A stretch of DNA of 64,000 nucleotides from Profundicola chukchiensis (lineage in GTDB: Bacteria; Bacteroidota; Bacteroidia; Flavobacteriales; Weeksellaceae), in contig NZ_JANAIE010000003.1 of the NCBI RefSeq assembly GCF_029664245.1, positions 124,001-188,000 of the forward strand, written 5' to 3'. The number at the start of each line of letters is the position of its first letter. Position 1 is the first letter of the stretch. The notes under the pieces were generated by a model. The model worked only from the letters and a program-made list of their open reading frames with translations, was not told where the DNA came from and did no database searches. Shown one piece after another: positions 1 through 64,000 of the stretch. The position numbers were made by a program, and so were the translations under genes.

Positions 1-65
1 GCTTGTTCAAGTTTTAAGTTCATTTCTTTGGCGTTCGCGATGCTTTTATCTAATTCTTGTGACAT
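1..65 (-). CDS. N-terminus of an unrecognised protein, cut by the window edge
   Basis: Only the first 21 codons are present. They begin with ATG at 65 and read MSQELDKSIANAKEMNLKLE, then run off the left edge. The segment is charged and probably helical, with no signal peptide. I do not recognise the family. It follows the namZ-like gene on the same strand, separated by a hairpin terminator, so it is probably a separate transcription unit. Confidence 0.5.
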   Translation of the reverse strand, partial: MSQELDKSIANAKEMNLKLEQ

Positions 66-97
66 AGGTTTGGTTTTAAAATTTGTATAAACTTATA

Positions 98-121
98 AAA
101 CCCTGGATAATTCCAGGGTTT
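98..121 (-). terminator. Hairpin terminator downstream of the NamZ-like gene
   Basis: Inverted repeat of 10 bp (98-107 and 112-121, core CCCTGGA/TCCAGGG) with a 4-nt loop. It lies between the end of the NamZ-like gene and the start of the next minus-strand gene. A T-rich run follows on the plus side and a weaker one on the minus side. Confidence 0.7.
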
Positions 122-143
122 CGTTTTTAGATGCAATTTTTAT

Positions 144-1406
144 TTATTTATAAATTAAATACTTAGCTCTAGTTTTCTTGAATTTCTCTAATCCATCTTG
201 CCAAGTAGCTTTAATTTGCTCTTCGGTCCATCCTTTTTCAATTTGGTGTCTTAAATCAGCCGTACCAGCTAATTTATCAATCCAGAAAGCACCTGAGTTT
301 TTAGTAAAGAAAGGTTGTTTCGTATTGTTTTTATAAGCTTTAATCAACCATTTTAAACTAACTTCTGATAAAGGTTCAACTTGACTTAAATCTTCACCAT
401 AACATACCTCCCCATTAAACTGTGGATTTTTAGCTCCTTCGTTTGGCTTAGGTGTAAATTTAAACGGCATATTTTTCAAATAAGGCGAACCATACACCTG
501 GAATTGCTTTTCGGTTCCTCTACCCTCACTCACATTTGCTCCTTCAAAAAAGCAAATACTTGGATATAAATTTATCGACTGCGCATTCGGTAAATTAGGC
601 GATGGTTTTACGGGTAAATCATAATGAGTTTCATGGGTATAATTCTGCAAAGGAATCACGCTTAAATCAGCTTGGACGCCTTTATCTAACCACTTTTCGC
701 CATTGATCATTTGAGCGTATTCTCCTATCGTCATTCCATAAACAATCGGAACAGGATGCATACCCACAAATGTCTTTTGGCTTGGCTCTAGCATAGGTCC
801 ATCGATATAATGCGCATTAGGGTTTGGACGATCTAATACAATAACTTTTTTATTGTTTTCTGCGGCAGATTCCATAACATAATGTAAAGTCGAAATATAG
901 GTGTAGAATCTAACACCAACATCTTGAATGTCAAACAAAATAACATCCAAATCCTTTACTTGTTCGTCTTTAGGTTTTTTGTTACTTCCATACAGTGAAA
1001 CAATCGGCAAACCTGTTTTAATATCTTTTCCATCTTTCACGATTTCACCCGCATCAGCAGTTCCACGGAAACCATGTTCTGGAGAAAATATTTTTACGAC
1101 TTCAATTCCTTGAGAAATCAAATGATCTACCAAATGAACATCCCCCTCTTCTGTAGGAATAATTCCGGTTTGATTAGTCACAACTCCCACTTTTTGCCCT
1201 TGCAATAAGGGAATGTATTTCTCAGTTTGCTCTGCAGCCAAAATCACTTGACAAAACTCGCTATCTCGACTGGCTAAGTTTTGTTTAGGATCCACTTCTA
1301 CCTTTTGATCGTCGATAGAAATTCCTATGCTTGAATTTTCTTGTGCGTTACATGAAATCGCAAAAAGAAAAACTAATAATGTATATTTGACTGAATTTTG
1401 AAACAT
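144..1406 (-). CDS. DUF1343 / NamZ-like exo-beta-N-acetylmuramidase lipoprotein
   Basis: A 420-aa exported lipoprotein: hydrophobic residues 8-18 run into a lipobox ending at Cys19 (FAISC). The body matches the DUF1343 family, whose characterised members (NamZ, GH171) remove N-acetylmuramic acid from the non-reducing end of peptidoglycan fragments. Hallmark stretches are FSPEHGFRG (residues 107-115), FDIQDVGVRFYTY (158-170) and LDRPNPN. Length is normal for the family and the protein looks intact. The lipobox implies an outer-membrane or periplasmic location, fitting a role in cell-wall recycling. It stands alone, divergent from an FtsX-like permease. The activity assignment is by family, not demonstrated here. 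Confidence 0.88.
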   Translation of the reverse strand: MFQNSVKYTLLVFLFAISCNAQENSSIGISIDDQKVEVDPKQNLASRDSEFCQVILAAEQTEKYIPLLQGQKVGVVTNQTGIIPTEEGDVHLVDHLISQGIEVVKIFSPEHGFRGTADAGEIVKDGKDIKTGLPIVSLYGSNKKPKDEQVKDLDVILFDIQDVGVRFYTYISTLHYVMESAAENNKKVIVLDRPNPNAHYIDGPMLEPSQKTFVGMHPVPIVYGMTIGEYAQMINGEKWLDKGVQADLSVIPLQNYTHETHYDLPVKPSPNLPNAQSINLYPSICFFEGANVSEGRGTEKQFQVYGSPYLKNMPFKFTPKPNEGAKNPQFNGEVCYGEDLSQVEPLSEVSLKWLIKAYKNNTKQPFFTKNSGAFWIDKLAGTADLRHQIEKGWTEEQIKATWQDGLEKFKKTRAKYLIYK

Positions 1407-1425
1407 GTTTATTGTATTTGTGTTT

Positions 1426-1433
1426 CAAAGTTA
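1426..1433 (-). promoter_or_regulatory. Candidate -7 element for the NamZ-like gene
   Basis: The minus strand reads TAACTTTG, a perfect match to the Bacteroidota -7 consensus TAnnTTTG, with a weak -33 (TCTG) 18 nt upstream. It sits 19 nt before the ATG at 1406, implying a leader of roughly 13 nt. Confidence 0.4.
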
Positions 1434-1460
1434 CAATAATGATGCAAATTACAGATCGTA

Positions 1461-2699
1461 TTGAGTTTTAGTTGGTATTTTTCTAAGAAAATTGGATTGG
1501 GCAAAGCTTCCAAAAACCAATTGTCGCGCACAATTATCAGAATTGGGCAGGTGGCAGTTGCGATTGGAATTATCGTTGCCTTGGTTACGCTATCCACCGG
1601 AATTGGTGCAAGAAAGGAAATTAAACAAAAATTAGCCGACTTCAATGGGCATATCACCATTCGCCCTTATAGTTCTAATTTGTCCTATAATTCTGATAGT
1701 ATCAACTTACCCAAAGAGTATTATCCTAATTTTCCATTAGAAGAAATTGAGCACATTCAAGCTATTGCCACCAAAAGTGGAATCATTAGAACCGAAGATG
1801 CTTTTGATGGGGTTTTATTCAAAGGGGTAGATTCCAATTACGACATCGAGCGTTTCGATAAATTCTTAAGCAAAGGTAAATTTCCTGATTTTAAATCAGA
1901 TCAAACCAGCGACGAAGTAGTTGTTTCTCAAAAGATTGCTAACAATTTCTATTTAGATATTGACAGCACCTTTGTGATGGTTTTCGTAGACGAGCACCAA
2001 TTTAATTCTAAACCTGTTTATCGTAAATTTAAAATTGCTGGTATTTACACCACCGATATTTCTCAGTTCGATGATTTATATATTTTAGGCGACATAAGAC
2101 AAGTTCAAAAATTAAATCAATGGGGAGATCAACAAGTAGGTGGTTTTGAGCTTTTTGCTAAGGATATTGAAGCTGATTTTAATGTTTTAAAAGGTTCCGT
2201 AAATGACATCATAGGTTATGATTTAGTTGCAGAATCTGCCACGGATATTTTTGCTGATATAGAGGATTGGATTAACATTTTTGACATGAATATTTTTGTC
2301 ATTTTGTTTTTAATGTTAATTGTGGTCATCATTAATATGGTGATGATTTTATTAATTCTTATCCTTGAAAGAACGCACGCCATTGGTATTCTAAAAACTT
2401 TAGGGGCTAACAACTGGCAAGTTCAGAAAATCTTTGTGAATTACGCGGTATTTATCATGTTACCAGGCATGTTAGCCGGAAACATCATTGCTATTGGTCT
2501 TTTATTAGCACAACAACATTGGGGTATCATTCAGTTGCCACCGGAGAATTATTACATCGACAAAGCGCCTGTATTCTTATCTTGGAGCATGGTGTTCTGG
2601 GTTAATGTTTGTAGCATTTTAATTAGTGCCGTTGTTCTTTTAATCCCTAGTTTATTAATTCAAAGGATTTCGCCAACCAGAGCTTTAAAAATTGGTTAA
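1461..2699 (+). CDS. FtsX/LolE-like ABC transporter permease
   Basis: A 412-aa inner-membrane protein with MacB/FtsX topology: one N-terminal membrane segment (about residues 28-47), a large periplasmic domain, then three C-terminal segments (about 275-300, 325-350 and 370-395). The region around ILERTHAIGILKTLGA is the conserved cytoplasmic coupling stretch of this permease family. Members extrude lipoproteins or other substrates together with a separate ATPase; no ATPase is encoded here. The start is taken as TTG at 1461 because an in-frame stop lies at 1440 and no ATG lies between. The next gene follows after 23 nt and may be co-transcribed. Confidence 0.85.
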   Translation: MSFSWYFSKKIGLGKASKNQLSRTIIRIGQVAVAIGIIVALVTLSTGIGARKEIKQKLADFNGHITIRPYSSNLSYNSDSINLPKEYYPNFPLEEIEHIQAIATKSGIIRTEDAFDGVLFKGVDSNYDIERFDKFLSKGKFPDFKSDQTSDEVVVSQKIANNFYLDIDSTFVMVFVDEHQFNSKPVYRKFKIAGIYTTDISQFDDLYILGDIRQVQKLNQWGDQQVGGFELFAKDIEADFNVLKGSVNDIIGYDLVAESATDIFADIEDWINIFDMNIFVILFLMLIVVIINMVMILLILILERTHAIGILKTLGANNWQVQKIFVNYAVFIMLPGMLAGNIIAIGLLLAQQHWGIIQLPPENYYIDKAPVFLSWSMVFWVNVCSILISAVVLLIPSLLIQRISPTRALKIG

Positions 2700-2722
2700 T
2701 TGGCTTATTAAAAACACTTTCC

Positions 2723-3493
2723 ATGAAAACATCTAAGATTGAAAACCTCAAGACATTTCTTGATGAAAAGGCTGTGCAGTACAATCAAGATTTTTTTATT
2801 GAGCACGATCCTATTCAAATTCCGCATAGATTTAGTAAAAAGCAAGACATAGAAATTGCTGCATTTCTATCCGCAACGATTGCTTGGGGAAACCGTAAAT
2901 CCATTATTAAAAGCGCGCAAGATATGATGTCGAGAATGGATGATTCGCCACATGATTTTATCTTAAATGCACAGGAAAAAGACCTCGACAGGTTCGATGG
3001 TTTCGTGCACAGAACTTTTAACGCCTTTGATCTAGCTTATTTTATTCAGGCCTTACAAAGATTGTATAAAAAAGAGGAAAGCTTAGAGCAGTATTTCCTT
3101 ATCTACGAAGATGAAATCAATCCCAAATTTGCTATCAATCGCTTTAGAGATGCCTTTTTTAATGCCGATGAAGTACGTACCACCAAGCATGTTTCTTCTC
3201 CATTAAAGAACTCCTCTGCCAAACGCATCAACATGTTTTTGCGTTGGATGGTAAGACAAGATCAGCAAGGTGTAGATTTCGGGATTTGGAAAAATATTCC
3301 CTCTTCTAAACTAAGTTTACCCCTTGATGTTCATACCGGAAATGTCGCAAGAAAACTAGAGATTCTAGAGCGCAAACAAAATGATTGGAAGGCCGTAGAA
3401 GAAATAGATTCTATGTTACGACAAATGGATGCCGAGGATCCAATTAAGTATGATTTTGCCTTATTCGGATTAGGTGCTTTTGAAGGCTTTTAA
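2723..3493 (+). CDS. TIGR02757 (DUF2400) family protein
   Basis: A 256-aa soluble protein matching the TIGR02757/DUF2400 family common in Bacteroidota. Recognisable stretches are AAFLSATIAWGNRKSI, SPLKNSSAKRINMFLRWMVR and PLDVHTGNVARKL. The helical pattern, with a Lys and an Asp after a helical repeat, resembles the HhH-GPD DNA glycosylase fold; that is an inference and no activity is established. It lies 23 nt after the FtsX-like gene on the same strand. The length is normal and nothing is missing. Confidence 0.85.
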   Translation: MKTSKIENLKTFLDEKAVQYNQDFFIEHDPIQIPHRFSKKQDIEIAAFLSATIAWGNRKSIIKSAQDMMSRMDDSPHDFILNAQEKDLDRFDGFVHRTFNAFDLAYFIQALQRLYKKEESLEQYFLIYEDEINPKFAINRFRDAFFNADEVRTTKHVSSPLKNSSAKRINMFLRWMVRQDQQGVDFGIWKNIPSSKLSLPLDVHTGNVARKLEILERKQNDWKAVEEIDSMLRQMDAEDPIKYDFALFGLGAFEGF

Positions 3494-3509
3494 GCAGTTT
3501 TAAGTTTAA

Positions 3510-4301
3510 TTAAACCGTAAACTCTACCACATGTCCTTCGTGGTTTCTCACGTTGAATACTTCGCCTGATTCAAAGTATAAATATTGTCCACGAATACCT
3601 GCCAACACACCTTCAATTTTAGGATGTTTTGCCAAGGTCAAGGATTTCACTTTTGAAGGATAATGCTCAATCGGATATTCAAACTCCCAAATTTTGTTGT
3701 CCTCTACATACATTTCTTGCTGCTCCTCCGATAATTTTTCTCTTACTTCCTCTTTGGTTTGCACCAAATCTACCTCAGGGTTTTGATTTTTGAGCATACG
3801 CTGCCAATTGGTTTTATCTGCTAAACTATCTTTTAACAAAACCTCTATCATACCCGCTTCGTAGCGATTGGGTGTTTCTGCTAAAATTATAGCATTCGAA
3901 GCTCCTTGGTCTATCCAACGCGTTGGAACTTGTACACCACGCGTAACGCCGACTTTTAATCCGCCCGAAAGAGCCAAATAAACAATATGTGGCTGTAATT
4001 CAAACTTTTTCTCCCATTCTAGGTCTCTTTGTTCTTTACCCAAATGAGCCATAGAAAGCTCTGGATTGATGATACTTGGGCTAGCTTCTGGAACGGTATA
4101 AAAACAAGATTGACAAAAACCCATTCTAAAAATAGGCTTATCTAAACCACAGGATTTACACTGATTCCCAACATGTTCTATAGAAATCTTACGAGAAATT
4201 AACTGATTTACATCGATGAAATCATCATTAAAATTTAGATAATATCTAATCGGAGATTGATATTCTGCGTACATTTTTCGTAAGACACTATTAAAAATCA
4301 T
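3510..4301 (-). CDS. DUF2797 family protein with zinc-finger-like Cys motif
   Basis: A 263-aa protein. Cys48, Cys51, Cys63 and Cys66 form two CxxC pairs, a likely zinc site. After it, VYLALSGGLKVGVT (residues 107-120), Arg128 and Glu153 follow the spacing of a GIY-YIG-like core, so a nuclease-like fold is possible but unproven. The N-terminus MIFNSVLRKM fits family members, supporting the ATG at 4301 over the one nine codons later. It converges on the TIGR02757 gene with a 16-nt gap. Confidence 0.8.
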   Translation of the reverse strand: MIFNSVLRKMYAEYQSPIRYYLNFNDDFIDVNQLISRKISIEHVGNQCKSCGLDKPIFRMGFCQSCFYTVPEASPSIINPELSMAHLGKEQRDLEWEKKFELQPHIVYLALSGGLKVGVTRGVQVPTRWIDQGASNAIILAETPNRYEAGMIEVLLKDSLADKTNWQRMLKNQNPEVDLVQTKEEVREKLSEEQQEMYVEDNKIWEFEYPIEHYPSKVKSLTLAKHPKIEGVLAGIRGQYLYFESGEVFNVRNHEGHVVEFTV

Positions 4302-4356
4302 AGATAAGAATTAATATATAAAACAAGGGAATCATATGAAATGACTATAATTGTTT

Positions 4357-4364
4357 TATTTTTG
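4357..4364 (+). promoter_or_regulatory. Candidate -7 element for the first GH3 gene
   Basis: TATTTTTG is a perfect TAnnTTTG match ending 23 nt before the TTG start at 4388. No convincing -33 element is visible. Confidence 0.33.
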
Positions 4365-4387
4365 TTATTAAATACAAATTTAAGCCT

Positions 4388-5896
4388 TTGAGTTTAGTTA
4401 ATAAAATTGCCTCGTTCGTAACAAATCCGTATGCGCAAAAACTGGAGCTTATCCGTAATAAGCCTCTAGAATTGCAGCAGAAGGTTTTATTTGATAATCT
4501 TAAGGCAGCGAGTCAAACTCAATACGGTATTAAATATGGCTTTGCTGACATTAAAACCTACGAAGAGTTTAGAGACAGAGTTCCTATTGTTTCCTATGAG
4601 GAGTATCAGCCAGAAATAGAACGCGCCAGAAAGGGGGAGGAAAACATTTTTTGGCCAGGTAAAATTTCTTGGTTTGCCAAGTCTTCGGGTACTACCAATG
4701 CTAAGAGTAAATTTATCCCTATCACCAAAGAATCTCTAGAAACCAACCATTTCGCAGGTGGTAAGATGATGTTTGCAAACTATTTAGAAAAACATCCTGA
4801 TACTAAGATATTTAAACGTAAAAATTTAAGAATTGGTGGAAGTGCCGACATTTACCAAGAATACGAAACCAAATTTGGAGATTTATCAGCGATTATGATT
4901 GACAATCTTCCGTTTTGGACAGATTTCATGAATACGCCGAATCGAGAAATATCTTTGATGAGCGATTGGGAAGTTAAGTTAGATGCCATTGCTAGCTCAG
5001 TAGTTAAAGCTAATGTAGGCTGCTTAACTGGTGTTCCGTCGTGGATGTTGGTGTTATTAAATTATACTTTAGATAAAACAGGCAAGTCTAATTTACACGA
5101 GATTTGGCCAGATTTAGAAGTATTCTTTCATGGAGGTATCAGCTTTACTCCCTATAAAGAGAATTATGATGCCATTGCGGGCAAACCGATGCAGTATTAT
5201 GAGATTTATAATGCGTCCGAAGGATTTTTTGCACTTCAAGATCAAAAAGAAAATAAGAATTTATTGCTCTTATTAAACGCTGGAATTTTCTTTGAATTCA
5301 TCCCCATGGAAGGGAACGCGCTCGATCAACGCAAAGCTGTTCCGATAGAGGATGTAGAGTTAGGAAAGAATTACGCCGTTGTATTGACTACAAATGGTGG
5401 GCTATGGCGATATATGGTGGGCGACACAGTTAGATTTGTTTCGGTTGCGCCATATCGAGTGGTAGTTTCGGGTAGAACCAAACATTTTATCAATGCCTTT
5501 GGTGAGGAAATTATTATAGAAAATGCGGAAGTAGCATTAAAAGAAGCTTCTAATAAAACGGGAGCTACGATTAAAGACTTTACCGGTGGGCCTATTTTTA
5601 TGCAAGGAACCGAAAAAGGAGCTCATGAATGGATTATTGAGTTTGAAAAGGCTCCTAATAATATGGATTTGTTTGTAGAGACTTTTGATAAAAAACTACA
5701 AGAGATAAATTCTGACTACGAAGCCAAAAGGTATAATAACATGACCTTGAACGCGCCTGTAATACACGCTGCACGTCCAGACTTGTTCTATGATTGGATG
5801 AAGGAACGTGGTAAGTTAGGTGGACAAAACAAGGTTCCGAGATTGTGTAATACCAGAGAATTTATCGATCCATTATTAAAACTAAATCAATCATGA
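4388..5896 (+). CDS. GH3 family adenylate-forming protein (copy 1)
   Basis: A 502-aa GH3-like enzyme. In plants GH3 proteins adenylate carboxylic acids and conjugate them to amino acids; the substrate of bacterial homologues is unknown. Visible motifs are the ATP-binding loop KSSGTTNAKSKFIPIT (98-113), YNASEGFFALQ and LWRYMVGDTVRF. The start is TTG (TTG-AGT-TTA) because no ATG is available upstream. A CPXCG zinc-ribbon-like gene overlaps its stop. A paralogue of 495 aa lies at 57662-59149, so the genome carries at least two copies. Confidence 0.88.
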   Translation: MSLVNKIASFVTNPYAQKLELIRNKPLELQQKVLFDNLKAASQTQYGIKYGFADIKTYEEFRDRVPIVSYEEYQPEIERARKGEENIFWPGKISWFAKSSGTTNAKSKFIPITKESLETNHFAGGKMMFANYLEKHPDTKIFKRKNLRIGGSADIYQEYETKFGDLSAIMIDNLPFWTDFMNTPNREISLMSDWEVKLDAIASSVVKANVGCLTGVPSWMLVLLNYTLDKTGKSNLHEIWPDLEVFFHGGISFTPYKENYDAIAGKPMQYYEIYNASEGFFALQDQKENKNLLLLLNAGIFFEFIPMEGNALDQRKAVPIEDVELGKNYAVVLTTNGGLWRYMVGDTVRFVSVAPYRVVVSGRTKHFINAFGEEIIIENAEVALKEASNKTGATIKDFTGGPIFMQGTEKGAHEWIIEFEKAPNNMDLFVETFDKKLQEINSDYEAKRYNNMTLNAPVIHAARPDLFYDWMKERGKLGGQNKVPRLCNTREFIDPLLKLNQS

Positions 5897-6075
5897 TAGA
5901 GCATTTCTTTGGTTGTCCGTATTGTTGGGAAGAAATATCTATGCTATTAGACCCATCGATTGCACAACAAAGTTATGTGGAGGATTGTGAAATCTGTTGT
6001 AATCCGATTGAAATTAGATTAAGATTTGAAGAACGAGAATTAATTGAATTTGATGCAACTGCATTAGAGCAATAA
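5893..6075 (+). CDS. CPXCG motif cysteine-rich small protein
   Basis: A 60-aa protein with a CPYC pair (Cys8, Cys11) and a CEIC pair (Cys32, Cys35), the arrangement of the CPXCG-type small zinc-ribbon-like family. Its ATG overlaps the GH3 stop as ATGA, so translation is probably coupled. The role is unknown. The stop abuts the stop of the minus-strand gene at 6076 with no intervening base, so the converging transcripts must overlap. Confidence 0.8.
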   Translation: MIEHFFGCPYCWEEISMLLDPSIAQQSYVEDCEICCNPIEIRLRFEERELIEFDATALEQ

Positions 6076-6498
6076 TTATCTTTTACCGCTTGCTAAAACC
6101 ACATTTTCATGTCCCCAAAAGAATTTTTTGTCGGTAAAGCGCATGAAATATCCATCTTCATTTTGGAAAGTAACTCCAGACTTTTTAGACTCTACTTTTT
6201 TAAGGTCAAAAACTCTTTGGGTAGTTTGATTTTTAACCACTATCTCGTTTACAGGATCTCCAATGGCCGTTAAAACTTGTAAATCGTACTTACCATCTAC
6301 CGTTTTATAGTTTTTTAAATATTCCTTGTTGGGTCTTTCTTTAATGGTTTCTTTTACTACACAAACTCCATTTTCATCAATCATACCGCCTTGTTCCTCG
6401 CAATTAATTTGGGTTTGATATTGATGAAACTTCATACCGCCATAAACAGATATGACAACCAGTGCTAATATGGCGATAAGTCTTTGGAGTTGATTCAT
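6076..6498 (-). CDS. Hypothetical membrane-anchored protein
   Basis: A 140-aa protein with one N-terminal membrane segment (about residues 7-23) followed by a hydrophilic domain. Two cysteines (in NCEEQGG and GVCVVKE) could form a disulfide in the exported part. I do not recognise a family. It converges directly on the CPXCG gene, and its upstream side is a 420-bp gap with tandem hairpins. Codon use looks ordinary, so it is probably a real gene. Confidence 0.6.
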   Translation of the reverse strand: MNQLQRLIAILALVVISVYGGMKFHQYQTQINCEEQGGMIDENGVCVVKETIKERPNKEYLKNYKTVDGKYDLQVLTAIGDPVNEIVVKNQTTQRVFDLKKVESKKSGVTFQNEDGYFMRFTDKKFFWGHENVVLASGKR

Positions 6499-6918
6499 AG
6501 GAAATGCTTTTATCGAAGATACGAATTTTGGAGAAATGTAAAGTGAATCGTGGAAAATTAGGAATGAAAAGTGAAAAATGAAGGGTTTAGATTGGAAAAT
6601 GATGAATAAACATTGGGCTGTAAAAATTAATTATGCGGATAAAGAAGAAAAAAGATCTAGATAAACAGAAATGATTATGCGCATGATGGAGAAAAAAGCT
6701 CTTGTGCTTTTTAGAAAAAGCTTTTGAACTTTTTTAGAAAAGCTCTTGAGGTTTTTTGTAAAAGCTCTTGAGCTTTTTTCATGAACACTTGATTAACTTG
6801 CAACAGCATACGCATAATTGTTGATTATCAACAGATTAACCAATCACTACATTCCGCTAAATTGCAGATGAAAATTCATGAATTTTTAACGATAAAAACG
6901 CATGCTTATTAAGCACAA
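6499..6918. other. 420-bp intergenic gap
   Basis: No ORF or RNA gene is recognised here. From left to right it holds the probable promoter side of the minus-strand gene ending at 6498, four palindromic repeat units (6692-6780), a short hairpin (TGTTGA/TCAACA, 6819-6833) and a palindrome AAAATTCATGAATTTT (6871-6886) just downstream of the porin gene. Confidence 0.7.
6692..6780. repeat. Four tandem 22-23 bp palindromic units
   Basis: Four consecutive units each approximate AAAAGCTCTTGAGCTTTT. They start near 6693, 6715, 6738 and 6760. The last is a perfect 8-bp stem with a 2-nt loop followed by TT; the others carry one to three changes. Each unit alone resembles a minimal terminator. They lie about 140 bp past the porin stop and 194 bp before the next minus-strand gene. 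Confidence 0.8.
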
Positions 6919-8895
6919 CTACGAGAATAAGAACCAATGTATCCCTACTTGGATTTTGAAGTCACGGGCAGGCTGTAATGGTGTTGAAAAGTATTCGCCT
7001 CGTTGGAAAAATGAATTAAGATTTTCTCCTCGTATATAAAAGCGCATTCTATCTACTCTCATATTGAAGAATAAATCTAGTTGAGGATAGTTACCGATTT
7101 CTCTGGCATTCTCTCCCTGCAGAACAAATTCATTCATGATGGGGAAAAATTCGCGTGAGTTAAACTTGCTATAATATCTTAAAGTCAAACCGGTCTGAAT
7201 GTGTGCATGATTTTTAAACTCCCAAGTATTGTAGTAAACTGTTCCTCTTGCCAAAATGCTGGGTAGTGGCAAAACATGGTCGTTGTCTAATACTTTTTGA
7301 TATTGTGCTTGCGCGTCAATTCCAAACTTTCCGAATCTATAATGTTCGCGTGCACCGATACTAAAATAGTTGCTTGCACCTTCTAATTGTTCAACCTGAA
7401 AATTTGAATCAATATAAACAGGGTTATTTTGATTTAAAATTTTTCCGAATACAGATAGGCCTATTTTTTGTGAACTTAGCTCAGCGTAGAGTTCTTGCGT
7501 ATTTTGGTTCTCAAAATTCGGATTGTAGCTATTAAAATCCTCATAAAAGCTTTGATGAGCAAAATAGTTCAAGGATGGCATACTTGAATTTAATTTAAGT
7601 CCACCTTCTAACAAATATCCCGTAAAAGGCGATAAGCGAATATTAGCGTTTAATTGATATTGATCGCCAAAATGATCCCCTGTTGTATAAAAAGCATCAG
7701 CATTTAAATCTATACTTTCAGACCAATCAAAATTTAACTTGGCTTGTAGTCCTATTCTGTTTTCCTTAATAGAAGCTGGAATCGTATAGTTTTCTAAAGC
7801 TAAATTCTCATCGAAATAAAGCTCCTTCATTTGATGCAATAAACCTCCTTCTACTGTAATTCTATCCGACCATTGATATCCTAGGGAGACTTTATTTTCT
7901 AATTCATCGAATTTTTTCCGATTACTTCTAGCTCCTTCTAAAACGTCACTATCATAATAACTCTCCCGACCTCGCTCTAAATATTGAAAAGCTTGATGTT
8001 TATAATTCAATTCATGTTTTAAATAAATAGGGAAATTATCACTAGCAATACTATCATTAGATTTATTGAACGATAATAAACCAAATTGATGGTCTAAATG
8101 AATTCTCCTTTCATCGAACAAAGATTGAGCAGATTGCATATTGATATACATACGCTCGCGATTACTAAAGTTTGGATTATCAGTAATAAAATCGATTATA
8201 CTTTCATCTGTTAAGCCTGCGTTTTCTTGATTGTTTAAATCGTGTGTAACAAAATTAGCTTGTAGATGATAACGATTGTTTTTCGTCTTATAATTGGTAG
8301 AAAAGACAAAATTAGAGTTATTGGCTAATGAGTTGAGATATCTTCCCTGAGACTTTAAATAACGGTATTGAATCGCATAATTCCATCTAGAGTGTACATT
8401 ATGTGCAAAGGTTGTAGATAAGAATTGACCTTCTTTTAAACCATTTTCGAGTATGAATTCTGTGATAGGCGTCTTTACATCATAATACTTGATGTCTTCT
8501 TCCTTCATATACATAAATGATTTACCCAGAGGCAGTAATTGTAAGTTATCGCTTATATCAACAGGCGATAAAGGGTTAAGTGCTTGTCCTAAGTTAGGAA
8601 ACTGTTGTTTATCGAATAAATCTTGTTGATAAACATTCTGTTTATAAAAGTTGTCGATGTTGAGGATCGTATCCAATACTCTTTTGGATTTCTTTGTTGT
8701 CCAGTAGTTATAATCCCCAATGCTTGGATTATATATCTTAAGAGAATCAGCAGGACGATTTTCTTGGTTACCAGCTAGAATAGAGTCATTGTAGCGTTTT
8801 TCCTCATCGGAAAGAGATCTCCCATCCGGACGAAGAACAACTTGTGCCGAAGCGAAAACCGCAAGATTTAATAAACAAACTAAAATCCACCTCAT
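6919..8895 (-). CDS. Porin_10-type outer membrane beta-barrel protein
   Basis: A 658-aa protein with signal peptide MRWILVCLLNLAVFASAQ. The N-terminal region (IYNPSIGDYNYWTTKK, LDTILNIDNFYKQN, FPNLGQALNPL) matches the flavobacterial putative porin family Porin_10. The remainder has alternating aromatic and polar strands ending in WFLFS, typical of an outer-membrane barrel. I chose ATG at 8895 rather than TTG at 8904: the TTG lies inside the perfect -7 element TATATTTG and would precede the transcript start. It follows the second SusD gene across a terminator and may be expressed separately. The transported substrate is unknown. Confidence 0.8.
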   Translation of the reverse strand: MRWILVCLLNLAVFASAQVVLRPDGRSLSDEEKRYNDSILAGNQENRPADSLKIYNPSIGDYNYWTTKKSKRVLDTILNIDNFYKQNVYQQDLFDKQQFPNLGQALNPLSPVDISDNLQLLPLGKSFMYMKEEDIKYYDVKTPITEFILENGLKEGQFLSTTFAHNVHSRWNYAIQYRYLKSQGRYLNSLANNSNFVFSTNYKTKNNRYHLQANFVTHDLNNQENAGLTDESIIDFITDNPNFSNRERMYINMQSAQSLFDERRIHLDHQFGLLSFNKSNDSIASDNFPIYLKHELNYKHQAFQYLERGRESYYDSDVLEGARSNRKKFDELENKVSLGYQWSDRITVEGGLLHQMKELYFDENLALENYTIPASIKENRIGLQAKLNFDWSESIDLNADAFYTTGDHFGDQYQLNANIRLSPFTGYLLEGGLKLNSSMPSLNYFAHQSFYEDFNSYNPNFENQNTQELYAELSSQKIGLSVFGKILNQNNPVYIDSNFQVEQLEGASNYFSIGAREHYRFGKFGIDAQAQYQKVLDNDHVLPLPSILARGTVYYNTWEFKNHAHIQTGLTLRYYSKFNSREFFPIMNEFVLQGENAREIGNYPQLDLFFNMRVDRMRFYIRGENLNSFFQRGEYFSTPLQPARDFKIQVGIHWFLFS

Positions 8896-8901
8896 AGGAG
8901 G

Positions 8902-8930
8902 CAAATATAAGACAAAAAAATAGCTGCCAA
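8902..8930 (-). promoter_or_regulatory. Porin promoter overlapping the upstream terminator
   Basis: The minus strand has TTG (8928-8930), an 18-nt spacer and a perfect -7 TATATTTG (8902-8909). The start point would fall at or next to the ATG at 8895, giving a nearly leaderless mRNA. The -33 part lies inside the stem of the SusD terminator. Confidence 0.42.
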
Positions 8931-8947
8931 GTTAACTTGGCAGCTAT
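8913..8947 (-). terminator. Terminator of the second SusCD unit
   Basis: A 28-bp perfect palindrome (8920-8947, half-site ATAGCTGCCAAGTT) is followed on the minus strand by a run of seven T. It sits 23 nt after the SusD stop. Confidence 0.85.
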
Positions 8948-8970
8948 TGATATTAAAATCCTCTTAAAAA

Positions 8971-10458
8971 TTAATCTAAGTGTGGATTGTTTTGAATCTC
9001 AGACTGAGGAATATCCAATGTTAAGCGAGGATCATTATATTGGAATGACTCACCAGCGAAGAATAAGTGGTTAGCACCACGTGTTCTTGTTTCTTGGTTA
9101 CGCTTCATAGACCAATAAGTTTTTCCTTCACCCCATAACTCAATTCTAGTTTGAAGTCTAATCTCATCTAATAAAGCTTGTCCTGATAATGCATCAATAT
9201 AAGAAGCATCTTCAACTCTGATTTCCATCAAGTCTTTTAATGCTTGACGCGCACCAGCTTCACCTCCTTCAGCACCTGATTTTGCAGCTGTTTCAGCATA
9301 CAATAAGTACATCTCCTCAATTCTCATATAGATGTAGTCAGTAACAACACTTCTTTGACCACCTGATACACGATCAGGAGCATAGAATTTACCAGTTGGT
9401 TTCTTTTGACCTAAACCAACGAATTGTTTCTTTCTAACATCGTCTGATGAAATTTGAGCATATAAATCATTATCGATTGTCTTAGGATCTCCTGCCCAAG
9501 CATAAGAGTAAGTGTACTGGTCTACTTGACCCCACCAAGAAACTAGGTCTAATCCCATTTCTAAAGTAACGTCTTGACCCCACATCCAAGCTGGTGAATT
9601 AACATCATTAAATCCACCGCCAGAAGCAGTTGCAGCATCATAAGCTAAATCTTCAGCTGATAATAATGGGAAGTTACCTTCATCCATAACTGCTTTAGTT
9701 ACAGCAGCAGCTTCAGCATTACGACCCACAGCAGCATAAGCATAACCTAAAATACCTCTAGCAACATCTTTGTTGATGTCTCTTTTGTTTGATCTTGGAC
9801 CATTCTCTAATAAGTCAACCGCTAATTCTAAATCAGCAATAATTTGGTTATAAACCTCACCTGTTGTACTTAATGGAAGCGCATCTAAATTTGCTTCTAA
9901 CATTAATGGAACAGCTGGACTACTTAAATCACCATTGTCATTAACATAAAGGTGCATTAAGTTTAAGTAAGAATACCCTCTAATTGCTAATCCTTGACCT
10001 AGTTTAGCTCTTGATTCTCCGTCCTCTGGAAGAGCATTTAAATCATATCCACCAATTAGTGTGTTAGCTCCTCTAATGATTCTATAATAGTATCTCCAAG
10101 GCATGTAACTAGAGTTTGAAGTATAATCTACTGTTGCAGTATAGTTAGCAATGTAGCTATACCATCCATAAGTATTACCTGCCAATACCATATCACTTCC
10201 TAACATATCATAATAGATATCCCAGCTTTTTTGACCGAAGTCATCATGTCTAAGGTTTGTCCCCCCAGACCCAACAGTATACATTGTATTATACAATCCT
10301 ACCAAGTATCCATCTAAAACCTCAGGATTACTTTGTCCCGCATTATTAATATCCTCCGAAGATAATTGGTTCGATGGTCTTGTTTCTAAATAATCTTCAC
10401 TACAAGACACAAGTCCCGCTGCGAAAATAAATAAAGAAATTTTTATTAAATATTTCAT
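8971..10458 (-). CDS. SusD/RagB-family outer membrane lipoprotein
   Basis: A 495-aa surface lipoprotein with lipobox LVSC near residue 19 and the family start CSEDYLETRPSNQLS. Conserved SusD stretches include GQGLAIRGYSYLNLMHLY, the TPR-like part GILGYAYAAVGRNAEAA and the C-terminal RIELWGEGKTYWSMKR. SusD proteins bind substrate at the cell surface and form the lid of the partner SusC channel. The gene lies 11 nt after the SusC gene at 10470-13682, so the two form a pair. No degradative enzyme is adjacent, so the substrate cannot be named. Confidence 0.93.
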   Translation of the reverse strand: MKYLIKISLFIFAAGLVSCSEDYLETRPSNQLSSEDINNAGQSNPEVLDGYLVGLYNTMYTVGSGGTNLRHDDFGQKSWDIYYDMLGSDMVLAGNTYGWYSYIANYTATVDYTSNSSYMPWRYYYRIIRGANTLIGGYDLNALPEDGESRAKLGQGLAIRGYSYLNLMHLYVNDNGDLSSPAVPLMLEANLDALPLSTTGEVYNQIIADLELAVDLLENGPRSNKRDINKDVARGILGYAYAAVGRNAEAAAVTKAVMDEGNFPLLSAEDLAYDAATASGGGFNDVNSPAWMWGQDVTLEMGLDLVSWWGQVDQYTYSYAWAGDPKTIDNDLYAQISSDDVRKKQFVGLGQKKPTGKFYAPDRVSGGQRSVVTDYIYMRIEEMYLLYAETAAKSGAEGGEAGARQALKDLMEIRVEDASYIDALSGQALLDEIRLQTRIELWGEGKTYWSMKRNQETRTRGANHLFFAGESFQYNDPRLTLDIPQSEIQNNPHLD

Positions 10459-10469
10459 TTTTCTAATTT

Positions 10470-13400
10470 TTAAAGTTTAACTCTTAGACCAAACGTAATG
10501 TTAGACAATGGAGAGTATTGATATGTATCAGATCCACCTGTAAAACTTGCAGAAGGATTGAATCCATCTCTCTCAGAGAATAACCAAAGGTTATCACCTT
10601 GTACATACATTCCTAATTCAGCCAATCCCATTCCTGAGATCATATCAGTTGGGAAATTATACCCAATTCTCACGTTATTTAAAGCAACATAGTCAGATTT
10701 TGTTAAGAATCTAGTTGACGCAGAAGTAAAGTTAGTATCTCCTGTAATGTTGTTTGATAATCTTGGTACGTTAGTAACGTCACCTGGTTGTTGCCATCTT
10801 TGCTCGATGTCTTGGTGCCAGTTGTTTCCTCCAAGTTCAGTGTTTCTCATTAATCCTGCATAAGCACTATCATAAGAATAACCACCAAAGCTATATAAGA
10901 ATTGCGCACTTAGTTCGAAATTCTTGAATCCAGTAGCCAAGTTAAATGCACCACGTACATCTGGAATAGCAGTTTTGTCAATAAATTTCTGAGTTGCATC
11001 AGTATAAACTGTAGTAGTTGTCATTGCAACATTAGCAGAAGAATTATTAGACATATAGTCATACATAGAAGAAATTCTAACATCACCTTCATCAAACTGA
11101 CCGTTTCCGTTTACGTCATCATAGTACATATTCCACATAGCAGCACCAGTTTGAGTATCAACTCCAGCCCACTCACGTAAGTAGTAGTCATATAAAGAAC
11201 GTCCAGCAGCTCTACCGTAAGAACCAGCAATATCAATAAGTTTTCTTTCTCCTGTTCCAAGCTCAATTGGCATTTCTAACAACTCGTTGTGTAACAACTC
11301 ACCATTAAATCCAACATTTAAGAAGAAGTTCTCTTTTCTTACAACATCAGCGTTTACGTTAAATTCGAAACCAGCGTTAAATAATTCACCATCATTCATG
11401 TTGAAGATTGCACCACCAGAAGATAAGTGTAGTCTTGATTCAAATAATAAATCTGTAGAATTCTTTCTATAGTAATCTAAATCGATATTAACTCGATCAA
11501 AGATTCTCATTTCAGCACCTACTTGGAACATTTTTGCACTCTCCCAAGTTAAGTCAGGGTTACCAAATGTAGATTGCGCGAATCCATACTCACCGTCCAT
11601 TGCACTTGAGTATAAGTCAGCCCAAGGATATAATCCTAAACCTCTTTGCTCACCTGTTGTACCATAAGAAGTTTTTAACTTCAATCTGTTGAATACATTT
11701 TGATTTAACATGAAGTCTTCTTTAGACAACATCCAAGCTAAACCAACAGAACCGAATTCACCCCATTTTTCATTTCTAAATCTTGAAGAACCATCAGCTC
11801 TCATTGTTGCAGTAACAAAATATTTTCTAGCAAAGTCATAGCTTAACTGACCAAAGTAACTTTCAATTGTATAGTCATTTGTATAAGATGCCATAGAACC
11901 GAATTGGTTAGCATTGTTCCACTCTGGTAAATCAGGAATTACTAAACCAGATCTATATCCTAAGATATACTTATCTTCTAAAGCATTGTTCTCGTGACCT
12001 GCTAAAATCTCTAAGTTATGGTTAGAACCAAATGTTTTAGCATATCTCAACATTTCTAACATATTGTAAGAAAGTTGTTCGTTGTTTACTTTATAGATAC
12101 TACCTCCTGAAGTTGCAGCCGAACCATAGTATGGGTTGCTTAAGTCATTGTAGTTATCATTCAAGAATTGAGAACCAAATCTTGTTTCTAAAGTTAAACC
12201 GTCATATAATTTAAAGATAAAAGATGCACTTGTATTAATGTCGTGTCTTTTAGCGTTGTTTAAGTTATAGTGAGCATCTGCAATCGCGTTAGTGTTAGCA
12301 CCGAATCCACGTCCTGCACCTGCACCAAATCCGTAATCATACTCATATCCACCAAAGATTGGCTCAGGAATTTTATTTCCATCAGCATCTCTTGTAAATA
12401 ATGGGTAAATAGAAGGAATGTTATCAACGAACCAGAATACACTTCCTGAATCCTCAGACTGTCCGTTCATATTCGTATCAGAGAATGAATATGATAAATT
12501 CACATTTGCATCCATCCAAGGAGCAACTTCGTGAGAAACATTCAATCTTGTTGATAAACGATCGAAGTCAGATTTAACTGAGTATCCTTTTTCATCTAAG
12601 TAAGAGAATGAAGAGTAGAAAGTAGTTTTATCTGAACCACCACTAAATCTAATTGTATTCTCTGTTCTGATTCCTGGGCTAAATGCATAATCTTCCCAAT
12701 TTTCTGGCGTATACTTTCTGTTAACACCACTGTTAAATCTTCCTGTTGCAGGATCGATTAAGTTAGCACCAGCAGCATCCCACATATTATACATTGGGTC
12801 AATACCAAAGTCACCACCAAATAAGTTAGCATTAGCAAATGCAGCAGGATCTGCCTCACCATTTAATGCTCCATAGTTTTTCAAACCTTCCCATCCAAGC
12901 TCCATATAGCGCTCTGGATTCTTAATTGTATTATATCTAGGTAATAAGCTCATATTGAAACCAACTTTACTATCGAAAGTAATTTCTGATTTACCTTTCT
13001 TACCTTTCTTTGTATTAATCACAATAACACCGTTCGCACCACGTGCACCATAAATAGCAGTTGCAGTCGCGTCTTTCAAAATAACAGTGTTTTCAATATC
13101 GGCAGGGTTAATTGAGTTCAAGTAACCATCGTGTGGAATACCATCTACTACATATAATGGAGCTGTACTACCATTTACCGAACCAATACCACGAATTCTA
13201 ACTGATGAAGAACTACCTGGCTGTCCAGATCCAGTTACAACAACAACACCCGCAGACTCCCCTGCTAATGCTTTAGAAATGTCTGATACACTTTTCTTTT
13301 CAATTTGTTTAGAATCTATCACATCTGCAGTACCTGTATAGGCATCGTCAGTTGTTGATGAGTATCCTAAAGTAATCACATCAGATAAACCGATGGCTGC

Positions 13401-13682
13401 ATCACCTAAAACTAATTCCCCTAAGTTCATACCTGTAACTGGAAAAGATTTTTCCGCTAAGGTGTTAGGGTTCATAATTGATAGGTTGTCTCCTACAGAA
13501 GCATTAATATTAAATACTCCTAAATCATTGGTCTCTGTTGAAACTCCCGTTTCATCCACAGTTACGATCGCTCCCGTAACTGGACCAAAGTCGTCCACCA
13601 CTACCCCAGACACCTGCGCATACGCGAAGGATGTAAAGAGCAACAGTGTCATCACACTAAAAACTAAATTTTTTGTCCTCAT
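10470..13682 (-). CDS. SusC/RagA-family TonB-linked outer membrane transporter
   Basis: A 1070-aa protein with signal peptide MRTKNLVFSVMTLLLFTSFA, a carboxypeptidase-regulatory-like N-terminal domain (VSGVVVDDFGPVTGAIVTV), a plug with VRIRGIGSVNGS, PLYVVDGIP and ATAIYGARGANGVIVI, and a long beta-barrel. It is energised by TonB and imports the substrate captured by the paired SusD at 8971-10458. An exbB/exbD operon lies at 60-62.5 kb. Length is normal and no lesion is seen. It is the second of two tandem SusC genes and is separated from the first pair by a terminator. Confidence 0.95.
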   Translation of the reverse strand: MRTKNLVFSVMTLLLFTSFAYAQVSGVVVDDFGPVTGAIVTVDETGVSTETNDLGVFNINASVGDNLSIMNPNTLAEKSFPVTGMNLGELVLGDAAIGLSDVITLGYSSTTDDAYTGTADVIDSKQIEKKSVSDISKALAGESAGVVVVTGSGQPGSSSSVRIRGIGSVNGSTAPLYVVDGIPHDGYLNSINPADIENTVILKDATATAIYGARGANGVIVINTKKGKKGKSEITFDSKVGFNMSLLPRYNTIKNPERYMELGWEGLKNYGALNGEADPAAFANANLFGGDFGIDPMYNMWDAAGANLIDPATGRFNSGVNRKYTPENWEDYAFSPGIRTENTIRFSGGSDKTTFYSSFSYLDEKGYSVKSDFDRLSTRLNVSHEVAPWMDANVNLSYSFSDTNMNGQSEDSGSVFWFVDNIPSIYPLFTRDADGNKIPEPIFGGYEYDYGFGAGAGRGFGANTNAIADAHYNLNNAKRHDINTSASFIFKLYDGLTLETRFGSQFLNDNYNDLSNPYYGSAATSGGSIYKVNNEQLSYNMLEMLRYAKTFGSNHNLEILAGHENNALEDKYILGYRSGLVIPDLPEWNNANQFGSMASYTNDYTIESYFGQLSYDFARKYFVTATMRADGSSRFRNEKWGEFGSVGLAWMLSKEDFMLNQNVFNRLKLKTSYGTTGEQRGLGLYPWADLYSSAMDGEYGFAQSTFGNPDLTWESAKMFQVGAEMRIFDRVNIDLDYYRKNSTDLLFESRLHLSSGGAIFNMNDGELFNAGFEFNVNADVVRKENFFLNVGFNGELLHNELLEMPIELGTGERKLIDIAGSYGRAAGRSLYDYYLREWAGVDTQTGAAMWNMYYDDVNGNGQFDEGDVRISSMYDYMSNNSSANVAMTTTTVYTDATQKFIDKTAIPDVRGAFNLATGFKNFELSAQFLYSFGGYSYDSAYAGLMRNTELGGNNWHQDIEQRWQQPGDVTNVPRLSNNITGDTNFTSASTRFLTKSDYVALNNVRIGYNFPTDMISGMGLAELGMYVQGDNLWLFSERDGFNPSASFTGGSDTYQYSPLSNITFGLRVKL

Positions 13683-13781
13683 ATATTATTTTTTAATAAC
13701 ATTTAATTACAAATTACTAACATTTATTTAAGAAATACAAGTTTTATTGTAAAGAGATTGTATACAACGACTTTAAGGCAT

Positions 13782-13806
13782 AAAAAAACCGCCTCTGAGG
13801 AGGCGG
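13782..13806 (-). terminator. Terminator of the first SusCD unit
   Basis: A GC-rich stem CCGCCTC/GAGGCGG (13789-13795, 13800-13806) with loop TGAG is followed on the minus strand by seven T. It separates the two SusCD pairs. Confidence 0.88.
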
Positions 13807-13829
13807 CTTTATATAATATCTAGCTTAGA

Positions 13830-15389
13830 TTACGGCATCCACCATAATTTGCTTTCCATCGTATCACCATTTGAAAGTCTACTTGATGCTTCATTCACGT
13901 TTGCTTCATTCAAACTAAACTCTCCTTCTGGATATCTAACTCTATAAGGCATATGATTGATTTCTGGTAATGGATTAAATACATATGTAGTAGTTCCATC
14001 AATTTCCAATCCTGTACCACCTGGTAATAATAGAATGTCACCATCTGGGTAACCTGTTCTTCTATATTCTGCCCAAGCTTCTTGAGGCTGCATATATAAG
14101 GCAACGTATTTTTGAGAAATTACGTTTTCTTTATTTGCCGCTGGCAAACCTGCAACGAAGGCATCAACCTTAGAAGCCTCAACACCCCATTTTTCCATAG
14201 AAGCTCTAACTCCTTGCTCATAGTATCCTTGATCCCATCCGTTTACCTCTGATAAAATGAATAGAACTTCTGAATACTCCATTAAGATCTCTGGTGTATC
14301 GATTGAAATCACTTGGTTACTAGCAAAAGATAAACCTGCAATAGGATTGTTAGCAGACAATCTATTTTCTGGTAATCCATAAGGCATACCTTGATAGTCA
14401 TCTAAATCATCACTTGGGGTATATCCGTTTGAACTAACGTTAGCAACAGATGTTCCCGCTGGAGCAGCCATTTGCTGTAGTCTTGGATCGTAACCAAATT
14501 GGCCATTATCACCTTTTAATAATCTAATGAATCTATCGTTCACCGCAAAGTCTGTACGTGCATCAACAAAGAAAGTTGCCCAAAATGGATTACCCTCTGA
14601 ACTTGAAGTTCCATATGTTTGAGCCGCATTATCAGCATTTGATTCAAATACACCATCATTGATTGCATCTGTAATATGTGCCTGAGCTGCAGGCAACACA
14701 CCCTTAACTCTGTTAGCAATTCTCAAACGAAGTGAATTAGCAAACTTTTTCCATTTAGATGCATCTCCGTCATAAATTCCATCACCAGCTCCAAATACAG
14801 GCTGATCTAATGTAAATTGGTCGTTCGCTTCGCTCAACTCTTTCAACAAGTCAGCATAGATTTTAGACTGTGGCGCATATACCGGTGTTGTAGTCTCTTG
14901 AATATTCAAGGCTTGGAACTCTGGATCGTTTGAACCATAAGACCAATAAGGAACATCTCCCCAATGATCTGCTAAAGTCATAAATGTATAAGCTAACATT
15001 ACTCTTGCAGCAGCAATTTCATTTGGCGAAGTCGACAAATTTTGCTCAGATGCAATTTCTATAATTTTCTTAAAGTTATTAGCTGCAAAGTAAAGTTGAT
15101 TCCAACCACCCTGTGTTGTAGTTTCACGATATAGATATCTATCTTCCTCTATATAGTTTATCTGAGCGCCATATTGTACCCATGGCGAAGTTAATCTCGC
15201 TGCCATCCATCCATCACGGGTGTTATCCATTACCCTTTTGGTGGCTCTATTAAAGATGGTATAAGTTGGTACCATCTCTGGATCATTCGGATTCTCATTA
15301 ACTCCTGCTAAATCCGAATCGCAAGATGTGAAGGTCATGAGACCAACTAATGCAAATCCTATTATTTTATTGTATTTCATTTTGTTCAA
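13830..15389 (-). CDS. SusD-like (SusD_2 type) outer membrane lipoprotein
   Basis: A 519-aa lipoprotein with lipobox FTSC near residue 23 and the start CDSDLAGVNENPNDPEMVP. The N-terminal half (ATKRVMDNTRDGWMAARL, WVQYGAQINYIEEDRYLYR) and the C-terminal QPQEAWAEYRRTGYP are typical of the SusD_2 subgroup, distinct in sequence from the other SusD in this window. It lies 4 nt after its SusC partner. A second ATG three codons in could be the real start. The substrate is unknown; members of this subgroup are often found away from carbohydrate loci. Confidence 0.9.
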   Translation of the reverse strand: MNKMKYNKIIGFALVGLMTFTSCDSDLAGVNENPNDPEMVPTYTIFNRATKRVMDNTRDGWMAARLTSPWVQYGAQINYIEEDRYLYRETTTQGGWNQLYFAANNFKKIIEIASEQNLSTSPNEIAAARVMLAYTFMTLADHWGDVPYWSYGSNDPEFQALNIQETTTPVYAPQSKIYADLLKELSEANDQFTLDQPVFGAGDGIYDGDASKWKKFANSLRLRIANRVKGVLPAAQAHITDAINDGVFESNADNAAQTYGTSSSEGNPFWATFFVDARTDFAVNDRFIRLLKGDNGQFGYDPRLQQMAAPAGTSVANVSSNGYTPSDDLDDYQGMPYGLPENRLSANNPIAGLSFASNQVISIDTPEILMEYSEVLFILSEVNGWDQGYYEQGVRASMEKWGVEASKVDAFVAGLPAANKENVISQKYVALYMQPQEAWAEYRRTGYPDGDILLLPGGTGLEIDGTTTYVFNPLPEINHMPYRVRYPEGEFSLNEANVNEASSRLSNGDTMESKLWWMP

Positions 15390-15393
15390 TTTT

Positions 15394-18300
15394 TTAGAAT
15401 TGTAATTTTAAATTCATACCATAAGTTCTAGTTGGAGGTAAACTACCACCCTCTAAACCTTGGATGTTACCACTACCTGTAGTAGTTTGCTCTGGATCGA
15501 AATCTTTGTTATCCAATCCCCAAACTAATAGGTTTCTACCAAAAGCAGTTACATCAACTCCTTTGAATGGTCCGATTAAATTTTGAGGTAAAGAATAAGT
15601 TAAAGTTACATCTCTTAATTTGAAATAATCTGCATCAAAAATGTTTTGAGATTTTGGTCCAACATAATAGTTGTATCCGTAATCAGCCGCAGAAATGTTA
15701 GTTGTATTTGCAGCCGTATTCGTTACTGAATAAGTTCCGTCACCATTTGGAGTAACTGTACCTGTAACACCTGGCAATACGATTCCATTTTCACGGATTC
15801 CGTTAGCAGCTGTTGCTTCTAACATACCACTATACATACCCCACATGTTTGAAACTGAGTAGTATCTACCTCCTTTTTGCATATCAATTAAGAAACTTAA
15901 AGAGAAATCTTTATAGTTAAATGTGTTTCTTAATCCCATGTTGTAATCTGGTAAAACTGAGCCTAAATCTTTGATACCAGTACTTGCATACATACCATTA
16001 GCTGATACTACTGGATTTCCAGCGTCATCATAAATAAAGTCAGTACCTCTAATTTGTCCATACTCTAATCCTTCTACTGCCCATAATTGTGCACCAAAGA
16101 TTCCATTAACAATATTTAAAGCTGGTACGTCCTCATTTAATTTCTCTACCATGTTTTTGTTCTTAGCAAAGTTCCAAGTTAAATCCCAACTAAAGTCTTC
16201 TGATTTAATAGGAGTTACTTTTACTAAAGCTTCGATACCTTTGTTACTCATCTCTGCACTGTTTACGAAAGTAGCGTTACTACCTGTAGTAGGCGTTACC
16301 TGAACTGGCATTAATAAGTCTCTAGAATATTGATCATAATATGTCACGTCAAAGAATACTCTTCCTTTGAATAAAGACATTTCCATACCAATTTCCCAAG
16401 AATCAGTTTCTTCTGGAACTAAGTTTTCGTTTTTCTTAGTTGTATTTAAAGAGAATGTTGGTGATCCTACGAAGTTACCACCTCCAATAAATGTATCTCT
16501 TAAGTTATAAGGTGACGTATCATTACCGGTTCTTGCCCATGCAGCTCTAACTTTCCAAAATCTCATCCAAGGTTGGTTGATAAATTCTGATAACACAACA
16601 CTTGTACTAACTGATGGGTAGAAGTATGAGTTGTTATCCGCTGGTAAAGTTGAAGACCAGTCATTTCTAGCTGTTGCTTCAACGAATACATAATCTTTAT
16701 AGCCTAATGATAACATACCATATAAACTGTTCACTCTCTTCTCGCTTAAGAAGTTTTGAGTTGTAGGATTATCTTTACTATTACTTAAGTTATAAATTCC
16801 TGGTACTACTAATCCACCACTCGTTGCAGATGATAAACTTTTGTATTGCTCATCTCTAATGTTACCACCAAAGAATGAATTCACACTAAAATCTCCGTAA
16901 TCCTTGTCATAGTGTAATCTAGCTTCGTAGTTAAACTCTCTAGCAACTCTATTAATAGAACTAAATCCAGAAACTGCTTGAGAACCTACGGCTACTCTTT
17001 CAGAACCTGTCATAGTATATCCATCACCATACACATTACCTACAGCATATAAGTTATCAGTAATATCATATTGTAATTGGAAGCTACCTAGGTATCTATT
17101 TCTCTCATCTTCAGCTGTATTTTCATAAGCTGTCCAATAAGGGTTGTCTGAATATAATGGACTTGCATTATTCCATGCTGTTCTGTTCCAAGTTTTTTGG
17201 CTACCATCAGCATGCTTATAATTTTTAAGTCTACTATAATCTAACTGTCTTTGACCCCATTGTAACATTTTTTGCATCACACTGTTATCTCCATAACCTA
17301 CTTCTGGTCTGTTGAACGCATTTGTGTTTACATAGGTAATATTACCTTTTGCTGATAACTTATCAGAAAATTTAGTAGAGATATCTGTATTAAAAGAGCT
17401 CTTATTCAATTTTGAATTTGGAAAGAATCCATCTACATATAAATTAGAGTAAGCGATTCTAGCACTTGTTCCGTCAAAAGACTTGCTAAATGCCACACTA
17501 TTGTTATAAGAAACACCTGTATCGAAGAAAGTCTCCGCGTCATTCTCAGGAGCTACCCATGGTCTTGGTCTCAAGTAATTTGCAGCATCATCTGGATCAA
17601 AAGCATCCCAATGTAAAACTGAAATATTAGGGTTATACTTTGGCCCCCAGCTTTCATCTAATTGATATTCAACTAAATTATATGTTTGCCCATTGATTTC
17701 TTGTGTTTGGAAAGAGTCCATAGACCCTGCACCATATTGTTTCTGTAATTTAGGGAACAAACTTACACTCTCGAATGAAACACCTGTGTTAAATTCAATC
17801 GCATCTTGTTTAGTTCCTTTTTTAGTAGTAATCAATACAACACCATTCGCACCTCTAGAACCATATAATGCAGAAGCAGCACCACCTTTTAAGACAGTTA
17901 CATTTTCTACGTTATTTGGATCGATATCGAATCCCATATCACCATAATCACGACCACCTGCACCTCTTTGTGCATTTGTAGAGTTAAAGTTGGAGTTGCT
18001 GATTGGCACACCATCAACAACAATTAGTGGTTTATTCTCTGCTGTAATAGAAGCTGTACCTCTTAATAACATTCTTGCAGAACCACCCATGTTACCACTT
18101 GGTGTAGAAATTTGCACACCGGCAACATTACCAGAAAGAGAAGCTAGTGCATTATTACTCTTAGAAGCATTCAACATGTCTCCATCTACTTCTTGAGCTG
18201 CATAACCTAATGCTTTCTTATCTCTCTGAATACCTAAAGCTGTTGCAACTGTAGCACCAAGCTCAATCGCTCCACCTCTAGAAATTGATACATTATACTG

Positions 18301-18567
18301 ATCGTTGTTCCCTACAGCGACAGTTTTGGTTTCAAAACCAATAAATTCAATAGCGACTTGATCGCCTTGATTTACACTTAAGGAGTAATTACCATCTGAG
18401 TCGGTATATACTCCGTTGTCTGTTCCTTCCACATATACATAAGCATCTGCGACAGGAAAGCCATCCGAATCTGTTACTTGTCCTGTAATCATCTTTTGCT
18501 GAGCCATTACGAAAACGGATCCAGCTAAAAGGATTGCAGTAAATAGTAACTTAATGTTTGTCCTCAT
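15394..18567 (-). CDS. SusC/RagA-family TonB-linked outer membrane transporter
   Basis: A 1057-aa protein with signal peptide MRTNIKLLFTAILLAGSVFV, an N-terminal carboxypeptidase-regulatory-like domain (MITGQVTDSDGFPVADAYVY), a plug (RMLLRGTASI, PLIVVDGVPIS, ASALYGSRGANGVVLITTKK) and a C-terminal barrel ending in aromatic and hydrophobic residues. It pairs with the SusD_2-type lipoprotein directly downstream. The upstream gap has a plausible promoter and a perfect 14-bp palindrome. The only neighbours are transport genes, so no substrate is indicated. Confidence 0.95.
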   Translation of the reverse strand: MRTNIKLLFTAILLAGSVFVMAQQKMITGQVTDSDGFPVADAYVYVEGTDNGVYTDSDGNYSLSVNQGDQVAIEFIGFETKTVAVGNNDQYNVSISRGGAIELGATVATALGIQRDKKALGYAAQEVDGDMLNASKSNNALASLSGNVAGVQISTPSGNMGGSARMLLRGTASITAENKPLIVVDGVPISNSNFNSTNAQRGAGGRDYGDMGFDIDPNNVENVTVLKGGAASALYGSRGANGVVLITTKKGTKQDAIEFNTGVSFESVSLFPKLQKQYGAGSMDSFQTQEINGQTYNLVEYQLDESWGPKYNPNISVLHWDAFDPDDAANYLRPRPWVAPENDAETFFDTGVSYNNSVAFSKSFDGTSARIAYSNLYVDGFFPNSKLNKSSFNTDISTKFSDKLSAKGNITYVNTNAFNRPEVGYGDNSVMQKMLQWGQRQLDYSRLKNYKHADGSQKTWNRTAWNNASPLYSDNPYWTAYENTAEDERNRYLGSFQLQYDITDNLYAVGNVYGDGYTMTGSERVAVGSQAVSGFSSINRVAREFNYEARLHYDKDYGDFSVNSFFGGNIRDEQYKSLSSATSGGLVVPGIYNLSNSKDNPTTQNFLSEKRVNSLYGMLSLGYKDYVFVEATARNDWSSTLPADNNSYFYPSVSTSVVLSEFINQPWMRFWKVRAAWARTGNDTSPYNLRDTFIGGGNFVGSPTFSLNTTKKNENLVPEETDSWEIGMEMSLFKGRVFFDVTYYDQYSRDLLMPVQVTPTTGSNATFVNSAEMSNKGIEALVKVTPIKSEDFSWDLTWNFAKNKNMVEKLNEDVPALNIVNGIFGAQLWAVEGLEYGQIRGTDFIYDDAGNPVVSANGMYASTGIKDLGSVLPDYNMGLRNTFNYKDFSLSFLIDMQKGGRYYSVSNMWGMYSGMLEATAANGIRENGIVLPGVTGTVTPNGDGTYSVTNTAANTTNISAADYGYNYYVGPKSQNIFDADYFKLRDVTLTYSLPQNLIGPFKGVDVTAFGRNLLVWGLDNKDFDPEQTTTGSGNIQGLEGGSLPPTRTYGMNLKLQF

Positions 18568-18596
18568 ACATTATAGTTTTTATAAAATTTCAATTG

Positions 18597-18627
18597 CTAA
18601 TGTAGCATAAAAATTATATTTATGAAA
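18597..18627 (-). promoter_or_regulatory. Candidate promoter of the first SusCD unit with upstream palindrome
   Basis: The minus strand shows TTTC, a 19-nt spacer and TACATTAG (7 of 8 to TAnnTTTG). Immediately upstream, 18630-18643, is the perfect palindrome TTTAACATGTTAAA, a possible regulator site. Confidence 0.38.
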
Positions 18628-18750
18628 CTTTTAACATGTTAAATTAATAAAACATTTATTTTATTGCTAATTTGATAATTTAAGTAAAAATATGAGTTCT
18701 TTCATTTTACTATCATCAAACATATTCGGAAAACATAACAAATGTCATAA

Positions 18751-18780
18751 AAAAAGCCGTGAAAAAAATTTCACGGCTTT
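18751..18780 (-). terminator. Terminator of the rimP-nusA-infB operon
   Basis: A 12-bp perfect stem (AAAGCCGTGAAA at 18753-18764, its complement at 18769-18780) with loop AAAA is followed by T on the minus strand. It lies 21 nt after the infB stop. Confidence 0.88.
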
Positions 18781-18801
18781 AAATATCTATTTTAAAAAAG
18801 T

Positions 18802-21675
18802 TTATTTCAACTTTTTCTTAATCTCTTTAATTGAGTAGGCTTCTATAATATCGCCCACCTGAATGTCATTAAAGTTTTTGATGTTAAGTCCACATTCGTA
18901 ACCTTTGCTCACTTCTTTCACATCATCTTTATAACGTTTCAAGCTAGCTAATTCACCATCGTGGATTACAACTCCATCTCTAATTAGACGAATCTTAGAA
19001 TTTCTATAAACCTTACCATCTAATACCATACAACCTGCAATCGTACCGATTTTAGAAATCTTGAATGTTTCACGGATTTCGATGTTACCTGTAACCTCCT
19101 CTTTCAATTCTGGAGATAACATACCTTCCATCGCTTCCTTCACATCGTTAATTGCGTCGTAGATGATAGAATAAGTTCTGATTTCCACTTCTTCTTTATC
19201 AGATAAATCTCTTGCCGTACCGTTTGGTCTAACATTAAATCCAATAATTACTGCATCTGAAGCCGAAGCTAATAGAACGTCTGATTCAGTAATCTGACCA
19301 ACACCTCTGTGTAAGATATTTACATGAATCTCTTCGGTTGATAACTTCTGAAGTGAATCTGTCAATGCCTCTACCGAACCATCCACGTCACCTTTCAAGA
19401 TAATATTCAACTCTTGGAAGTCTCCTAATGCGATTCTTCGTCCGATCTCGTCTAGCGTAATATGCTTCTGAGTTCTGATCGTTTGCTCACGTTGTAGCTG
19501 ACTTCTTCTTGTTGCTAAGGACTTAGCTTCTCTTTCGTCTTCGAAGACTCTGAAGGTATCCCCTGCCGTTGGTGCACCATCTAAACCTAGAATGGTAACT
19601 GGCGTAGAAGGACCTGCAGCCTTAACTTGTCTACCTCTTTCGTCTAACATAGCACGAACCTTACCGTGGTTACTACCCGCTAGGATATAATCACCCACTC
19701 TTAAAGTTCCGTTTTGTACCATGATGGTAGAAACATATCCTCTACCTTTATCTAATGAAGCTTCGATAACTGTACCAGATGCCTCGCGATTTGCGTTGGC
19801 TTTAAGTTCAAGAATTTCCGCTTCTAATAATACTTTCTCTAATAACTCATCAACATTTAAACCTGATTTAGCAGAGATGTCTTGAGACTGAATCTTTCCA
19901 CCCCAATCCTCAACTAATAAGTTTTTCTGAGCTAATTGATCTTTTACTTTTTCTGGGTTGGCTGCTGGCTTATCGATTTTGTTAATCGCAAATATCATTG
20001 GAACCCCAGCTGCTTGTGCGTGGCTAATTGCCTCTTCGGTTTGTGGCATGATTTGATCATCAGCCGCAATAACGATAATAGCAATGTCAGTTACTTTCGC
20101 ACCCCTTGCACGCATCGCGGTAAACGCCTCGTGACCTGGTGTATCTAAGAAAGCAATTTTCTTCCCTTTTTCCACCTCAACACTATAGGCACCGATATGC
20201 TGTGTAATTCCACCAGACTCTCCAGCAATTACGTTGGCCTTTCTAATGTAATCTAGTAAGGATGTCTTACCGTGGTCAACGTGACCCATTACTGTTACGA
20301 TTGGCGCTCTAGGAGATAAATCTGCTTCGGTATCTTTTTCTATATCATCAATTGCCTCTTCAATATCAGCATCAATGAATTCTGCATCGAATCCAAATTC
20401 ATCAGCAACCAATTCAATCGTGTTTGCATCTAGTCGTTGGTTCATGGTAACCATAATACCTAATGACATACATGCTGAGATAACATCCATTACGTTAACA
20501 TCCATAAACGAGGCAAGCTCTGCAACGGTAACGAATTCTGTTACCTTTAATGTCTTGTCTGTTTCTTGTTGTAACTGCTCTTGAGCTTCTTGCTCTTGGC
20601 GTGTTCTTCTCTTATCTCTTCTGTGTCTAGAAGCTCTAGATTTACCACCTTTGTTGGTTAGTTTCTCTAAAGTCTCCTTAATTTGCTTCTGTACTTCCTC
20701 TTCAGTTAATTCAGAAACATCTTTTCTAACCGGTCCTCTTGGGCCACCACGACGGTTACCACCTTTTTTAACGTCGTCTAGCTTAACATTCTTACGAATA
20801 CGCTTTCTCTTACGTTTATTCGGTCCACCGGCAGCAGACTTTTCTTTTTCTTTTTTCTTGTCTTTAAACTGTGACAAATCGATTTTACCAACTTGTCTAA
20901 CACCATCTAGCTTTTTGTATTTAGTTTCTACAACTTCGCTTCCTTCTTCTTTTTTCTCTTCTGCAGCAGGTGCATCAGCTTTTTTAGTTTCTGGTTCAGC
21001 TTTTTTAGTTTCAGCCTTTTTAGCTTCCACTTTTTTCTCTTCAGCTTTTGGTGTTTCTTTTTTAGGCTCTTCCTTTTTAGGTTTTGCCTTTTTAGAAGAT
21101 TTAGATTTTGGCTTTTCAGTCGGAAGTTCGATTTTACCAACTTGAGTAAGACCAGAGAGTTTCTTTCTTTTAGAAATTGTTTCCTCTTCTTTTTCCTGAG
21201 CAGGCGCCTCTTTAGCTGCAGCTTCTTCTGCCGCTTTGGCTTCCTTAGCTTTTTGTTCTGCTAAAGCTCTTTCTTCTTCTAACGCTTTTTCTGCCTTTGC
21301 TTTCTCTTCAGCTTCTTTTTTGGCTTGCTCTTTTTGGCGTGCTTCTTCTTCGGCTAATTTCTTAGCTTTCTCTTCTTCTGCTTTTTTCTCAGCAGCTAAT
21401 TTTCGAGCTTCCTCTTCTTCTTTTGCTTTCTTTTCAGCAAGTCGTTTCTCTCTCTGTTCTTGTTCGAACTTGTTAATTACGACCTCTTCAGAAGCTTCTC
21501 TTTGAAGACGATCGGCATCAAATTTCTTCACCAAAACCTCGTAGGTCTTAGCGTCGATTTTTGTAGTTGGTCGCTTTTCGACTTCAATTCCTTTTTCTTC
21601 TAAATAACTAACAGCTCTGTCAATAGAGATATTTAATTCTTTTAGAACTTTATTTAATCTGTAAGATGCGGGCAT
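18802..21675 (-). CDS. infB: Translation initiation factor IF-2
   Basis: A 957-aa GTPase that brings initiator tRNA to the 30S subunit. The N-terminal IF2_N module ([20 protein letters not shown]) is followed by a very Lys/Glu/Ala-rich linker of about 300 residues. The G domain starts with GHVDHGKTS near residue 463 and continues with [15 protein letters not shown] and INKIDKP, then domains II-IV. I start at the ATG at 21675 because the family N-terminus begins there; the 17 extra residues of the longest frame do not fit. It is third in rimP-nusA-infB, about 140 nt after nusA. Confidence 0.97.
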
Positions 21676-21754
21676 ATATGCGCTTTGTTTCTTATGGCGT
21701 GCAAAGTTAAGAAGAACTTTGCACATTTAATTGTTTTAACTTATAATTTCGATA

Positions 21755-21802
21755 TTTAACCGTTTTCACGGTTAAAGAAAATTTGATTCAAGAGAAATTT
21801 TC
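21755..21802 (-). other. Two hairpins between nusA and infB
   Basis: The stem TTTAACCGT/ACGGTTAAA (21755-21763, 21768-21776) abuts a second stem GAAAATTT/AAATTTTC (21777-21784, 21795-21802). Neither has a strong T-tract, so an mRNA processing or attenuation role is more likely than full termination. Confidence 0.4.
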
Positions 21803-21818
21803 TAAACTCTTAACCTAC

Positions 21819-23234
21819 TTATTCTTCTTCGGATACATCCTCTGAGTCACTTGTTACTTCATCCTCCGAATCTGTAACTACCGCTTCATCGGCATCTTCT
21901 GTAGACTCAACCTCATCTGTATCTTCTGTCGCAGCTTCTTCAGCTTCCTCATCTTCTGATGCACTTGCTTCCGTTGCTGCATTTTTATTCTCGTCAGACT
22001 CGTCGTTAAACTCTGCTTTAAGAATTTGAATAACATCTAGAATCGTTTCCTCTTCTAAATCTGTACGGTTAATCAAGTCATTTACATCTTGTTCTAATAC
22101 AGATTTAGCTGTATCTAAACCAATTTTTCTAAATGCCTCAATTACCCACTCGTCGATTTCATCGCTAAACTCTACAAGTTCAACATCCTCGTCTTGTGGA
22201 ATATCTCTAAAGATATCAATTTCTTTGCCTAAAAGCTGAGAAGCTAATCTAACATTGTATCCACCTTTTCCAATTGCACGTGAAACCTCTTCTGGTCTAA
22301 CGAATACCGCGATGTGATTTTCCTCCTCATCAATTTCCATTCTAGAAATTTGCGCTGGACTCAATGCACGTTGCGCCATTAATTGTTCGTTGGTAGTATA
22401 GTTGATAACATCTATGTTCTCATTTCTAAGCTCGCGAACGATACTGTGGATTCTAGATCCTTTCATACCAACACAAGCACCAACTGGGTCTACTCTATCA
22501 TCGTAAGACTCAACCGTTACTTTAGCTTTCTCTCCTGGGATTCTAACCACTTTTTTGATTGTAATCAAACCATCAAAAATTTCAGGAATTTCCTGCTCAA
22601 ACAATCTTTCTAAGAACATAGGCGATGTTCTAGAAAGCATAATCTGTGGTTTGCTTCCTCTTAAATTTACTTCGTGGATAACCGCTTTAATGGTTTCTCC
22701 TTTTCTGTAGAAATCAGATGGAATTTGTTGATCTTTGGTTAAGACCATTTCATTCTGCTCCTCATCTACAACAATAACATGACCTCTACGGATGTGGTGA
22801 ACTTCTCCACTCACAATCTCACCCACCATGTCTTTAAATTTCTCATAAATATTAGCATTATCATGCTCCATGATTTTACCAACCAGGGTTTGTCTTAATG
22901 CCAATACAGCTCTTCTTCCTAAGTCACTAATTAAAACTGACTCAGACACATCCTCACCAACCTCGAAATCATCCTCAATTTTACGAGCATCAGTTAACGA
23001 AATCTCAGCTGTCTCATCTTCAACCTGATCATCTTCCACAACAACTCTATTGTGCCAAATCTCTAAGTCACCTTTATCTGGATTCACAATAATATCGAAG
23101 TTATCATCAGAACCATATTTCTTCCTCAATACAGTTTTTAATGCTTCTTCTAGAATCGCCATTAAGGTAATTCTATCGATGTTCTTTTCGTCCTTAAATT
23201 CGGCGAAAGATTCTATGAGTGCATGGTTATCCAT
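21819..23234 (-). CDS. nusA: Transcription termination/antitermination factor NusA
   Basis: A 471-aa protein with the NusA N-terminal domain (residues 1-125), an S1 RNA-binding domain (GEIVSGEVHHIRRGHVIVVD) and two KH domains including RVDPVGACVGMKGSRIHSIV and ARAIGKGG-like VSRAIGKGGYNVRLASQLLG. Residues from about 410 on form a Glu/Asp/Ser/Thr-rich tail, common in Bacteroidota. NusA binds RNA polymerase and modulates pausing and termination. It begins 2 nt after the rimP stop and shares its operon with infB. Confidence 0.97.
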   Translation of the reverse strand: MDNHALIESFAEFKDEKNIDRITLMAILEEALKTVLRKKYGSDDNFDIIVNPDKGDLEIWHNRVVVEDDQVEDETAEISLTDARKIEDDFEVGEDVSESVLISDLGRRAVLALRQTLVGKIMEHDNANIYEKFKDMVGEIVSGEVHHIRRGHVIVVDEEQNEMVLTKDQQIPSDFYRKGETIKAVIHEVNLRGSKPQIMLSRTSPMFLERLFEQEIPEIFDGLITIKKVVRIPGEKAKVTVESYDDRVDPVGACVGMKGSRIHSIVRELRNENIDVINYTTNEQLMAQRALSPAQISRMEIDEEENHIAVFVRPEEVSRAIGKGGYNVRLASQLLGKEIDIFRDIPQDEDVELVEFSDEIDEWVIEAFRKIGLDTAKSVLEQDVNDLINRTDLEEETILDVIQILKAEFNDESDENKNAATEASASEDEEAEEAATEDTDEVESTEDADEAVVTDSEDEVTSDSEDVSEEE

Positions 23235-23236
23235 AT

Positions 23237-23698
23237 TTATATGTCTATTTGTATAATTGCTTTTACTATGTTTTCATAAGGAATGTCAACCGATTTTTGT
23301 ACGGTATGCTTTCCTTTTCCTATTGGTTTAGGCTCTCTTACTTTCCACTCCAAAGTAACTTTCTCTTCGTCTGCGGAAACTATTGTTCCTTTAGATTCTC
23401 CTTCTTCAGTTTGAATCTTAATTTTTCTACCGATATTCTTCTTAAACTGTCTTGGTTGATCTAAAGATCTCGACAAACCAGGCGAAGAAACCGTTAAGGA
23501 ATAATCCTCTACATCTCTATCTAAATTTTGGTCAATATGTCTGCTGATTCTCACTACTTCATCTATAGATAAACCATTATCTCCGTCCACTAAAACCTCA
23601 ATTTTATTGGATGGCGACACAGACCAATCCACCAAAAATAACTCTGGATTTTCGGCGATAGCCTCATCTATAAGATTCTGTATAACAGCATTTTCCAT
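23237..23698 (-). CDS. rimP: Ribosome maturation factor RimP
   Basis: A 153-aa protein required for 30S assembly, matching RimP across both domains: LFLVDWSVSPSNKIEVLVDG, LSIDEVVRISRHIDQNL and DYSLTVSSPGLSRSLDQPRQF. It is the first gene of rimP-nusA-infB, the classical order. The promoter must lie in the short space beyond 23699, close to or overlapping the terminator of the upstream Omp28 gene. Confidence 0.95.
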   Translation of the reverse strand: MENAVIQNLIDEAIAENPELFLVDWSVSPSNKIEVLVDGDNGLSIDEVVRISRHIDQNLDRDVEDYSLTVSSPGLSRSLDQPRQFKKNIGRKIKIQTEEGESKGTIVSADEEKVTLEWKVREPKPIGKGKHTVQKSVDIPYENIVKAIIQIDI

Positions 23699-23722
23699 TT
23701 AAAAACATATTTTATTTAGAAC

Positions 23723-23752
23723 AAAAAAAGAGCCTCGAATCGATGCTCTTTT
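23723..23752 (-). terminator. Terminator of the Omp28 lipoprotein gene
   Basis: The stem AAAAGAGC/GCTCTTTT (23726-23733, 23745-23752) is followed on the minus strand by seven T. It lies only 24 nt upstream of the rimP start. Confidence 0.8.
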
Positions 23753-23821
23753 AGTGATTTCATTCCCTAAAAACAGTGCAAATATATGAAAATATAGTGG
23801 AACAGGGAAATTATATAGCTT

Positions 23822-24919
23822 TTAATCAAAATCTACATCTTCCCCTATCTCAGCAAATTGCACGTTTATAACCTCGTTATTCTCATTCCCCATCACAAAG
23901 GCAACTAAACTTAAATTTTCTCGGTTTTCAATGTTTGATGGTAAATTAACATCAAAGTTTCTTGTATATAATGAATTGGTTGAAATTTCTGACGCAGGAA
24001 TTTCATCTCCAAATACATCTGTGTATACCTTCTGCAACACATGGTTATGCTCAAAATTAGCAATATTTTGTGGATAATTACTATACTCACAAGCAGGATC
24101 TCCTGTTCCCGCGAAATAGTTCACCTGATTATAAATCAATCCGTCTTCTAATAAGTAAACCACCAACTTAGCATTTGGAATCTCGTCTACTACAAAACCA
24201 ACCTTAACTTGAAACTGTAGATTGTTTCCGTTTAATTGTGAATTGATAGCCAATCCCAATGGAGCAGGTTGATCTAGGTATGGTTGAATTAAATCGTGAT
24301 AATAAGCTTCTTGAGTACCGCAGAAATCAATTATATAATTTTCCACATATAACTGTAATGGATTGATTCTCTGAATTTGAGCTTTTGGCAAACCTGTCGT
24401 TTCATATTCCGCTTGTAATTGAGCTTGGAATTCGAATTGATATGGATCGTCGTCACAATGAATTGCCACCGGAATCACATTAGAACTATAATTCACAAAA
24501 TGGTTTAAAACATTATTCATTCCTGGGCAGTACCCACACCAAGTTCCTGTATAATCTTCTACTAAAACTTTTTTGGTGTAAGTATCAGGAATTACTACTT
24601 CTTCTAAACTCTTAAAAGTAATAGTTGACGATGTATGACCATTCCATGTAGCGTAAACTTGATTTTCTTCATTTACTTCTGTTGGTACAAAACTGCTGCC
24701 TTCAATTTGCTCTCCATTTACAAAAATATCTGCAGTAGACGTAACATTTCCATTGTTTTGGGAAACAATTGTAAAGTTGATTGTCTCGCCCAAATAGACT
24801 TGTTGTTTGTTGGCAGAGATAGTTAGTGTATCTGGAACAATTTCCTCTTCAGTCCCACAAGAGAACATAATTAGAGCAATTGCGATAAATGATAAAAACT
24901 GAAGCAAGTTTCGTAGCAT
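23822..24919 (-). CDS. Omp28-related outer membrane lipoprotein
   Basis: A 365-aa lipoprotein when started at the ATG at 24919: MLRNLLQFLSFIAIALIMFS precedes lipobox Cys21. The longer frame adds 46 residues without a signal and reads through the divergent promoter region. An Ig-like N-terminal domain (ISANKQQVYLGETINF) is followed by an Omp28-type thioredoxin-like domain with the CxxC site in GTWCGYCPG. Members are surface or periplasmic and of unclear function; the CxxC suggests thiol chemistry. It is divergent from the TlpA gene, 56 nt away, next to a second Omp28-type gene at 27182. Confidence 0.85.
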   Translation of the reverse strand: MLRNLLQFLSFIAIALIMFSCGTEEEIVPDTLTISANKQQVYLGETINFTIVSQNNGNVTSTADIFVNGEQIEGSSFVPTEVNEENQVYATWNGHTSSTITFKSLEEVVIPDTYTKKVLVEDYTGTWCGYCPGMNNVLNHFVNYSSNVIPVAIHCDDDPYQFEFQAQLQAEYETTGLPKAQIQRINPLQLYVENYIIDFCGTQEAYYHDLIQPYLDQPAPLGLAINSQLNGNNLQFQVKVGFVVDEIPNAKLVVYLLEDGLIYNQVNYFAGTGDPACEYSNYPQNIANFEHNHVLQKVYTDVFGDEIPASEISTNSLYTRNFDVNLPSNIENRENLSLVAFVMGNENNEVINVQFAEIGEDVDFD

Positions 24920-24940
24920 AATTAAAAGTTTGAAGTAATA

Positions 24941-24972
24941 TTTGCGAAAATAATACTTTACTTTATCTTTAC
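24941..24972 (+). promoter_or_regulatory. Candidate promoter of the TlpA-DUF6029-T9SS operon
   Basis: TTTG (24941-24944), a 20-nt spacer and TATCTTTA (24965-24972, 7 of 8). The ATG follows after 3 nt, so the transcript would be almost leaderless. It overlaps the divergent Omp28 promoter. Confidence 0.35.
24945..24952 (-). promoter_or_regulatory. Candidate -7 element for the Omp28 lipoprotein gene
   Basis: The minus strand reads TATTTTCG (7 of 8 to TAnnTTTG), 25 nt before the ATG at 24919. The same octamer recurs in the leader repeats of the GLPGLI array. Confidence 0.28.
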
Positions 24973-24975
24973 GCA

Positions 24976-25470
24976 ATGAAAAAATCAAAATTTTATCTTT
25001 TAACGTTCTTTCTTTTGGGGCTGTTTTTCGTGAATGCCCAAGAAACTGACTTACCATCTATTTCTTTACAGGATATGAATGGTGATTTAATTAATGTTCA
25101 ATCTTTAGCCAATGAAGATAAGCCTGTTGTACTAGCATTTTGGGCTACTTGGTGTATGCCTTGTATTCAGGAGCTTAATGCCATTGCAGATGTGTACGAT
25201 GATTGGCAAGACGAAACTGGCGTTAAGATTTATGCTGTTTCGGTTGATGACTCAAAAACTGTTGGTCGTGTAAATCCAATGGTCAACGGAAAAGGTTGGG
25301 AATATGAGGTATTATTTGATACCAACAACGATCTTAAAAGAAGCTTAAACATTCCTATGGTTCCACATGTTGTTTTATTAAACAAAGGAGAAGTTGTTTA
25401 CAGACACGCTGGATATCAGCCAGGTTCAGAGTTTCAACTATATGAAGAAATATTAAAAATTCAAGAATAA
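24976..25470 (+). CDS. TlpA-family thioredoxin-like exported protein
   Basis: A 164-aa protein with signal peptide MKKSKFYLLTFFLLGLFFVN, then a redoxin/TlpA fold with the active site WCMPC (Cys60, Cys63), the cis-Pro loop IPMVPHVVLL and a C-terminal beta/alpha unit. Such proteins reduce or isomerise disulfides in the periplasm. It leads an operon with DUF6029 and an Omp28/T9SS protein that itself carries a CxxC, so those may be its clients (inference). Confidence 0.88.
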   Translation: MKKSKFYLLTFFLLGLFFVNAQETDLPSISLQDMNGDLINVQSLANEDKPVVLAFWATWCMPCIQELNAIADVYDDWQDETGVKIYAVSVDDSKTVGRVNPMVNGKGWEYEVLFDTNNDLKRSLNIPMVPHVVLLNKGEVVYRHAGYQPGSEFQLYEEILKIQE

Positions 25471-25497
25471 TAAATATTCAATTGAAGTAAATTATTT

Positions 25498-27153
25498 ATG
25501 AAAAAACTTTACATATTACTTTCTTGCATAGGAAGTAGTTTTTTATTTTCACAGGAAATAAATTTAGGTAACTTCTCAGGGAGTATTGAATCAAACTCTC
25601 AATGGTACCAAGACGATGAGGATTTAGGTTTTGATGCTGGAGAACAAAGATTTAGAAGCAACAATTACTTTAAATTAGACTATACACAAGGTAAAATTTC
25701 AGCAGGTCTGCAATACGAAGCCTACTTACCTACTTCATTATTAGGTTACTCAGATAAATTAGAGGATAACGGTATCGCAACTTATTACGCACGATACAAA
25801 GGTGATAAACTAGACGTTACAGCAGGTAATTTCTACGACCAATTTGGTAGTGGACTTATTTATCGTAGCTGGGAAGACCGTCAATTAGGGGTAAACAACT
25901 CACTTCGTGGAGTTAGAGTTGGCTATACTCCTAACAATCACACTACAATTAAAGGTATTTTAGGAAAACAAAGACGTGGATTTGAAGCAACGGAAGCTTC
26001 TATTCATGGAGTGGATGCTGAGACCAACATTTTAAAAGCATTTGACAAGAGCGCAACATCTACCTTGAACTTAGGTCTTAGTTATGTTGGAAAACATGAA
26101 GAATATGTAGGTTCAAACGAAGTTGTTCCTAGCAATGTTTCTAACTATGGAGCAAGATTAAATTATTATGGAAGATCTGGTTTCTACGGAGGTGCAGAAT
26201 ACGTATTAAAAGGAGAAGACGTATTAGTTCAGAATGGAAATATTTCTAACAAATTATTTGATGGAAATGCTTTCTTATTTAATCTTGGATATTCTAAGCG
26301 AGGATTTGGTATCAATTCTACATTTAGAAGAATGGAAAATATGGGAATGTTCTCACAAAGATCTTTATCTGATCCTTCTTCAAATCAATTTAATGAAGGA
26401 AACTTGAACTATATTCCTGCTTTAACCAAGCAACACGATTATTTACTAACTAATATTTATGTTTATCAAGCTCAACCTAACTTAAGCTTTCTAAATCAGC
26501 AGATTGGAGAGATTGGTGGACAATTAGATATTTATTACAACTTTGCTAAAGGAACGGCTTTAGGTGGAAAATACGGAACTAAATTAGCTATTAATGGTTC
26601 TTATTGGAACGGTATTAATGCTGATTTTGACAATGGTAGTTATGATGCTGGTTTCTTTGATTTTGGGAAGAAATTTTTCCATGATGTAAACTTTGAAGTT
26701 TCTAAGAAATGGAGTCCTAAATTCTCTTCAATTTTTACTTATATGCATGCTTATTATGACAAAGGAATTGTGGAGGGAGGAAACTATAACCACATCATTT
26801 CTAATGTGGTAGTAGGTGATTTCTTATATAAAATCACTAACAAAAACTCTGTTAGAGCAGAATTACAACATTTACAATCAAAAAGAGATAAAAAGAATTG
26901 GGCAGCAGCAGTTTTAGAATATAGCCATAACTACAAGTGGGGATTCTATGTATCTGACATGTACAATTACGGGAACGATAATCCAGATAAGAGATTCCAC
27001 TACTACAGCGTAGGAGGAAGCTATACACAAAACACGACGAGACTACAGCTGAACTACGGAAGACAAAGAGGTGGACTAATCTGTGTTGGAGGTGTATGTC
27101 GTTATGTTCCAGAGAACAATGGATTCACATTGAATTTACAACATTCATTCTAA
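25498..27153 (+). CDS. DUF6029 family outer membrane protein
   Basis: A 551-aa protein with signal peptide ending at LFSQ. It is rich in alternating aromatic and polar residues throughout, consistent with an outer-membrane beta-barrel. Stretches such as FRSNNYFKLDYTQGKISAGL and DQFGSGLIYRSWEDRQLGV match the DUF6029 family of flavobacteria. A CVGGVC motif occurs near the C-terminus. It starts 27 nt after the TlpA gene and 28 nt before the T9SS gene, so the three are one operon. Function is unknown; a surface or secretion-related barrel is plausible. Confidence 0.78.
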   Translation: MKKLYILLSCIGSSFLFSQEINLGNFSGSIESNSQWYQDDEDLGFDAGEQRFRSNNYFKLDYTQGKISAGLQYEAYLPTSLLGYSDKLEDNGIATYYARYKGDKLDVTAGNFYDQFGSGLIYRSWEDRQLGVNNSLRGVRVGYTPNNHTTIKGILGKQRRGFEATEASIHGVDAETNILKAFDKSATSTLNLGLSYVGKHEEYVGSNEVVPSNVSNYGARLNYYGRSGFYGGAEYVLKGEDVLVQNGNISNKLFDGNAFLFNLGYSKRGFGINSTFRRMENMGMFSQRSLSDPSSNQFNEGNLNYIPALTKQHDYLLTNIYVYQAQPNLSFLNQQIGEIGGQLDIYYNFAKGTALGGKYGTKLAINGSYWNGINADFDNGSYDAGFFDFGKKFFHDVNFEVSKKWSPKFSSIFTYMHAYYDKGIVEGGNYNHIISNVVVGDFLYKITNKNSVRAELQHLQSKRDKKNWAAAVLEYSHNYKWGFYVSDMYNYGNDNPDKRFHYYSVGGSYTQNTTRLQLNYGRQRGGLICVGGVCRYVPENNGFTLNLQHSF

Positions 27154-27181
27154 AAAAATTAAGAACTTTTAAAAATTAAAT

Positions 27182-29059
27182 ATGAAAAAGACTTTTACTA
27201 GCCTATTGATGGTTTTTGCGGCCTCAGTAGCATTAAATGCGCAAACTTATTTCTCCAACAATTTTGACGGAGAAAATCCAGCTCCAGGTTGGGTTCAATT
27301 CAATAACGGTATTGGAACAAACCAAAACTGGGCTCTTTACACCACGTATCACTCTGCTCCTTATGCAGCTGGAATTCAATACGAAGCGGTAGCTTCAGGA
27401 TTATTAGCAGAGGATTACTTTGCAACTCCATTAATTGACTTAACAGAGGCTACTTCACCTAGGTTAAGCTTTATGGCATTGCAAGGATATGAACAAGATT
27501 ATGGTTCTACTTATCATGTTTTAGTTTCTACTACAGAGCAAGGCAGTATTGATGCTTATACAGAAGTAGCTAGCTGGACCGAAACTACCTTAGGAGGCAT
27601 AGAAGATTGGGAAATGAAGCTTGTAGATCTATCTGACTATGCAGGTCAACAGATTTATATTGCATTTATGATGTCTAATAATGATGGTGATTACTTTATC
27701 ATTGATGATGTTGTTGTGGAAGAAGAGTTAGAAAATAATGCAACTCTTGTAGACGCTCCAGTTACAAGATACATAGAAATGAACCAAGATATTTCTCTTG
27801 ATTTTGTAGTGAGAAACTCAGGATCTAATCCAATTACATCTTTAGAATTAACTTGGAACGACGGTACTGCACACGCTACTACACTTAATGGACTTAATAT
27901 AGCAGCGGGTCAATCGATAACTTTAACTCATCCAGATGCATTAAACTATGATGCAGTTGGCGAGCAAAGCATTGTTGCTACAGTTAGTCAAGTGAACGGC
28001 GGAGCAGATAACAACCCAGAGGATAACTCTTTATCAGCTACCGTGAATGTAATTTCACAAGATGGTGGAAAAAGAGTAGTGTTTGAAGAAGGAACAGGTA
28101 CTTGGTGTGGATGGTGTCCTAGAGGTATGGTAGCTATGGAGTACATGCAAGAAACTTATCCAGATTCATTCATTGGAATTGCTGTACACAACGGAGATCC
28201 TATGGCCTTTGCAGCTTATAACTCAGGTGCTAACTTCTCTGGATTCCCACAAATGAACGTAGACCGTAAAGCTTTGCGTACAGATGTAAGCCAAGAAACT
28301 ATGGTGAATTATACCAATACATTCACTACCCCAACTCCAATCGGAATTAGCGGCGAGGCAAGTGTAAGCGGTAGAGAGGTTACTTTTGATGTTACTTCTA
28401 CTTTCTATTCTAACTTTAACGATGCGAACTTTAGAATGGCAGTAATCGTGGTTGAAGATGGAGTTACTGGAACAACTGCAGGTTATAGACAAGCTAATTA
28501 CTACGCTGGTGGCGCTGCTGGACCTATGGGTGGATATGAGAATATGGCAAATCCAGTTCCTGCTGATCAAATGGTTTATGACCACGTAGGTAGAGCTTTA
28601 TTAGGTGGATACAACGGACAAGAAGGTTCTGTCCCAAGCACATTAACAGATGGGCAGTCAGCATCTTATACATTTAACTACACCGTTCCTGCTACTTATA
28701 ACATGGACAACATGCACGGAGTTGCTGTGATTATTGATCAAAATACGGGAGAAATTGTAAATGCGAACATCATCCCAATCAGCACTTTAGGTGTGAATGA
28801 TCCCGTAGTTGATGCAAATGCTTTTGCAGTATATCCTAACCCAGCTTCTAGTCAAGTTAACTTGAATTTAGCGGAAGCAGGTAAGTATAATGTAACTATC
28901 TACAATACGGCAGGACAAGAAGTACTTTCACACAAAGTAAATGCTTCTGCAAGTCGTTCGAATGTAAGTTTACCGGTTAATCAGTTAAAGCCTGGTGTTT
29001 ATATCATCACTGCTTCTACAGATGGAAAATCTTATAGCAAAAAACTAATTATTAAGTAA
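27182..29059 (+). CDS. Omp28-related protein with cleaved-adhesin domain and T9SS sorting signal
   Basis: A 625-aa secreted protein. Domains in order: signal peptide (to about residue 20); a choice-of-anchor/cleaved-adhesin jelly-roll (NFDGENPAPGWVQFN to DDVVVEE, about 25-185); a CARDB-like domain; an Omp28-type thioredoxin domain with CxxC in GTGTWCGWCPRG; and a C-terminal type A T9SS sorting domain (VYPNPASSQVNLNL to KKLIIK). It should be secreted by the type IX system and attached to the surface. It closes the TlpA-DUF6029 operon and is followed by a strong terminator. Confidence 0.9.
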   Translation: MKKTFTSLLMVFAASVALNAQTYFSNNFDGENPAPGWVQFNNGIGTNQNWALYTTYHSAPYAAGIQYEAVASGLLAEDYFATPLIDLTEATSPRLSFMALQGYEQDYGSTYHVLVSTTEQGSIDAYTEVASWTETTLGGIEDWEMKLVDLSDYAGQQIYIAFMMSNNDGDYFIIDDVVVEEELENNATLVDAPVTRYIEMNQDISLDFVVRNSGSNPITSLELTWNDGTAHATTLNGLNIAAGQSITLTHPDALNYDAVGEQSIVATVSQVNGGADNNPEDNSLSATVNVISQDGGKRVVFEEGTGTWCGWCPRGMVAMEYMQETYPDSFIGIAVHNGDPMAFAAYNSGANFSGFPQMNVDRKALRTDVSQETMVNYTNTFTTPTPIGISGEASVSGREVTFDVTSTFYSNFNDANFRMAVIVVEDGVTGTTAGYRQANYYAGGAAGPMGGYENMANPVPADQMVYDHVGRALLGGYNGQEGSVPSTLTDGQSASYTFNYTVPATYNMDNMHGVAVIIDQNTGEIVNANIIPISTLGVNDPVVDANAFAVYPNPASSQVNLNLAEAGKYNVTIYNTAGQEVLSHKVNASASRSNVSLPVNQLKPGVYIITASTDGKSYSKKLIIK

Positions 29060-29444
29060 ATAATTTAGTTTGTTTTTGAGACAAAAGCGGGATTTCTTTT
29101 TTAAGAAATCCTGCTTTTTTTGTTTGTCTAAAAATCTATTTTATACAATTTTGAAAAATGTCTGTACATTAAGTTTTAATTAAAAGGACCCTTTATAATA
29201 AATTTCACCAAAACTACTCATCGTCAAAAATTCAATGCGTTTTTAAAACGATATAAACAAACTTCTCATCCTCGCATATATGTTTCTATGATTCACGAGA
29301 AATAAAGTCACTAGGGCGCTTATTTCAACAAAAAGAGGCATCGTAACCTTCTTTTAAAGGAATTGATAACCTCAAAGCTTAAGTTCTTATAAAATGAAGG
29401 ATCCTAATATTATCTAGCAGAATTTTGGAGGCTAGGAAATATCT
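29060..29444. other. 385-bp gap between converging genes
   Basis: It holds the terminator at 29083-29118 close to the T9SS gene. The remaining 320 bp show no ORF, tRNA or clear second terminator for the converging outer membrane protein gene at 29445. Confidence 0.7.
29083..29118 (+). terminator. Terminator of the TlpA-DUF6029-T9SS operon
   Basis: A 16-bp stem with one G-T pair (29083-29098, AAAAGCGGGATTTCTT; 29103-29118) is followed by a T run (CTTTTTTTG). The A run on the other side could also serve the converging array. Confidence 0.88.
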
Positions 29445-32090
29445 TTAAAATCGAAAGTTGTATTTAAAAATAATATATCTTTCGTTTAAGCTTTGTGAAT
29501 TTTGTTCTTGGTAATAATCGCTAACAAAGATTTGCTCAAAATGCTTGTTGTTAGTTAAATTTCTAGCTTCTATTGCGAAATCCCAGTTCTTATTTTTCGG
29601 ACGAAAGATAATATCGAAATCCAGGAAGTAGAATGGATTATTATCACCAAGCATCGGGTTAAAATATTCAAATGTAAGTGATGAAAACCAAAGCTTTTTA
29701 GGCTTAAAAATAAGTTTAGCTTCATTTTGAATTGAACTGTTGCTATGATAAGATTTATTAGGCAACTCCGTTCTAAAATATTGAAATTGGAATTTATTTT
29801 GAAAATTTAAAGGCATACTAAAGGCTGTATGCACAGAAAATTCAGCCAGTCCGGAATGTGCTGAATTATTCCTTAAATCTGAATTATTGACGAAATTAAA
29901 ATAGTCGAGATAGGCATAATTCCCTCCAAATCGAATAGTAGATTCAAGAAAACTCACATATTTTTCTATCAACAAGTTTGTGTTAAGATTCGTAATCGTT
30001 TTGGGTAAAATAATATACTTCGTTTGCGTGAAATCTTGTGAAATTAAATTTTCGCTAAATCTATTATTTTTGATTTTTTCGAAATTTAGAAAAAGCGTGA
30101 ATTGAAATTGTTGGTATAAATCATAATGATTAAATCCTATTTTTGAACTAAACTTGTCTTGATAGGCAAAATTCGTTTCGTTTTTTCTCAAACTTCTGTA
30201 GGAAGTCAATATAAAATTTTCGTATAAATTAGAAATAGCTTGTCTACGTTGATTAAACTGAGATTGTATATATATTTTTGAATCTGGACTCACATCATAT
30301 GAGAAACTGACTTCTGGGTTTATGATGATTTTGTTCATCAAAGAATCCATTTCCTGTTGCTGAAATTGAATTATATCATTCTTTAACTTTAAGTTTGATT
30401 TAAACTTCCATTTATTTTTGTTCCATAAATAACTTGCATACACTTGAGATTGCACTTGACTGAGCTTTATTTGATTTTCCAATGCTAATGGTGATTCAAT
30501 TTCAAGATGTGATCTTAGAAAATCTTTTTGATATTTTCCGATAAAACCTAAAGAATATTTATGTAATTTCTTATTAACTCCAAGAAATGATAAATTTACA
30601 AGACCAATATTTCTGTCTGTTTTAGCAAATTGATGTGCATCTTCGAAATTTATATTTTCGTTGATATCATGATTTAAATCTTGTGACATATCAAAATACT
30701 GAGGTGATGAGTTTTGGGCAAAGAGCAAGATCATTTGCAGCACCTGACGTAGGTTTAATTTATGCGTATAATTCAACTGGTGTTTATGAAAATACGTATT
30801 TGATTGCAAGTCAGTTGATATATTTGAATTCAGAAAATTCTTTTTCAAAAGATTTGAAGTATTGATTTTTTCATCAATCCATTTACTTTCCCATTCCCAC
30901 ATAGATTTCTCGGATTGAGACCATGTGATTTTTGAGTCTCCATAAAATGTTTGGGGTTTTTTCTGAATTATTTCATTGGCGTAAGTAGAGAAATCTTCTT
31001 GGTTCTCAAAATTATATTTAACCAAACTTGTATTATGCAGATCTAATTTATCTTGCAAATAATTAAAGTTAATTCTGGCCGTGGTGGCATTATTTAATTT
31101 AAAAACATCATTCACGCTTGCGAAAAAAAGCTGATTTCTTGTGGCTCTATCTTGACTTAGTCTACTTGTAAAAACTTTTTCGGGGATTGGCTTATTAGAA
31201 ATAAAATTCGAAACTTCTTGTTGTTCTCTGGAACTTACAAAAGAAAAGTAATTCCAAGGTGTATTATTTTTCCCGGTATTATTATAAGAAAGACTATTGA
31301 AATTCTTATTTCGATGATTTAATAAAATTGTATTTATTCTGGCCTCGTATCTGTCTTCTATTCCATAACCAAGATTTGCATTGCCTGACAGATCATGAAT
31401 ACCTTTTTTTAATTTTAAATTAAGTGCAACTGCTTGGCTGTCTTCAATACCATCCAATAACTTATTTTCACTCCAATTTTCTACGGCTTGAACTTGATCT
31501 ATGATTCCGACAGAAATATTCTTGCTACCCGTAACATAGTTATAGCCAAATAAATCATCACCATCCAAAAGCAGCTTACTGATTTCTCTACCTTTATATT
31601 TAATAGTCCCATTTTCTGCAACATCTACACCTGGAAGTTTTTTTAATAAATCTTCAACTACCCTTTCAGAACCATCCTTATAGCTATCTGCATGATAAGA
31701 TGTTGTGTCGTTTTTTACACGTATAGATTTTGGTTTTGCCTTAACGACAATATCTTGCAAATTAATTAAGTCCTTTCTCAATTCGAAATTAATGATTTGC
31801 GAAGTGTTTTGATGATTCAATGCTTGTATTTCGCTAGCAAATCCGTGCTTTGAAATCATTAAACTGTATTCACCTAAGGTTAAATTCTCTAAGGATATAG
31901 AATATTCGCCTTGTTTGTTTGTGGTATCAAATAATAGAACTTTATTTTCATCATCTATAACTTCCACAATGGCAGAACTAATACCTATTTGGGTTTCGAA
32001 GTCAATGACAATTCCTTCTAAATTCTGCGCGAAGAATGTAGAAATAATTCCCCCATAAAGAAAAACGACGAAATATAGTATTTTCTTCAC
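29445..32090 (-). CDS. TonB-receptor-like outer membrane beta-barrel protein at the end of the GLPGLI array
   Basis: An 881-aa protein with signal peptide (to FFAQ, about residue 22) and a carboxypeptidase-regulatory-like domain (LEGIVIDFETQIGISSAIVE). A plug-like domain follows (ERVVEDLLKKLPGVDVAENG, GREISKLLLDGDDLFGYNY), then a beta-barrel of about 600 residues ending in FKYNFRF. In many flavobacteria such proteins neighbour GLPGLI genes. No TonB box is obvious. It begins 9 nt after the GLPGLI gene at 32100 and is the last gene of the array, so it may be the outer-membrane partner of the whole set (inference). Confidence 0.85.
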   Translation of the reverse strand: MKKILYFVVFLYGGIISTFFAQNLEGIVIDFETQIGISSAIVEVIDDENKVLLFDTTNKQGEYSISLENLTLGEYSLMISKHGFASEIQALNHQNTSQIINFELRKDLINLQDIVVKAKPKSIRVKNDTTSYHADSYKDGSERVVEDLLKKLPGVDVAENGTIKYKGREISKLLLDGDDLFGYNYVTGSKNISVGIIDQVQAVENWSENKLLDGIEDSQAVALNLKLKKGIHDLSGNANLGYGIEDRYEARINTILLNHRNKNFNSLSYNNTGKNNTPWNYFSFVSSREQQEVSNFISNKPIPEKVFTSRLSQDRATRNQLFFASVNDVFKLNNATTARINFNYLQDKLDLHNTSLVKYNFENQEDFSTYANEIIQKKPQTFYGDSKITWSQSEKSMWEWESKWIDEKINTSNLLKKNFLNSNISTDLQSNTYFHKHQLNYTHKLNLRQVLQMILLFAQNSSPQYFDMSQDLNHDINENINFEDAHQFAKTDRNIGLVNLSFLGVNKKLHKYSLGFIGKYQKDFLRSHLEIESPLALENQIKLSQVQSQVYASYLWNKNKWKFKSNLKLKNDIIQFQQQEMDSLMNKIIINPEVSFSYDVSPDSKIYIQSQFNQRRQAISNLYENFILTSYRSLRKNETNFAYQDKFSSKIGFNHYDLYQQFQFTLFLNFEKIKNNRFSENLISQDFTQTKYIILPKTITNLNTNLLIEKYVSFLESTIRFGGNYAYLDYFNFVNNSDLRNNSAHSGLAEFSVHTAFSMPLNFQNKFQFQYFRTELPNKSYHSNSSIQNEAKLIFKPKKLWFSSLTFEYFNPMLGDNNPFYFLDFDIIFRPKNKNWDFAIEARNLTNNKHFEQIFVSDYYQEQNSQSLNERYIIFKYNFRF

Positions 32091-32099
32091 AAGACCTTC

Positions 32100-32837
32100 T
32101 TAATAAACTATTCCATTACCCGTTTGTAGCGATGGATATATAATCTCCGCCTGATTTATTTTATAGTAAGAATCGAAGGAATGATTTTCTTTTTTAGATT
32201 TTTGGGATTTAATATAATTATCATGAACACGAATAAACCTATCTTGAAAATCTGAAAACTCCATAAATTCTAAGGATAAATAATCTTCTGCTTCTTGCCT
32301 GAATTCGTTTTCATCTAATTCTGAAATAGATTGAAGACTATATTCAATAAAATCATCATCGGATTTAACATGTATAATTAACCCTGGCAATCCTTTGAAC
32401 TTCCAAGGTCCTTGGCTAATTTTGATTTCGTTGCTGAAACACGCTGTATATTTCCTACCCCTGAATTCTGTTGTTGCAATTTGACAAAGATGCTGATTTA
32501 CACTGTCCATTTTCTGTGTTAGATTCCATTTCAAGTCAGGTTCATCTACCACATTCAAATATTTTCCAAACAAAATCTCTTGATAATAATGTGTGTTTGC
32601 GATGCTATAAAACTTGCGTGGTCGAGAAGATTGAACAATAGAAACTTCCTCCATTGAATTCGAATCAGCATAACCAGTATATTCCCACTGACTATAATCT
32701 TCAGATATTTTTAAATCAAAATAAGAAATGAATGTGTTTGGAAAAACATTCATTTCATATGAAACCTTAATTTCTTGCGCTTCTAAAACAATTTGATATC
32801 CAAAAGCTAGCAAAATAAGATATTTTATTTTTTTCAT
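32100..32837 (-). CDS. GLPGLI family protein, single domain (array unit 5)
   Basis: A 245-aa exported protein with a signal peptide of about 20 residues and the exact family motif GLPGLI at 149-154, preceded by the typical TEFRGRKY and GPWKFK stretches (TIGR01200). The function of the family is unknown. It lies 3 nt after the frameshifted small peptide gene and 9 nt before the outer membrane protein gene, so all three form the last unit of the array. The length is that of a normal single-domain member, making it the least altered GLPGLI protein here. Confidence 0.92.
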   Translation of the reverse strand: MKKIKYLILLAFGYQIVLEAQEIKVSYEMNVFPNTFISYFDLKISEDYSQWEYTGYADSNSMEEVSIVQSSRPRKFYSIANTHYYQEILFGKYLNVVDEPDLKWNLTQKMDSVNQHLCQIATTEFRGRKYTACFSNEIKISQGPWKFKGLPGLIIHVKSDDDFIEYSLQSISELDENEFRQEAEDYLSLEFMEFSDFQDRFIRVHDNYIKSQKSKKENHSFDSYYKINQAEIIYPSLQTGNGIVY

Positions 32838-32840
32838 TAT

Positions 32841-33102
32841 TTAATCAAGATCATAATTTCCAGAATCTACTTCAAAATCATATAATTTGTTATTAGCTGC
32901 TACTGATGCTGCATCACACGCTTCTCTTCTGGTAGTTGCACATTCTGTTGCTGTTGCTGATTCACCTGTTTCGGGATTTACTACAGTTCTTGTGCAACAT
33001 TCACTTAAAATTATTTCTTCATTTATAATTTTAACGTCATTCCCTGCAAAAGACAATACACCAAAGCTAATAAAAGCCGTTGTAAAAAAGTAAATTTTTC
33101 AT
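32841..33102 (-). pseudogene. Small exported Cys peptide with frameshift in its signal peptide (array unit 5)
   Basis: From ATG at 33102 the frame reads MKNLLFYNGFY and stops. Removing one T from the T6 run (33084-33089) restores MKNLLFTTAFISFGVLSFAG, a perfect signal peptide like those of its paralogues, fused to an 86-aa peptide. The mature part has Cys35, Cys36, Cys54 and Cys62 (restored numbering) and the motif ECATTRREACDAA, matching DCKTARKKA and SCARKKA in the sister peptides. Without the change only an internal TTG start at 33056 is available, giving 71 aa and no signal. It may be a pseudogene, a phase-variable gene or a sequencing error. Confidence 0.65.
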
Positions 33103-33202
33103 AATAATTATATTTTATTGATTAATATGAATAGAAAATAGAAAATAGAAAGACAAATTATTTCCGACTTATTTGCATTTAATTCTTAATATTTATCAAC
33201 AA
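33103..33202 (-). repeat. Array leader/promoter repeat, copy A (most diverged)
   Basis: Shares with copies B-E the order: AT-rich leader with AATCAATAAAAT, TCTATTTTCTATTTTC-like tract, AATAATTTG, and AAGTCGGAAATAATTTG. The distal TTGTCAACAG part is only partly kept (ATCAACAAC). It lies directly upstream of the unit 5 peptide. Confidence 0.75.
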
Positions 33203-33237
33203 CATCGTGAAGATAACCATTTAATAACAATTTTAAA

Positions 33238-33271
33238 ATCAAAAAACCACCGAACATCGTGAAGTGGTTTT
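33238..33271 (-). terminator. Terminator of array unit 4
   Basis: AAAACCAC/GTGGTTTT stem (33243-33250, 33264-33271) followed by T on the minus strand, 50 nt after the GLPGLI stop at 33321. Similar hairpins end units 1-3 and the atp operon. Confidence 0.82.
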
Positions 33272-33320
33272 TAGACTTATGAGAAAATAAAGATCAAGTT
33301 TAGTTATTAAAAGAAGTTTT

Positions 33321-34646
33321 TTACCATTGAATAGTTTTTAAGAACTCTGCTAATTGAACCTCATTGAGAATTTCAGTCCGTTTATTCTTAATAGGAATGT
33401 CAGGTTTAAAAACTTCGTTTTTTAATTTAACATTGTTTGCTATTACATAGTCTATTTGATCAGAAGTTTTATGTCTTGTAATACTTTTAAGGATAATTCC
33501 GGGAAGACCATATAATTTATCGGGACCATTGCTAATTTTTATCATATTTGTAAACCATGCTTCTACAGAATACTCCTGCATATCTATTGTTGCTTTTTGT
33601 ATTTTAAAGCCCAGTAAATCATCATATCTCTCATGTATTTCCCAATTAATTGGTTGAAAATTATCTTTTATAATTATCCGTTTCCCCTCTATTTCCATTT
33701 CATTTAAATAAACACTATCCAACAAATTCTTGTAGAATGTTCCTGAACTTTTTATTCTGCCAAACTCCGTCAAACTTTGATTATTATTAATCCGCTCTAA
33801 ATACTTGTAATTGGATTCGCTAAAATTGCAACTCAACATAAAGTTAGAATTAAGTGTTTTTTCTTTATGATACTTTTCATTTTCTTTATATGTAAATTCA
33901 GAATAAACATCGTACACAATTTCAATATAGGGTTCAATATTCAAATCATAAATTTCAATTTCATCAGAATGATAAAATACAGGGTTTTTAAGATCCACCT
34001 GATTATTCCAAAATCTTAACTTAGAACGCCCTAGCAATTCGTTCCATGACATAGCATTTGCAATATCCAAGTTTGAGGTGATTGATTTTTGAGTGTTAAA
34101 ATCTATGCTTGTTGCCACGAACTCTATTCTTTTATTTTTTTCTACTACACTTAATATTAGCCCAGGTAATCCACTAAACTTAAAAGGTCCATCCTTGGAT
34201 TCAATTTCTGGACAATAGAATACTTCATATTCTCTTCCTCTAAATTCAGTAATAGCTTTCTTGCATAAATAGCCCAATATATACTTACTCTCATTGATTT
34301 TTTTCCATACAAAACTATCGATGTCATCAACTTGTATTTTATTTTGCAGATTTATAAAATGGGCTTCTGAAAAAATTTTATTTTTATTAAAATCTTTAAA
34401 AATCTCAAATACATAGTCAATAGTATCACCTACGATTTGACTAGCGTTATTTATGAACAAAGTATTTTTATCTAGGATTTTGTCGTTAATTAAAAAAATT
34501 GATTCCTTGGAGGTTGAATATAACTCTGTTTTAATCGGTTTTTCAATTAATGATCTAGTGTCGTTTAAATCATATTTGACATGAATGACATCTTGAGCAT
34601 ATAATTTAGATAGAAGAAATAGTATTAATATAAAAGAATACTTCAT
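33321..34646 (-). CDS. Tandem double-domain GLPGLI protein (array unit 4)
   Basis: A 441-aa protein when started at the ATG at 34646, giving signal peptide MKYSFILILFLLSKLYAQ; the longest frame adds nine non-signal residues. Two GLPGLI domains lie in tandem: TEFRGREYEVFYCPEI then GLPGLI at 159-164, and a second with EAWFTNMIKISNGPDKLYG then GLPGII at 380-385. The normal family length is about half this. The second domain carries the altered motif. A strong hairpin separates it from the small peptide gene upstream. It shares the tandem arrangement with the unit 2 protein, so these two are probably recent paralogues. Confidence 0.88.
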   Translation of the reverse strand: MKYSFILILFLLSKLYAQDVIHVKYDLNDTRSLIEKPIKTELYSTSKESIFLINDKILDKNTLFINNASQIVGDTIDYVFEIFKDFNKNKIFSEAHFINLQNKIQVDDIDSFVWKKINESKYILGYLCKKAITEFRGREYEVFYCPEIESKDGPFKFSGLPGLILSVVEKNKRIEFVATSIDFNTQKSITSNLDIANAMSWNELLGRSKLRFWNNQVDLKNPVFYHSDEIEIYDLNIEPYIEIVYDVYSEFTYKENEKYHKEKTLNSNFMLSCNFSESNYKYLERINNNQSLTEFGRIKSSGTFYKNLLDSVYLNEMEIEGKRIIIKDNFQPINWEIHERYDDLLGFKIQKATIDMQEYSVEAWFTNMIKISNGPDKLYGLPGIILKSITRHKTSDQIDYVIANNVKLKNEVFKPDIPIKNKRTEILNEVQLAEFLKTIQW

Positions 34647-34659
34647 ATGATCTTTGATT

Positions 34660-34688
34660 AAAGGTAGTTCCAAAAGGAACTACCTTTT
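34660..34688 (-). other. Intra-unit hairpin between peptide and GLPGLI gene
   Basis: A 12-bp perfect stem AAAGGTAGTTCC (34660-34671) and its complement (34676-34687) with a 4-nt loop lies in the 50-nt gap. The T-tract on the minus side is short (TTTAATC), so it may be a partial terminator or an mRNA stabiliser, raising peptide over GLPGLI expression. Confidence 0.6.
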
Positions 34689-34696
34689 GCTAATTA

Positions 34697-34993
34697 TTAA
34701 GTAAATGATGAACTTGGAGGTTGGGGGTCTGTTGGGGCTGGCTGCAATGCTTCTTGTGCTTGTTGATGCGCTTTTTTTCGAGCCGTTTTACAATCACCAG
34801 CCATAGAACAAAAAGTACCATGAGTTGCATATACACAGTATTCACAAGGAGGTAATTCCACACTACTTGCAATTTTAATAACCTCGACTACCTCAGTTTC
34901 GAGCTTTATTGAATTTGTTTCTAAATTCCCCATGGAAGCAAAAGCAAATGTTCCTATGAGCATAAACGCTAGAGTAAAAAATAAATTTTTCAT
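34697..34993 (-). CDS. Small exported Cys peptide (array unit 4)
   Basis: A 98-aa peptide with signal peptide MKNLFFTLAFMLIGTFAFAS. The mature part has four cysteines (Cys50, Cys53, Cys62, Cys68), the motif DCKTARKKA (67-75) and a Pro/Gln/Ser-rich tail. The signal peptide is nearly identical to those of the other array peptides, whereas the mature part is different. I know no family for it. It is first in its unit, just after leader repeat copy B, and precedes a double GLPGLI protein, which may be its partner. Confidence 0.75.
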   Translation of the reverse strand: MKNLFFTLAFMLIGTFAFASMGNLETNSIKLETEVVEVIKIASSVELPPCEYCVYATHGTFCSMAGDCKTARKKAHQQAQEALQPAPTDPQPPSSSFT

Positions 34994-35110
34994 AATAATT
35001 ACATTTTATTGATTAATATGAAACGAAATTAGAAATTAGAAAAACAAATTATTTCCGACTTATTTGCATTTATTTTTTAAAACTTGTCAACAGTTCAATA
35101 AAAATAAGCT
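34994..35110 (-). repeat. Array leader/promoter repeat, copy B
   Basis: About 115 bp closely similar to copies C, D and E, from AATCAATAAAATG next to the start codon, through TAATTTCG and AAATAATTTG, to CTGTTGACAAGTTTTAAAAA on the minus strand. It occupies the promoter and 5' leader position of unit 4. Confidence 0.88.
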
Positions 35111-35132
35111 TTTATTACTAATCTACCAAATC

Positions 35133-35161
35133 AAAAAACCACCGAACAGTGTCAGTGGTTT
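35133..35161 (-). terminator. Terminator of array unit 3
   Basis: AAACCAC/GTGGTTT stem (35136-35142, 35155-35161) with T after it on the minus strand, about 60 nt past the thioredoxin-like gene. Confidence 0.78.
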
Positions 35162-35222
35162 ATTATTATTTTTCTCGATTTAAATACTAAAAAAACTTCA
35201 ATCCTTATAACATCTTATTTGA

Positions 35223-35786
35223 TTACTTCGAATCCAAAACTTGCTGGATTTGATCTAAATAATATTTTTCATCTTTTAAATACGTGGAAGAAATTAGTAA
35301 ATTATTGTCTTTGGCAAAAAAAAGTATTAAAGAAAGTCCATAATCTTTAATTTCTTTAGAAATATTTTCCACAAACGAAATATATTTCTTTTTAAACCTT
35401 TTTGAGTGCTTATTGGATATATTAAATATAGGACCTTCATAACCTGCTTCTTTCAGCCTATACCGAATTCTATTAAATTCACTGGTATTATTTTCATCTT
35501 GTGCCGTTATCAAATAAAAATCAATCTTACTCTTATTTCTTGTCACCAAATCAAGTACTTTTGGCAAAGTTTCTACACAAGGCTTGCACCAGGCTGCATA
35601 TGTATAAACCAATTTATATTCAGAATTTCCCACATTCAATAGCGAATCAAAATCATCATTATCAATTAAATACACATTATAATTCTCAATATCTGCAACC
35701 TCTACATCATTGAACCTTATAACATCAAGTTGTTGACTTTGCGCTTTTAAACTAAATAAGATTAAGAAAAAAAATATAATTCTCAT
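35223..35786 (-). CDS. Thioredoxin-like exported protein (array unit 3)
   Basis: A 187-aa protein with signal peptide MRIIFFFLILFSLKAQSQ and a thioredoxin fold with active site WCKPC (Cys67, Cys70) in YAAWCKPCVETLPKVLDLV. This is the TlpA-like architecture of periplasmic disulfide reductases. It lies 15 nt after an unknown lipoprotein in the one array unit that has no GLPGLI gene. Because the neighbouring exported peptides have two to four cysteines, a role in forming or reducing their disulfides is a reasonable guess, not shown. Confidence 0.8.
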   Translation of the reverse strand: MRIIFFFLILFSLKAQSQQLDVIRFNDVEVADIENYNVYLIDNDDFDSLLNVGNSEYKLVYTYAAWCKPCVETLPKVLDLVTRNKSKIDFYLITAQDENNTSEFNRIRYRLKEAGYEGPIFNISNKHSKRFKKKYISFVENISKEIKDYGLSLILFFAKDNNLLISSTYLKDEKYYLDQIQQVLDSK

Positions 35787-35801
35787 ACTACATGTTTTTA
35801 T

Positions 35802-36338
35802 TTATTCCAAGGTAATTCTATATCCACCTTCATTTCCAATTGAAGTGTCCAAAGCATAACTATTTGCTTTTATATTAAAATCTCTATTATACTCTGGTAT
35901 AAACCCCGTATTTAAATCATTTTCTACAATTAAATAAGTTAAATCATTTGGCACGTCTTTAGGAACAGCATTTTGTAATTCTATTTCAAAATAATAACTA
36001 CCATCCACGTCCATCTTTATCTCTACAATTTTATAAGTCTCGTCACTCCCAACATTTTGCTCGTATTCTAATAGTGTTGGAAACCATTTAAAATCACAAA
36101 AACCTAAACCACTCAAACATTTCTTCTTAGGACGATGAATCTGCACTGAAAATATTATAAGATTAATACCATCATTACCATCTTTATTGAACATTGCAGT
36201 ATTAAATAAATCTTCACCTTTTAATTTTATAAACTCAGAAATATTATCTTCATTATAAATAGATGAATTTATTTCATCAGTATCACATGAATAGAAAAAA
36301 GCAATAATACAAAGTAAGAAACATAATTTAATTTTCAT
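35802..36338 (-). CDS. Unknown lipoprotein (array unit 3)
   Basis: A 178-aa lipoprotein: MKIKLCFLLCIIAFFYSC ends in a lipobox at Cys18. The 18 extra upstream residues of the longest frame come from the leader repeat, so ATG at 36338 is chosen. The mature part is acidic and Asn/Asp-rich, with a central KKKCLSGLGFCDF carrying two cysteines seven apart. I recognise no family. It takes the position held by the small Cys peptide in the other units, behind leader repeat copy C, and is followed by a thioredoxin-like gene. Confidence 0.72.
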   Translation of the reverse strand: MKIKLCFLLCIIAFFYSCDTDEINSSIYNEDNISEFIKLKGEDLFNTAMFNKDGNDGINLIIFSVQIHRPKKKCLSGLGFCDFKWFPTLLEYEQNVGSDETYKIVEIKMDVDGSYYFEIELQNAVPKDVPNDLTYLIVENDLNTGFIPEYNRDFNIKANSYALDTSIGNEGGYRITLE

Positions 36339-36452
36339 AATAAATATTTTTAATTGTTTATAATGAAACGAAAATAGAAAATAGAAAACCAAATTATTTC
36401 TGACTTATTTGCATTTATTTTTTAAAACTTGTCAACAGTTCAATAAAAATAG
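36339..36452 (-). repeat. Array leader/promoter repeat, copy C
   Basis: It matches copies B and E through TATTTTCG, CAGAAATAATTTGG and CTGTTGACAAG on the minus strand. Only the segment next to the start codon differs (ATTATAAACAATTAAAAATA), in keeping with the different first gene of this unit. Confidence 0.85.
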
Positions 36453-36476
36453 GTTTTTCTTACCGACATAGCAAAT

Positions 36477-36505
36477 AAAAAAACCACTGAATTTTACTCA
36501 GTGGT
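36477..36505 (-). terminator. Terminator of array unit 2
   Basis: ACCACTGA/TCAGTGGT stem (36483-36490, 36498-36505) with a 7-nt loop and A/T-run, about 60 nt after the GLPGLI stop. Confidence 0.82.
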
Positions 36506-36568
36506 CTTATGCTTTTTAAGCTTTTAATTATATTATTTATCCAAAACGTTTGCTCCTCCTGCACAAAA

Positions 36569-37957
36569 CTACTCACTCGTATCTACACCATAGCCTTGTA
36601 ACAGCCTTCTTCGTTGATAGGCCTCCTCTTGAGCTTGTTGAAATTGATCTAAAGTTACTGATTTTCCTTTTTTAGGAATTTTAATTTGGGAACTAGAAGC
36701 TATATCAATTGAAGTCGCATCATAAAAAGTTATTTCACTTGAGTTTCTATTTAACCTCTTAACCTCCATTCGAAGGATTAATCCAGGCAATCCACCAAAA
36801 AAATCAGGTCCGTTCGAAATAGGAATATCGGGCGTGAACCAAGCGATAATTTTTTGACCTTTGTATTCTATGATTGCTTTCCTAACATTATAGCCTAAAA
36901 ATACATCCTTCTCATCACTGATTTTCCAATTAAATCCAAGTATTTCATCTTCAATCAAATATTTTCTACCCATCAATTCCTCATCCTGCATAAGTTTTCT
37001 ATCAATTAAATCTTTATATATTATACCACGTTGAAAAACATAACCATAACTTGAAAGTCCTTGATTATTGATGATTTTTTCTACATAAAAATAATTTGAC
37101 TCTACAGGTGTCAGAATAAGTTTAAAGTCAGAATCTAAAGATTTATCAATTTCATTTTTTTCGGTAAGTTCAATATAAACTTTGTAATTAACTTCTACTG
37201 CGTAATCAGAGTTCAACTCATATCTTTCTATTTCATTTTCTAATCCACTAATCATAATGTATTGATTACAACATCTTTTTTGCTCTACAATATCCTTTGA
37301 ATATAATATATTCGCTTTGTCTATCAATGTATTCCAAGATAAATACATATTATTTTTAAATGGATTTTCTAAGTTTTTATTATTTTTTTCTATTTTTTTG
37401 GCTTTAATGTGTAATTGGTTTTCGAGATCAATTACCTCTAGAATAAGCCCCTTTAATCCGTGAAACTTCCATGGACCAACCGCTGAATTAAATTTCTCTG
37501 TATAGTAAATCTTATACTTCCTTCCTTTATATAAAATGGAAACTGCACTGCATTCATATCCTAAAATATTTTTCACATCTTGGGGATGCCAAGCTATTAT
37601 CTCGAAATCCTTTAAATCTTGCTTCAAAATAACACCATTCTGATAAACAATTTGTGATTTTGAAAACATCAAATCATCTTGAAAGCTTTTCCATACATAA
37701 TCTGTGAATGGCACCAACTCACTTTCAATTTCATCATTTTCATTAAATTTAAAAGTATTTAGGTCATAAGTCTCTCCATTCATTTCATACAATGAATAAT
37801 TCTCATTAAAATATAAGAAAGCATTTATGGTATCTTTAGATATTTCATAATCCTTTTGGGTATAATGAGCATATGCTATTTTATATTCACTGCTTAAAGT
37901 TTGAGAAAAAGATAAAGTGAAAAATAAAATAAAAATTTGTGATATCACTAATTTCAT
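36569..37957 (-). CDS. Tandem double-domain GLPGLI protein (array unit 2)
   Basis: A 462-aa exported protein with signal peptide MKLVISQIFILFFTLSFSQ. The first domain has LYKGRKYKIYYTEKF and the altered motif GLKGLI at 167-172. The second has EYKGQKIIAWFTPDI and intact GLPGLI at 389-394. The double length and matching domain order make it a paralogue of the unit 4 protein, but here the first domain carries the changed motif. A CC pair (RCCN, about 229-230) lies between the domains. It is 58 nt after the small peptide gene. Confidence 0.88.
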   Translation of the reverse strand: MKLVISQIFILFFTLSFSQTLSSEYKIAYAHYTQKDYEISKDTINAFLYFNENYSLYEMNGETYDLNTFKFNENDEIESELVPFTDYVWKSFQDDLMFSKSQIVYQNGVILKQDLKDFEIIAWHPQDVKNILGYECSAVSILYKGRKYKIYYTEKFNSAVGPWKFHGLKGLILEVIDLENQLHIKAKKIEKNNKNLENPFKNNMYLSWNTLIDKANILYSKDIVEQKRCCNQYIMISGLENEIERYELNSDYAVEVNYKVYIELTEKNEIDKSLDSDFKLILTPVESNYFYVEKIINNQGLSSYGYVFQRGIIYKDLIDRKLMQDEELMGRKYLIEDEILGFNWKISDEKDVFLGYNVRKAIIEYKGQKIIAWFTPDIPISNGPDFFGGLPGLILRMEVKRLNRNSSEITFYDATSIDIASSSQIKIPKKGKSVTLDQFQQAQEEAYQRRRLLQGYGVDTSE

Positions 37958-38015
37958 GTCATTCTAACTAAAGTTGTTCTGTAAAAGTATTAAATTCCTC
38001 ATAATGCGAAAAATC

Positions 38016-38276
38016 CTAAGTTGGATTTCCAGGTTCTTCTGGAGCAGGTGTCAAATCCTCGAGAGCTTTTTTTCTTGCACAAGACTTTGCTTCATCATAT
38101 GTAGCAGCCTCACAACAATAATTTCGTCCACCGACTTTTACACAATAAATAGTTGGCTTGCTCACTTCTCTTTGTAAAAGAGAAAGGGATTCATGACCTT
38201 TCAAAGGATATCCATTTCCTACAGAACTCAATAATCCACAGCCAAAAAACATTAAACTTAAAAATAAATTTTTCAT
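38016..38276 (-). CDS. Small exported Cys peptide (array unit 2)
   Basis: An 86-aa peptide with signal peptide MKNLFLSLMFFGCGLLSSVG. The mature part has Cys45, Cys54, Cys55 and Cys66, the motif SCARKKA (65-71) and a Pro/Glu-rich end (TPAPEEPGNPT). The Cys spacing and the ARKKA motif match the unit 4 peptide, whose tail is also Pro-rich. No known family is recognised. It follows leader repeat copy D and precedes a double GLPGLI gene. Confidence 0.75.
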   Translation of the reverse strand: MKNLFLSLMFFGCGLLSSVGNGYPLKGHESLSLLQREVSKPTIYCVKVGGRNYCCEAATYDEAKSCARKKALEDLTPAPEEPGNPT

Positions 38277-38390
38277 AATAATTATATTTTATTGATTAAT
38301 ATGAAACTAATATAGAAAATAGAAAAACAAATAATTTCCGACTTACATGAATTTATTTCTTAAAACTTGTCAACAACTCAATAAAAATAG
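38277..38390 (-). repeat. Array leader/promoter repeat, copy D
   Basis: It matches copies B, C and E along its length, with TATATTAG in place of TATTTTCG. It is closest to copy E: the similarity continues past the block through GTTACCAAGAT(G/A)CCAAAC into the terminator. Confidence 0.85.
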
Positions 38391-38414
38391 GTTTTTGTTA
38401 CCAAGATGCCAAAC

Positions 38415-38446
38415 AAAAAAACCATTGAATATGGGGCAGTGGTTTT
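38415..38446 (-). terminator. Terminator of array unit 1
   Basis: AAAACCATTG/CAGTGGTTTT stem (38418-38427, 38437-38446, one G-T pair) with a T-rich minus-strand end, 33 nt after the GLPGLI-like stop. Confidence 0.82.
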
Positions 38447-38479
38447 AGGATTATTTAATAAAAGAAAGATATGTGAGCA

Positions 38480-39205
38480 TCACAACACCAGACCTCCCTT
38501 TCTTTCTCTCCTTTCTTTGTTCAATCTTTCAATTTCAGCATAATATTCTGTCAATGAGATTCTATTATTTCCTTTTAATTCTTTTAGCTTTGGATTTTTT
38601 ATGGAAGAAATATCGCTTAATATAACCTCATAATTATTATTAAAGTTAACTTTTACAATTAGGCCATGTAAACCTACTAACCCAAATGGTGCAATATCAG
38701 TAGCATAGCTTTCATCAATCCAAACGACCGTAACGATTTCTTTAGGACCATTTAAACCAGTTTCATAACGCCGATTCACTGCAATTTTACACAATCTACC
38801 ATTTACTATCTCGGTTTTATTTGTCATTTCCCATTCAATTTCATCGAAATCATATTCAATTATCACCCGTCGTCCATTTAAATCTTTCATGTTTTGAGTT
38901 TTCTTCAGTTGATAATCAACAAAAAACTCTCCTTGCGATTTTCTGAACACATCATGTAAACTTATTTTAAATTCTTGGGAGTTATCAATTTTATAAATAG
39001 GATAAAAGTAGCTTGCATTATTTGCATATTTAAGTTCAAATTGGATGCTATCCGTTTCCTGTTTTAAGAACATTCTCATATTACTGCTCTCATCTTCGGA
39101 AGATTCGAATTTATAAGCTTGATAAATAAAGAAATTAGGCTCATTTGTTTGCGCAATTAATGATGTATAGAATAGTAAAATAAAGATTTGAAAAGTTTTA
39201 AACAT
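38480..39205 (-). CDS. Diverged GLPGLI-family protein (array unit 1)
   Basis: A 241-aa protein with signal peptide MFKTFQIFILLFYTSLIAQ. The family motif is altered to GLHGLI (178-183, in FGLVGLHGLIVKV) and the preceding TEFRGRKY-like part is replaced by VNRRYETGLNGPKEI, so the assignment rests on position, length and the remaining motif. It ends in a basic RRERKGG tail. It follows the unit 1 peptide by 35 nt. Together with the damaged peptide upstream, this unit looks the most decayed of the array. Confidence 0.78.
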   Translation of the reverse strand: MFKTFQIFILLFYTSLIAQTNEPNFFIYQAYKFESSEDESSNMRMFLKQETDSIQFELKYANNASYFYPIYKIDNSQEFKISLHDVFRKSQGEFFVDYQLKKTQNMKDLNGRRVIIEYDFDEIEWEMTNKTEIVNGRLCKIAVNRRYETGLNGPKEIVTVVWIDESYATDIAPFGLVGLHGLIVKVNFNNNYEVILSDISSIKNPKLKELKGNNRISLTEYYAEIERLNKERRERKGGLVL

Positions 39206-39240
39206 TTTATTTCAATTTATTTTTGTGACATACAATAAGA

Positions 39241-39483
39241 TTAAGCGCGATCGTGGATTTCCGTTAATTCTGCAGAAGATAGACTTGAGTTCTCATGCTC
39301 AAAAAAATTAACCACATTATCAGCATATTCCACACATTCTTGATTTTTATTATTGAACTTAACCTTTTGTAAAGAAGTATAGGAAATATTTTGTGATGAG
39401 TTTAAGAAATCATTTTCTTCTTGAATGCTATTCGTTTTCGAATTTGCAAAAGATAGAATAAAACACCCAAATAATAAAGCCAT
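39241..39483 (-). CDS. Small peptide with truncated signal sequence (array unit 1)
   Basis: An 80-aa reading frame starting at an internal ATG (MALLFGCFILSFANS). Compared with the sister genes the leader lacks about 18 bp: AATAAAATTTATTTTTT joins sequences that elsewhere flank the start codon. Restoring them gives MKNLFFTMALLFGCFILSFA in frame, matching the family signal peptide. The surviving frame lacks the basic n-region, so export is doubtful. The mature part has one Cys (QECVEYADN) and no ARKKA motif. It may be decaying. Confidence 0.6.
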   Translation of the reverse strand: MALLFGCFILSFANSKTNSIQEENDFLNSSQNISYTSLQKVKFNNKNQECVEYADNVVNFFEHENSSLSSAELTEIHDRA

Positions 39484-39600
39484 TGTAAAAAATAAATTTT
39501 ATTGATTAATATGAAACGAAAATAGAAAATAGAAAAACAAATTATTTCCGACTCATTTGCATTTATTTTTTAAAACTTGTCAACAGTTCAATAAAAATAG
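39484..39600 (-). repeat. Array leader/promoter repeat, copy E
   Basis: Nearly identical to copies B-D from TTGATTAATATGAAACG outward (plus-strand reading), but the segment nearest the gene has lost about 18 bp including the ancestral start codon. It begins directly downstream of the atp operon terminator. Confidence 0.87.
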
Positions 39601-39625
39601 CTTTTAGTTACCAAGATACCAAACG

Positions 39626-39657
39626 AAAAAAACCACCAGACAATGTCCAGTGGTTTT
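39626..39657 (-). terminator. Terminator of the ATP synthase operon
   Basis: AAAACCAC/GTGGTTTT stem (39629-39636, 39650-39657) with an inner GAC/GTC pairing and A-run on the minus-strand exit side. It lies 25 nt after the atpG stop and resembles the array terminators. Confidence 0.8.
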
Positions 39658-39682
39658 ATACTTTTTTCAATTTTATGATGGG

Positions 39683-40546
39683 TTATCCATCCAAAGCGTC
39701 TGCTCCTCCTACGATTTCTAAAATTTCGTTGGTAATTGCTGCTTGTCTCGCTTTGTTGTATTGTAGCTTAAGTGCTTTTTCTAGTTCTGCTGCATTGTCG
39801 GTAGCCTTATGCATTGCCGTCATACGCGCGCCGTGTTCAGATGCATTAGAATCTAAAAGAGCTTTATATAATTGCGTCTTTAAAGTCTTAGGGATTAACT
39901 CCATTAAGATTTCCACTTTATTAGGCTCAAATATGTAATCTACGCTCGTTTCTACCTCCTGATTAGTATCTATAGAGATAGGTAAGAAAGCTTCGTTTAA
40001 AACGTCTTGATTGGCGGCATTTTTAAAATGATTATAAACCAATCTCACTTCATCGAATTCCTTGTTCTTAAATGCTTCCATCACCTGGTCTGCAATGTCA
40101 GATGAATTCTTGAAGTTGAAATCATCCCAAAGATGACTTTCGTTTTTATATACCGTGTGTTCTTTCTTTACAATATCATTAGCCTTTTTACCAATGGTCA
40201 AATAACTAACGTTTTTGCCTTTGTAATCTTCTTTAGCTAAACGCACAACTTCTTTGATAACATTGGAGTTGAATGCTCCTGCCAAACCACGATTAGAAGT
40301 CACAGCAATAATCAATACATTGCGTACCTCACGTTTTTCTGTGAAATCACCCCCTACTTCCTCGTCCATGCTCGCACTTACATTGTCCATAAGTTCGCGT
40401 AACTTGTTAGCATAAGGTCGCATTTGAATAATAGCATCTTGAGCCTTTTTCAACTTAGCTGCCGATACCATTTTCATGGCATTGGTAATTTGCATGGTTG
40501 ACCCAACAGATGTTATCCTACTACGTATTTCTTTTAAATTCGCCAT
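39683..40546 (-). CDS. atpG: ATP synthase F1 gamma subunit
   Basis: A 287-aa central-stalk subunit. The N-terminal helix MANLKEIRSRITSVGSTMQI and the C-terminal helix ASEHGARMTAMHKATDNAAE with RQAAITNEILEIVGGADAL are the coiled-coil ends that rotate inside the alpha3beta3 head. It is last in the operon, after atpA, with a 105-nt gap that holds two hairpins. A terminator follows. The length is normal. Confidence 0.97.
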   Translation of the reverse strand: MANLKEIRSRITSVGSTMQITNAMKMVSAAKLKKAQDAIIQMRPYANKLRELMDNVSASMDEEVGGDFTEKREVRNVLIIAVTSNRGLAGAFNSNVIKEVVRLAKEDYKGKNVSYLTIGKKANDIVKKEHTVYKNESHLWDDFNFKNSSDIADQVMEAFKNKEFDEVRLVYNHFKNAANQDVLNEAFLPISIDTNQEVETSVDYIFEPNKVEILMELIPKTLKTQLYKALLDSNASEHGARMTAMHKATDNAAELEKALKLQYNKARQAAITNEILEIVGGADALDG

Positions 40547-40582
40547 TGATATGGTGCCTTAAATTTTAATTTTAATTTAATA

Positions 40583-40636
40583 GTTGATTAAATCAACACT
40601 AATAAATACAACACGACACCGGTAGGCATCGTGTTG
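40583..40636 (-). other. Two hairpins in the atpA-atpG gap
   Basis: CAACACGA/TCGTGTTG (40609-40616, 40629-40636) is followed in transcription order by GTTGAT/ATCAAC (40583-40588, 40592-40597). No proper T-tract follows, so they may act in mRNA processing rather than termination. Confidence 0.45.
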
Positions 40637-40651
40637 AATTATTAAATTTTA

Positions 40652-42241
40652 TTACGCTTTGTTTTTAGCGTATTTTCCTGATAAATCATTTGCAACAGAA
40701 GTTAAAACTTGTGTTAACTCATCTGTATACTTACCAGCTTTTAATGCTGACATGGTCTCAGGGTGTTTCTGGATCAAGAATGAAATATATTCTTCTTGGA
40801 ATTCTTTTACTTTTTCTACAGGAACATTTCTCATTAAGTTATTTGTACCTGCATAAATTAAAGCAACTTGGTTCTCAACTGGCATAGGTGAGTTCACGTT
40901 TTGCTTAAGAATCTCTACGTTTCTCTCTCCCTTTCCAATTACCGCCATAGTAGCCGCATCTAGATCAGATCCAAACTTAGCGAACGCTTCTAGCTCACGG
41001 TATTGAGCTTGGTCTAACTTAAGTGTACCAGATACTTTCTTCATTGATTTAATCTGAGCTGCACCACCCACACGAGATACAGAAATACCCACGTTAATAG
41101 CTGGACGAACACCAGAGTTAAATAAATCTGACTCTAAGAAGATCTGACCATCTGTAATCGAAATTACGTTGGTTGGAATATAGGCAGAAACGTCACCTGC
41201 TTGTGTTTCAATAATTGGTAATGCTGTTAAAGAACCACCTCCTTTCACTACTCCTTTCATTGATTCTGGTAAGTCGTTCATGTTTTTAGCAACATTATCA
41301 TCACCAATAATCTTAGCAGCACGCTCTAATAATCTAGAGTGTAAGTAGAAAACGTCACCTGGATATGCCTCACGTCCTGGAGGTCTTCTTAATAATAAAG
41401 ACACCTCACGGTAAGCAACCGCTTGCTTAGATAAGTCATCAAATACGATTAAAGCAGGACGACCTGTATCACGGAAGTACTCACCAATAGCAGCACCTGC
41501 TAATGGAGCATATACCTGCATTGGAGCTGGATCGGATGCGTTAGCCGCAACAATCACCGTATAGTCCATAGCACCGTGCTCTTCTAATACAGCAACTGTT
41601 TGTGCTACCGTAGACGCTTTTTGTCCTACAGCAACATAGATACAGTAAACAGGCTCTCCTCTATCGTAAAATTCTTTTTGGTTCAAAATTGTATCAATCG
41701 CAACGGTTGATTTACCTGTTTGACGGTCACCAATAATCAACTCACGTTGACCACGACCTACAGGAATCATAGAGTCGATTGCTACGATACCAGTTTGCAA
41801 AGGTTCAGAAACAGGCTCACGGTAGATAACACCTGGTGCTTTTCTCTCAATTGGCAATTCAAATAATTCACCTTCTAAAGGTCCTTTACCATCGATTGGG
41901 TAACCTAAAGTATCAACAACTCTACCCAACATAGATTCACCTACCTTGATAGATGCAATTCTGTTAGTTCTTTTTGCTGTATCTCCTTCTTTAATCCCCT
42001 TCGATTCACCTAAAAGTACAACACCTACGTTGTCCTCTTCTAAGTTCAATACAAGTCCTTCTAAACCAGTACTGAATTCAACTAATTCACCGTATTGTGC
42101 GTTTTCTAATCCATAGATACGTGCAATACCGTCACCTACTTGTAGTACGGTACCAACTTCAGACAGTTCAGCGTCTGAGTTGAAATTAGTTAATTGTTGT
42201 TTTAATATAGCTGATACTTCAGCTGGATTGATTTCTGCCAT
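40652..42241 (-). CDS. atpA: ATP synthase F1 alpha subunit
   Basis: A 529-aa regulatory nucleotide-binding subunit of the F1 head. The Walker A loop is GDRQTGKST (171-179); [20 protein letters not shown] and [20 protein letters not shown] are highly conserved, and [20 protein letters not shown] contains the conserved arginine. It lies 12 nt after atpH. The catalytic beta subunit gene atpD is absent from this operon, as is usual in Bacteroidota, where atpD-atpC sit elsewhere. Confidence 0.98.
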
Positions 42242-42253
42242 GATTTTGTCTTA

Positions 42254-42814
42254 TTAAACCTTTGGAATATAATGTTTTGAATCAAATTCTTTTCTAATTT
42301 TATTCATTTTAGAACTGATAGATGCATCGAATTGCTTGTCATCTATTCTTAAAATGAATCCACCAATTAAACTTGGATCTACCTTATTTAAAACTTCTAA
42401 TGAAGTTCCTGCAGGAAGAGTTTCTTTGGCTTTGCTCAAAATAGCATCGATTTGTGCCTGATCTAACTTCTGTGCAGAAGTAATAGTAGCATCCTTAATG
42501 TTATTTTTAGCTTTATAAAGCTGAATAAATTCAGCTGCGATTTCTCCAATCGCTAAACTTCTATCTTGTCTTATGATCAGGGATAAAAATGTTCTGGACT
42601 CCTCTGAATAACCCGCAAATACATTGTTCATGATTTGCGTTTTCTTTTTGTAATCTATAATCGGAGACGCAAAGAAATTTTTAAGATCACGGTTGGATTT
42701 AACCAAATCGCGTAATTGCAACATTTCTTGCATAACCATTTCCTCCTTATCAGAACCGGAAAGGAAATCCATAAACCCTTTAGCGTATCTTTTTGCTACC
42801 CGAAAATGTGCCAT
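42254..42814 (-). CDS. atpH: ATP synthase delta subunit
   Basis: A 186-aa stator subunit (OSCP/delta family). Recognisable parts are VAKRYAKGFMDFL at the start, SPIIDYKKKTQIMNNVF and the C-terminal DPSLIGGFILRIDDKQFDAS. It links the b-subunit stalk to the top of F1. Its start overlaps the atpF stop by one base (TAATG), so the two are translationally coupled. Confidence 0.95.
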   Translation of the reverse strand: MAHFRVAKRYAKGFMDFLSGSDKEEMVMQEMLQLRDLVKSNRDLKNFFASPIIDYKKKTQIMNNVFAGYSEESRTFLSLIIRQDRSLAIGEIAAEFIQLYKAKNNIKDATITSAQKLDQAQIDAILSKAKETLPAGTSLEVLNKVDPSLIGGFILRIDDKQFDASISSKMNKIRKEFDSKHYIPKV

Positions 42815-43308
42815 TAGCTTAAATTAATATCTTTAATTAATTCATCAACATAAGCATTTTGATTCTCGCTTTGGCTTAATTGCTTACCTAAAACCTTTTC
42901 TGCAACTCCAATTGATAAAGTAGCTACTTGGTTTTTGATATCTGCAATAGCAGCAGCTTTTTCTGTTTGAATGCTTTCGCGAGCAGAAACAATAATTTTC
43001 TCTGCCTCTAATTTAGCATCCTCTTTTGCTTTGTTGATAGTTTCATTACGCATTTCACGCGCTTCTTTTAACATTGCATCACGCTCTTCACGTGCTTGCT
43101 GCAATATCTTTTCGTTCTCATTCTTAAGGTATGCCATTTCCTCACGAGCTTTTTTTGCTTGATTCAAAGCATCCTCTATATGAGCTTCACGCTCATTAAC
43201 CGCCGATAAAATTGGCTTCCAAGCAAATTTTGCAAGGAGAAGGAATAAGATTACGAAAATTAAAGTGGTCCAAAATATTAAACCAATGGATGGAGTTAAT
43301 AATTCCAT
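42814..43308 (-). CDS. atpF: ATP synthase F0 b subunit
   Basis: A 164-aa peripheral-stalk subunit with one N-terminal membrane helix (about residues 8-28, IGLIFWTTLIFVILFLLLAKFA), then a long charged helix rich in Ala, Glu and Lys (KPILSAVNEREAHIEDALNQ onward), the usual right-handed coiled coil. It follows a stem-loop after atpE and overlaps atpH. Confidence 0.96.
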   Translation of the reverse strand: MELLTPSIGLIFWTTLIFVILFLLLAKFAWKPILSAVNEREAHIEDALNQAKKAREEMAYLKNENEKILQQAREERDAMLKEAREMRNETINKAKEDAKLEAEKIIVSARESIQTEKAAAIADIKNQVATLSIGVAEKVLGKQLSQSENQNAYVDELIKDINLS

Positions 43309-43341
43309 AATATATTTTTGCTAATTTATTAAATTTTTAAA

Positions 43342-43379
43342 AGAAAGCCCGATTGCCAACCGCATAAGACGGGCTTTCT
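43342..43379 (-). terminator. Intra-operon stem-loop after atpE
   Basis: A 10-bp perfect stem AGAAAGCCCG/CGGGCTTTCT (43342-43351, 43370-43379) with an 18-nt loop, followed by TTT then AAAAATTT on the minus strand. It lies 8 nt after atpE and before atpF, so it may act as a partial terminator or protect the 3' end of an atpE-rich transcript. Confidence 0.65.
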
Positions 43380-43387
43380 GAATCCAT

Positions 43388-43597
43388 TTACCCAATGCTC
43401 AAGAATGCAATTACAAGTCCGAATAGACCTGCACCCTCGATAAGAGCTGCAGCAATAATCATTGCTGTTTGAATTTTACTAGAAGCTTCAGGCTGACGAG
43501 CGATAGCGTCCATTGCTTGGCCACCAATTCTACCGATTCCTAATGCGATTCCTAATACTGCTAATCCTGCACCTATGGCAGCTAATGTTCCAGTCAT
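43388..43597 (-). CDS. atpE: ATP synthase F0 c subunit
   Basis: A 69-aa double-helix hairpin: GAGLAVLGIALGIGRIGGQA, the polar loop ARQPE, and the second helix with the ion-binding Glu54 in ALIEGAGLFGLV. The residues around Glu54 lack the Gln/Thr-Ser pattern of sodium-type rings, so proton coupling is expected (inference). Many copies form the rotor ring. A stem-loop follows the gene. Confidence 0.96.
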   Translation of the reverse strand: MTGTLAAIGAGLAVLGIALGIGRIGGQAMDAIARQPEASSKIQTAMIIAAALIEGAGLFGLVIAFLSIG

Positions 43598-43634
43598 GAT
43601 AAAAAATTTAAATAATTAATAAATGGTTTTAAAA

Positions 43635-44723
43635 TTAATGTGCTTCCTCTACCGCCATTCCAATGAAAAGCGCTGTTAAAAGCGTAAATATATATGCTTG
43701 TAACGCAGCAACTAATAACTCTAACGTGTTAATGAATAAAGTTAAAAGTATAGAACCTGGTGCTACTGCATAGCTTTGTAATATAAAAATCAAGGATACG
43801 AAACTCAATACGATAATGTGTCCTGCTGTAATGTTAGCAAACAAACGAACCATTAACGCAATTGGCTTTGTGAATAATCCAAGAACCTCAACAGGTACTA
43901 AGATTAAGTAAACTGGTAATTTACCATACCAAGGCATCTGATCTCCTAATGGATCAAAAATATGCTTCCAGTAGTTTTTGTTACCACTAAAGTTTACCAC
44001 AACAAATGTGATTGCTGCTAAGGTTAAAGTAAACGCAATGTTACCACTCGCATTCGCTGCACCTGGCATCAATCCTGTTAAGTTTAAAATCCAAATAAAG
44101 AAGAATAATGTCAATAAGTATGGCATATACTTTTTGTACTTAGGACCAATGTTTGGCTTAGCGATATCTTCTCTAACGAAGATAACTAAAGGCTCTAAGA
44201 ATCCAGCTAAACCTCTAGGAACCATACCGTTCTTATAAGATCTTGCTACCGAACCAAATAGAATCAATAACAATAAACCTCCCATGATCATCATTACTAC
44301 GTTTTTAGTAATAGAGAAATCTAATGGCATCGGATTCGTTGGATGCTCTTCTTCATCCATAGTTAATGTTCCTGCAGCATCTGTTTCATAGATTTTTTCG
44401 TGATGCAAGGTATAATACTTACCACCACTTTCTACAATACCATCTCCATAATAAAAAGGTTTAGATGAGAACATCTTAATACCATCATCTAAAAGGATAA
44501 CCGGCAAATATAGACCTACTGAGCTATCGCCTTCTCCCCATAAATGCCACTCATGCGCATCACTAACGTGGTGCATGATGGTTGAAACTAAATCAAACTC
44601 GTTTTCCTCCGCTTCCGTGGTGTCCGCAACCTCCTCTACAGTTGCATTTACGTCCGCTTGACCATAAGCCAATGGAAGTAGAAAAAAGGATAGAACTAAT
44701 GTTAATAATCTTAATTGCTGCAT
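43635..44723 (-). CDS. atpB: ATP synthase F0 a subunit
   Basis: A 362-aa membrane subunit when started at the ATG at 44723; the longest frame uses a TTG ten codons earlier. An N-terminal extension of about 140 residues starts with a signal-like helix (LRLLTLVLSFFLLPLAYG) and an acidic stretch, as in other Bacteroidota. The C-terminal half has five or six membrane helices with the conserved arginine in PIALMVRLFANITAGHIIV and ELLVAALQAYIFTLLTALFI. It forms the proton half-channels next to the c ring. It lies 37 nt before atpE. Confidence 0.95.
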   Translation of the reverse strand: MQQLRLLTLVLSFFLLPLAYGQADVNATVEEVADTTEAEENEFDLVSTIMHHVSDAHEWHLWGEGDSSVGLYLPVILLDDGIKMFSSKPFYYGDGIVESGGKYYTLHHEKIYETDAAGTLTMDEEEHPTNPMPLDFSITKNVVMMIMGGLLLLILFGSVARSYKNGMVPRGLAGFLEPLVIFVREDIAKPNIGPKYKKYMPYLLTLFFFIWILNLTGLMPGAANASGNIAFTLTLAAITFVVVNFSGNKNYWKHIFDPLGDQMPWYGKLPVYLILVPVEVLGLFTKPIALMVRLFANITAGHIIVLSFVSLIFILQSYAVAPGSILLTLFINTLELLVAALQAYIFTLLTALFIGMAVEEAH

Positions 44724-44806
44724 TTCATTTACTTTCCTACAATAATTTTGCAAAAATAGGCTGAAATATTTAATAATAAAAGATATTTCGATATGTATTT
44801 TGTCAT

Positions 44807-45154
44807 TTATTTAGGATTAAGGTTTTTAATAAAGACTAAAGTGTAGATAATTGTGTATAAAGCGTAGACTACTAAAAAGTTAAATATCTGCCCCTGTGTC
44901 AATCCTACCTTATTGTATAGTAGAATAAAAATTGAGAACATCACTCCCATTTTAATTAGGAAACCACCCATTACAACTAAGCCTAAATATTCTTTTTTAT
45001 CTTTTAAAAAAAATAAACTCGATGCAATAATTCCACCTAATAAGAGCAAACTAGCATGCAAAACTACAAATGACTTAAGCTCAAATTGATTTAAATAGTC
45101 TAAAATGAAAAAATCTGCGACTATAATCGCGAGCAATAATAAAATGTATTTCAT
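44807..45154 (-). CDS. Small membrane protein of the atp operon (DUF6168-like)
   Basis: A 115-aa protein of four predicted membrane helices with short connecting loops (MKYILLLLAIIVADFFILDY, FVVLHASLLLLGGIIASSLF, YLGLVVMGGFLIKMGVMFSI, IFNFLVVYALYTIIYTLVFI). It occupies the AtpI-like position between atpZ and atpB and starts 1 nt after the atpZ stop. I compare it to the DUF6168 family of flavobacteria; the exact family is a moderate guess. An assembly role for the c ring, as for AtpI, is possible. Confidence 0.75.
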   Translation of the reverse strand: MKYILLLLAIIVADFFILDYLNQFELKSFVVLHASLLLLGGIIASSLFFLKDKKEYLGLVVMGGFLIKMGVMFSIFILLYNKVGLTQGQIFNFLVVYALYTIIYTLVFIKNLNPK

Positions 45155-45155
45155 A

Positions 45156-45374
45156 CTAGTTGTCTAATTTTTTAACATCTTGGTAAAGGACATATAATCC
45201 AAGGAAAACCCCTAAAAGAGTTGCCCCAAGCGTAAAGTAGTTTTTTTCAACTTCAAAATAGTAGTCGAGTCCATAACCCAATAAGGCAAAGCCAAATATG
45301 GTCGCCGTAAGCTGTGAGCTAATAGCGAATAGGCGCATATATTTTTTCGATGGCGTAGAATTGTTATCCTTCAT
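45156..45374 (-). CDS. AtpZ/AtpI-family protein
   Basis: A 72-aa protein with two membrane helices (residues about 17-37 and 45-63, containing SQLTATIFGFALLGYGLDYY and LGATLLGVFLGLYVLYQDVKK). This is the AtpZ/AtpI pattern associated with c-ring assembly and cation supply. Start at ATG 45374: the longer frame runs antisense through the dus gene and is not credible. It is the first gene of the ATP synthase operon, with its -7 element at 45399-45406. Confidence 0.85.
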   Translation of the reverse strand: MKDNNSTPSKKYMRLFAISSQLTATIFGFALLGYGLDYYFEVEKNYFTLGATLLGVFLGLYVLYQDVKKLDN

Positions 45375-45393
45375 TAGAAATGCCTTATTTTTG
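45361..45393 (+). promoter_or_regulatory. Candidate promoter of the dus gene
   Basis: TTG (45361-45363), a 22-nt spacer and a perfect -7 TATTTTTG (45386-45393). The start point would be near 45400, about 6 nt before the dus ATG. Confidence 0.5.
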
Positions 45394-45398
45394 CCCCA

Positions 45399-45406
45399 CA
45401 AATTTA
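45399..45406 (-). promoter_or_regulatory. Candidate -7 element of the ATP synthase operon
   Basis: The minus strand reads TAAATTTG, a perfect TAnnTTTG, 24 nt before the atpZ ATG. It mirrors the dus -7 element across a 5-bp centre, forming a palindromic pair. No clear -33 is visible. Confidence 0.45.
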
Positions 45407-46386
45407 TGGTAAAAATAGGAAACATAGAATTACCGGACTTTCCGTTGCTACTCGCACCTATGGAAGACGTGAGCGATCCACCTTTTCGCAGATTGTGCAA
45501 AGAATATGGAGCAGACCTTATGTATTCGGAATTTATTTCGTCCGAAGGACTCATTCGTGATGCGATTAAAAGCAAAATGAAATTAGATATTTTCGACTAC
45601 GAAAGACCGGTTGGAATTCAAATTTTTGGTGGCGACGAAGAAGCTATGGCAATGTCTACAGAAATTGTAGCTGCTGTAAAGCCAGATTTAGTGGACATCA
45701 ATTTTGGCTGCCCTGTTAAAAAAGTAGTTTCTAAAGGCGCTGGTGCAGGTGTATTAAAAGACGTTGACCTTATGGTAAAACTTACCGAAGCTTGCGTAAG
45801 ATCTACTGATTTACCCGTTACCGTTAAAACTCGTTTAGGCTGGGATAATGACAGCATTAACATTTACGAAGTTGCAGAGAGACTTCAAGATGTTGGTATT
45901 AAAGCTTTATCTATTCACGGCAGAACGCGTGCGCAAATGTATAAAGGCGAAGCGGATTGGGCTCCTATTGCTAAAGTTAAAGATAATCCAAGAATTCATA
46001 TTCCAATCTTTGGGAATGGCGATATAGATTCTCCTCAAAAAGCACTAGAATACAAAAACCGCTATGGTGTAGATGGTGTTATGGTAGGTAGAGCAAGCAT
46101 TGGAAATCCTTGGTTCTTTAGAGAAATTAAGCATTTCGTAAAAACCGGCGAGATTTTAGATCCTCCAACATTACAAGATAGAATTGAGGCGGTTCGCAAG
46201 CATGTTATTTGGTCTTGTGAGTGGAAAGGTGATCGTACGGGAATTTTAGAAATGAGAAGGCATTATGCTAATTACTTTAAAGGAGTGGATCATTTCAAAC
46301 CCTTCAGAACTAAATTAGTTCAGTTACCTGAAAAAGATGATGTATTAGGCGTTTTAGATGAAATAAGCGAACATTATTTAGCCTAA
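45406..46386 (+). CDS. dusB: tRNA-dihydrouridine synthase, DusB type
   Basis: A 326-aa flavin enzyme that reduces uridines in tRNA D-loops using NADPH. Motifs: LLAPMEDVSDPPFRRLCKEY at the start of the TIM barrel, DINFGCPVKKVVSKGAGAGV with the catalytic Cys, SIHGRTRAQMYKGEADW, and DGVMVGRASIGNPWFF. I start at ATG 45406; the 36 additional upstream codons overlap the divergent atpZ gene and lack family similarity. Its promoter is interleaved with that of the atp operon. Confidence 0.93.
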   Translation: MVKIGNIELPDFPLLLAPMEDVSDPPFRRLCKEYGADLMYSEFISSEGLIRDAIKSKMKLDIFDYERPVGIQIFGGDEEAMAMSTEIVAAVKPDLVDINFGCPVKKVVSKGAGAGVLKDVDLMVKLTEACVRSTDLPVTVKTRLGWDNDSINIYEVAERLQDVGIKALSIHGRTRAQMYKGEADWAPIAKVKDNPRIHIPIFGNGDIDSPQKALEYKNRYGVDGVMVGRASIGNPWFFREIKHFVKTGEILDPPTLQDRIEAVRKHVIWSCEWKGDRTGILEMRRHYANYFKGVDHFKPFRTKLVQLPEKDDVLGVLDEISEHYLA

Positions 46387-46476
46387 ATTCAAGCTTAAAT
46401 CCTGATTTCCTTAAGATTCAATAGTTAAATATTGGATTTCACATCGCTATATTCAGAATATTAGTATTTTTACTAT

Positions 46477-48477
46477 ATGAGCAAAAAGAAAATTATACTT
46501 CTGATTGTAGGTGTTTTACTGGCTATAGGTGTAGTTAGTGTTTTCTTCAATAATTATCTTAACACCAACAAGGTTAAAGATTTTATTCAAGCTCAATTAC
46601 CCGAAAACATTGATTTAGAGTATAGAAAACTTAACACGAACATACTTTTTGGCAATTTCTCGCTTAAAGATGCAAAGATTAAGCTTAAAGACAAGGGTAT
46701 AGAAATAGAGGTAGAAGAACTTGAATTAAAAGGTCTCAACTACCGCCAATTACTCACAAGCGATACGATTCAGATTTCTGGAAGCTCCATTAAAAATGCT
46801 TTCTTTTTAATTGATAAATCTAATATTGACTCCACTAAAATCCCTGAGAAGAAAGATCGCAAAAACCTAGTGCTTAAATTAGATAAATTTGAAGTAGGTT
46901 TTTCTGGTATTACCGTTAAGGACAAGAACGGCGATATAAGAGCTCAACTCAATGCTACCCAATTAGGTTTGAGAGATTTAATGGTGCAATCTCGCCCCGA
47001 AAAAACTGGAGATGATTTTGAATTTGCCCTAAGAAGCATTCAGTCGGATAGTTTGCTAATTGCTTTAAGCGAAACCGAAGATTTGCATATTGGACGTATT
47101 GAAATCGATGATTCTAAGTTCAAGCTTAGCAATTCGCAACTGGCTTTAAAGGATAGGGGTATTCAAGTTGATTTCGATAAATTAGAACTTAATGGTAAGC
47201 ATTTAGGACATGTATTTTCATCTGACACTATCAATTTCGAGGAGTGCCTGTTGAGCAATGCCTCTATTAAAATCAATAACTCTAAACGTCAGACCAAGAA
47301 AACTAGAAAGAAAGTTCAAGCGGCTAATAAAGTGATTAATGTTGCTAAGTTTAACATTAGCGAAACGGCTTTTGATTTTTTAGATGGTAGAGGAAAACCA
47401 AAAATCAAGTTTGACAAAACCAATGCATTTTTTGAAGATATTCGAATTTTGACAGCACCAGATGACAATCAAAATCATCTTACCTACAAGTTTATTCATT
47501 TAGATGCGAAAGACCTAAATGCTGCTATTAGTGACTTGCATAAAATTCAGATTAAAGATATTCAGGTAGAGGATAAAATAGCAACCTTCAACAAACTCAG
47601 CATTACGCCGAACTATAGTAGAACAGAGTTTCAAAAGCATATTAAAGAGGAGAAAGATGTCATTAATTTGGATGTTCCAAAGGTGGTTGTTTCTGATTAT
47701 GATTACTCTTTCGACAAGGAGGATAATTTTATTAAAGCCAATCAGATTACCTTGAATTCACCAGATTTAAGCATTTATAGAAATAAACTAATGCCTGATC
47801 AAACAGGTCGCAAACCTCTATATTCGGAGATGTTGCGCAAACTTAAAATGGAGTTAGCAATAGATGATATTCAAATCAAGAATGCAAAATTATCCTACGA
47901 AGAACATGTTGATAGAAATCAAGCACCGGGAAAAATACACTTTACCCAACTCCATGGAAACATTCGAAATTTATATAACAAAATCCCTTCTAAGGATTTA
48001 GTGAGCATTAATTTAGATGCTCAATTTATGGGACATTCTCCCACCCACATCGAGTGGACTTTTAATGTTCACCAACCAGCCGATCATTTTAGGATTAAAG
48101 GTTCGGTTAAAAACCTTGACGCGAAATCACTTGATGGCTTTTTAATTCCTAATATGAAAGCTAAATTAGATGGCAAGGTTCAGTTAACCACGTTTGATTT
48201 TAAAGGAAATGACATCAAAAGTACTGGCCAGATGGATATGAATTATGATGACTTGAAGGTAGATGTATTGAATAGAAAGAATGAAAAGAAAGGATTCTGG
48301 AGTGCAATAGCCAACTTTTTAGTTAAAAATGATAAGGATGATTCTTCTAAAGTAAATAATATTGTAAGTGTAGAGCGCGATCAGACCAAGTCGTTTTTCA
48401 ACTATTTTTGGTTATCCCTAAAAGATGGTATCAAACAAAATGTAATGAAATTCCAAGGTAAAAAAGATAAATCTTAA
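46477..48477 (+). CDS. AsmA-like membrane-anchored protein
   Basis: A 666-aa protein with a single N-terminal membrane segment (KKIILLIVGVLLAIGVVSVF) and a long periplasmic part of repeated beta-strand motifs (LDKFEVGFSGITVKDKNGD, VDFDKLELNGKHLGHVFSSD, VINVAKFNISETAFDFLDG). That pattern fits AsmA/DUF748-like proteins that bridge the periplasm and move lipids, but the match is by architecture only. It lies 90 nt after dus and before a small exported protein; there is no operon evidence. Confidence 0.6.
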   Translation: MSKKKIILLIVGVLLAIGVVSVFFNNYLNTNKVKDFIQAQLPENIDLEYRKLNTNILFGNFSLKDAKIKLKDKGIEIEVEELELKGLNYRQLLTSDTIQISGSSIKNAFFLIDKSNIDSTKIPEKKDRKNLVLKLDKFEVGFSGITVKDKNGDIRAQLNATQLGLRDLMVQSRPEKTGDDFEFALRSIQSDSLLIALSETEDLHIGRIEIDDSKFKLSNSQLALKDRGIQVDFDKLELNGKHLGHVFSSDTINFEECLLSNASIKINNSKRQTKKTRKKVQAANKVINVAKFNISETAFDFLDGRGKPKIKFDKTNAFFEDIRILTAPDDNQNHLTYKFIHLDAKDLNAAISDLHKIQIKDIQVEDKIATFNKLSITPNYSRTEFQKHIKEEKDVINLDVPKVVVSDYDYSFDKEDNFIKANQITLNSPDLSIYRNKLMPDQTGRKPLYSEMLRKLKMELAIDDIQIKNAKLSYEEHVDRNQAPGKIHFTQLHGNIRNLYNKIPSKDLVSINLDAQFMGHSPTHIEWTFNVHQPADHFRIKGSVKNLDAKSLDGFLIPNMKAKLDGKVQLTTFDFKGNDIKSTGQMDMNYDDLKVDVLNRKNEKKGFWSAIANFLVKNDKDDSSKVNNIVSVERDQTKSFFNYFWLSLKDGIKQNVMKFQGKKDKS

Positions 48478-48575
48478 GCTAGAAAAACCTTATTACATTA
48501 AGATAATCAGCATTTTATACCCTCACATTTCCTCTTTGGCACATATATTGAATATTTGATAGGAAATCAAATGAC

Positions 48576-49064
48576 ATGACAAAGAGAATAATATTAAGCA
48601 CCGCTTTAGGATTTATATTTATGGCGGGTGTTCAAGCACAAGAGAAAAAGAAAAGAACTTATAGCGCAGAGATTACGCCGGTAGAACAAAAAGCTCCAGC
48701 AAAGAAAAAACTTAAAAATCCTGAGGCTAACGTTAACTTTGAACAAGTTCAAGACACAAGAACACTAGGTCAAGACGTAGTAAACATTAAAACATTAAAG
48801 TTTGATGGAATGGTTGTTGGCGATAAACAATCTTCTAATGAGTTGAACATTGACAAAACGCGCAAAATTCAAATCGAATTTAAGAGTGATAACCCTAATG
48901 CACTTTATTATTTAGTGGATAGATTAGACAACATTATTATTCCTGCAAGAGAAGGTGCATTTAATGAGGAATTAAAAGCTGGAAAATATTTCTTGAAAGT
49001 TGGCTTAATGAATGATGCCGCAAGAATGAAAGAAAAAGCAACCTTTAGTTTTGTTATTAGATAA
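48576..49064 (+). CDS. Hypothetical small exported protein
   Basis: A 162-aa protein with signal peptide MTKRIILSTALGFIFMAGVQ ending at AQ. A Lys/Pro-rich linker (about residues 24-50) precedes a beta-rich domain (IKTLKFDGMVVGDKQSSN, AGKYFLKVGLMNDAARMKEK). I do not recognise a family. The C-terminal half looks like a small beta-sandwich similar in style to DUF-type accessory domains. It is followed by a very strong bidirectional terminator, so it is probably monocistronic. Confidence 0.6.
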   Translation: MTKRIILSTALGFIFMAGVQAQEKKKRTYSAEITPVEQKAPAKKKLKNPEANVNFEQVQDTRTLGQDVVNIKTLKFDGMVVGDKQSSNELNIDKTRKIQIEFKSDNPNALYYLVDRLDNIIIPAREGAFNEELKAGKYFLKVGLMNDAARMKEKATFSFVIR

Positions 49065-49082
49065 AACTAATCTACTTATATA

Positions 49083-49117
49083 AAAAACGCCCATTATTTC
49101 TGATAATGGGCGTTTTT
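49083..49117. terminator. Bidirectional terminator
   Basis: A perfect 15-bp stem AAAAACGCCCATTAT (49083-49097) and complement (49103-49117) with loop TTCTG. A runs of A and T on both sides serve the exported protein gene on plus and the phosphatase gene on minus. Confidence 0.92.
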
Positions 49118-49121
49118 GTTT

Positions 49122-49823
49122 TTAAAGTAATTCTTTCAATTCTAATAAGGAAGTTATATTAGGTACGCCTTCTAAACTTGGCTTTTCATTAAAACAATCT
49201 AAGAAAATAGCTTGCCAACCAAAGTTGGTTCCACCGATTACATCAGCTACCCAATCATCGCCAATAATCACTGCATTTTCTTTAGTTGAACCTGCTTTAT
49301 TATTAGCTAATTCAAAAATTCTAGTATCTGGTTTTCTAACGCCAATTTCATCAGCACAGGTAAGCGTAGTTATATACTTTAATAAATCAGCATTTTTAAG
49401 TTTGTCCTCTGAAACCTCTATAAATCCATTGGTTATAATGTGAATGGTATATTTATCACTTAGATATTCTAGGATTTCTTGCGCACCTTCTACTGTTCCT
49501 TTCATTTTTCCCATTCGAGCTAAATACTCATCCTCGAACTCCATTCCCAAGCCTTCTTCGTGAATATCAAAATGAGCAAAAGGATCTTTGAATCTTCTTT
49601 CTCTCAATTCGTCTTTAGAAATCTTGCCTTCACTAATAGACATCCAAAGCTTTTCATTTAAATCATAAAACACCTCATGCCATTCTTCAAACGTGACATT
49701 ATATTTCTTTGTAATCTCATAGTCCTTAAACATTTGCTCTAAGGTAACTTCAGAGTTTCCTCTGTGGTCCCACAAAGTATTATCCAAATCAAAGAAAACG
49801 TGTTCTACTCTAGCTTTGTCCAT
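49122..49823 (-). CDS. YjjG-family HAD nucleotidase/phosphatase
   Basis: A 233-aa HAD-superfamily hydrolase. Motif I is FFDLDNTLWD (Asp12, Asp14), motif II is HIITNG, and the Lys and motif III are in EIGVRKPDTRIF and IGDDWVADVIGG. The pattern matches the YjjG group that hydrolyses non-canonical pyrimidine nucleotides. Start at ATG 49823 is chosen because a perfect -7 element lies between it and the longer alternative at 49886. The conserved motifs are all present. Confidence 0.87.
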   Translation of the reverse strand: MDKARVEHVFFDLDNTLWDHRGNSEVTLEQMFKDYEITKKYNVTFEEWHEVFYDLNEKLWMSISEGKISKDELRERRFKDPFAHFDIHEEGLGMEFEDEYLARMGKMKGTVEGAQEILEYLSDKYTIHIITNGFIEVSEDKLKNADLLKYITTLTCADEIGVRKPDTRIFELANNKAGSTKENAVIIGDDWVADVIGGTNFGWQAIFLDCFNEKPSLEGVPNITSLLELKELL

Positions 49824-49841
49824 AATTAAATTTTGAAGATG

Positions 49842-49849
49842 CAAAACTA
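49842..49849 (-). promoter_or_regulatory. Candidate -7 element of the YjjG-type gene
   Basis: The minus strand reads TAGTTTTG, a perfect TAnnTTTG, 18 nt before the ATG at 49823; the leader would be about 12 nt. Confidence 0.4.
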
Positions 49850-49935
49850 AGGATTTCTTGATTATTGATGAGTGACAAGCATTCAATCTTTCTTATAGTG
49901 CAATATCTAAGCTAAATGAATGCTCAAAACTCAAG

Positions 49936-49967
49936 TTTCATAAACGATACGATTTTATCTACATTTG
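49936..49967 (+). promoter_or_regulatory. Candidate promoter of the flippase-GT-AsnB operon
   Basis: TTTC (49936-49939), a 20-nt spacer and a perfect -7 TACATTTG (49960-49967). The start point near 49974 lies 11 nt before the ATG at 49985 and after the longer start at 49916. Confidence 0.45.
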
Positions 49968-49984
49968 CGTTATTCAACTTTTCC

Positions 49985-51238
49985 ATGCAAGGCATTATAA
50001 ACTTCATTAAGGATTTTCATAAAAACAGTGGTTCGTGGATCATGTCAGCGACGCTGTTTAATAAATTGATTCTATTTTTAATCAAGGTTTTTGTCATTAT
50101 TTATATAGAAAAAGAAGTCTTAGGACAGGTGGTTTATTCTATCACCATGATTGCCTTTTTCACTCCTTTTGTGGGCTTTGGATCACCTGCTGGATTATTG
50201 CGGTATGGATCTATCGCCGAATCCGACGAGGAACGCCGAGAAGTCATAGACTATTCTTTTAGTCAAGGACTGGTAAATACTTTCATCTTAATTTTATTGA
50301 TTGTCCCCTTCCTTAGCTTTTTATCTAAAGGCGAAGAGGCAACGATGCTATTCTTGTGTATTTTACTCGGACGAGTTCTAGCTTTATTTCTCAATAATCA
50401 CCAGTCTGCACAAATGCGTGTTGATTTTCAGAATAAGCGATACGGACAATATGATATGATGAATAGCATCACGCTATTTGTTTTGGCTTTTGCGCTCACC
50501 TATCTTTTTCAAGCGGTAGGTTATGTTGTTTCATTGGTCATTGCACCTATCCTTACTTTTATCATTTATAGCATTCTCTACGGCGCACCAAAATTTAATC
50601 TTAAATGGAATTTCAACTTTCCTAAAAAGTCGTATTGGATATATGCTATGCTCACGAGTTTCTCTGGAGTTGTTTCCCAAATGGTCTTCTTTGTAGATAT
50701 TTATTTGATTCGTGACATGATCGATAACGAAGCAGTAGCTGAATACAATGTAGCTGGGTTAATTCCGCTGAATGTGTTGGTTTTACCCGTTATTTTCATG
50801 CGCACCGACTTCACTAAAATTGCAAGTAATTACAAGAACCGAGCTTTTTTAAAGAATTATTACATCAATTATTTATACTTATTTCTTGCCATTTCTGTTG
50901 CCGGAATGTTGGTTTCTTATTTCTTAGGCGAATGGCTATTTAGCTTTATTGGAGAGGATTATCAACCCTTTGAAATATTTATGTATCTCATGGCGGCTGT
51001 TTGCATTTCTATTATGTTCAGAGTTCCCTTAGGAAACATGATTTCAGCATTTGGAAAAGCAAGATTCAATACAATTAGTGGAGTTATAACCTTGGTTTTT
51101 GCCGTGGTTTTAAACCTTTTATTTATTCCAAAATATGGCTTATTGGGCGCAACTTGGGCCACTTGTATTTCACTCATTATTTCAAGCGTTTTAAACCTAG
51201 CTTACTTTATCTGGTATTTAAAATATGAGTGCGAATAA
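49985..51238 (+). CDS. Oligosaccharide flippase-like membrane protein
   Basis: A 417-aa protein with about 12 membrane helices, of the MATE/MOP polysaccharide-export type. The N-terminal SGSWIMSATLFNKLILFLIK and the C-terminal FGKARFNTISGVITLVFAVVLNLLFIPKYGLLGATWATC are typical of Wzx-like proteins that flip lipid-linked sugars. I start at ATG 49985 because the candidate promoter lies just upstream. It overlaps the glycosyltransferase gene by 14 nt and so begins an operon with it and the AsnB-like gene. Confidence 0.85.
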   Translation: MQGIINFIKDFHKNSGSWIMSATLFNKLILFLIKVFVIIYIEKEVLGQVVYSITMIAFFTPFVGFGSPAGLLRYGSIAESDEERREVIDYSFSQGLVNTFILILLIVPFLSFLSKGEEATMLFLCILLGRVLALFLNNHQSAQMRVDFQNKRYGQYDMMNSITLFVLAFALTYLFQAVGYVVSLVIAPILTFIIYSILYGAPKFNLKWNFNFPKKSYWIYAMLTSFSGVVSQMVFFVDIYLIRDMIDNEAVAEYNVAGLIPLNVLVLPVIFMRTDFTKIASNYKNRAFLKNYYINYLYLFLAISVAGMLVSYFLGEWLFSFIGEDYQPFEIFMYLMAAVCISIMFRVPLGNMISAFGKARFNTISGVITLVFAVVLNLLFIPKYGLLGATWATCISLIISSVLNLAYFIWYLKYECE

Positions 51239-52355
51239 ACTACATATATTATTTGTTTCAACTTGGTTTCCCAACAGGGTATCAGGCTTAAATGGCGATT
51301 TTGTTCAGCGCCATGCTAAAGCTGTGAGTAGTTTACATAAAGTAAGTGTGCTACATGTGGAAGGTGATACGGCTATCAATAAAAGCGTTATTGAAAGACA
51401 TGAAACAAATGAAAATCTCCAAGAAGTCATTGTATTTTTCCCCAAGTCCAAATATTCAATTATAAATTTCTTTAGAAAATTTAAGAGCTACCAACTCGGA
51501 AAAAAGGAAATTGGAGGATTTGATTTAATTCACGCTAATGTGATGTATTACAACCTATTTTGGGTTTTAATTCAACGATTATTTCATCAAAAGAAATATG
51601 TCATAACTGAGCATTCAACTGAATTCTATGGAAAAATGAGTTGGCTAAAACGCTCATTTAATAAAATTCTAGGAAAATACGCTTCTAAAATCCTACCCGT
51701 AAGCCAAAAACTTCAAGAGGCCATGCAAAACCAAGGCGTAAAAGGTGATTTTGAAGTTATACCCAATGTCGTTGATACTTCTTTATTTGAAGCGAAAACG
51801 GACTCATTAAATCAAGTTCCAATTTTTCTGCATGTCTCTATGTTGTTGGACAGCCATAAAAACATAACTGGACAACTAAATGCAGTTAAAATATTGGCTG
51901 ATAAAGGATATAAATTTGAATTTCACATCGGTGGTAATGGGGATCTAAACCCTATTCTGGAATTTATTGAAAAACATCAACTGCAGAATTACATTAAAAC
52001 CTTTGGAACATTAACTCATCAAGAGGTTTCTCAAAAAATGAAACAAGCAGACGCTTTTATTTTATTCAGTTTTAAGGAAAATCAACCTTGTGTTATTATC
52101 GAATCTTTTGCGGTTGGGACGCCAGTTATTGCCAGCGATGTAGGAGGAATTAGCGAGTTTTTCCCATCAAACTTTGGAGAAATTATTCCTTCTAACGATG
52201 TTGATGAGCTTGTCCACAAAATTGAAGATTTTATTCAACAGAAAAATTATGCTTCTGCCCATGAAATGCATGATTATGTTGAAAATAACTTTTCAGTAAG
52301 GCGTATTGCTGAACGATTTGATCAAGTTTATCAATCTATAATATCAGAGAGATGA
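51225..52355 (+). CDS. GT4-type glycosyltransferase
   Basis: A 376-aa GT-B glycosyltransferase. The N-terminal part has STWFPNRVSGLNGDFVQRHA and ITEHSTEFYGKM. The C-terminal nucleotide-sugar site has the EX7E-type stretch IIESFAVGTPVIASDVGGIS with Glu residues before and after. It transfers a sugar from an NDP donor onto a lipid-linked or polymer acceptor. Its start overlaps the flippase end, and its stop overlaps the AsnB-like start as ATGA, so translation of the three is coupled. Confidence 0.92.
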   Translation: MSANKLHILFVSTWFPNRVSGLNGDFVQRHAKAVSSLHKVSVLHVEGDTAINKSVIERHETNENLQEVIVFFPKSKYSIINFFRKFKSYQLGKKEIGGFDLIHANVMYYNLFWVLIQRLFHQKKYVITEHSTEFYGKMSWLKRSFNKILGKYASKILPVSQKLQEAMQNQGVKGDFEVIPNVVDTSLFEAKTDSLNQVPIFLHVSMLLDSHKNITGQLNAVKILADKGYKFEFHIGGNGDLNPILEFIEKHQLQNYIKTFGTLTHQEVSQKMKQADAFILFSFKENQPCVIIESFAVGTPVIASDVGGISEFFPSNFGEIIPSNDVDELVHKIEDFIQQKNYASAHEMHDYVENNFSVRRIAERFDQVYQSIISER

Positions 52356-54022
52356 GAGGATTTTTCGGTGGAAATATAGAACTGGATAAGGCTGAAATGT
52401 CATTCGCCGAATTTTCCTTTGGTAGAAACTCAAATGATCAATTTGTAGAGGATAAAATCTTCACAGAAACAGATGATTTTATTCTAGGATTGGATGGAGT
52501 GATTTTAAACAAAAAAGAAATTGCTCATGATGCTCAAGATTGGGTGAATTATTTAATTAAACAAGATTTAAATTTAGCCCAAAAATTAAAGCGTCTAAAA
52601 GGCGTTTTTCATGGTTTTATTCTCAATAAAAAAACAAATGAATTAAACTTATTTAATGACATCACTGGAAATAAAAACTTCAGTTATTATCTTAAAAATG
52701 GCAGCTTTGTCTTTTCCTATGATGAGATTAATTTAATTCAGCTTTTGAAGTCTCATCAGCTTGAAATGACTTTAAGTCCGCTTTCAAAGTATAATTTTTT
52801 AGCTTATTCCTATCTTGGTTCTACGCAATCTTGGTTAGAAGAAGGAAAAAGACTTGCGCCTGGCAGTATTTTAAATTTTAAAAACGGAAAAATCTCCATT
52901 GAATCCTATAAAACCCTTGTTTCCGAACCGAATAATAATTCATCCTACGATAAGGTTTTAAGTGATTTCGAAGAATTGATGCAAGAGGCAGTCACACTAC
53001 AATATCAAAAAGACAAAGACAGTCATAAACAACATTTCACGACGCTGAGCGGTGGTTTAGATTCACGTGCAACCACTCTCTTAGCACATGATCTGGGCTT
53101 TAAAGAACAAACAGCCTTTACTTGTAGCCAATCTGGTTATGCGGATCAAATTATCGCAGAAGAAATCGCAGAAGCCTATAATTTTGAGCATCATTTTTAT
53201 GCTTTGGATTCTTTTGAGCATCTATTTGATATCGAAAACATAAATAAAGAAATTGGAGGTTCGGCTTTATATTCTGGACCAGCGCATGTTATGTTTGGCA
53301 TCGACAAATTCTGGAATAAAGATTACGGTATTATCCATTCTGGACATATTGGAGATGGTGTGATGGGTGCATTTTTAAGTTCTACCCAAATGTCTCCACC
53401 TAATCTATCTTATGGCAGAATTAGGGCTGAAATTTTGGCTCATCATCCTGATTTTGATGCACAAATCATCGAAAAATACAACAACGAGGAGGAATATAAA
53501 TTATACGAACGTGCCTTTTGTGGAGCAGCTTGCGGCGTTTGGGGATTGGAGCAATTTTCTTATAATATCGCTCCTTTTATAGATCGAGATATATTAGATT
53601 TTCTTCTAGCTCTACCTTATGAGTTTAAATATAAACGCAAGATTTATATCGATTGGATGTTAAAGTTTCATCCATCTTGGACAGAATTCAAATTAGAAAG
53701 CATTCATTCTAAACCAAATGCTCATTGGAAGTTTAAATATGAATTAGAGTATATGCGTATTCGATTTGGTTGGCGTAAACTTTTATCGAAGGAATTTAGA
53801 TTGAAATTCAACATGGCTCCAGAGCAGTATTGGTTTGAGAGTTCAAAAGCTTTACAGAATTACTATGCGAAAGAAGTGAAAGAAGCACTAGAAATCGCTA
53901 GCGACTTAAAACTTCCTTTTCATAAAGAAATGACTGAATTTAGCAAGTCGAAGGATTACACAACTCGCGCAAAAGCCTCACATTTAGCCTATATCATCAA
54001 CTTGATTTATACGAATAAATAA
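52352..54022 (+). CDS. Asparagine-synthase-like amidotransferase lacking the glutaminase cysteine
   Basis: A 556-aa protein. The N-terminal domain keeps the class II glutaminase fold (residues 1-180) but begins MRGFFGG where active enzymes have MCGI, so catalytic Cys2 is replaced by Arg. The synthetase domain keeps the pyrophosphate loop LSGGLDSRATT (232-242). Homologues in exopolysaccharide clusters amidate sugar acids. Loss of the Cys implies that ammonia comes from solution, or a different reaction. It sits last in the flippase-GT operon, supporting a surface-polymer role. Confidence 0.87.
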   Translation: MRGFFGGNIELDKAEMSFAEFSFGRNSNDQFVEDKIFTETDDFILGLDGVILNKKEIAHDAQDWVNYLIKQDLNLAQKLKRLKGVFHGFILNKKTNELNLFNDITGNKNFSYYLKNGSFVFSYDEINLIQLLKSHQLEMTLSPLSKYNFLAYSYLGSTQSWLEEGKRLAPGSILNFKNGKISIESYKTLVSEPNNNSSYDKVLSDFEELMQEAVTLQYQKDKDSHKQHFTTLSGGLDSRATTLLAHDLGFKEQTAFTCSQSGYADQIIAEEIAEAYNFEHHFYALDSFEHLFDIENINKEIGGSALYSGPAHVMFGIDKFWNKDYGIIHSGHIGDGVMGAFLSSTQMSPPNLSYGRIRAEILAHHPDFDAQIIEKYNNEEEYKLYERAFCGAACGVWGLEQFSYNIAPFIDRDILDFLLALPYEFKYKRKIYIDWMLKFHPSWTEFKLESIHSKPNAHWKFKYELEYMRIRFGWRKLLSKEFRLKFNMAPEQYWFESSKALQNYYAKEVKEALEIASDLKLPFHKEMTEFSKSKDYTTRAKASHLAYIINLIYTNK

Positions 54023-54043
54023 ATTTCAAAAACTGCTTAATTT

Positions 54044-54060
54044 AATAAGTAAATCTTATT
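54044..54060. terminator. Weak hairpin between converging genes
   Basis: AATAAG/CTTATT (54044-54049, 54055-54060) with a 5-nt loop in the 43-bp gap between the AsnB-like gene and the converging acyltransferase-like gene. It is short and AT-only, so only a weak candidate. Confidence 0.3.
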
Positions 54061-54065
54061 CTGTG

Positions 54066-54938
54066 TTATGTAGAAACAACCATGTATGGTTGATTTTTAG
54101 CTCCAAATCTCTCCATAAATTTACCTACGCCTGGAATTTCTGAACCTTCAAAGTCCAATATAGTTGGCGTATTCGCGTGTTTTTCGATTAAATAATTAAG
54201 TATAAAATCTGTAGCGAATAATTTCCTACCCATTTCACTCGCAGCAGATTGAGAATAATAGAATCTATTTCGATACTTGGTAAAAAAAGCGACCGAAATA
54301 ACTTCCTCCTCTTTCTTAACCGCATATATTTCTCCTAAATCTTGGCTAAGACAATATTCAAAAAATTGTTTTTTCTTTCTGAGAATTTGAGCAGACTCTT
54401 TTAAGGGCATATGTTTCGCCTGAAAGGAGATAAAATCATCAATAGCTATATCAGAAACCTTTAAATTATTTTGCTTTCCTTTCTTTACACCTTGTCGCTT
54501 ACTGGTAGAAAAACCATAATACAATTCTTCATAAGGTTTATTTAAATCTAAGACATAATTTTTACGCGTTTTAAGCCCCAAATCACTTAATACCGAGGTT
54601 TGCAAATGATTTAAATGATAAACTAAAGGTTTTAGATCTTTTAATTCATTCAAAAATTCTAAATGAATATTTTTTACCAAAGGAGTTTTAGAAATCACGC
54701 CTAATTGTTGTGCAAAATAAGGTTGAACCAAGCTTTTCTTCCAAAAACTACGTTTCATTCTTGCATATGGAATCGGCATCACAGCCTCATAATTATTGTA
54801 CACCAAGACACCCCAATCCTTTTGGGTAACGATATCCAAAAACCAACTTTCTGCGTAAACAATTGGCTCCAAACTATTTGAAACACAATCATTGTATCGC
54901 TGGAAATCTATTTCGGAATATGGTATATATTGAAGCAA
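54066..54938 (-). CDS. GNAT/FemAB-like acyl- or aminoacyltransferase
   Basis: A 290-aa soluble protein. Stretches such as FSTSKRQGVKKGKQNNLKVS, CLSQDLGEIYAVKKEEEVIS, TDFILNYLIEKHANTPTILD and FEGSEIPGVGKFMERFGAK match the GNAT-type FemAB-like proteins found in Bacteroidota surface-polysaccharide and peptidoglycan clusters. They transfer acyl or amino-acid groups. No ATG exists upstream of residue 53, so a TTG start at 54938 is used; a stop lies four codons before it. The specific substrate is unknown. Confidence 0.78.
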   Translation of the reverse strand: MLQYIPYSEIDFQRYNDCVSNSLEPIVYAESWFLDIVTQKDWGVLVYNNYEAVMPIPYARMKRSFWKKSLVQPYFAQQLGVISKTPLVKNIHLEFLNELKDLKPLVYHLNHLQTSVLSDLGLKTRKNYVLDLNKPYEELYYGFSTSKRQGVKKGKQNNLKVSDIAIDDFISFQAKHMPLKESAQILRKKKQFFEYCLSQDLGEIYAVKKEEEVISVAFFTKYRNRFYYSQSAASEMGRKLFATDFILNYLIEKHANTPTILDFEGSEIPGVGKFMERFGAKNQPYMVVST

Positions 54939-55004
54939 TGGATTTATTTAAACCTTAAAATTACAAGGAATTTATTGAACTCAAAATTTAATAACGAAGT
55001 CTAT

Positions 55005-56252
55005 TTAAGAAATAAAGCTAGACAAAAGACTTTCTCGCCATCCTTTCCACTCCCCAAAATCAGACAAACTCTCGTTGTGACAAATCATACAAAAGCTTCC
55101 ACCCGTTAACTCGATGGTATTTTCAAGTTCTCTTATTTTTCCATGAGCTTGATTAGGCGTATTTCTTAAGTAATTTTTTAAGGTGACATCCATGGCGCAA
55201 AAAGGATGAATCTTCAAATTGGTTTCCTTTTCTTGACTCAAATCATACCAATTAAAACTATGCGCCGTTCCAGCTCTGAAGCCCAATTGATCGGCAAATC
55301 CCATACTATAATCTTCTTGAATTCCATTTGCCAACAAATTCTGATAGGTTGAAGGTAAATCAAGTTTAATATAATGCTGTCTCGACTTAGCAACAGGTTT
55401 CCCCAACACTTGCTCAAGTCTTTCTACTTCTGTCTTCAAAATCGAAGCATCTTGATTGGATTGGTACGAGGGATGTAAACCTACAGATGCCCATTTATTT
55501 GTGTTTTTAATTAATTTTTGAAATGCTTTATTCTTAAAATTCAAATTCTTGTCAAACTCAGCATAATCTCCAACCTGGAAAAAGAAAATAGGTTTATTCA
55601 GTTCGTGCTCGAAATTTATTTTTAACTCTTGATAAACATCCCAAGGGTCTTTCATGAGGAAGAAATAGCTTAATTTTCTTCGCGCTATCGAAATCAAATT
55701 TAATTTAAGCGCATCGCGTAGATTTGCGCCAACAAATCGCTTAAAACTCTTGTTTTGGTATAAATAAGCTTGGTCGATATCTATCGTCAATTGCTTCTTG
55801 AATTCTTTTTCTTTAAATTTTAAATCAGGATAGCGTTCATGTATTGAGTTTTTTAAGTTTTGAATTAAAACATCCACCCAAGGCAACTTTAATCGATTCG
55901 TTTTAAACAAATAAGAAGAGCTTCCTAAAAATCTATTGTGAGTGTCTCTTTCTTGAATTACATACTCCTCATATCGCGAAAGCAGAAAGAAAATCATAGC
56001 AAAACTGTCTAATTCTAAATTAGAAAAGTCAAAAAGCTTATACCCTTTTTCGAATAGCAATTTCTGTGGTTGGATTTGAATCCCACCTAAATCCTGATGT
56101 GAATAATTAATTTTAGCAGTTTCAATTTGAGTGAATTCATCAATATCCGAGGTAATTTTGAACGAAATATCCCAAATTTTTGAGATAAAATTCAAAACAT
56201 AGTCTAGCCTTGGAGATTGCTTTGCTGAATAAACCCAAATTTCTTGTTTCAT
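55005..56252 (-). CDS. Polysaccharide deacetylase-like protein (DUF7033 type)
   Basis: A 415-aa protein. The N-terminal half (EKGYKLFDFSNLELDSFAMI, LLSRYEEYVIQERDTHNRFL, PWVDVLIQNL) matches the DUF7033-like region. The C-terminal half resembles the NodB/polysaccharide deacetylase fold, with TIDIDQAY where the catalytic Asp usually lies and SVGLHPSYQSNQD for the metal-ligand His. It lacks a signal peptide. It starts 1 nt after the radC stop, so the two may be co-transcribed. A role in modifying the surface polymer of the neighbouring genes is an inference. Confidence 0.82.
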   Translation of the reverse strand: MKQEIWVYSAKQSPRLDYVLNFISKIWDISFKITSDIDEFTQIETAKINYSHQDLGGIQIQPQKLLFEKGYKLFDFSNLELDSFAMIFFLLSRYEEYVIQERDTHNRFLGSSSYLFKTNRLKLPWVDVLIQNLKNSIHERYPDLKFKEKEFKKQLTIDIDQAYLYQNKSFKRFVGANLRDALKLNLISIARRKLSYFFLMKDPWDVYQELKINFEHELNKPIFFFQVGDYAEFDKNLNFKNKAFQKLIKNTNKWASVGLHPSYQSNQDASILKTEVERLEQVLGKPVAKSRQHYIKLDLPSTYQNLLANGIQEDYSMGFADQLGFRAGTAHSFNWYDLSQEKETNLKIHPFCAMDVTLKNYLRNTPNQAHGKIRELENTIELTGGSFCMICHNESLSDFGEWKGWRESLLSSFIS

Positions 56253-56253
56253 T

Positions 56254-56955
56254 TTACATTTTATTCTCGTCTCGAAAACTAAAGTAGTCTTTTTGCGTCA
56301 CAATTAAATGGTCTAAAACTGCCACATCCAAAATTTGCCCGCATTCTACTAATTTTTTAGTAAGCCTAATGTCTTGTTCACTGGGCTTAATGTTGCCACT
56401 TGGATGATTATGTGCCACAATAATAGCTGTCGCGAATTTTTCTAAAGCCGTTCTAAAAATCAAACGAGGATCCGCTAAGGTATAACTAATCCCGCCGGAG
56501 CTCACTCTTTCAATAGAAATCACCTTGTTGGCTTGATTTAAAAACATAACCCAAAATTCCTCAACGTTTAAATCTGCTAAATGAGGTCTCAATACATCAA
56601 AAACCTCTGAGCTACTAGTGACTTTTGGCTTTTCTAATGCAAATTGTAAGGATTTACGATTCCCGATTTCTAATGCGGTAATAATACTGATGGCCTTGGC
56701 TTCTCCGATTCCTTTGTAATTCATTAATTGTTTCAAGCTCAAACGAGATAATTCATGCCAATTGTTTTGAACATCATTCAAGATACGCTTAGCTAAATCT
56801 ACAGCAGTTTCTTCTTTGTTTCCGCTTCCCATAATGATGGCTAGTAGCTCGGCATCCGAAAGTGAAGCTTTTCCTTTGAGCATTAATTTTTCGCGCGGAC
56901 GATCATCTTCCGCCCAATTCTTGAGTGATTTGAAGTTTTGATATGTTTTTGCCAT
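56254..56955 (-). CDS. radC: RadC-family JAB-domain protein
   Basis: A 233-aa protein with a helix-hairpin-helix region (LKQLMNYKGIGEAKAISII, about 75-93) and a JAB1/MPN metalloprotease-like domain whose JAMM residues are HNHPSG (182-187) and Asp195. The annotation 'DNA repair' is historical; the biochemical role is uncertain. Length and motifs are normal. It lies upstream of the deacetylase-like gene with a 1-nt gap. Confidence 0.92.
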   Translation of the reverse strand: MAKTYQNFKSLKNWAEDDRPREKLMLKGKASLSDAELLAIIMGSGNKEETAVDLAKRILNDVQNNWHELSRLSLKQLMNYKGIGEAKAISIITALEIGNRKSLQFALEKPKVTSSSEVFDVLRPHLADLNVEEFWVMFLNQANKVISIERVSSGGISYTLADPRLIFRTALEKFATAIIVAHNHPSGNIKPSEQDIRLTKKLVECGQILDVAVLDHLIVTQKDYFSFRDENKM

Positions 56956-57030
56956 CGCCGTGACAATAAGGATAAACTAAAAAGGGCACTTGTGCTAAGT
57001 CACAATAAATCCAAACCTATCCTAAGATAG

Positions 57031-57657
57031 TTAAGCTACCTTAGATTTACCAACTGCATTCTTCCACAGTTGATAACCTTGTACAGCTAAGATAAGAAAA
57101 ATTATGAATTGTATCCCGGTGAAGCCCAATCCTTTGGCAAAGTATAAAGGAGCAGATATTATATTTGTAATAATCCAACCTAACCAGTTTTCTACTTTCT
57201 TTTTAGCCATCAACCACATCGAACCAAATGCTAATCCAGTTGTTAAAACATCAAAATAGTTAGTCCAATCCTCGAATTTATCGAAGTAAATATAAACTCC
57301 GATAACGAAAGCCATCGTAAATAAGAAGATGCCAATGGTCCATAGCCAGTCTTTAGTTTCTGACCAAGAAATCTTAAGTTGATCTTCTTGAGCAATATTC
57401 GACCATAAAACCCAACCATAAACACTCATGGCAGTGTAGTAAATATTGATAGTGAAATCGCCAATATAACCTACCACATAGGTTATGTAAATATAAATTC
57501 CTGTACTAATAATTCCAGTAGGGAAAACAAGAATATTCCCTCTTTTCGCAAATAATACACTTAAAACCCCAAACAATGCAGCCGTGATTTCTAAAATTAT
57601 ATCTAGTGTAGTTGCCTCAGCATAAGGCTGTAAAAAGAAATCAATAATTTCCTGCAT
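57031..57657 (-). CDS. pnuC: Nicotinamide riboside transporter PnuC
   Basis: A 208-aa membrane protein with about seven helices, of the PnuC family that imports nicotinamide riboside for NAD synthesis. Recognisable parts are NILVFPTGIISTGIYIYITY, GDFTINIYYTAMSVYGWVLW and the conserved WLGWIITNIISAPLYFAKG. It starts 4 nt after the stop of a GH3 gene and is last in an M23-GH3-PnuC operon. No kinase gene is adjacent. Confidence 0.92.
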   Translation of the reverse strand: MQEIIDFFLQPYAEATTLDIILEITAALFGVLSVLFAKRGNILVFPTGIISTGIYIYITYVVGYIGDFTINIYYTAMSVYGWVLWSNIAQEDQLKISWSETKDWLWTIGIFLFTMAFVIGVYIYFDKFEDWTNYFDVLTTGLAFGSMWLMAKKKVENWLGWIITNIISAPLYFAKGLGFTGIQFIIFLILAVQGYQLWKNAVGKSKVA

Positions 57658-57661
57658 GGCT

Positions 57662-59149
57662 TTATTTTATATAAGGTTGAAGCCCGTCCGCGATATTTCG
57701 ATCATTGGCTAAGCGTGGTAGTTTAAATTGCCCTCCCAATTTACCTTGAGATTTCATATATAAATTAAATCCGTTGTCTTGAATAAATGAGATTTCAAGC
57801 GGTCTTAAAACTTTTCCATCAATCAAATCAAAATAATATGGATTTTGATTCTGAACTTGTTGATCTAATTCATTTTTAAAACGCTCTAAATCTTCTGGTT
57901 CTTCCTTGAATTCTATAAACCATTCATGATATGGCAACCCACTTACTGGATTGACCTGTGGTGCAATATGAAATTCAGAAACCGTGGCTTTGTATTTTTC
58001 TAAAGTGTTTTTCAGCGCATTTTCAACTTCTTGTGCTATCACGTGCTCCCCAAATGCAGAGGTATAATGTTTAATTCTACCCGTAACCACAATTCTATAA
58101 GGGTCTAATGAAGTAAACTTAACAGTGTCACCAATGCTATATGACCATAAACCCGCATTGGTTGTTAAAATTACAGCATAGTTGGTGTCTAATTCAACCT
58201 CGCCAATGCTCAACCTTTTGGCGTCTGGTTTACCAAATTCTTCTACAGGAACGAATTCATAGAAAATACCGTGATTTAAGAGCAATAACAAGTCTTCCTT
58301 ACCCAATTGGTCTTGATAAGCAATAAAGCCCTCAGACGCAGGATAAGTTTGTATTACGTCTACCTTCTTGCCTAGGTACTGATTCATTTTCTCACGATAA
58401 GGCTCGTAGTTAACTCCACCGGTCACGATGAGTTGAAGATTAGGGAAGATTTCTCCAATTTTCTTTCCTGTTCTTTCCTGTAATTTTTCGAAGTACATTA
58501 AGATCCAAGGTGGAATCCCGCTAATAAGCGTAAGATTTTCAGTCATGGTTTCTTCCACAATCGCATCTACTTTTTCTTCCCATTGAGGAATACTGTTCGT
58601 TTCCCAAGATGGCATTCGATTTTTTTGTAGATAAGATGGAACATAATGCGCAACAATACCAGAAAGACGTCCCATTTTAATACCGTTTTCCTCCTCCAAT
58701 ACTGGGCTTCCTTGCAAGAAAATCATTTTGCCGTTAACAAAATCAGCATTATTGGAGTTCATAATGTAGCGTAATAAAGCATTTCGAGCGGCCTTGATGT
58801 GATATGGCAATGAGTCTTTACTGATCGGAATATACTTAGCACCAGAAGTTGTCCCCGAAGTTTTCGCAAAATACTTAGGTGTTTTTGGCCAAAGAATATC
58901 TTTATTGCCTTCTCTTACTTGATCTATATAAGGCTTTAAATCTTCATAGTCTTGGATGCTAACAGCCTTTGTATAATCTTGATGAGAATTTATAGTTTCA
59001 AAATTATGATCCTTTCCAAACTTTGTGTTTTTAGCCGTGTTCACTAGATTTAATAACAATTTTTCTTGTTCCTCAACAGCATTTGTTATCCAAGCTTGCT
59101 CTTGCTTAGAGATAAATTTAGAAAGTAATTTTGCTAATATGGTTTTCAT
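57662..59149 (-). CDS. GH3 family adenylate-forming protein (copy 2)
   Basis: A 495-aa paralogue of the GH3 protein at 4388-5896. It shares the ATP loop AKTSGTTSGAKYIPISKDS, ASEGFIAYQDQ and LWSYSIGDTVKFTS, plus the C-terminal LGGQFKLPRLANDR (copy 1 has LGGQNKVPRLCNTR). The two are clearly related but well diverged, so the duplication is old. The substrate is unknown. It lies 3 nt after the M23 peptidase stop and 4 nt before pnuC. Confidence 0.88.
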   Translation of the reverse strand: MKTILAKLLSKFISKQEQAWITNAVEEQEKLLLNLVNTAKNTKFGKDHNFETINSHQDYTKAVSIQDYEDLKPYIDQVREGNKDILWPKTPKYFAKTSGTTSGAKYIPISKDSLPYHIKAARNALLRYIMNSNNADFVNGKMIFLQGSPVLEEENGIKMGRLSGIVAHYVPSYLQKNRMPSWETNSIPQWEEKVDAIVEETMTENLTLISGIPPWILMYFEKLQERTGKKIGEIFPNLQLIVTGGVNYEPYREKMNQYLGKKVDVIQTYPASEGFIAYQDQLGKEDLLLLLNHGIFYEFVPVEEFGKPDAKRLSIGEVELDTNYAVILTTNAGLWSYSIGDTVKFTSLDPYRIVVTGRIKHYTSAFGEHVIAQEVENALKNTLEKYKATVSEFHIAPQVNPVSGLPYHEWFIEFKEEPEDLERFKNELDQQVQNQNPYYFDLIDGKVLRPLEISFIQDNGFNLYMKSQGKLGGQFKLPRLANDRNIADGLQPYIK

Positions 59150-59152
59150 AAT

Positions 59153-60019
59153 TTAAAACTCTATATAGTCCTCTGCATTAACGGCATGACCTTGAATCCA
59201 CAATTCGAAATGAAGGTGTGGACCAGTTGTCAATTCTCCAGTATTTCCAACAGATGCAATTACATCCCCTTTTGCTACTTCATCTCCCACTTCTTTAAAG
59301 ACTTTTGCACAATGTTTATACATCGTCATTACGTCGTTATCGTGCTTTAAAATCATGGTATTCCCTGTGTCAGGATTCCAACCAGAAAACACGACGATTC
59401 CTTTAGTTACGGCTTTAACGCTTTCCCCAATAGGAGCAGCAATATCTGTGGCTAAATGATTTTCGCTGATGCTATATTTCCCAGTGATGATACCACGAAC
59501 AGGTGGATATAAAGTGGCTAAATTATTGGTGGAAGTTGTATTTTTTAATGACTCTAACTCTTCTTGTGCAATTTGGGCTCTAAACAAAGAATCTTCTGCA
59601 CTAGCTTTGAGGCTTTTATCATCTATTAAAACTGGCGTTCTTTTAGACATTAAACTATCTACCTCGGCTGCTTTTAAATCACCTGAAACAACCTTTTGCA
59701 AATGTTCTAAGAAGAGATTATTACGACTTAAGGTATCTTCAATTGCAATGATTTTTTCATTCAATCTTAAAATCTCCTTTTGTGATTTAACCTGATCAAA
59801 GGAAGCTGTCTCCTCTATGAAGTATGTTTTTAATGGGGAATATTTTAAAACCACATAAGCCAAACCAAACAATAGTGTTGTAAGAATAGCAAATACCAGA
59901 AGTAGATTCAATATAGTAATACGCATAGAAAATTTAGCTTCTCGCGTACTGTCATCTACAAGCATCCATCTATAATGATGTATTAGCCTAGATTTTATAT
60001 TCTTTTTATTCTTCGCCAT
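59153..60019 (-). CDS. M23-family metallopeptidase (membrane-anchored)
   Basis: A 288-aa protein with one membrane helix (34-58), a coiled coil (about 75-110) and a C-terminal LytM/M23 domain. Zinc ligands are His188 and Asp192 (HLATD) and His270 in HLHFELW, with His236 in MYKHC and His268 as catalytic residues. It should hydrolyse peptidoglycan cross-bridges in the periplasm. It is first in an operon with GH3 copy 2 and pnuC. All key residues are present, so it is probably active. Confidence 0.93.
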   Translation of the reverse strand: MAKNKKNIKSRLIHHYRWMLVDDSTREAKFSMRITILNLLLVFAILTTLLFGLAYVVLKYSPLKTYFIEETASFDQVKSQKEILRLNEKIIAIEDTLSRNNLFLEHLQKVVSGDLKAAEVDSLMSKRTPVLIDDKSLKASAEDSLFRAQIAQEELESLKNTTSTNNLATLYPPVRGIITGKYSISENHLATDIAAPIGESVKAVTKGIVVFSGWNPDTGNTMILKHDNDVMTMYKHCAKVFKEVGDEVAKGDVIASVGNTGELTTGPHLHFELWIQGHAVNAEDYIEF

Positions 60020-60029
60020 TAATAAGTTA

Positions 60030-60037
60030 CAAATATA
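60030..60037 (-). promoter_or_regulatory. Candidate -7 element of the M23-GH3-pnuC operon
   Basis: The minus strand reads TATATTTG, a perfect TAnnTTTG, 10 nt before the ATG at 60019; the leader would be very short. No clear -33 at standard spacing. Confidence 0.4.
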
Positions 60038-60132
60038 GAAAAACGCTTTTGAAACCTTATCAGATTAAGTTTATACTCAGAGAATAAAACTAAAATATTA
60101 ACAACTAACTTATGTAGATTGATAAATATTAA

Positions 60133-60164
60133 ACAAAAAAAACCACTTCCGAAAAAGTGGTTTT
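60133..60164 (-). terminator. Terminator of the ExbB/ExbD operon
   Basis: AAAACCACTT/AAGTGGTTTT stem (60139-60148, 60155-60164) with a T-run on the minus-strand exit side, 25 nt after the second ExbD stop. Confidence 0.85.
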
Positions 60165-60188
60165 ATTATTTTAAGAATGATTTTCAAT

Positions 60189-60674
60189 TTATTCTACGGT
60201 TGGATCACCTTCGATACCGGCATAACTTACGTTGAACTGTTGTGCATAACTTAACTGTTCTTTGATCGCTTGTACAAATCCTACTTTAGCAGTTTTGTCA
60301 ATTGTCATTTGCGTCGTTAAACCATATTCCATTAAATCCTGACCACTTTTCTTACCAGCCTCATCACCAATCCATCCTCTAATATCACTTACTTGAGCAG
60401 GTTTATCATTTAATAACAACATATAATCCTGTGGATACTTATTTTTATCTCTTGGTATCCCGATATATAGATAGGCAATCATATCTTTTTTAACAATATC
60501 CGTTAATTCAGATGCTTTTGCTGGCTCTAATTTCACGTATTTATCATATTCACTTGGCTTAATTGCAGAAGCAATTAAGAAGAAGAATAATAGCATAAAA
60601 ACGATATCTGGTAAAGCGGCTGTTGAAATCGTTGGAGTTCCGTCACCACCTTCTCGTTGAAATTTACGTTTCAT
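60189..60674 (-). CDS. ExbD/TolR biopolymer transport protein (second copy)
   Basis: A 161-aa inner-membrane protein with one N-terminal helix carrying the conserved Asp23 in ALPDIVFMLLFFFLIASAI, and a periplasmic domain (LLNDKPAQVSDIRGWIG, MTIDKTAKVGFVQAIKEQLS). With ExbB it forms the motor that energises TonB-dependent transport. It is last in the operon, 25 nt after the first ExbD gene. Confidence 0.93.
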   Translation of the reverse strand: MKRKFQREGGDGTPTISTAALPDIVFMLLFFFLIASAIKPSEYDKYVKLEPAKASELTDIVKKDMIAYLYIGIPRDKNKYPQDYMLLLNDKPAQVSDIRGWIGDEAGKKSGQDLMEYGLTTQMTIDKTAKVGFVQAIKEQLSYAQQFNVSYAGIEGDPTVE

Positions 60675-60699
60675 TTTGTTTTAAATTAAATGATTAATC

Positions 60700-61335
60700 C
60701 TACTGATTTGCATCAGTTGGTTTTGGTTCAGCAATAATTTTAGGATATTTAGAGTTAGCATCTGCAATAATTGCGTTATCTCCATCTTTTTCAGATTTAG
60801 ATGGATCTGCTACCACTAAATCCCAATCCCTATTATAAGTTCTCTGAACGTATTTTGCCTTCAATTCACTATATGCAGCTTCTATCTCCCCTTGCAATGC
60901 CATATAGTCCTCCCAACTAGTTCCTTTGTCGAACTTAACCGAGATTACTGCCTTGCTTGGGTGATCTGATAAAAGGGCAGATTTTGTACCATCTGGACCT
61001 CCTGTACAATAAGTACATGGATTACCGTCTGCATCTACTCCACCACCATTATCAACATGGTCCATAACCAATTCCTTGATTTCTTTGATGTTGATCTGGC
61101 GAACTTTATCAGGGTCTTCTTTATAAAGAATTTGTCCGAAGGCATTAGCAACAAATTCAATTGCGTTTTGTTGTTCGATTTTAATCGGTTCTTTTTCAAC
61201 TGTCAAATCCGGTAATTGACGCTGTACTCCTTCTTGCTTGTCCATAGAGGTAGCAATAAGGAAGAACGTTAATAGCAAGAATGCGATATCTGCTAACGAA
61301 CTAGCGTTTACTTCGGGTAATTCTTTTCTTGCCAT
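60700..61335 (-). CDS. ExbD/TolR biopolymer transport protein (first copy, CxxC variant)
   Basis: A 211-aa protein with the conserved Asp16 in ASSLADIAFLLLTFFLIATS and a periplasmic domain larger than in the second copy. The periplasmic loop contains PCTYCTGG (Cys107, Cys110), a CxxC pair not found in ordinary ExbD, and a Lys/Asp/Ala-rich tail. It starts 3 nt after the membrane protein gene. The two ExbD forms may assemble together with one ExbB. Confidence 0.92.
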   Translation of the reverse strand: MARKELPEVNASSLADIAFLLLTFFLIATSMDKQEGVQRQLPDLTVEKEPIKIEQQNAIEFVANAFGQILYKEDPDKVRQINIKEIKELVMDHVDNGGGVDADGNPCTYCTGGPDGTKSALLSDHPSKAVISVKFDKGTSWEDYMALQGEIEAAYSELKAKYVQRTYNRDWDLVVADPSKSEKDGDNAIIADANSKYPKIIAEPKPTDANQ

Positions 61336-61338
61336 GTT

Positions 61339-61785
61339 TTAACCTTTTAACAATCCTTTAATCGTATCCCATGCTAGGAATACAAGACCTGTTACTAATA
61401 ATACACCTGTCATAATGATACCTGTACCAATCAATTTAGATTGCATACCTGTAACTGTTTCTCTTGGAGTGAATACTTCCTCGCTACCAGAGAAGATAAA
61501 TCCGATTACTGCTGCTATAATAATGGCACCAGCTACGTAGACAGCTTCTTTAACATGCGAAGGATGTTTCACTAAATCTATCACTTTATAGAAAGCGAAG
61601 ATAAGTGTCGTAACCACGATTGCGATGATAGACACCCAAATCATATATGTGGTTAGCGGATTATCCATCCAGCTTGCCTTGTCTATATCAGCACCAGCAG
61701 CGTTAGGCGAAAATAACACCCAAACAAAGCCAATAAGTGCTAATGCAGCAAAGACATATAATAATATTTTTCCTATACCTTTCAT
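61339..61785 (-). CDS. Hypothetical membrane protein of the ExbB/ExbD operon
   Basis: A 148-aa protein with four predicted membrane helices (about residues 6-25, 45-67, 83-100 and 121-141) and almost no extramembrane domain. Similar genes occur between ExbB and ExbD in many Bacteroidota operons; the function is unknown. It is 19 nt after ExbB and 3 nt before the first ExbD. Confidence 0.82.
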   Translation of the reverse strand: MKGIGKILLYVFAALALIGFVWVLFSPNAAGADIDKASWMDNPLTTYMIWVSIIAIVVTTLIFAFYKVIDLVKHPSHVKEAVYVAGAIIIAAVIGFIFSGSEEVFTPRETVTGMQSKLIGTGIIMTGVLLVTGLVFLAWDTIKGLLKG

Positions 61786-61804
61786 ATTGAAATTTGTTAT
61801 TTGT

Positions 61805-62551
61805 TTATCTTCTATATTTTACTAGCATATCTACGATAGAAATAGAAGCATCTTCCATTTTGTTTACGATACTATCGATTTTTGCAGTAATATAGTTATA
61901 GAAGACTTGTAGAATAATACCCACAACCAAACCGGCTAAAGTAGTTAATAATGCTACCTGGATATTACCCGCCATATCTTGAGCTTGTACAGATCCTGAT
62001 TTTGCAATGTCCTGGAACGCCATAATCATACCTACTACCGTTCCCATGAAACCAAGCATTGGAGCAATCGCAATAAATAAAGCAATCCAAGAAATGTTTC
62101 TATCTAATTTTCCGATTTCAACACCACCGTATCCAACTACTGAACGCTCAACGTTATCAAAATCTTGTCCTTCTGCTGTTCTTAATAAAGCTTGGTAAGC
62201 AATAGAAGCAACTGGACCTTTTGTGTTTCTAGCTAACTCTTTAGCTTCTTCAACACCACCTGATTGTAATGCACTATCTAAATCAGTAATAAATTTGTCT
62301 GTATTTACATCAACAGCGTTTAGATATAATATACGCTCAATCGCGAATGCCAAACCTAGAATTAAACAAACTAAAGGTAATGTCATCCAAAGCGGACCTC
62401 CACTAACGAAGAATTCTTTTAATACGTAGATACCTCCTTCACCGCCTTCTGCAGGAGCGTCAGCAGCCTGAGTCATTAATACAGCTGCATTTGCTTGGAT
62501 ACTCATCACCGCAAAGCTAGCTAAAGCCAAAATTGAAAATCGTTTTTTCAT
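61805..62551 (-). CDS. MotA/TolQ/ExbB proton channel protein
   Basis: A 248-aa inner-membrane protein with an N-terminal signal-like helix, a second helix (LPLVCLILGLAFAIERILYL), a cytoplasmic part, and the two C-terminal helices of the ExbB family (WIALFIAIAPMLGFMGTVVG, GNIQVALLTTLAGLVVGIIL). With ExbD it uses the proton gradient to drive TonB, needed by the SusC and TonB-receptor-like proteins in this window. It starts the operon. Confidence 0.95.
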   Translation of the reverse strand: MKKRFSILALASFAVMSIQANAAVLMTQAADAPAEGGEGGIYVLKEFFVSGGPLWMTLPLVCLILGLAFAIERILYLNAVDVNTDKFITDLDSALQSGGVEEAKELARNTKGPVASIAYQALLRTAEGQDFDNVERSVVGYGGVEIGKLDRNISWIALFIAIAPMLGFMGTVVGMIMAFQDIAKSGSVQAQDMAGNIQVALLTTLAGLVVGIILQVFYNYITAKIDSIVNKMEDASISIVDMLVKYRR

Positions 62552-62608
62552 ATGCTTAATTTTAATTTTTATTTCAAGTTTTTAATTATCTATTTCTTTA
62601 ATTCTGAG

Positions 62609-62695
62609 CGGAGAGGAAGGGATTCGAACCCTCGATCCGCTTTCGCGAAAACACGCTTTCCAGGCGTGCGCCTTAAACCGCTCGGCCACCTCTCC
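62609..62695 (-). tRNA. tRNA-Ser (anticodon GGA)
   Basis: An 87-nt class II tRNA. Acceptor GGAGAGG/CCTCTCC, anticodon loop CTGGAAA on a CACGC/GCGTG stem (anticodon GGA, serine UCC/UCU), the long variable arm of serine tRNAs, and the T-loop GTTCGAATC. The 3' CCA is not encoded. It lies 57 nt upstream of ExbB on the same strand. Confidence 0.97.
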
Positions 62696-62767
62696 TTTAA
62701 ATTTTCATCCTTTTAATTAGTGGCATTTGATTCAGCCAAATTAAATATTTTTTTTAACTATGAAAAA

Positions 62768-63799
62768 TTAAATTTCATCTGAGGCGCATTCTCCTCTAAT
62801 ATTTTTTACCAAACTTTTACGAATATCCGTAAAAATTTCCTGGTTACCAAGCACAAACATGGCTTTCACTACCGCAGATTCCGTCGTCATATCTTTTGCA
62901 CTCACTGCATTTATATCCACAAAGAGTTGACTTGCGGAATATAAGCCAAGTTCTACAGAACCTCCTATACACTGTGTACCTATTATAATAATTAAACCTT
63001 CGGCTGCTTTTTGCCTTAATGCTTCAGCGAAGGTAGGTCTATCAAAAATATTACCACTTCCGTAGGCCTCTATAATTAATGCCTTTAAATTTGGAGTATT
63101 TAGAATCTGTATAAGGAATGCATCACTCATTCCTGGAAAAATCTTTAGTAAACCTACTTCCTCGCAGAACCCTGGAATAACTTTGAGCTCTGTTTTATTA
63201 CATTTATATAGGTTTTGTCTATTTACCATCATATGTAGCCCCGACTCACCTAATTCTGGATAATTGGGAGATTTGAAGGCATCGAAATGTTGTGTACTTA
63301 ACTTTGTAGTACGATTGGCTCGGTATAGTTTATACTCAAAGTAGATACAAACTTCTTTAATTACCGGCTCACCATTTTTTTCTAAAGCAGCATAATGTAT
63401 AGAACTAATCAAATTTTCTTTGGCGTCTGTTCTCAAGTCACCAATTGGCAATTGTGAACCCGTGAAGATAACAGGTTTCTGCAAGCCCTCTAGCATAAAG
63501 CTAAGAGCCGTTCCTGTATAAGCCATGGTATCTGTTCCATGTAGAACAACAAAACCATCAAACTCTTCGTAGTGTGTATGAATTTGATTCGCTATCTTTT
63601 TCCAATCATTGGGAGTAATGTCTGATGAATCGATAGGGTCATCAAAACTTTTAACGGACAAATCGGCATCAATTAAAGATAATTCTGGAATATTCTCAGA
63701 AATATTTTCAAAATCGAATGCTCTCAAGGAATTTGTTTTATAATCCTTGGTCATCCCAATGGTACCACCCGTATAAATTAATAAGATTTTCTTTCTCAT
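62768..63799 (-). CDS. ansA: Asparaginase (type I-like)
   Basis: A 343-aa enzyme converting asparagine to aspartate and ammonia. The first catalytic threonine motif is TGGTIGM (10-16), the second HGTDTMAYT (87-95), and FTGSQLPIGDLRTDAKENL follows. It lacks a signal peptide, so it is cytoplasmic. I start at ATG 63799: the TTG at 63811 lies inside the candidate -7 element TACATTTG. It is divergent from the LysM gene. Confidence 0.93.
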   Translation of the reverse strand: MRKKILLIYTGGTIGMTKDYKTNSLRAFDFENISENIPELSLIDADLSVKSFDDPIDSSDITPNDWKKIANQIHTHYEEFDGFVVLHGTDTMAYTGTALSFMLEGLQKPVIFTGSQLPIGDLRTDAKENLISSIHYAALEKNGEPVIKEVCIYFEYKLYRANRTTKLSTQHFDAFKSPNYPELGESGLHMMVNRQNLYKCNKTELKVIPGFCEEVGLLKIFPGMSDAFLIQILNTPNLKALIIEAYGSGNIFDRPTFAEALRQKAAEGLIIIIGTQCIGGSVELGLYSASQLFVDINAVSAKDMTTESAVVKAMFVLGNQEIFTDIRKSLVKNIRGECASDEI

Positions 63800-63808
63800 T
63801 TTCTCGGT

Positions 63809-63816
63809 CAAATGTA
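63809..63816 (-). promoter_or_regulatory. Candidate -7 element of the asparaginase gene
   Basis: The minus strand reads TACATTTG, a perfect TAnnTTTG, 9 nt before the ATG at 63799; the leader would be only a few bases. Confidence 0.4.
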
Positions 63817-63924
63817 AATAACTCCATTGAGTTAAAAAAACAATTAACTAAATGGCACGATATTTTCATGTATTTATCTGTTCGCAAGAACATTAATATT
63901 AACAAAAATAAAAAAACTATTATT

Positions 63925-64000
63925 ATGGGATTATTTTCATTCATGAAAAACGCAGGTGAGAAACTATTTGGAGGTTCTGAATCTGCAGAAGAAAAATCTA
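63925..64000 (+). CDS. LysM/BON-family protein, N-terminus cut by the window edge
   Basis: The first 25 codons read MGLFSFMKNAGEKLFGGSES then AEEKS, cut at the edge. The start resembles the Kbp/YgaU family (E. coli MGLFNFVKDAGEKLW), small cytoplasmic proteins with BON and LysM domains that bind potassium. The BON and LysM parts are outside the window. It is divergent from asparaginase. Confidence 0.7.
   Translation, partial: MGLFSFMKNAGEKLFGGSESAEEKS

Follow-up and report, generated by a model that had tools for sequence, protein, structure and literature searches.

A terminator-promoter block that follows the atpG site rather than the genes behind it in Profundicola chukchiensis

Downstream of atpG in Profundicola chukchiensis, five gene units each stand behind a copy of one noncoding block, and judging from two congeners, this block belongs to the site, whatever genes stand behind it. 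The explanation that we prefer, with a probability of about 0.62, is that cassettes were inserted at atpG with a long duplication of the target and that the array then grew through the shared block. We analyzed a 64,000-nt stretch of the P. chukchiensis genome (the window) and compared it with the congeners Flavobacteriaceae bacterium Ap0902 (G001) and the metagenome-assembled genome (MAG) S5R_St_19 (G002), so our sample of the genus is three genomes, one per species.

A repeat search of the window recovered five 193-nt copies of the block with 66-100% identity to the reference copy, and in the alignment all five are oriented along the minus strand: B1 (33089..33281), which is the most diverged, B2 (34980..35172), B3 (36325..36517), B4 (38263..38455), and B5 (39473..39665), which lies directly after atpG. 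Over about 180 nt, pairwise identity among the five is 71-85%. Blastn of the block against the 2.6-Mb genome also gave five copies (E = 1.6e-40 to 8.8e-57) and no further match below E 0.01. The exact 13-mer CGGAAATAATTTG occurs three times genome-wide, always inside the array, while B3 carries the variant CAGAAATAATTTG and B4 carries CGGAAATTATTTG. Outside the five blocks, counts of the heptad core across the genome are at background level. An initial sequence-only reading had counted five copies, each located by the block edge at the start codon, and our searches agree. Copies throughout the genome upstream of unrelated genes would have counted against that reading, and we looked for them; all five copies are in the array.

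That reading had described a promoter/leader block of ~115 bp. The promoter and leader are there, but the block is longer, about 190 nt, and extends upstream through a terminator-type hairpin. From 5' to 3', it consists of this hairpin, a conserved stretch resembling TTGACAAG, then GTCGGAAATAATTTG and a T-rich tract, an AT-rich leader, and the start codon. The hairpin has the sequence ACCACTG...CAGTGGT and then a T run, and the T-rich tract contains a 7-nt repeat, with TAWTTTC twice and TAWTTTCG at its end. A GC-richer stem followed by a T run is what defines an intrinsic terminator, and a terminator scan found the hairpins of B2 (35161-35136), B3 (36508-36480), and B5 (39657-39629); the scan of the region found 10 terminators versus 3.1 expected. 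In B5, the hairpin is followed by the core at 39550-39517 and then by the leader. The hairpins fold at -12.3 to -15.6 kcal/mol, except for a weaker one in B1 (about 33272-33240, -9.1 kcal/mol) and a decayed one in B4 (-4.6 kcal/mol), whose core is CGGAAATTATTTG, TATATTAG. From its sequence, the block is predicted to be the terminator of the previous unit followed by the promoter and leader of the next unit, up to the next start codon.

Reading away from atpG (ATP synthase gamma, 39683..40546), the order is B5-peptide-GLPGLI, B4-peptide-GLPGLI, B3-lipoprotein-thioredoxin-like, B2-peptide-GLPGLI, and B1-peptide-GLPGLI-OMP, where OMP is an outer-membrane protein; all of these genes are on the minus strand. 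Four of the five units, then, comprise a small Sec-type secreted peptide and a GLPGLI protein. Unit 5 encodes a secreted peptide of 80 aa (39241..39483) and a GLPGLI protein (38480..39205); the ancestral ATG of B5 was lost by an 18-nt deletion between AAAAT repeats, and the peptide uses a downstream ATG. Unit 4 encodes a secreted Cys peptide of 86 aa (38016..38276) and a two-domain GLPGLI protein of 462 aa (36569..37957; Porph_ging and PNGase_F-II_N). Unit 3 has neither gene; instead, a lipoprotein-like ORF of 178 aa (35802..36338), for which we found no homologue in the two congeners, is paired with a thioredoxin-like protein of 187 aa (35223..35786). Unit 2 again has a secreted Cys peptide (98 aa, 34697..34993) and a two-domain GLPGLI protein (440 aa, 33321..34643). 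In unit 1, the peptide gene (32846..33102) is frameshifted in a T run close to the gene start, and there are intact relatives in G002; it is followed by a GLPGLI protein of 245 aa (32100..32837) and by the OMP (881 aa, 29445..32090), which has a CarboxypepD_reg-like N-terminus and closes the array.

Four proteins in the window pass the 50-bit cut-off of the GLPGLI family TIGR01200 (95, 192, 189, and 59 bits). By inspection, the peptides have Sec-type signal sequences, and they have conserved cysteines; Pfam and NCBIfam searches of the peptides gave nothing above cut-off. A defense-system profile search gave only a weak match of unit 5 to UzuA (19 bits), which we judged to be due to chance. The coding sequences behind the blocks had been called strongly diverged, and this is so: the GLPGLI paralogues of the array are only about 22-38% identical at the amino acid level.

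The comparison with the congeners ties the block to the site. Blocks are again found directly after atpG, one in G001 and two in G002. The promoter core is present in all three genomes of the genus, always downstream of atpG, and in 0 of 197 other genomes of the family (the reversed core, as a control, gave 0 matches). Whole-block identity is 71-85% within P. chukchiensis and 71% for the pair in G002, versus 51-58% between P. chukchiensis and the congeners. The hairpin is retained, with a stem sequence that is specific to each species (CCACTG, CCGGGCC, and GCCATTG). The closest coding relatives of units 1, 2, and 5 (48-69% amino acid identity for the GLPGLI proteins) are elsewhere in G002. At the locus G002:C2, there are orthologues of unit 1 (GLPGLI protein 48%, peptide 54%) and of unit 5 (62% and 45%), and the GLPGLI protein of unit 5 is under 29% identical to its paralogues in the array. 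A lone unit at G002:C3 is related to unit 2 (69% and 55%). None of these G002 loci has the full block; what they share with it near the start codon is a match of at most 41 nt.

These results bear on the simplest alternative, which is that one ancestral unit was duplicated in tandem along with its promoter, and that the coding parts then evolved quickly under positive selection while purifying selection for co-regulation held the promoters. The head-to-tail units do share a layout, their GLPGLI proteins are paralogous, and the promoter core is conserved in the congeners, all as this account would have it. But units 1, 2, and 5 are closer to loci of G002 that lack the full block than they are to the rest of the array, and the pairwise identities already point to array units grouping with loci elsewhere. 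Also, the genes of unit 3 are not homologous to the others, and the hairpin sequence, which has no regulatory reason to be conserved, is homogeneous within species and differs between them. Because units 1, 2, and 5 have coding orthologues in G002 without the block and the stem is species-specific, simple tandem duplication does not suffice to explain the array, and we consider it unlikely.

The sequence-only reading had suggested that the blocks were kept alike by recent conversion or by selection for co-regulation. Blocks that are specific to species and site, together with orthologous genes elsewhere that lack the block, support conversion or recombination. Species-specific homogeneity is a textbook sign of concerted evolution, so one could go further and propose that gene conversion between the blocks is all that happened: the units would have been in place for a long time, and no cassette would have been inserted at atpG. 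This accounts for the homogeneity of the blocks. It does not explain the orthologues elsewhere that lack the block, nor the remnants of the atpG 3' end at unit junctions, nor the gene-end repeats around homologous units, and we find it improbable.

The remnants are as follows. In the window, the upstream edge of B3 runs into a degraded atpG 3' end with a spacer (36499..36560, minus strand), which lies between unit 4 and B3. It is 76.6% identical to atpG over 64 nt (E = 2e-6), and it scores 30, while none of 300 shuffles scored above 17. The two units of G002 likewise have between them a stretch that matches the atpG 3' end (81% over 132 nt, E = 8e-30). In a genome from another family (G205), a second copy of the last 28 codons of atpG, along with the terminator, occurs about 2.4 kb farther downstream (78% over 146 nt, E = 1e-27). 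The insert between the two atpG ends is a different one; its small proteins of the secreted type differ from those above, and none is a recombinase. The atpG 3' end is probably the recurrent insertion point. Such remnants are rare in an order-level scan, which decayed remnants would escape, and three of the four internal junctions of the array in the window lack one.

Similar repeats are found at loci that are homologous to the OMP of the array. When we compared these loci with themselves, direct repeats bracketed [peptide-GLPGLI-OMP] units in many genera. We counted a unit as bracketed if a repeat with a minimum length of 40 nt and a minimum identity of 75% had one copy at most 300 nt from the OMP stop codon and the other at most 4 kb away on the far side. 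By this rule, which we framed after several cases had been seen, 12 of 45 OMP ORFs are bracketed, versus 3 among 155 controls, which were other ORFs with lengths of 500 aa or more (Fisher p = 1.3e-6). Two of the 12 come from duplicated blocks of the array type, and a third is ambiguous; with gene-end repeats alone, the count is 9 of 45 (p = 9e-5). Among the loci that were fetched later, 3 of about 14 are bracketed (p about 0.008). The repeats derive from the ends of genes that include clpB (L045) and those for an mfd-like helicase (L127), a RecO-C domain protein (L137), an RF-1 domain protein (L035), a small methyltransferase (L135), an SPFH protein (L049), and a PLP enzyme (L027); in one case, a Mg-chelatase-like gene (L028), it is the 5' end that is repeated. 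Two-thirds of the homologous OMP loci have no bracket.

We therefore return to insertion at atpG followed by growth of the array. Cassettes of the form [secreted peptide - GLPGLI - OMP], and similar units, would enter beside atpG by recombination in the 3' end of atpG, which would leave a duplicate of the target. Recombination within the terminator-promoter block, which all units share, would later add further units or swap them, so that any unit, regardless of its genes, would come to lie behind the block of the site. Ongoing recombination, along with selection for a working promoter, would keep the blocks alike as the coding parts diverge; probably, conversion and co-regulation both contribute. 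Entry at atpG is most likely, to judge from the remnants and repeats, while the order of events, a homologous mechanism of the RecA type, and the donor DNA are parts of the scheme that we infer. On the other hand, neither a circle nor a recombinase was found, and we saw no recombinase-like ORF or integrase among the ORFs of the array. In the three genomes of the genus, neither an empty site nor movement at the level of strains was seen.

How would the block be read by RNA polymerase? The -7 box of Bacteroidota, TAnnTTTG, is enriched upstream of genes in this genome (82 seen versus 24.7 expected), with a peak 15-45 nt before the ATG, while the -33 signal is weak across the genome. The block contains only near matches to the -7 box, TAWTTTCG at about -38 and TAATTTG at about -58. 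The former has one mismatch, and its geometry is preserved across the genus; a TTTG lies 13 nt before it, which is shorter than the usual -33 spacing, although that signal, as noted, is weak here. With a sigma-A model derived from the genome itself, both candidates have PWM scores below the genome median. The sequence-only reading had also proposed that CGGAAATAATTTG could be an operator or an alternative-sigma site. Within CGGAAATAATTTG, conservation across the genus is limited to the last part (ATTTG), and the heptads that follow CGGAAATAATTTG are conserved as well. Conservation of the core in the two congeners suggests selection on it. Co-regulation of the five units by the block is plausible, and the block may be an active promoter that drives all five together.

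Several other signals were considered and set aside. E. coli-type promoters are not enriched (44 versus 50.6 expected). Boxes of the ECF type (GGAA/CGTT) are spaced too far apart by eye, and the GGAA is not conserved in G001 or G002. An Rfam scan of 32000-41000 gave no match with an E-value of 1 or below, and we rejected a riboswitch or small RNA. The PhoP regulon of Riemerella anatipestifer includes five GLPGLI genes (PMC9603813), but the PhoP site (TTTAACA) is not a conserved element of the block.

A stronger regulatory claim is that the block is mainly an operator or an alternative-sigma promoter and that units are turned on and off by its 7-nt tandem repeat, acting as a phase-variable spacer. 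The parallel with a second array of P. chukchiensis (G000:C43, about 328.4-342.6 kb, L073) makes this attractive. That array has a private block of its own, ~390 nt long and present in five copies (65-85% pairwise identity), with the layout TAAATTTGG, (TTTTAGA)n, TTTTTG, about 32 nt, and ATG, which parallels the atpG-site block. In both arrays, whose sequences are unrelated, ATTTG is followed by T-rich heptads over about 21 nt and then by about 30 nt to the ATG. In the second array, where the heptads lie at about 328.7-340.6 kb, n is 1, 4, 4, 2, and 2. Furthermore, neither -7 candidate of the atpG-site block scores well, and TAATTTGT, found in copies 1, 2, and 5, fits TAnnTTGY, an alternative motif (SM5) reported for F. 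psychrophilum (PMC9723704). The promoters of hmw1A and hmw2A in Haemophilus influenzae offer a precedent, as they have phase-variable heptanucleotide repeats in the promoter/leader (PMC8262952); like them, the second array varies in repeat number among paralogues, but it has only 1-4 repeats. At the atpG site, the number of heptads is constant in all eight blocks, and TAnnTTGY matches B1, B2, and B5 but not B3, B4, G001, or G002. Such a device would account for conservation of the core, but it would explain neither why the hairpin region is conserved nor why remnants lie at junctions, and we think it very unlikely as the main explanation.

Insertion with growth at atpG has partial precedents. 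Restriction-modification genes of Helicobacter pylori are described as inserting with long target duplications (Nobusato et al. 2000, as cited in PMC1643837). As far as that citing account goes, the likeness is that long direct repeats derived from the target locus lie on both sides of a unit that lacks its own recombinase; here, flanking repeats are enriched at the homologous units, and in the window there is a remnant at one junction only. The differences, on the same account, are that our cargo is peptide-GLPGLI-OMP in another phylum, that units mostly target the ends of housekeeping genes and, at atpG, have grown into tandem arrays, and that insertion in H. pylori is known from comparing strains, while ours is inferred from one genome per species. 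In the effector-immunity arrays of the Vibrio cholerae T6SS, successive units are stacked at one site and older units are retained, and both homologous and homology-facilitated illegitimate recombination have been discussed (PMC5361080). Unlike those arrays, the atpG array has no T6SS genes, its conserved element is a terminator-promoter rather than an effector gene, and any toxin or immunity role of its cargo is hypothetical. As for a cassette array of an integron, no integrase gene was seen among its ORFs.

In the limited literature that we found, there is no description of such a block or of cassette behavior for the GLPGLI family (TIGR01200 / Porph_ging). GLPGLI genes are common in Bacteroidota, and we know of no function for them. 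Evidence that they move with small secreted Cys peptides and an OMP, bracketed by the ends of neighboring genes, suggests that they are rapidly turned-over cassettes, and any role in competition or surface display is speculation. A broader idea, which we hold tentatively and consider possible but doubtful, is that [secreted peptide - GLPGLI - OMP] units are widespread mobile cassettes in Bacteroidota that lack an integrase and, on entering at the end of a housekeeping gene, duplicate a long stretch of the target. The units of an array would then have in common a promoter block that is specific to the site and contains a switch made of heptad repeats, and such arrays would be comparable to integrons that have no integrase. 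The bracketing gene-end repeats offer a simple genomic signature for finding such cassettes, and the array would be a natural case of promoters that are conserved by site rather than by gene. The three genomes of the genus have 21, 10, and 15 GLPGLI matches. There are smaller arrays as well: one with two copies is at C32 (about 409-411 kb), and a private block that is likewise present twice occurs in G001 (L176).

The Profundicola chukchiensis genome contains a second peptide-GLPGLI array (L073, G000:C43:328001-348000), in which a block of about 390 nt, different from the window's block in the same genome, is present five times (block ends at about 840, 2257, 4545, 6949, and 12616). The number of TTTTAGA heptads differs between these copies, from 1 to 4, and in one copy the start codon ATG is replaced by ATC. 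A promoter of the same layout (TAATTTGG-TTTTAGA-TTTTTGA; L169, G000:C21:315554) precedes a gene whose product is an unrelated envelope-type protein of 270 aa; promoters of this style therefore also occur outside GLPGLI units.

We also note a third, small array in P. chukchiensis (L172, G000:C32:402000-421000): two copies of a noncoding block (83%; 7511-7783 and 8940-9220) precede the gene for a 79-aa secreted-type peptide and a 305-aa gene. Two peptide-GLPGLI units of the congener Ap0902 each sit behind a private 289-nt block (85%; L176, G001:C1:132000-147000, 8140-8415 and 9396-9677). Another unit of Ap0902, GLPGLI-OMP, adjoins a noncoding tandem-repeat tract of about 3 kb whose period is close to 77 nt (L177, G001:C12:221000-234000, 1-2993) and is bracketed by 160-nt repeats (3383-3542 and 8387-8546).

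Several GLPGLI units of other genera adjoin XRE-type regulator genes that point away from the unit (L054 6290-6643, L055 6749-6904, and L127 12196-12555); these might be cassette regulators. The unit 5 GLPGLI protein (window 38480-39205) weakly matches PADLOC's UzuA (19.2 bits, E = 1.7e-4), probably by chance.

Finally, in a genome from another family, the 3' end of atpG and its terminator are repeated about 2.4 kb downstream (L124, G205:C12:122000-134500, 7837-11258), and the DNA between the copies encodes small secreted-type proteins that are unrelated to GLPGLI.

Follow-up and report, generated by a model that had tools for sequence, protein, structure and literature searches.

An 18-bp deletion at the start of a peptide gene in Profundicola chukchiensis, one of several start lesions upstream of GLPGLI genes in the genus

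Deletions that arise by slippage between short direct repeats are a general mutation class. Two other kinds of system invite comparison with the locus described here. Phase-variable contingency loci undergo on/off-type changes near the start of genes for secreted protein families, through reversible changes in long tandem repeats or homopolymers. Silent bacteriocin loci with retained immunity combine a small secreted, Cys-bearing peptide with a partner gene that is kept. In the locus analysed here, the partner of each small peptide gene belongs to the GLPGLI family (TIGR01200; Porph_ging PF09697, PNGase_F-II_N PF22252), for which we know of no established function. Excerpts of one published study list GLPGLI genes only as regulated genes (PMC9603813).

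We analysed a 64,000-nt stretch of the P. chukchiensis genome (contig NZ_JANAIE010000003.1, positions 124,001 to 188,000; hereafter the window), and compared its source genome (G000; 2.6 Mb in 108 contigs) with two genomes of the same genus (G001 and G002). Downstream of atpG, on the minus strand, the window carries five copies of a 193-nt repeat that consists of a terminator hairpin, a promoter-like box and a 5' leader (copies A to E, starting at 33089, 34980, 36325, 38263 and 39473, respectively). Four of the five copies stand before a small peptide gene, behind which lies a GLPGLI family gene. These are unit 1 under copy E (39473-39665), unit 2 under copy D (peptide gene at 38016-38276, start intact, with a homologue, L137, in another genus), unit 4 under copy B (peptide gene at 34697-34993, start intact, with a close homologue in G001, L099:3575) and unit 5 under copy A (peptide gene at 32841-33102). 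The corresponding GLPGLI genes all exceed the TIGR01200 cut-off of 50 bits: unit 1, 38480-39205, open, 59 bits; unit 2, 36569-37957, two domains, 188.7 bits; unit 4, 33321-34646, two domains, 193 bits; and unit 5, 32100-32837, 95.2 bits. By contrast, none of the upstream peptide genes tested exceeded the cut-off of any Pfam or NCBIfam model. Unit 3, under copy C, instead encodes a probable lipoprotein (35802-36338; signal with Cys judged by eye; no family match in Pfam and NCBIfam profile searches) and a thioredoxin-like protein (35223-35786; PF00085). Unit 5 ends with a large protein of 881 amino acids (29445-32090), whose matches to a carboxypeptidase-regulatory-like N-terminal domain are below the gathering cut-off, and which is probably an outer-membrane barrel.

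The leader includes a box, TAATTTG (39538-39544 in copy E), that, given the general consensus for Bacteroidetes promoters, we take to be a -7 element. Within the genus, these peptide genes and at least one further gene (L007) are preceded by a conserved 5' leader in which two words, TCTATTT or TAGATTTT, come after TTTG; it is found at 39487-39541 of the window and at L006, L007, L009 and L013. No comparable peptide gene lies downstream of some leader-DNA matches outside the genus (L010, L011, L012, L014 and L015), which we regarded as chance. Separately, we observed by eye copies of the atpG 3' end inside the peptide-GLPGLI clusters of two species, at ~36530-36560 of the window, upstream of leader copy C, and at ~2410-2450 of L034 in G001, behind the first GLPGLI gene. 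These copies are marks of tandem duplication breakpoints in both species.

Alignment of copy E to its siblings agrees with the first-pass annotation that 18 bp, including the ATG and first codons of the unit 1 peptide gene, are missing between short ATTTT repeats, in frame with an internal ATG. Copy E reads AATAAAAT directly followed by TTATTTTTTACAATG, and copies D, B and A carry 18 more bases at this point, including ATGAAAAAT. Copies D, B and A each contain the word AAAAT twice, at a distance of 18 nt, with the ATG-containing stretch in between; it occurs once in copy E, where the junction (39496-39500, minus strand) falls in ATTTT on the forward strand, which is AAAAT on the coding strand. 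Since the four other leaders in the window and G001 have an ATG there, copy E lost 18 bp rather than its siblings having gained them. An 18-nt deletion that removes the ATG with 5-nt microhomology (AAAAT) is possible in each of D, B and A, and 5 nt is the maximum microhomology for any 18-nt deletion in each of these three leaders. Among the ~725 possible ATG-removing deletions of 6-40 nt per leader, only two to three lengths reach microhomology of at least 5 nt. Thus, the unit 1 lesion has the form of a typical slippage deletion, with a 5-nt direct repeat of which one copy is kept and the stretch between is lost, and a slip or recombination between direct repeats, an event that we infer, would be its simplest cause. 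The mechanism is that of the general class; here the target is a start codon. Taken singly, such a deletion would be unremarkable; what is unusual is that lesions recur at the start codon in two of the three genomes of the genus.

As it stands, the unit 1 peptide gene (39241-39483, minus strand) begins at the internal ATG 39483 (MALLFGCFILSFA...) and ends at an early TAA (39241-39243); no in-frame start lies upstream of this ATG. Between the end of the promoter-like box and the internal ATG there are 54 nt, as compared with 51 nt for the ATG in units 2, 3 and 4. The spacing is only 3 nt longer because the loss of 18 nt almost offsets a start that lies 21 nt further in. According to excerpts of a study of Flavobacterium johnsoniae, adenines at positions -3, -6, -12 and -13 favour initiation (PMC6847099). 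Units 2, 4 and 5 have A at all four positions; the unit 1 internal ATG has it only at -3. Sec signals are described, in excerpts of PMC9360617, as a positively charged n-region followed by a hydrophobic core and small residues at the cleavage site. Unit 1 departs from this description, with the n-region gone, and the hydrophobic core and SFA kept. Because the start context lacks adenines at -6, -12 and -13, and the positive n-region is absent, translation of unit 1 from the internal ATG is likely weak, and export of the product, which has no lysine n-region, likely poor. A product of this kind may still be made from the weaker internal start. Taken together, the poor start, the uncharged signal and the early TAA suggest that the unit 1 peptide is most likely non-functional.

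A close homologue of unit 1 in G001 (L037:9644-9913), which lies on another contig, has an intact start with MKKL, and does not begin at the internal ATG. It also extends ~10 residues past the site of the TAA in the window, a stop that was flagged by the search program itself, and a similar tail is still visible in the window DNA behind the TAA. Two more distant homologues (L034 and L134) likewise read past the TAA site; the first of these, at the atpG locus of G001, is a unit 1-like peptide gene with an intact start. Relative to an intact homologue, unit 1 therefore has two lesions that would mark a pseudogene: the start deletion and the early TAA.

The first-pass annotation had placed a second lesion in the export signal of unit 5, making two damaged signals among the four peptide genes of the window, and this also holds. 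In unit 5, the ATG at 33102 meets a TAG after 11 codons, due to one extra T in a T tract. The accompanying statement that the downstream frames stay open applies to the mature frame of unit 5, but not to unit 1, where the TAA ends the frame ~10 codons early. Natural use of the internal ATG in relatives, which had been named as an observation that would count against a lesion, gave a mixed picture: in contrast to the G001 homologue, the atpG-adjacent peptide gene of G002 is left with an internal ATG, but only because its own start is frameshifted. The G001 homologues of unit 5 are L037:5587-5856, with its start intact, and a second at C8 (L058); the homologues of units 1 and 5 have an intact ATG and lysine-bearing n-regions. 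We compared codon positions in place of dN/dS, since dS was saturated or unreliable in most pairs. Between unit 1 and G001, the product of the mature core is identical at 25 of 33 codons, and 18 of 31 differences are at third positions (p 0.004); for unit 5, the figure is 36 of 67 (p 0.0005). These counts show that units 1 and 5 were under protein constraint over the split from G001, which fits recent loss.

When 197 genomes of the family were searched with the homologues of units 1 and 5, strong matches came only from within the genus; the matches outside it were few and weak (E 0.0003-0.008). Predicted structures of the unit 5 homologue peptide (three sequences) show a mature part that consists of a beta-hairpin and a helix (pLDDT ~90), a fold that matched nothing in the PDB at E 0.001. 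In all four leaders, the RNA around the start was weakly structured, with nothing special at any of them.

We surveyed start lesions in the genus by scanning the neighbourhoods of GLPGLI genes and then searching the three genomes with a 24-position leader model. Every signal-bearing small gene found upstream of a GLPGLI gene was counted, for a total of 23 (10 in G000, 8 in G001 and 5 in G002). The start is lost or frame-broken in 8 of the 23, all from G000 and G002. Thus, the lesion that the first-pass annotation described in unit 1 is real, but the description was too narrow, as it is one of eight in the genus. In G000, the other three are the unit 5 frameshift, an ATC (L039:12560) and an AAG (L093:4261); in G002, three genes have ATA (L089:8209, L089:9465 and L041:4194, all minus strand) and one has an A-tract frameshift (L036, ATG at 12280), such that a working start is absent in four of five peptide genes. 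The three ATA genes have open frames of 76-93 codons and the context AAAAC-ATA-AAA, and one of them matches an intact G000 gene at 28 of 54 residues, including the motif GWCEIRIY. In one G001 gene (L100, at C15), the ATG is intact and the mature part is interrupted by two stops; the other 14 genes are open from the ATG. Outside the genus, 74 of 75 matches to the leader model with E up to 0.0001 begin at model position 1 (counted by eye), and all 27 loci checked have an ATG, although these are mostly other protein families and so serve mainly as a check on the method, and less on the peptide family. Literature searches covering signal-peptide phase variation, initiation at non-AUG codons and the loss of bacteriocins turned up no account of this pattern.

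Two side observations concern the arrangement of these genes. The two tandem ATA genes of G002 (L089:8209 and 9465) have leaders that are 0.92 identical, and mature parts that differ. G000 has a second GLPGLI/peptide cluster at L039 (G000:C43:328000-346000), with four ATG peptide genes, the ATC gene, an ABC-transporter-like pair and an 877-aa barrel-like protein.

An initial tally of 20 peptide genes gave start lesions in 8 of 14 genes from G000 and G002 versus 0 of 6 from G001 (Fisher p 0.042). Addition of three GLPGLI-upstream peptide genes that a strict leader filter had missed (L091 in G002, and L097 and L100 in G001) gave 8 of 15 versus 0 of 8 (p 0.019); both p values are descriptive only, as the groups were chosen after the data had been seen. 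Based on the codons of 12 open genes, start-destroying changes are expected to make up 11-17% of all start-plus-nonsense changes. The probability of the four start substitution events seen against four mature nonsense events is 0.008-0.03, with the two tandem G002 ATA genes counted as one event and the short ATC gene assumed to have one mature stop. The excess of start lesions over the mutational expectation is modest, and no more than suggestive given the small numbers, the fact that some mature lesions are unrecognisable, and the grouping after the fact.

The GLPGLI gene downstream is open for all eight start-lesioned peptide genes. Conversely, in G001, stops or a frameshift disrupt three GLPGLI genes whose neighbouring peptide genes are open (L034 1614-2354, L034 2916-3683 and L037 ~9930-10645). 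Across the three genomes, 6 of 46 GLPGLI matches have an internal stop. The contrast between start lesions and broken partners is not significant (p 0.24, 20 genes). We also modelled the unit 5 GLPGLI protein (mean pLDDT 82.8). The best match was the N-terminal part of PNGF-II, followed by RseB and LolA-type half-barrels; TM-scores by query length were <0.5, which denotes resemblance of fold and no claim of family. RseB and LolA are periplasmic proteins that hold peptides or lipoproteins. Because the model resembles them, GLPGLI proteins may bind a periplasmic ligand, for which the upstream peptide would be an obvious candidate.

We consider it rather probable, though well short of certain, that unit 1 belongs to a tandemly duplicated cassette family and was disabled recently, and that start loss recurs in this family across the genus, in a birth-and-death process of silencing. 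The cassette would consist of a small Sec-exported peptide and a GLPGLI protein. A replication slip between the two AAAAT words would have taken out 18 bp that included the ATG and encoded the lysine-bearing n-region, leaving translation to restart at best from the internal ATG, with a signal that has no positive n-region; the early TAA would add to the disablement. Across the genus, peptide genes would be silenced recurrently by start loss while the partner GLPGLI gene stays open. Cassettes also resemble one another more closely in their leaders than in their mature parts. Decay through the start alone is contradicted by L100 of G001, with its intact ATG and two mature stops. The unit 1 internal ATG may also work well enough to count against silencing. 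The lesions might alternatively be adaptive, with the peptide switched off or kept inside the cell and the GLPGLI partner kept, much as cells that secrete a peptide at a cost or harm to themselves can go silent and stay protected. The open partners of all eight lesioned genes, the lack of a working start in four of the five G002 peptide genes and the mostly open mature frames are consistent with this; the three G001 GLPGLI genes broken beside an open peptide gene do not fit GLPGLI as a needed protection, and the partner table is not significant. We regard adaptive loss as unlikely, albeit the most serious competitor to silencing by birth and death. The same broken G001 genes speak against a simple toxin-immunity pair, and the likeness to silent bacteriocin loci is limited accordingly, in that the partner is broken in three G001 units.

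Translation might instead persist at low peptide amounts, from AUA or AUC as near-cognate codons or from the internal ATG. The long frames and A-rich context of the three G002 ATA genes, the spacing of the unit 1 internal ATG, 3 nt off the usual, and the weakly structured leader RNA are all in keeping with such starts. However, the AAG codon, the two frameshifts and the deletion are not what a common non-AUG start would produce, and four of five other G002 leader-model matches begin at model position 1, making this reading improbable. It seems more doubtful again that the start-less cassettes are a reserve, in which a silent peptide is re-armed by recombination with an intact leader, changing the exported peptides, and the lesions are the off state of family-wide switching. 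Re-arming by recombination is conceivable because the leader (promoter, UTR and signal) is much alike between cassettes: in six G000 genes, namely the AAG gene and five from the second cluster, leaders are 0.83-0.94 identical and mature parts 0.22-0.63. The frameshifts of unit 5 and of G002 resemble changes at contingency loci in being located in homopolymers. By contrast, the tracts are short (T6 and A4), the unit 1 lesion is an 18-bp non-tandem deletion rather than a reversible change in a long repeat, and five of the lesions are start-codon substitutions. Sequencing or assembly errors could be suspected from the 108 contigs of the source genome and from the position of the two frameshifts in short homopolymers, but such errors do not typically take the form of an 18-bp gap with exactly matching microhomology or of several substitutions in start codons, or leave the neighbouring atp genes intact, and we consider this explanation very improbable.

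Seen as silencing by birth and death, with recurrent start loss, the single deletion becomes part of a pattern that can be tested: in one genus, an uncharacterised cassette of flavobacteria, comprising a secreted peptide, a GLPGLI protein and a barrel-like protein, repeatedly loses the start of its peptide gene. If selection drives this loss, the peptide would be costly or context-dependent, which would provide a handle on the function of GLPGLI proteins.
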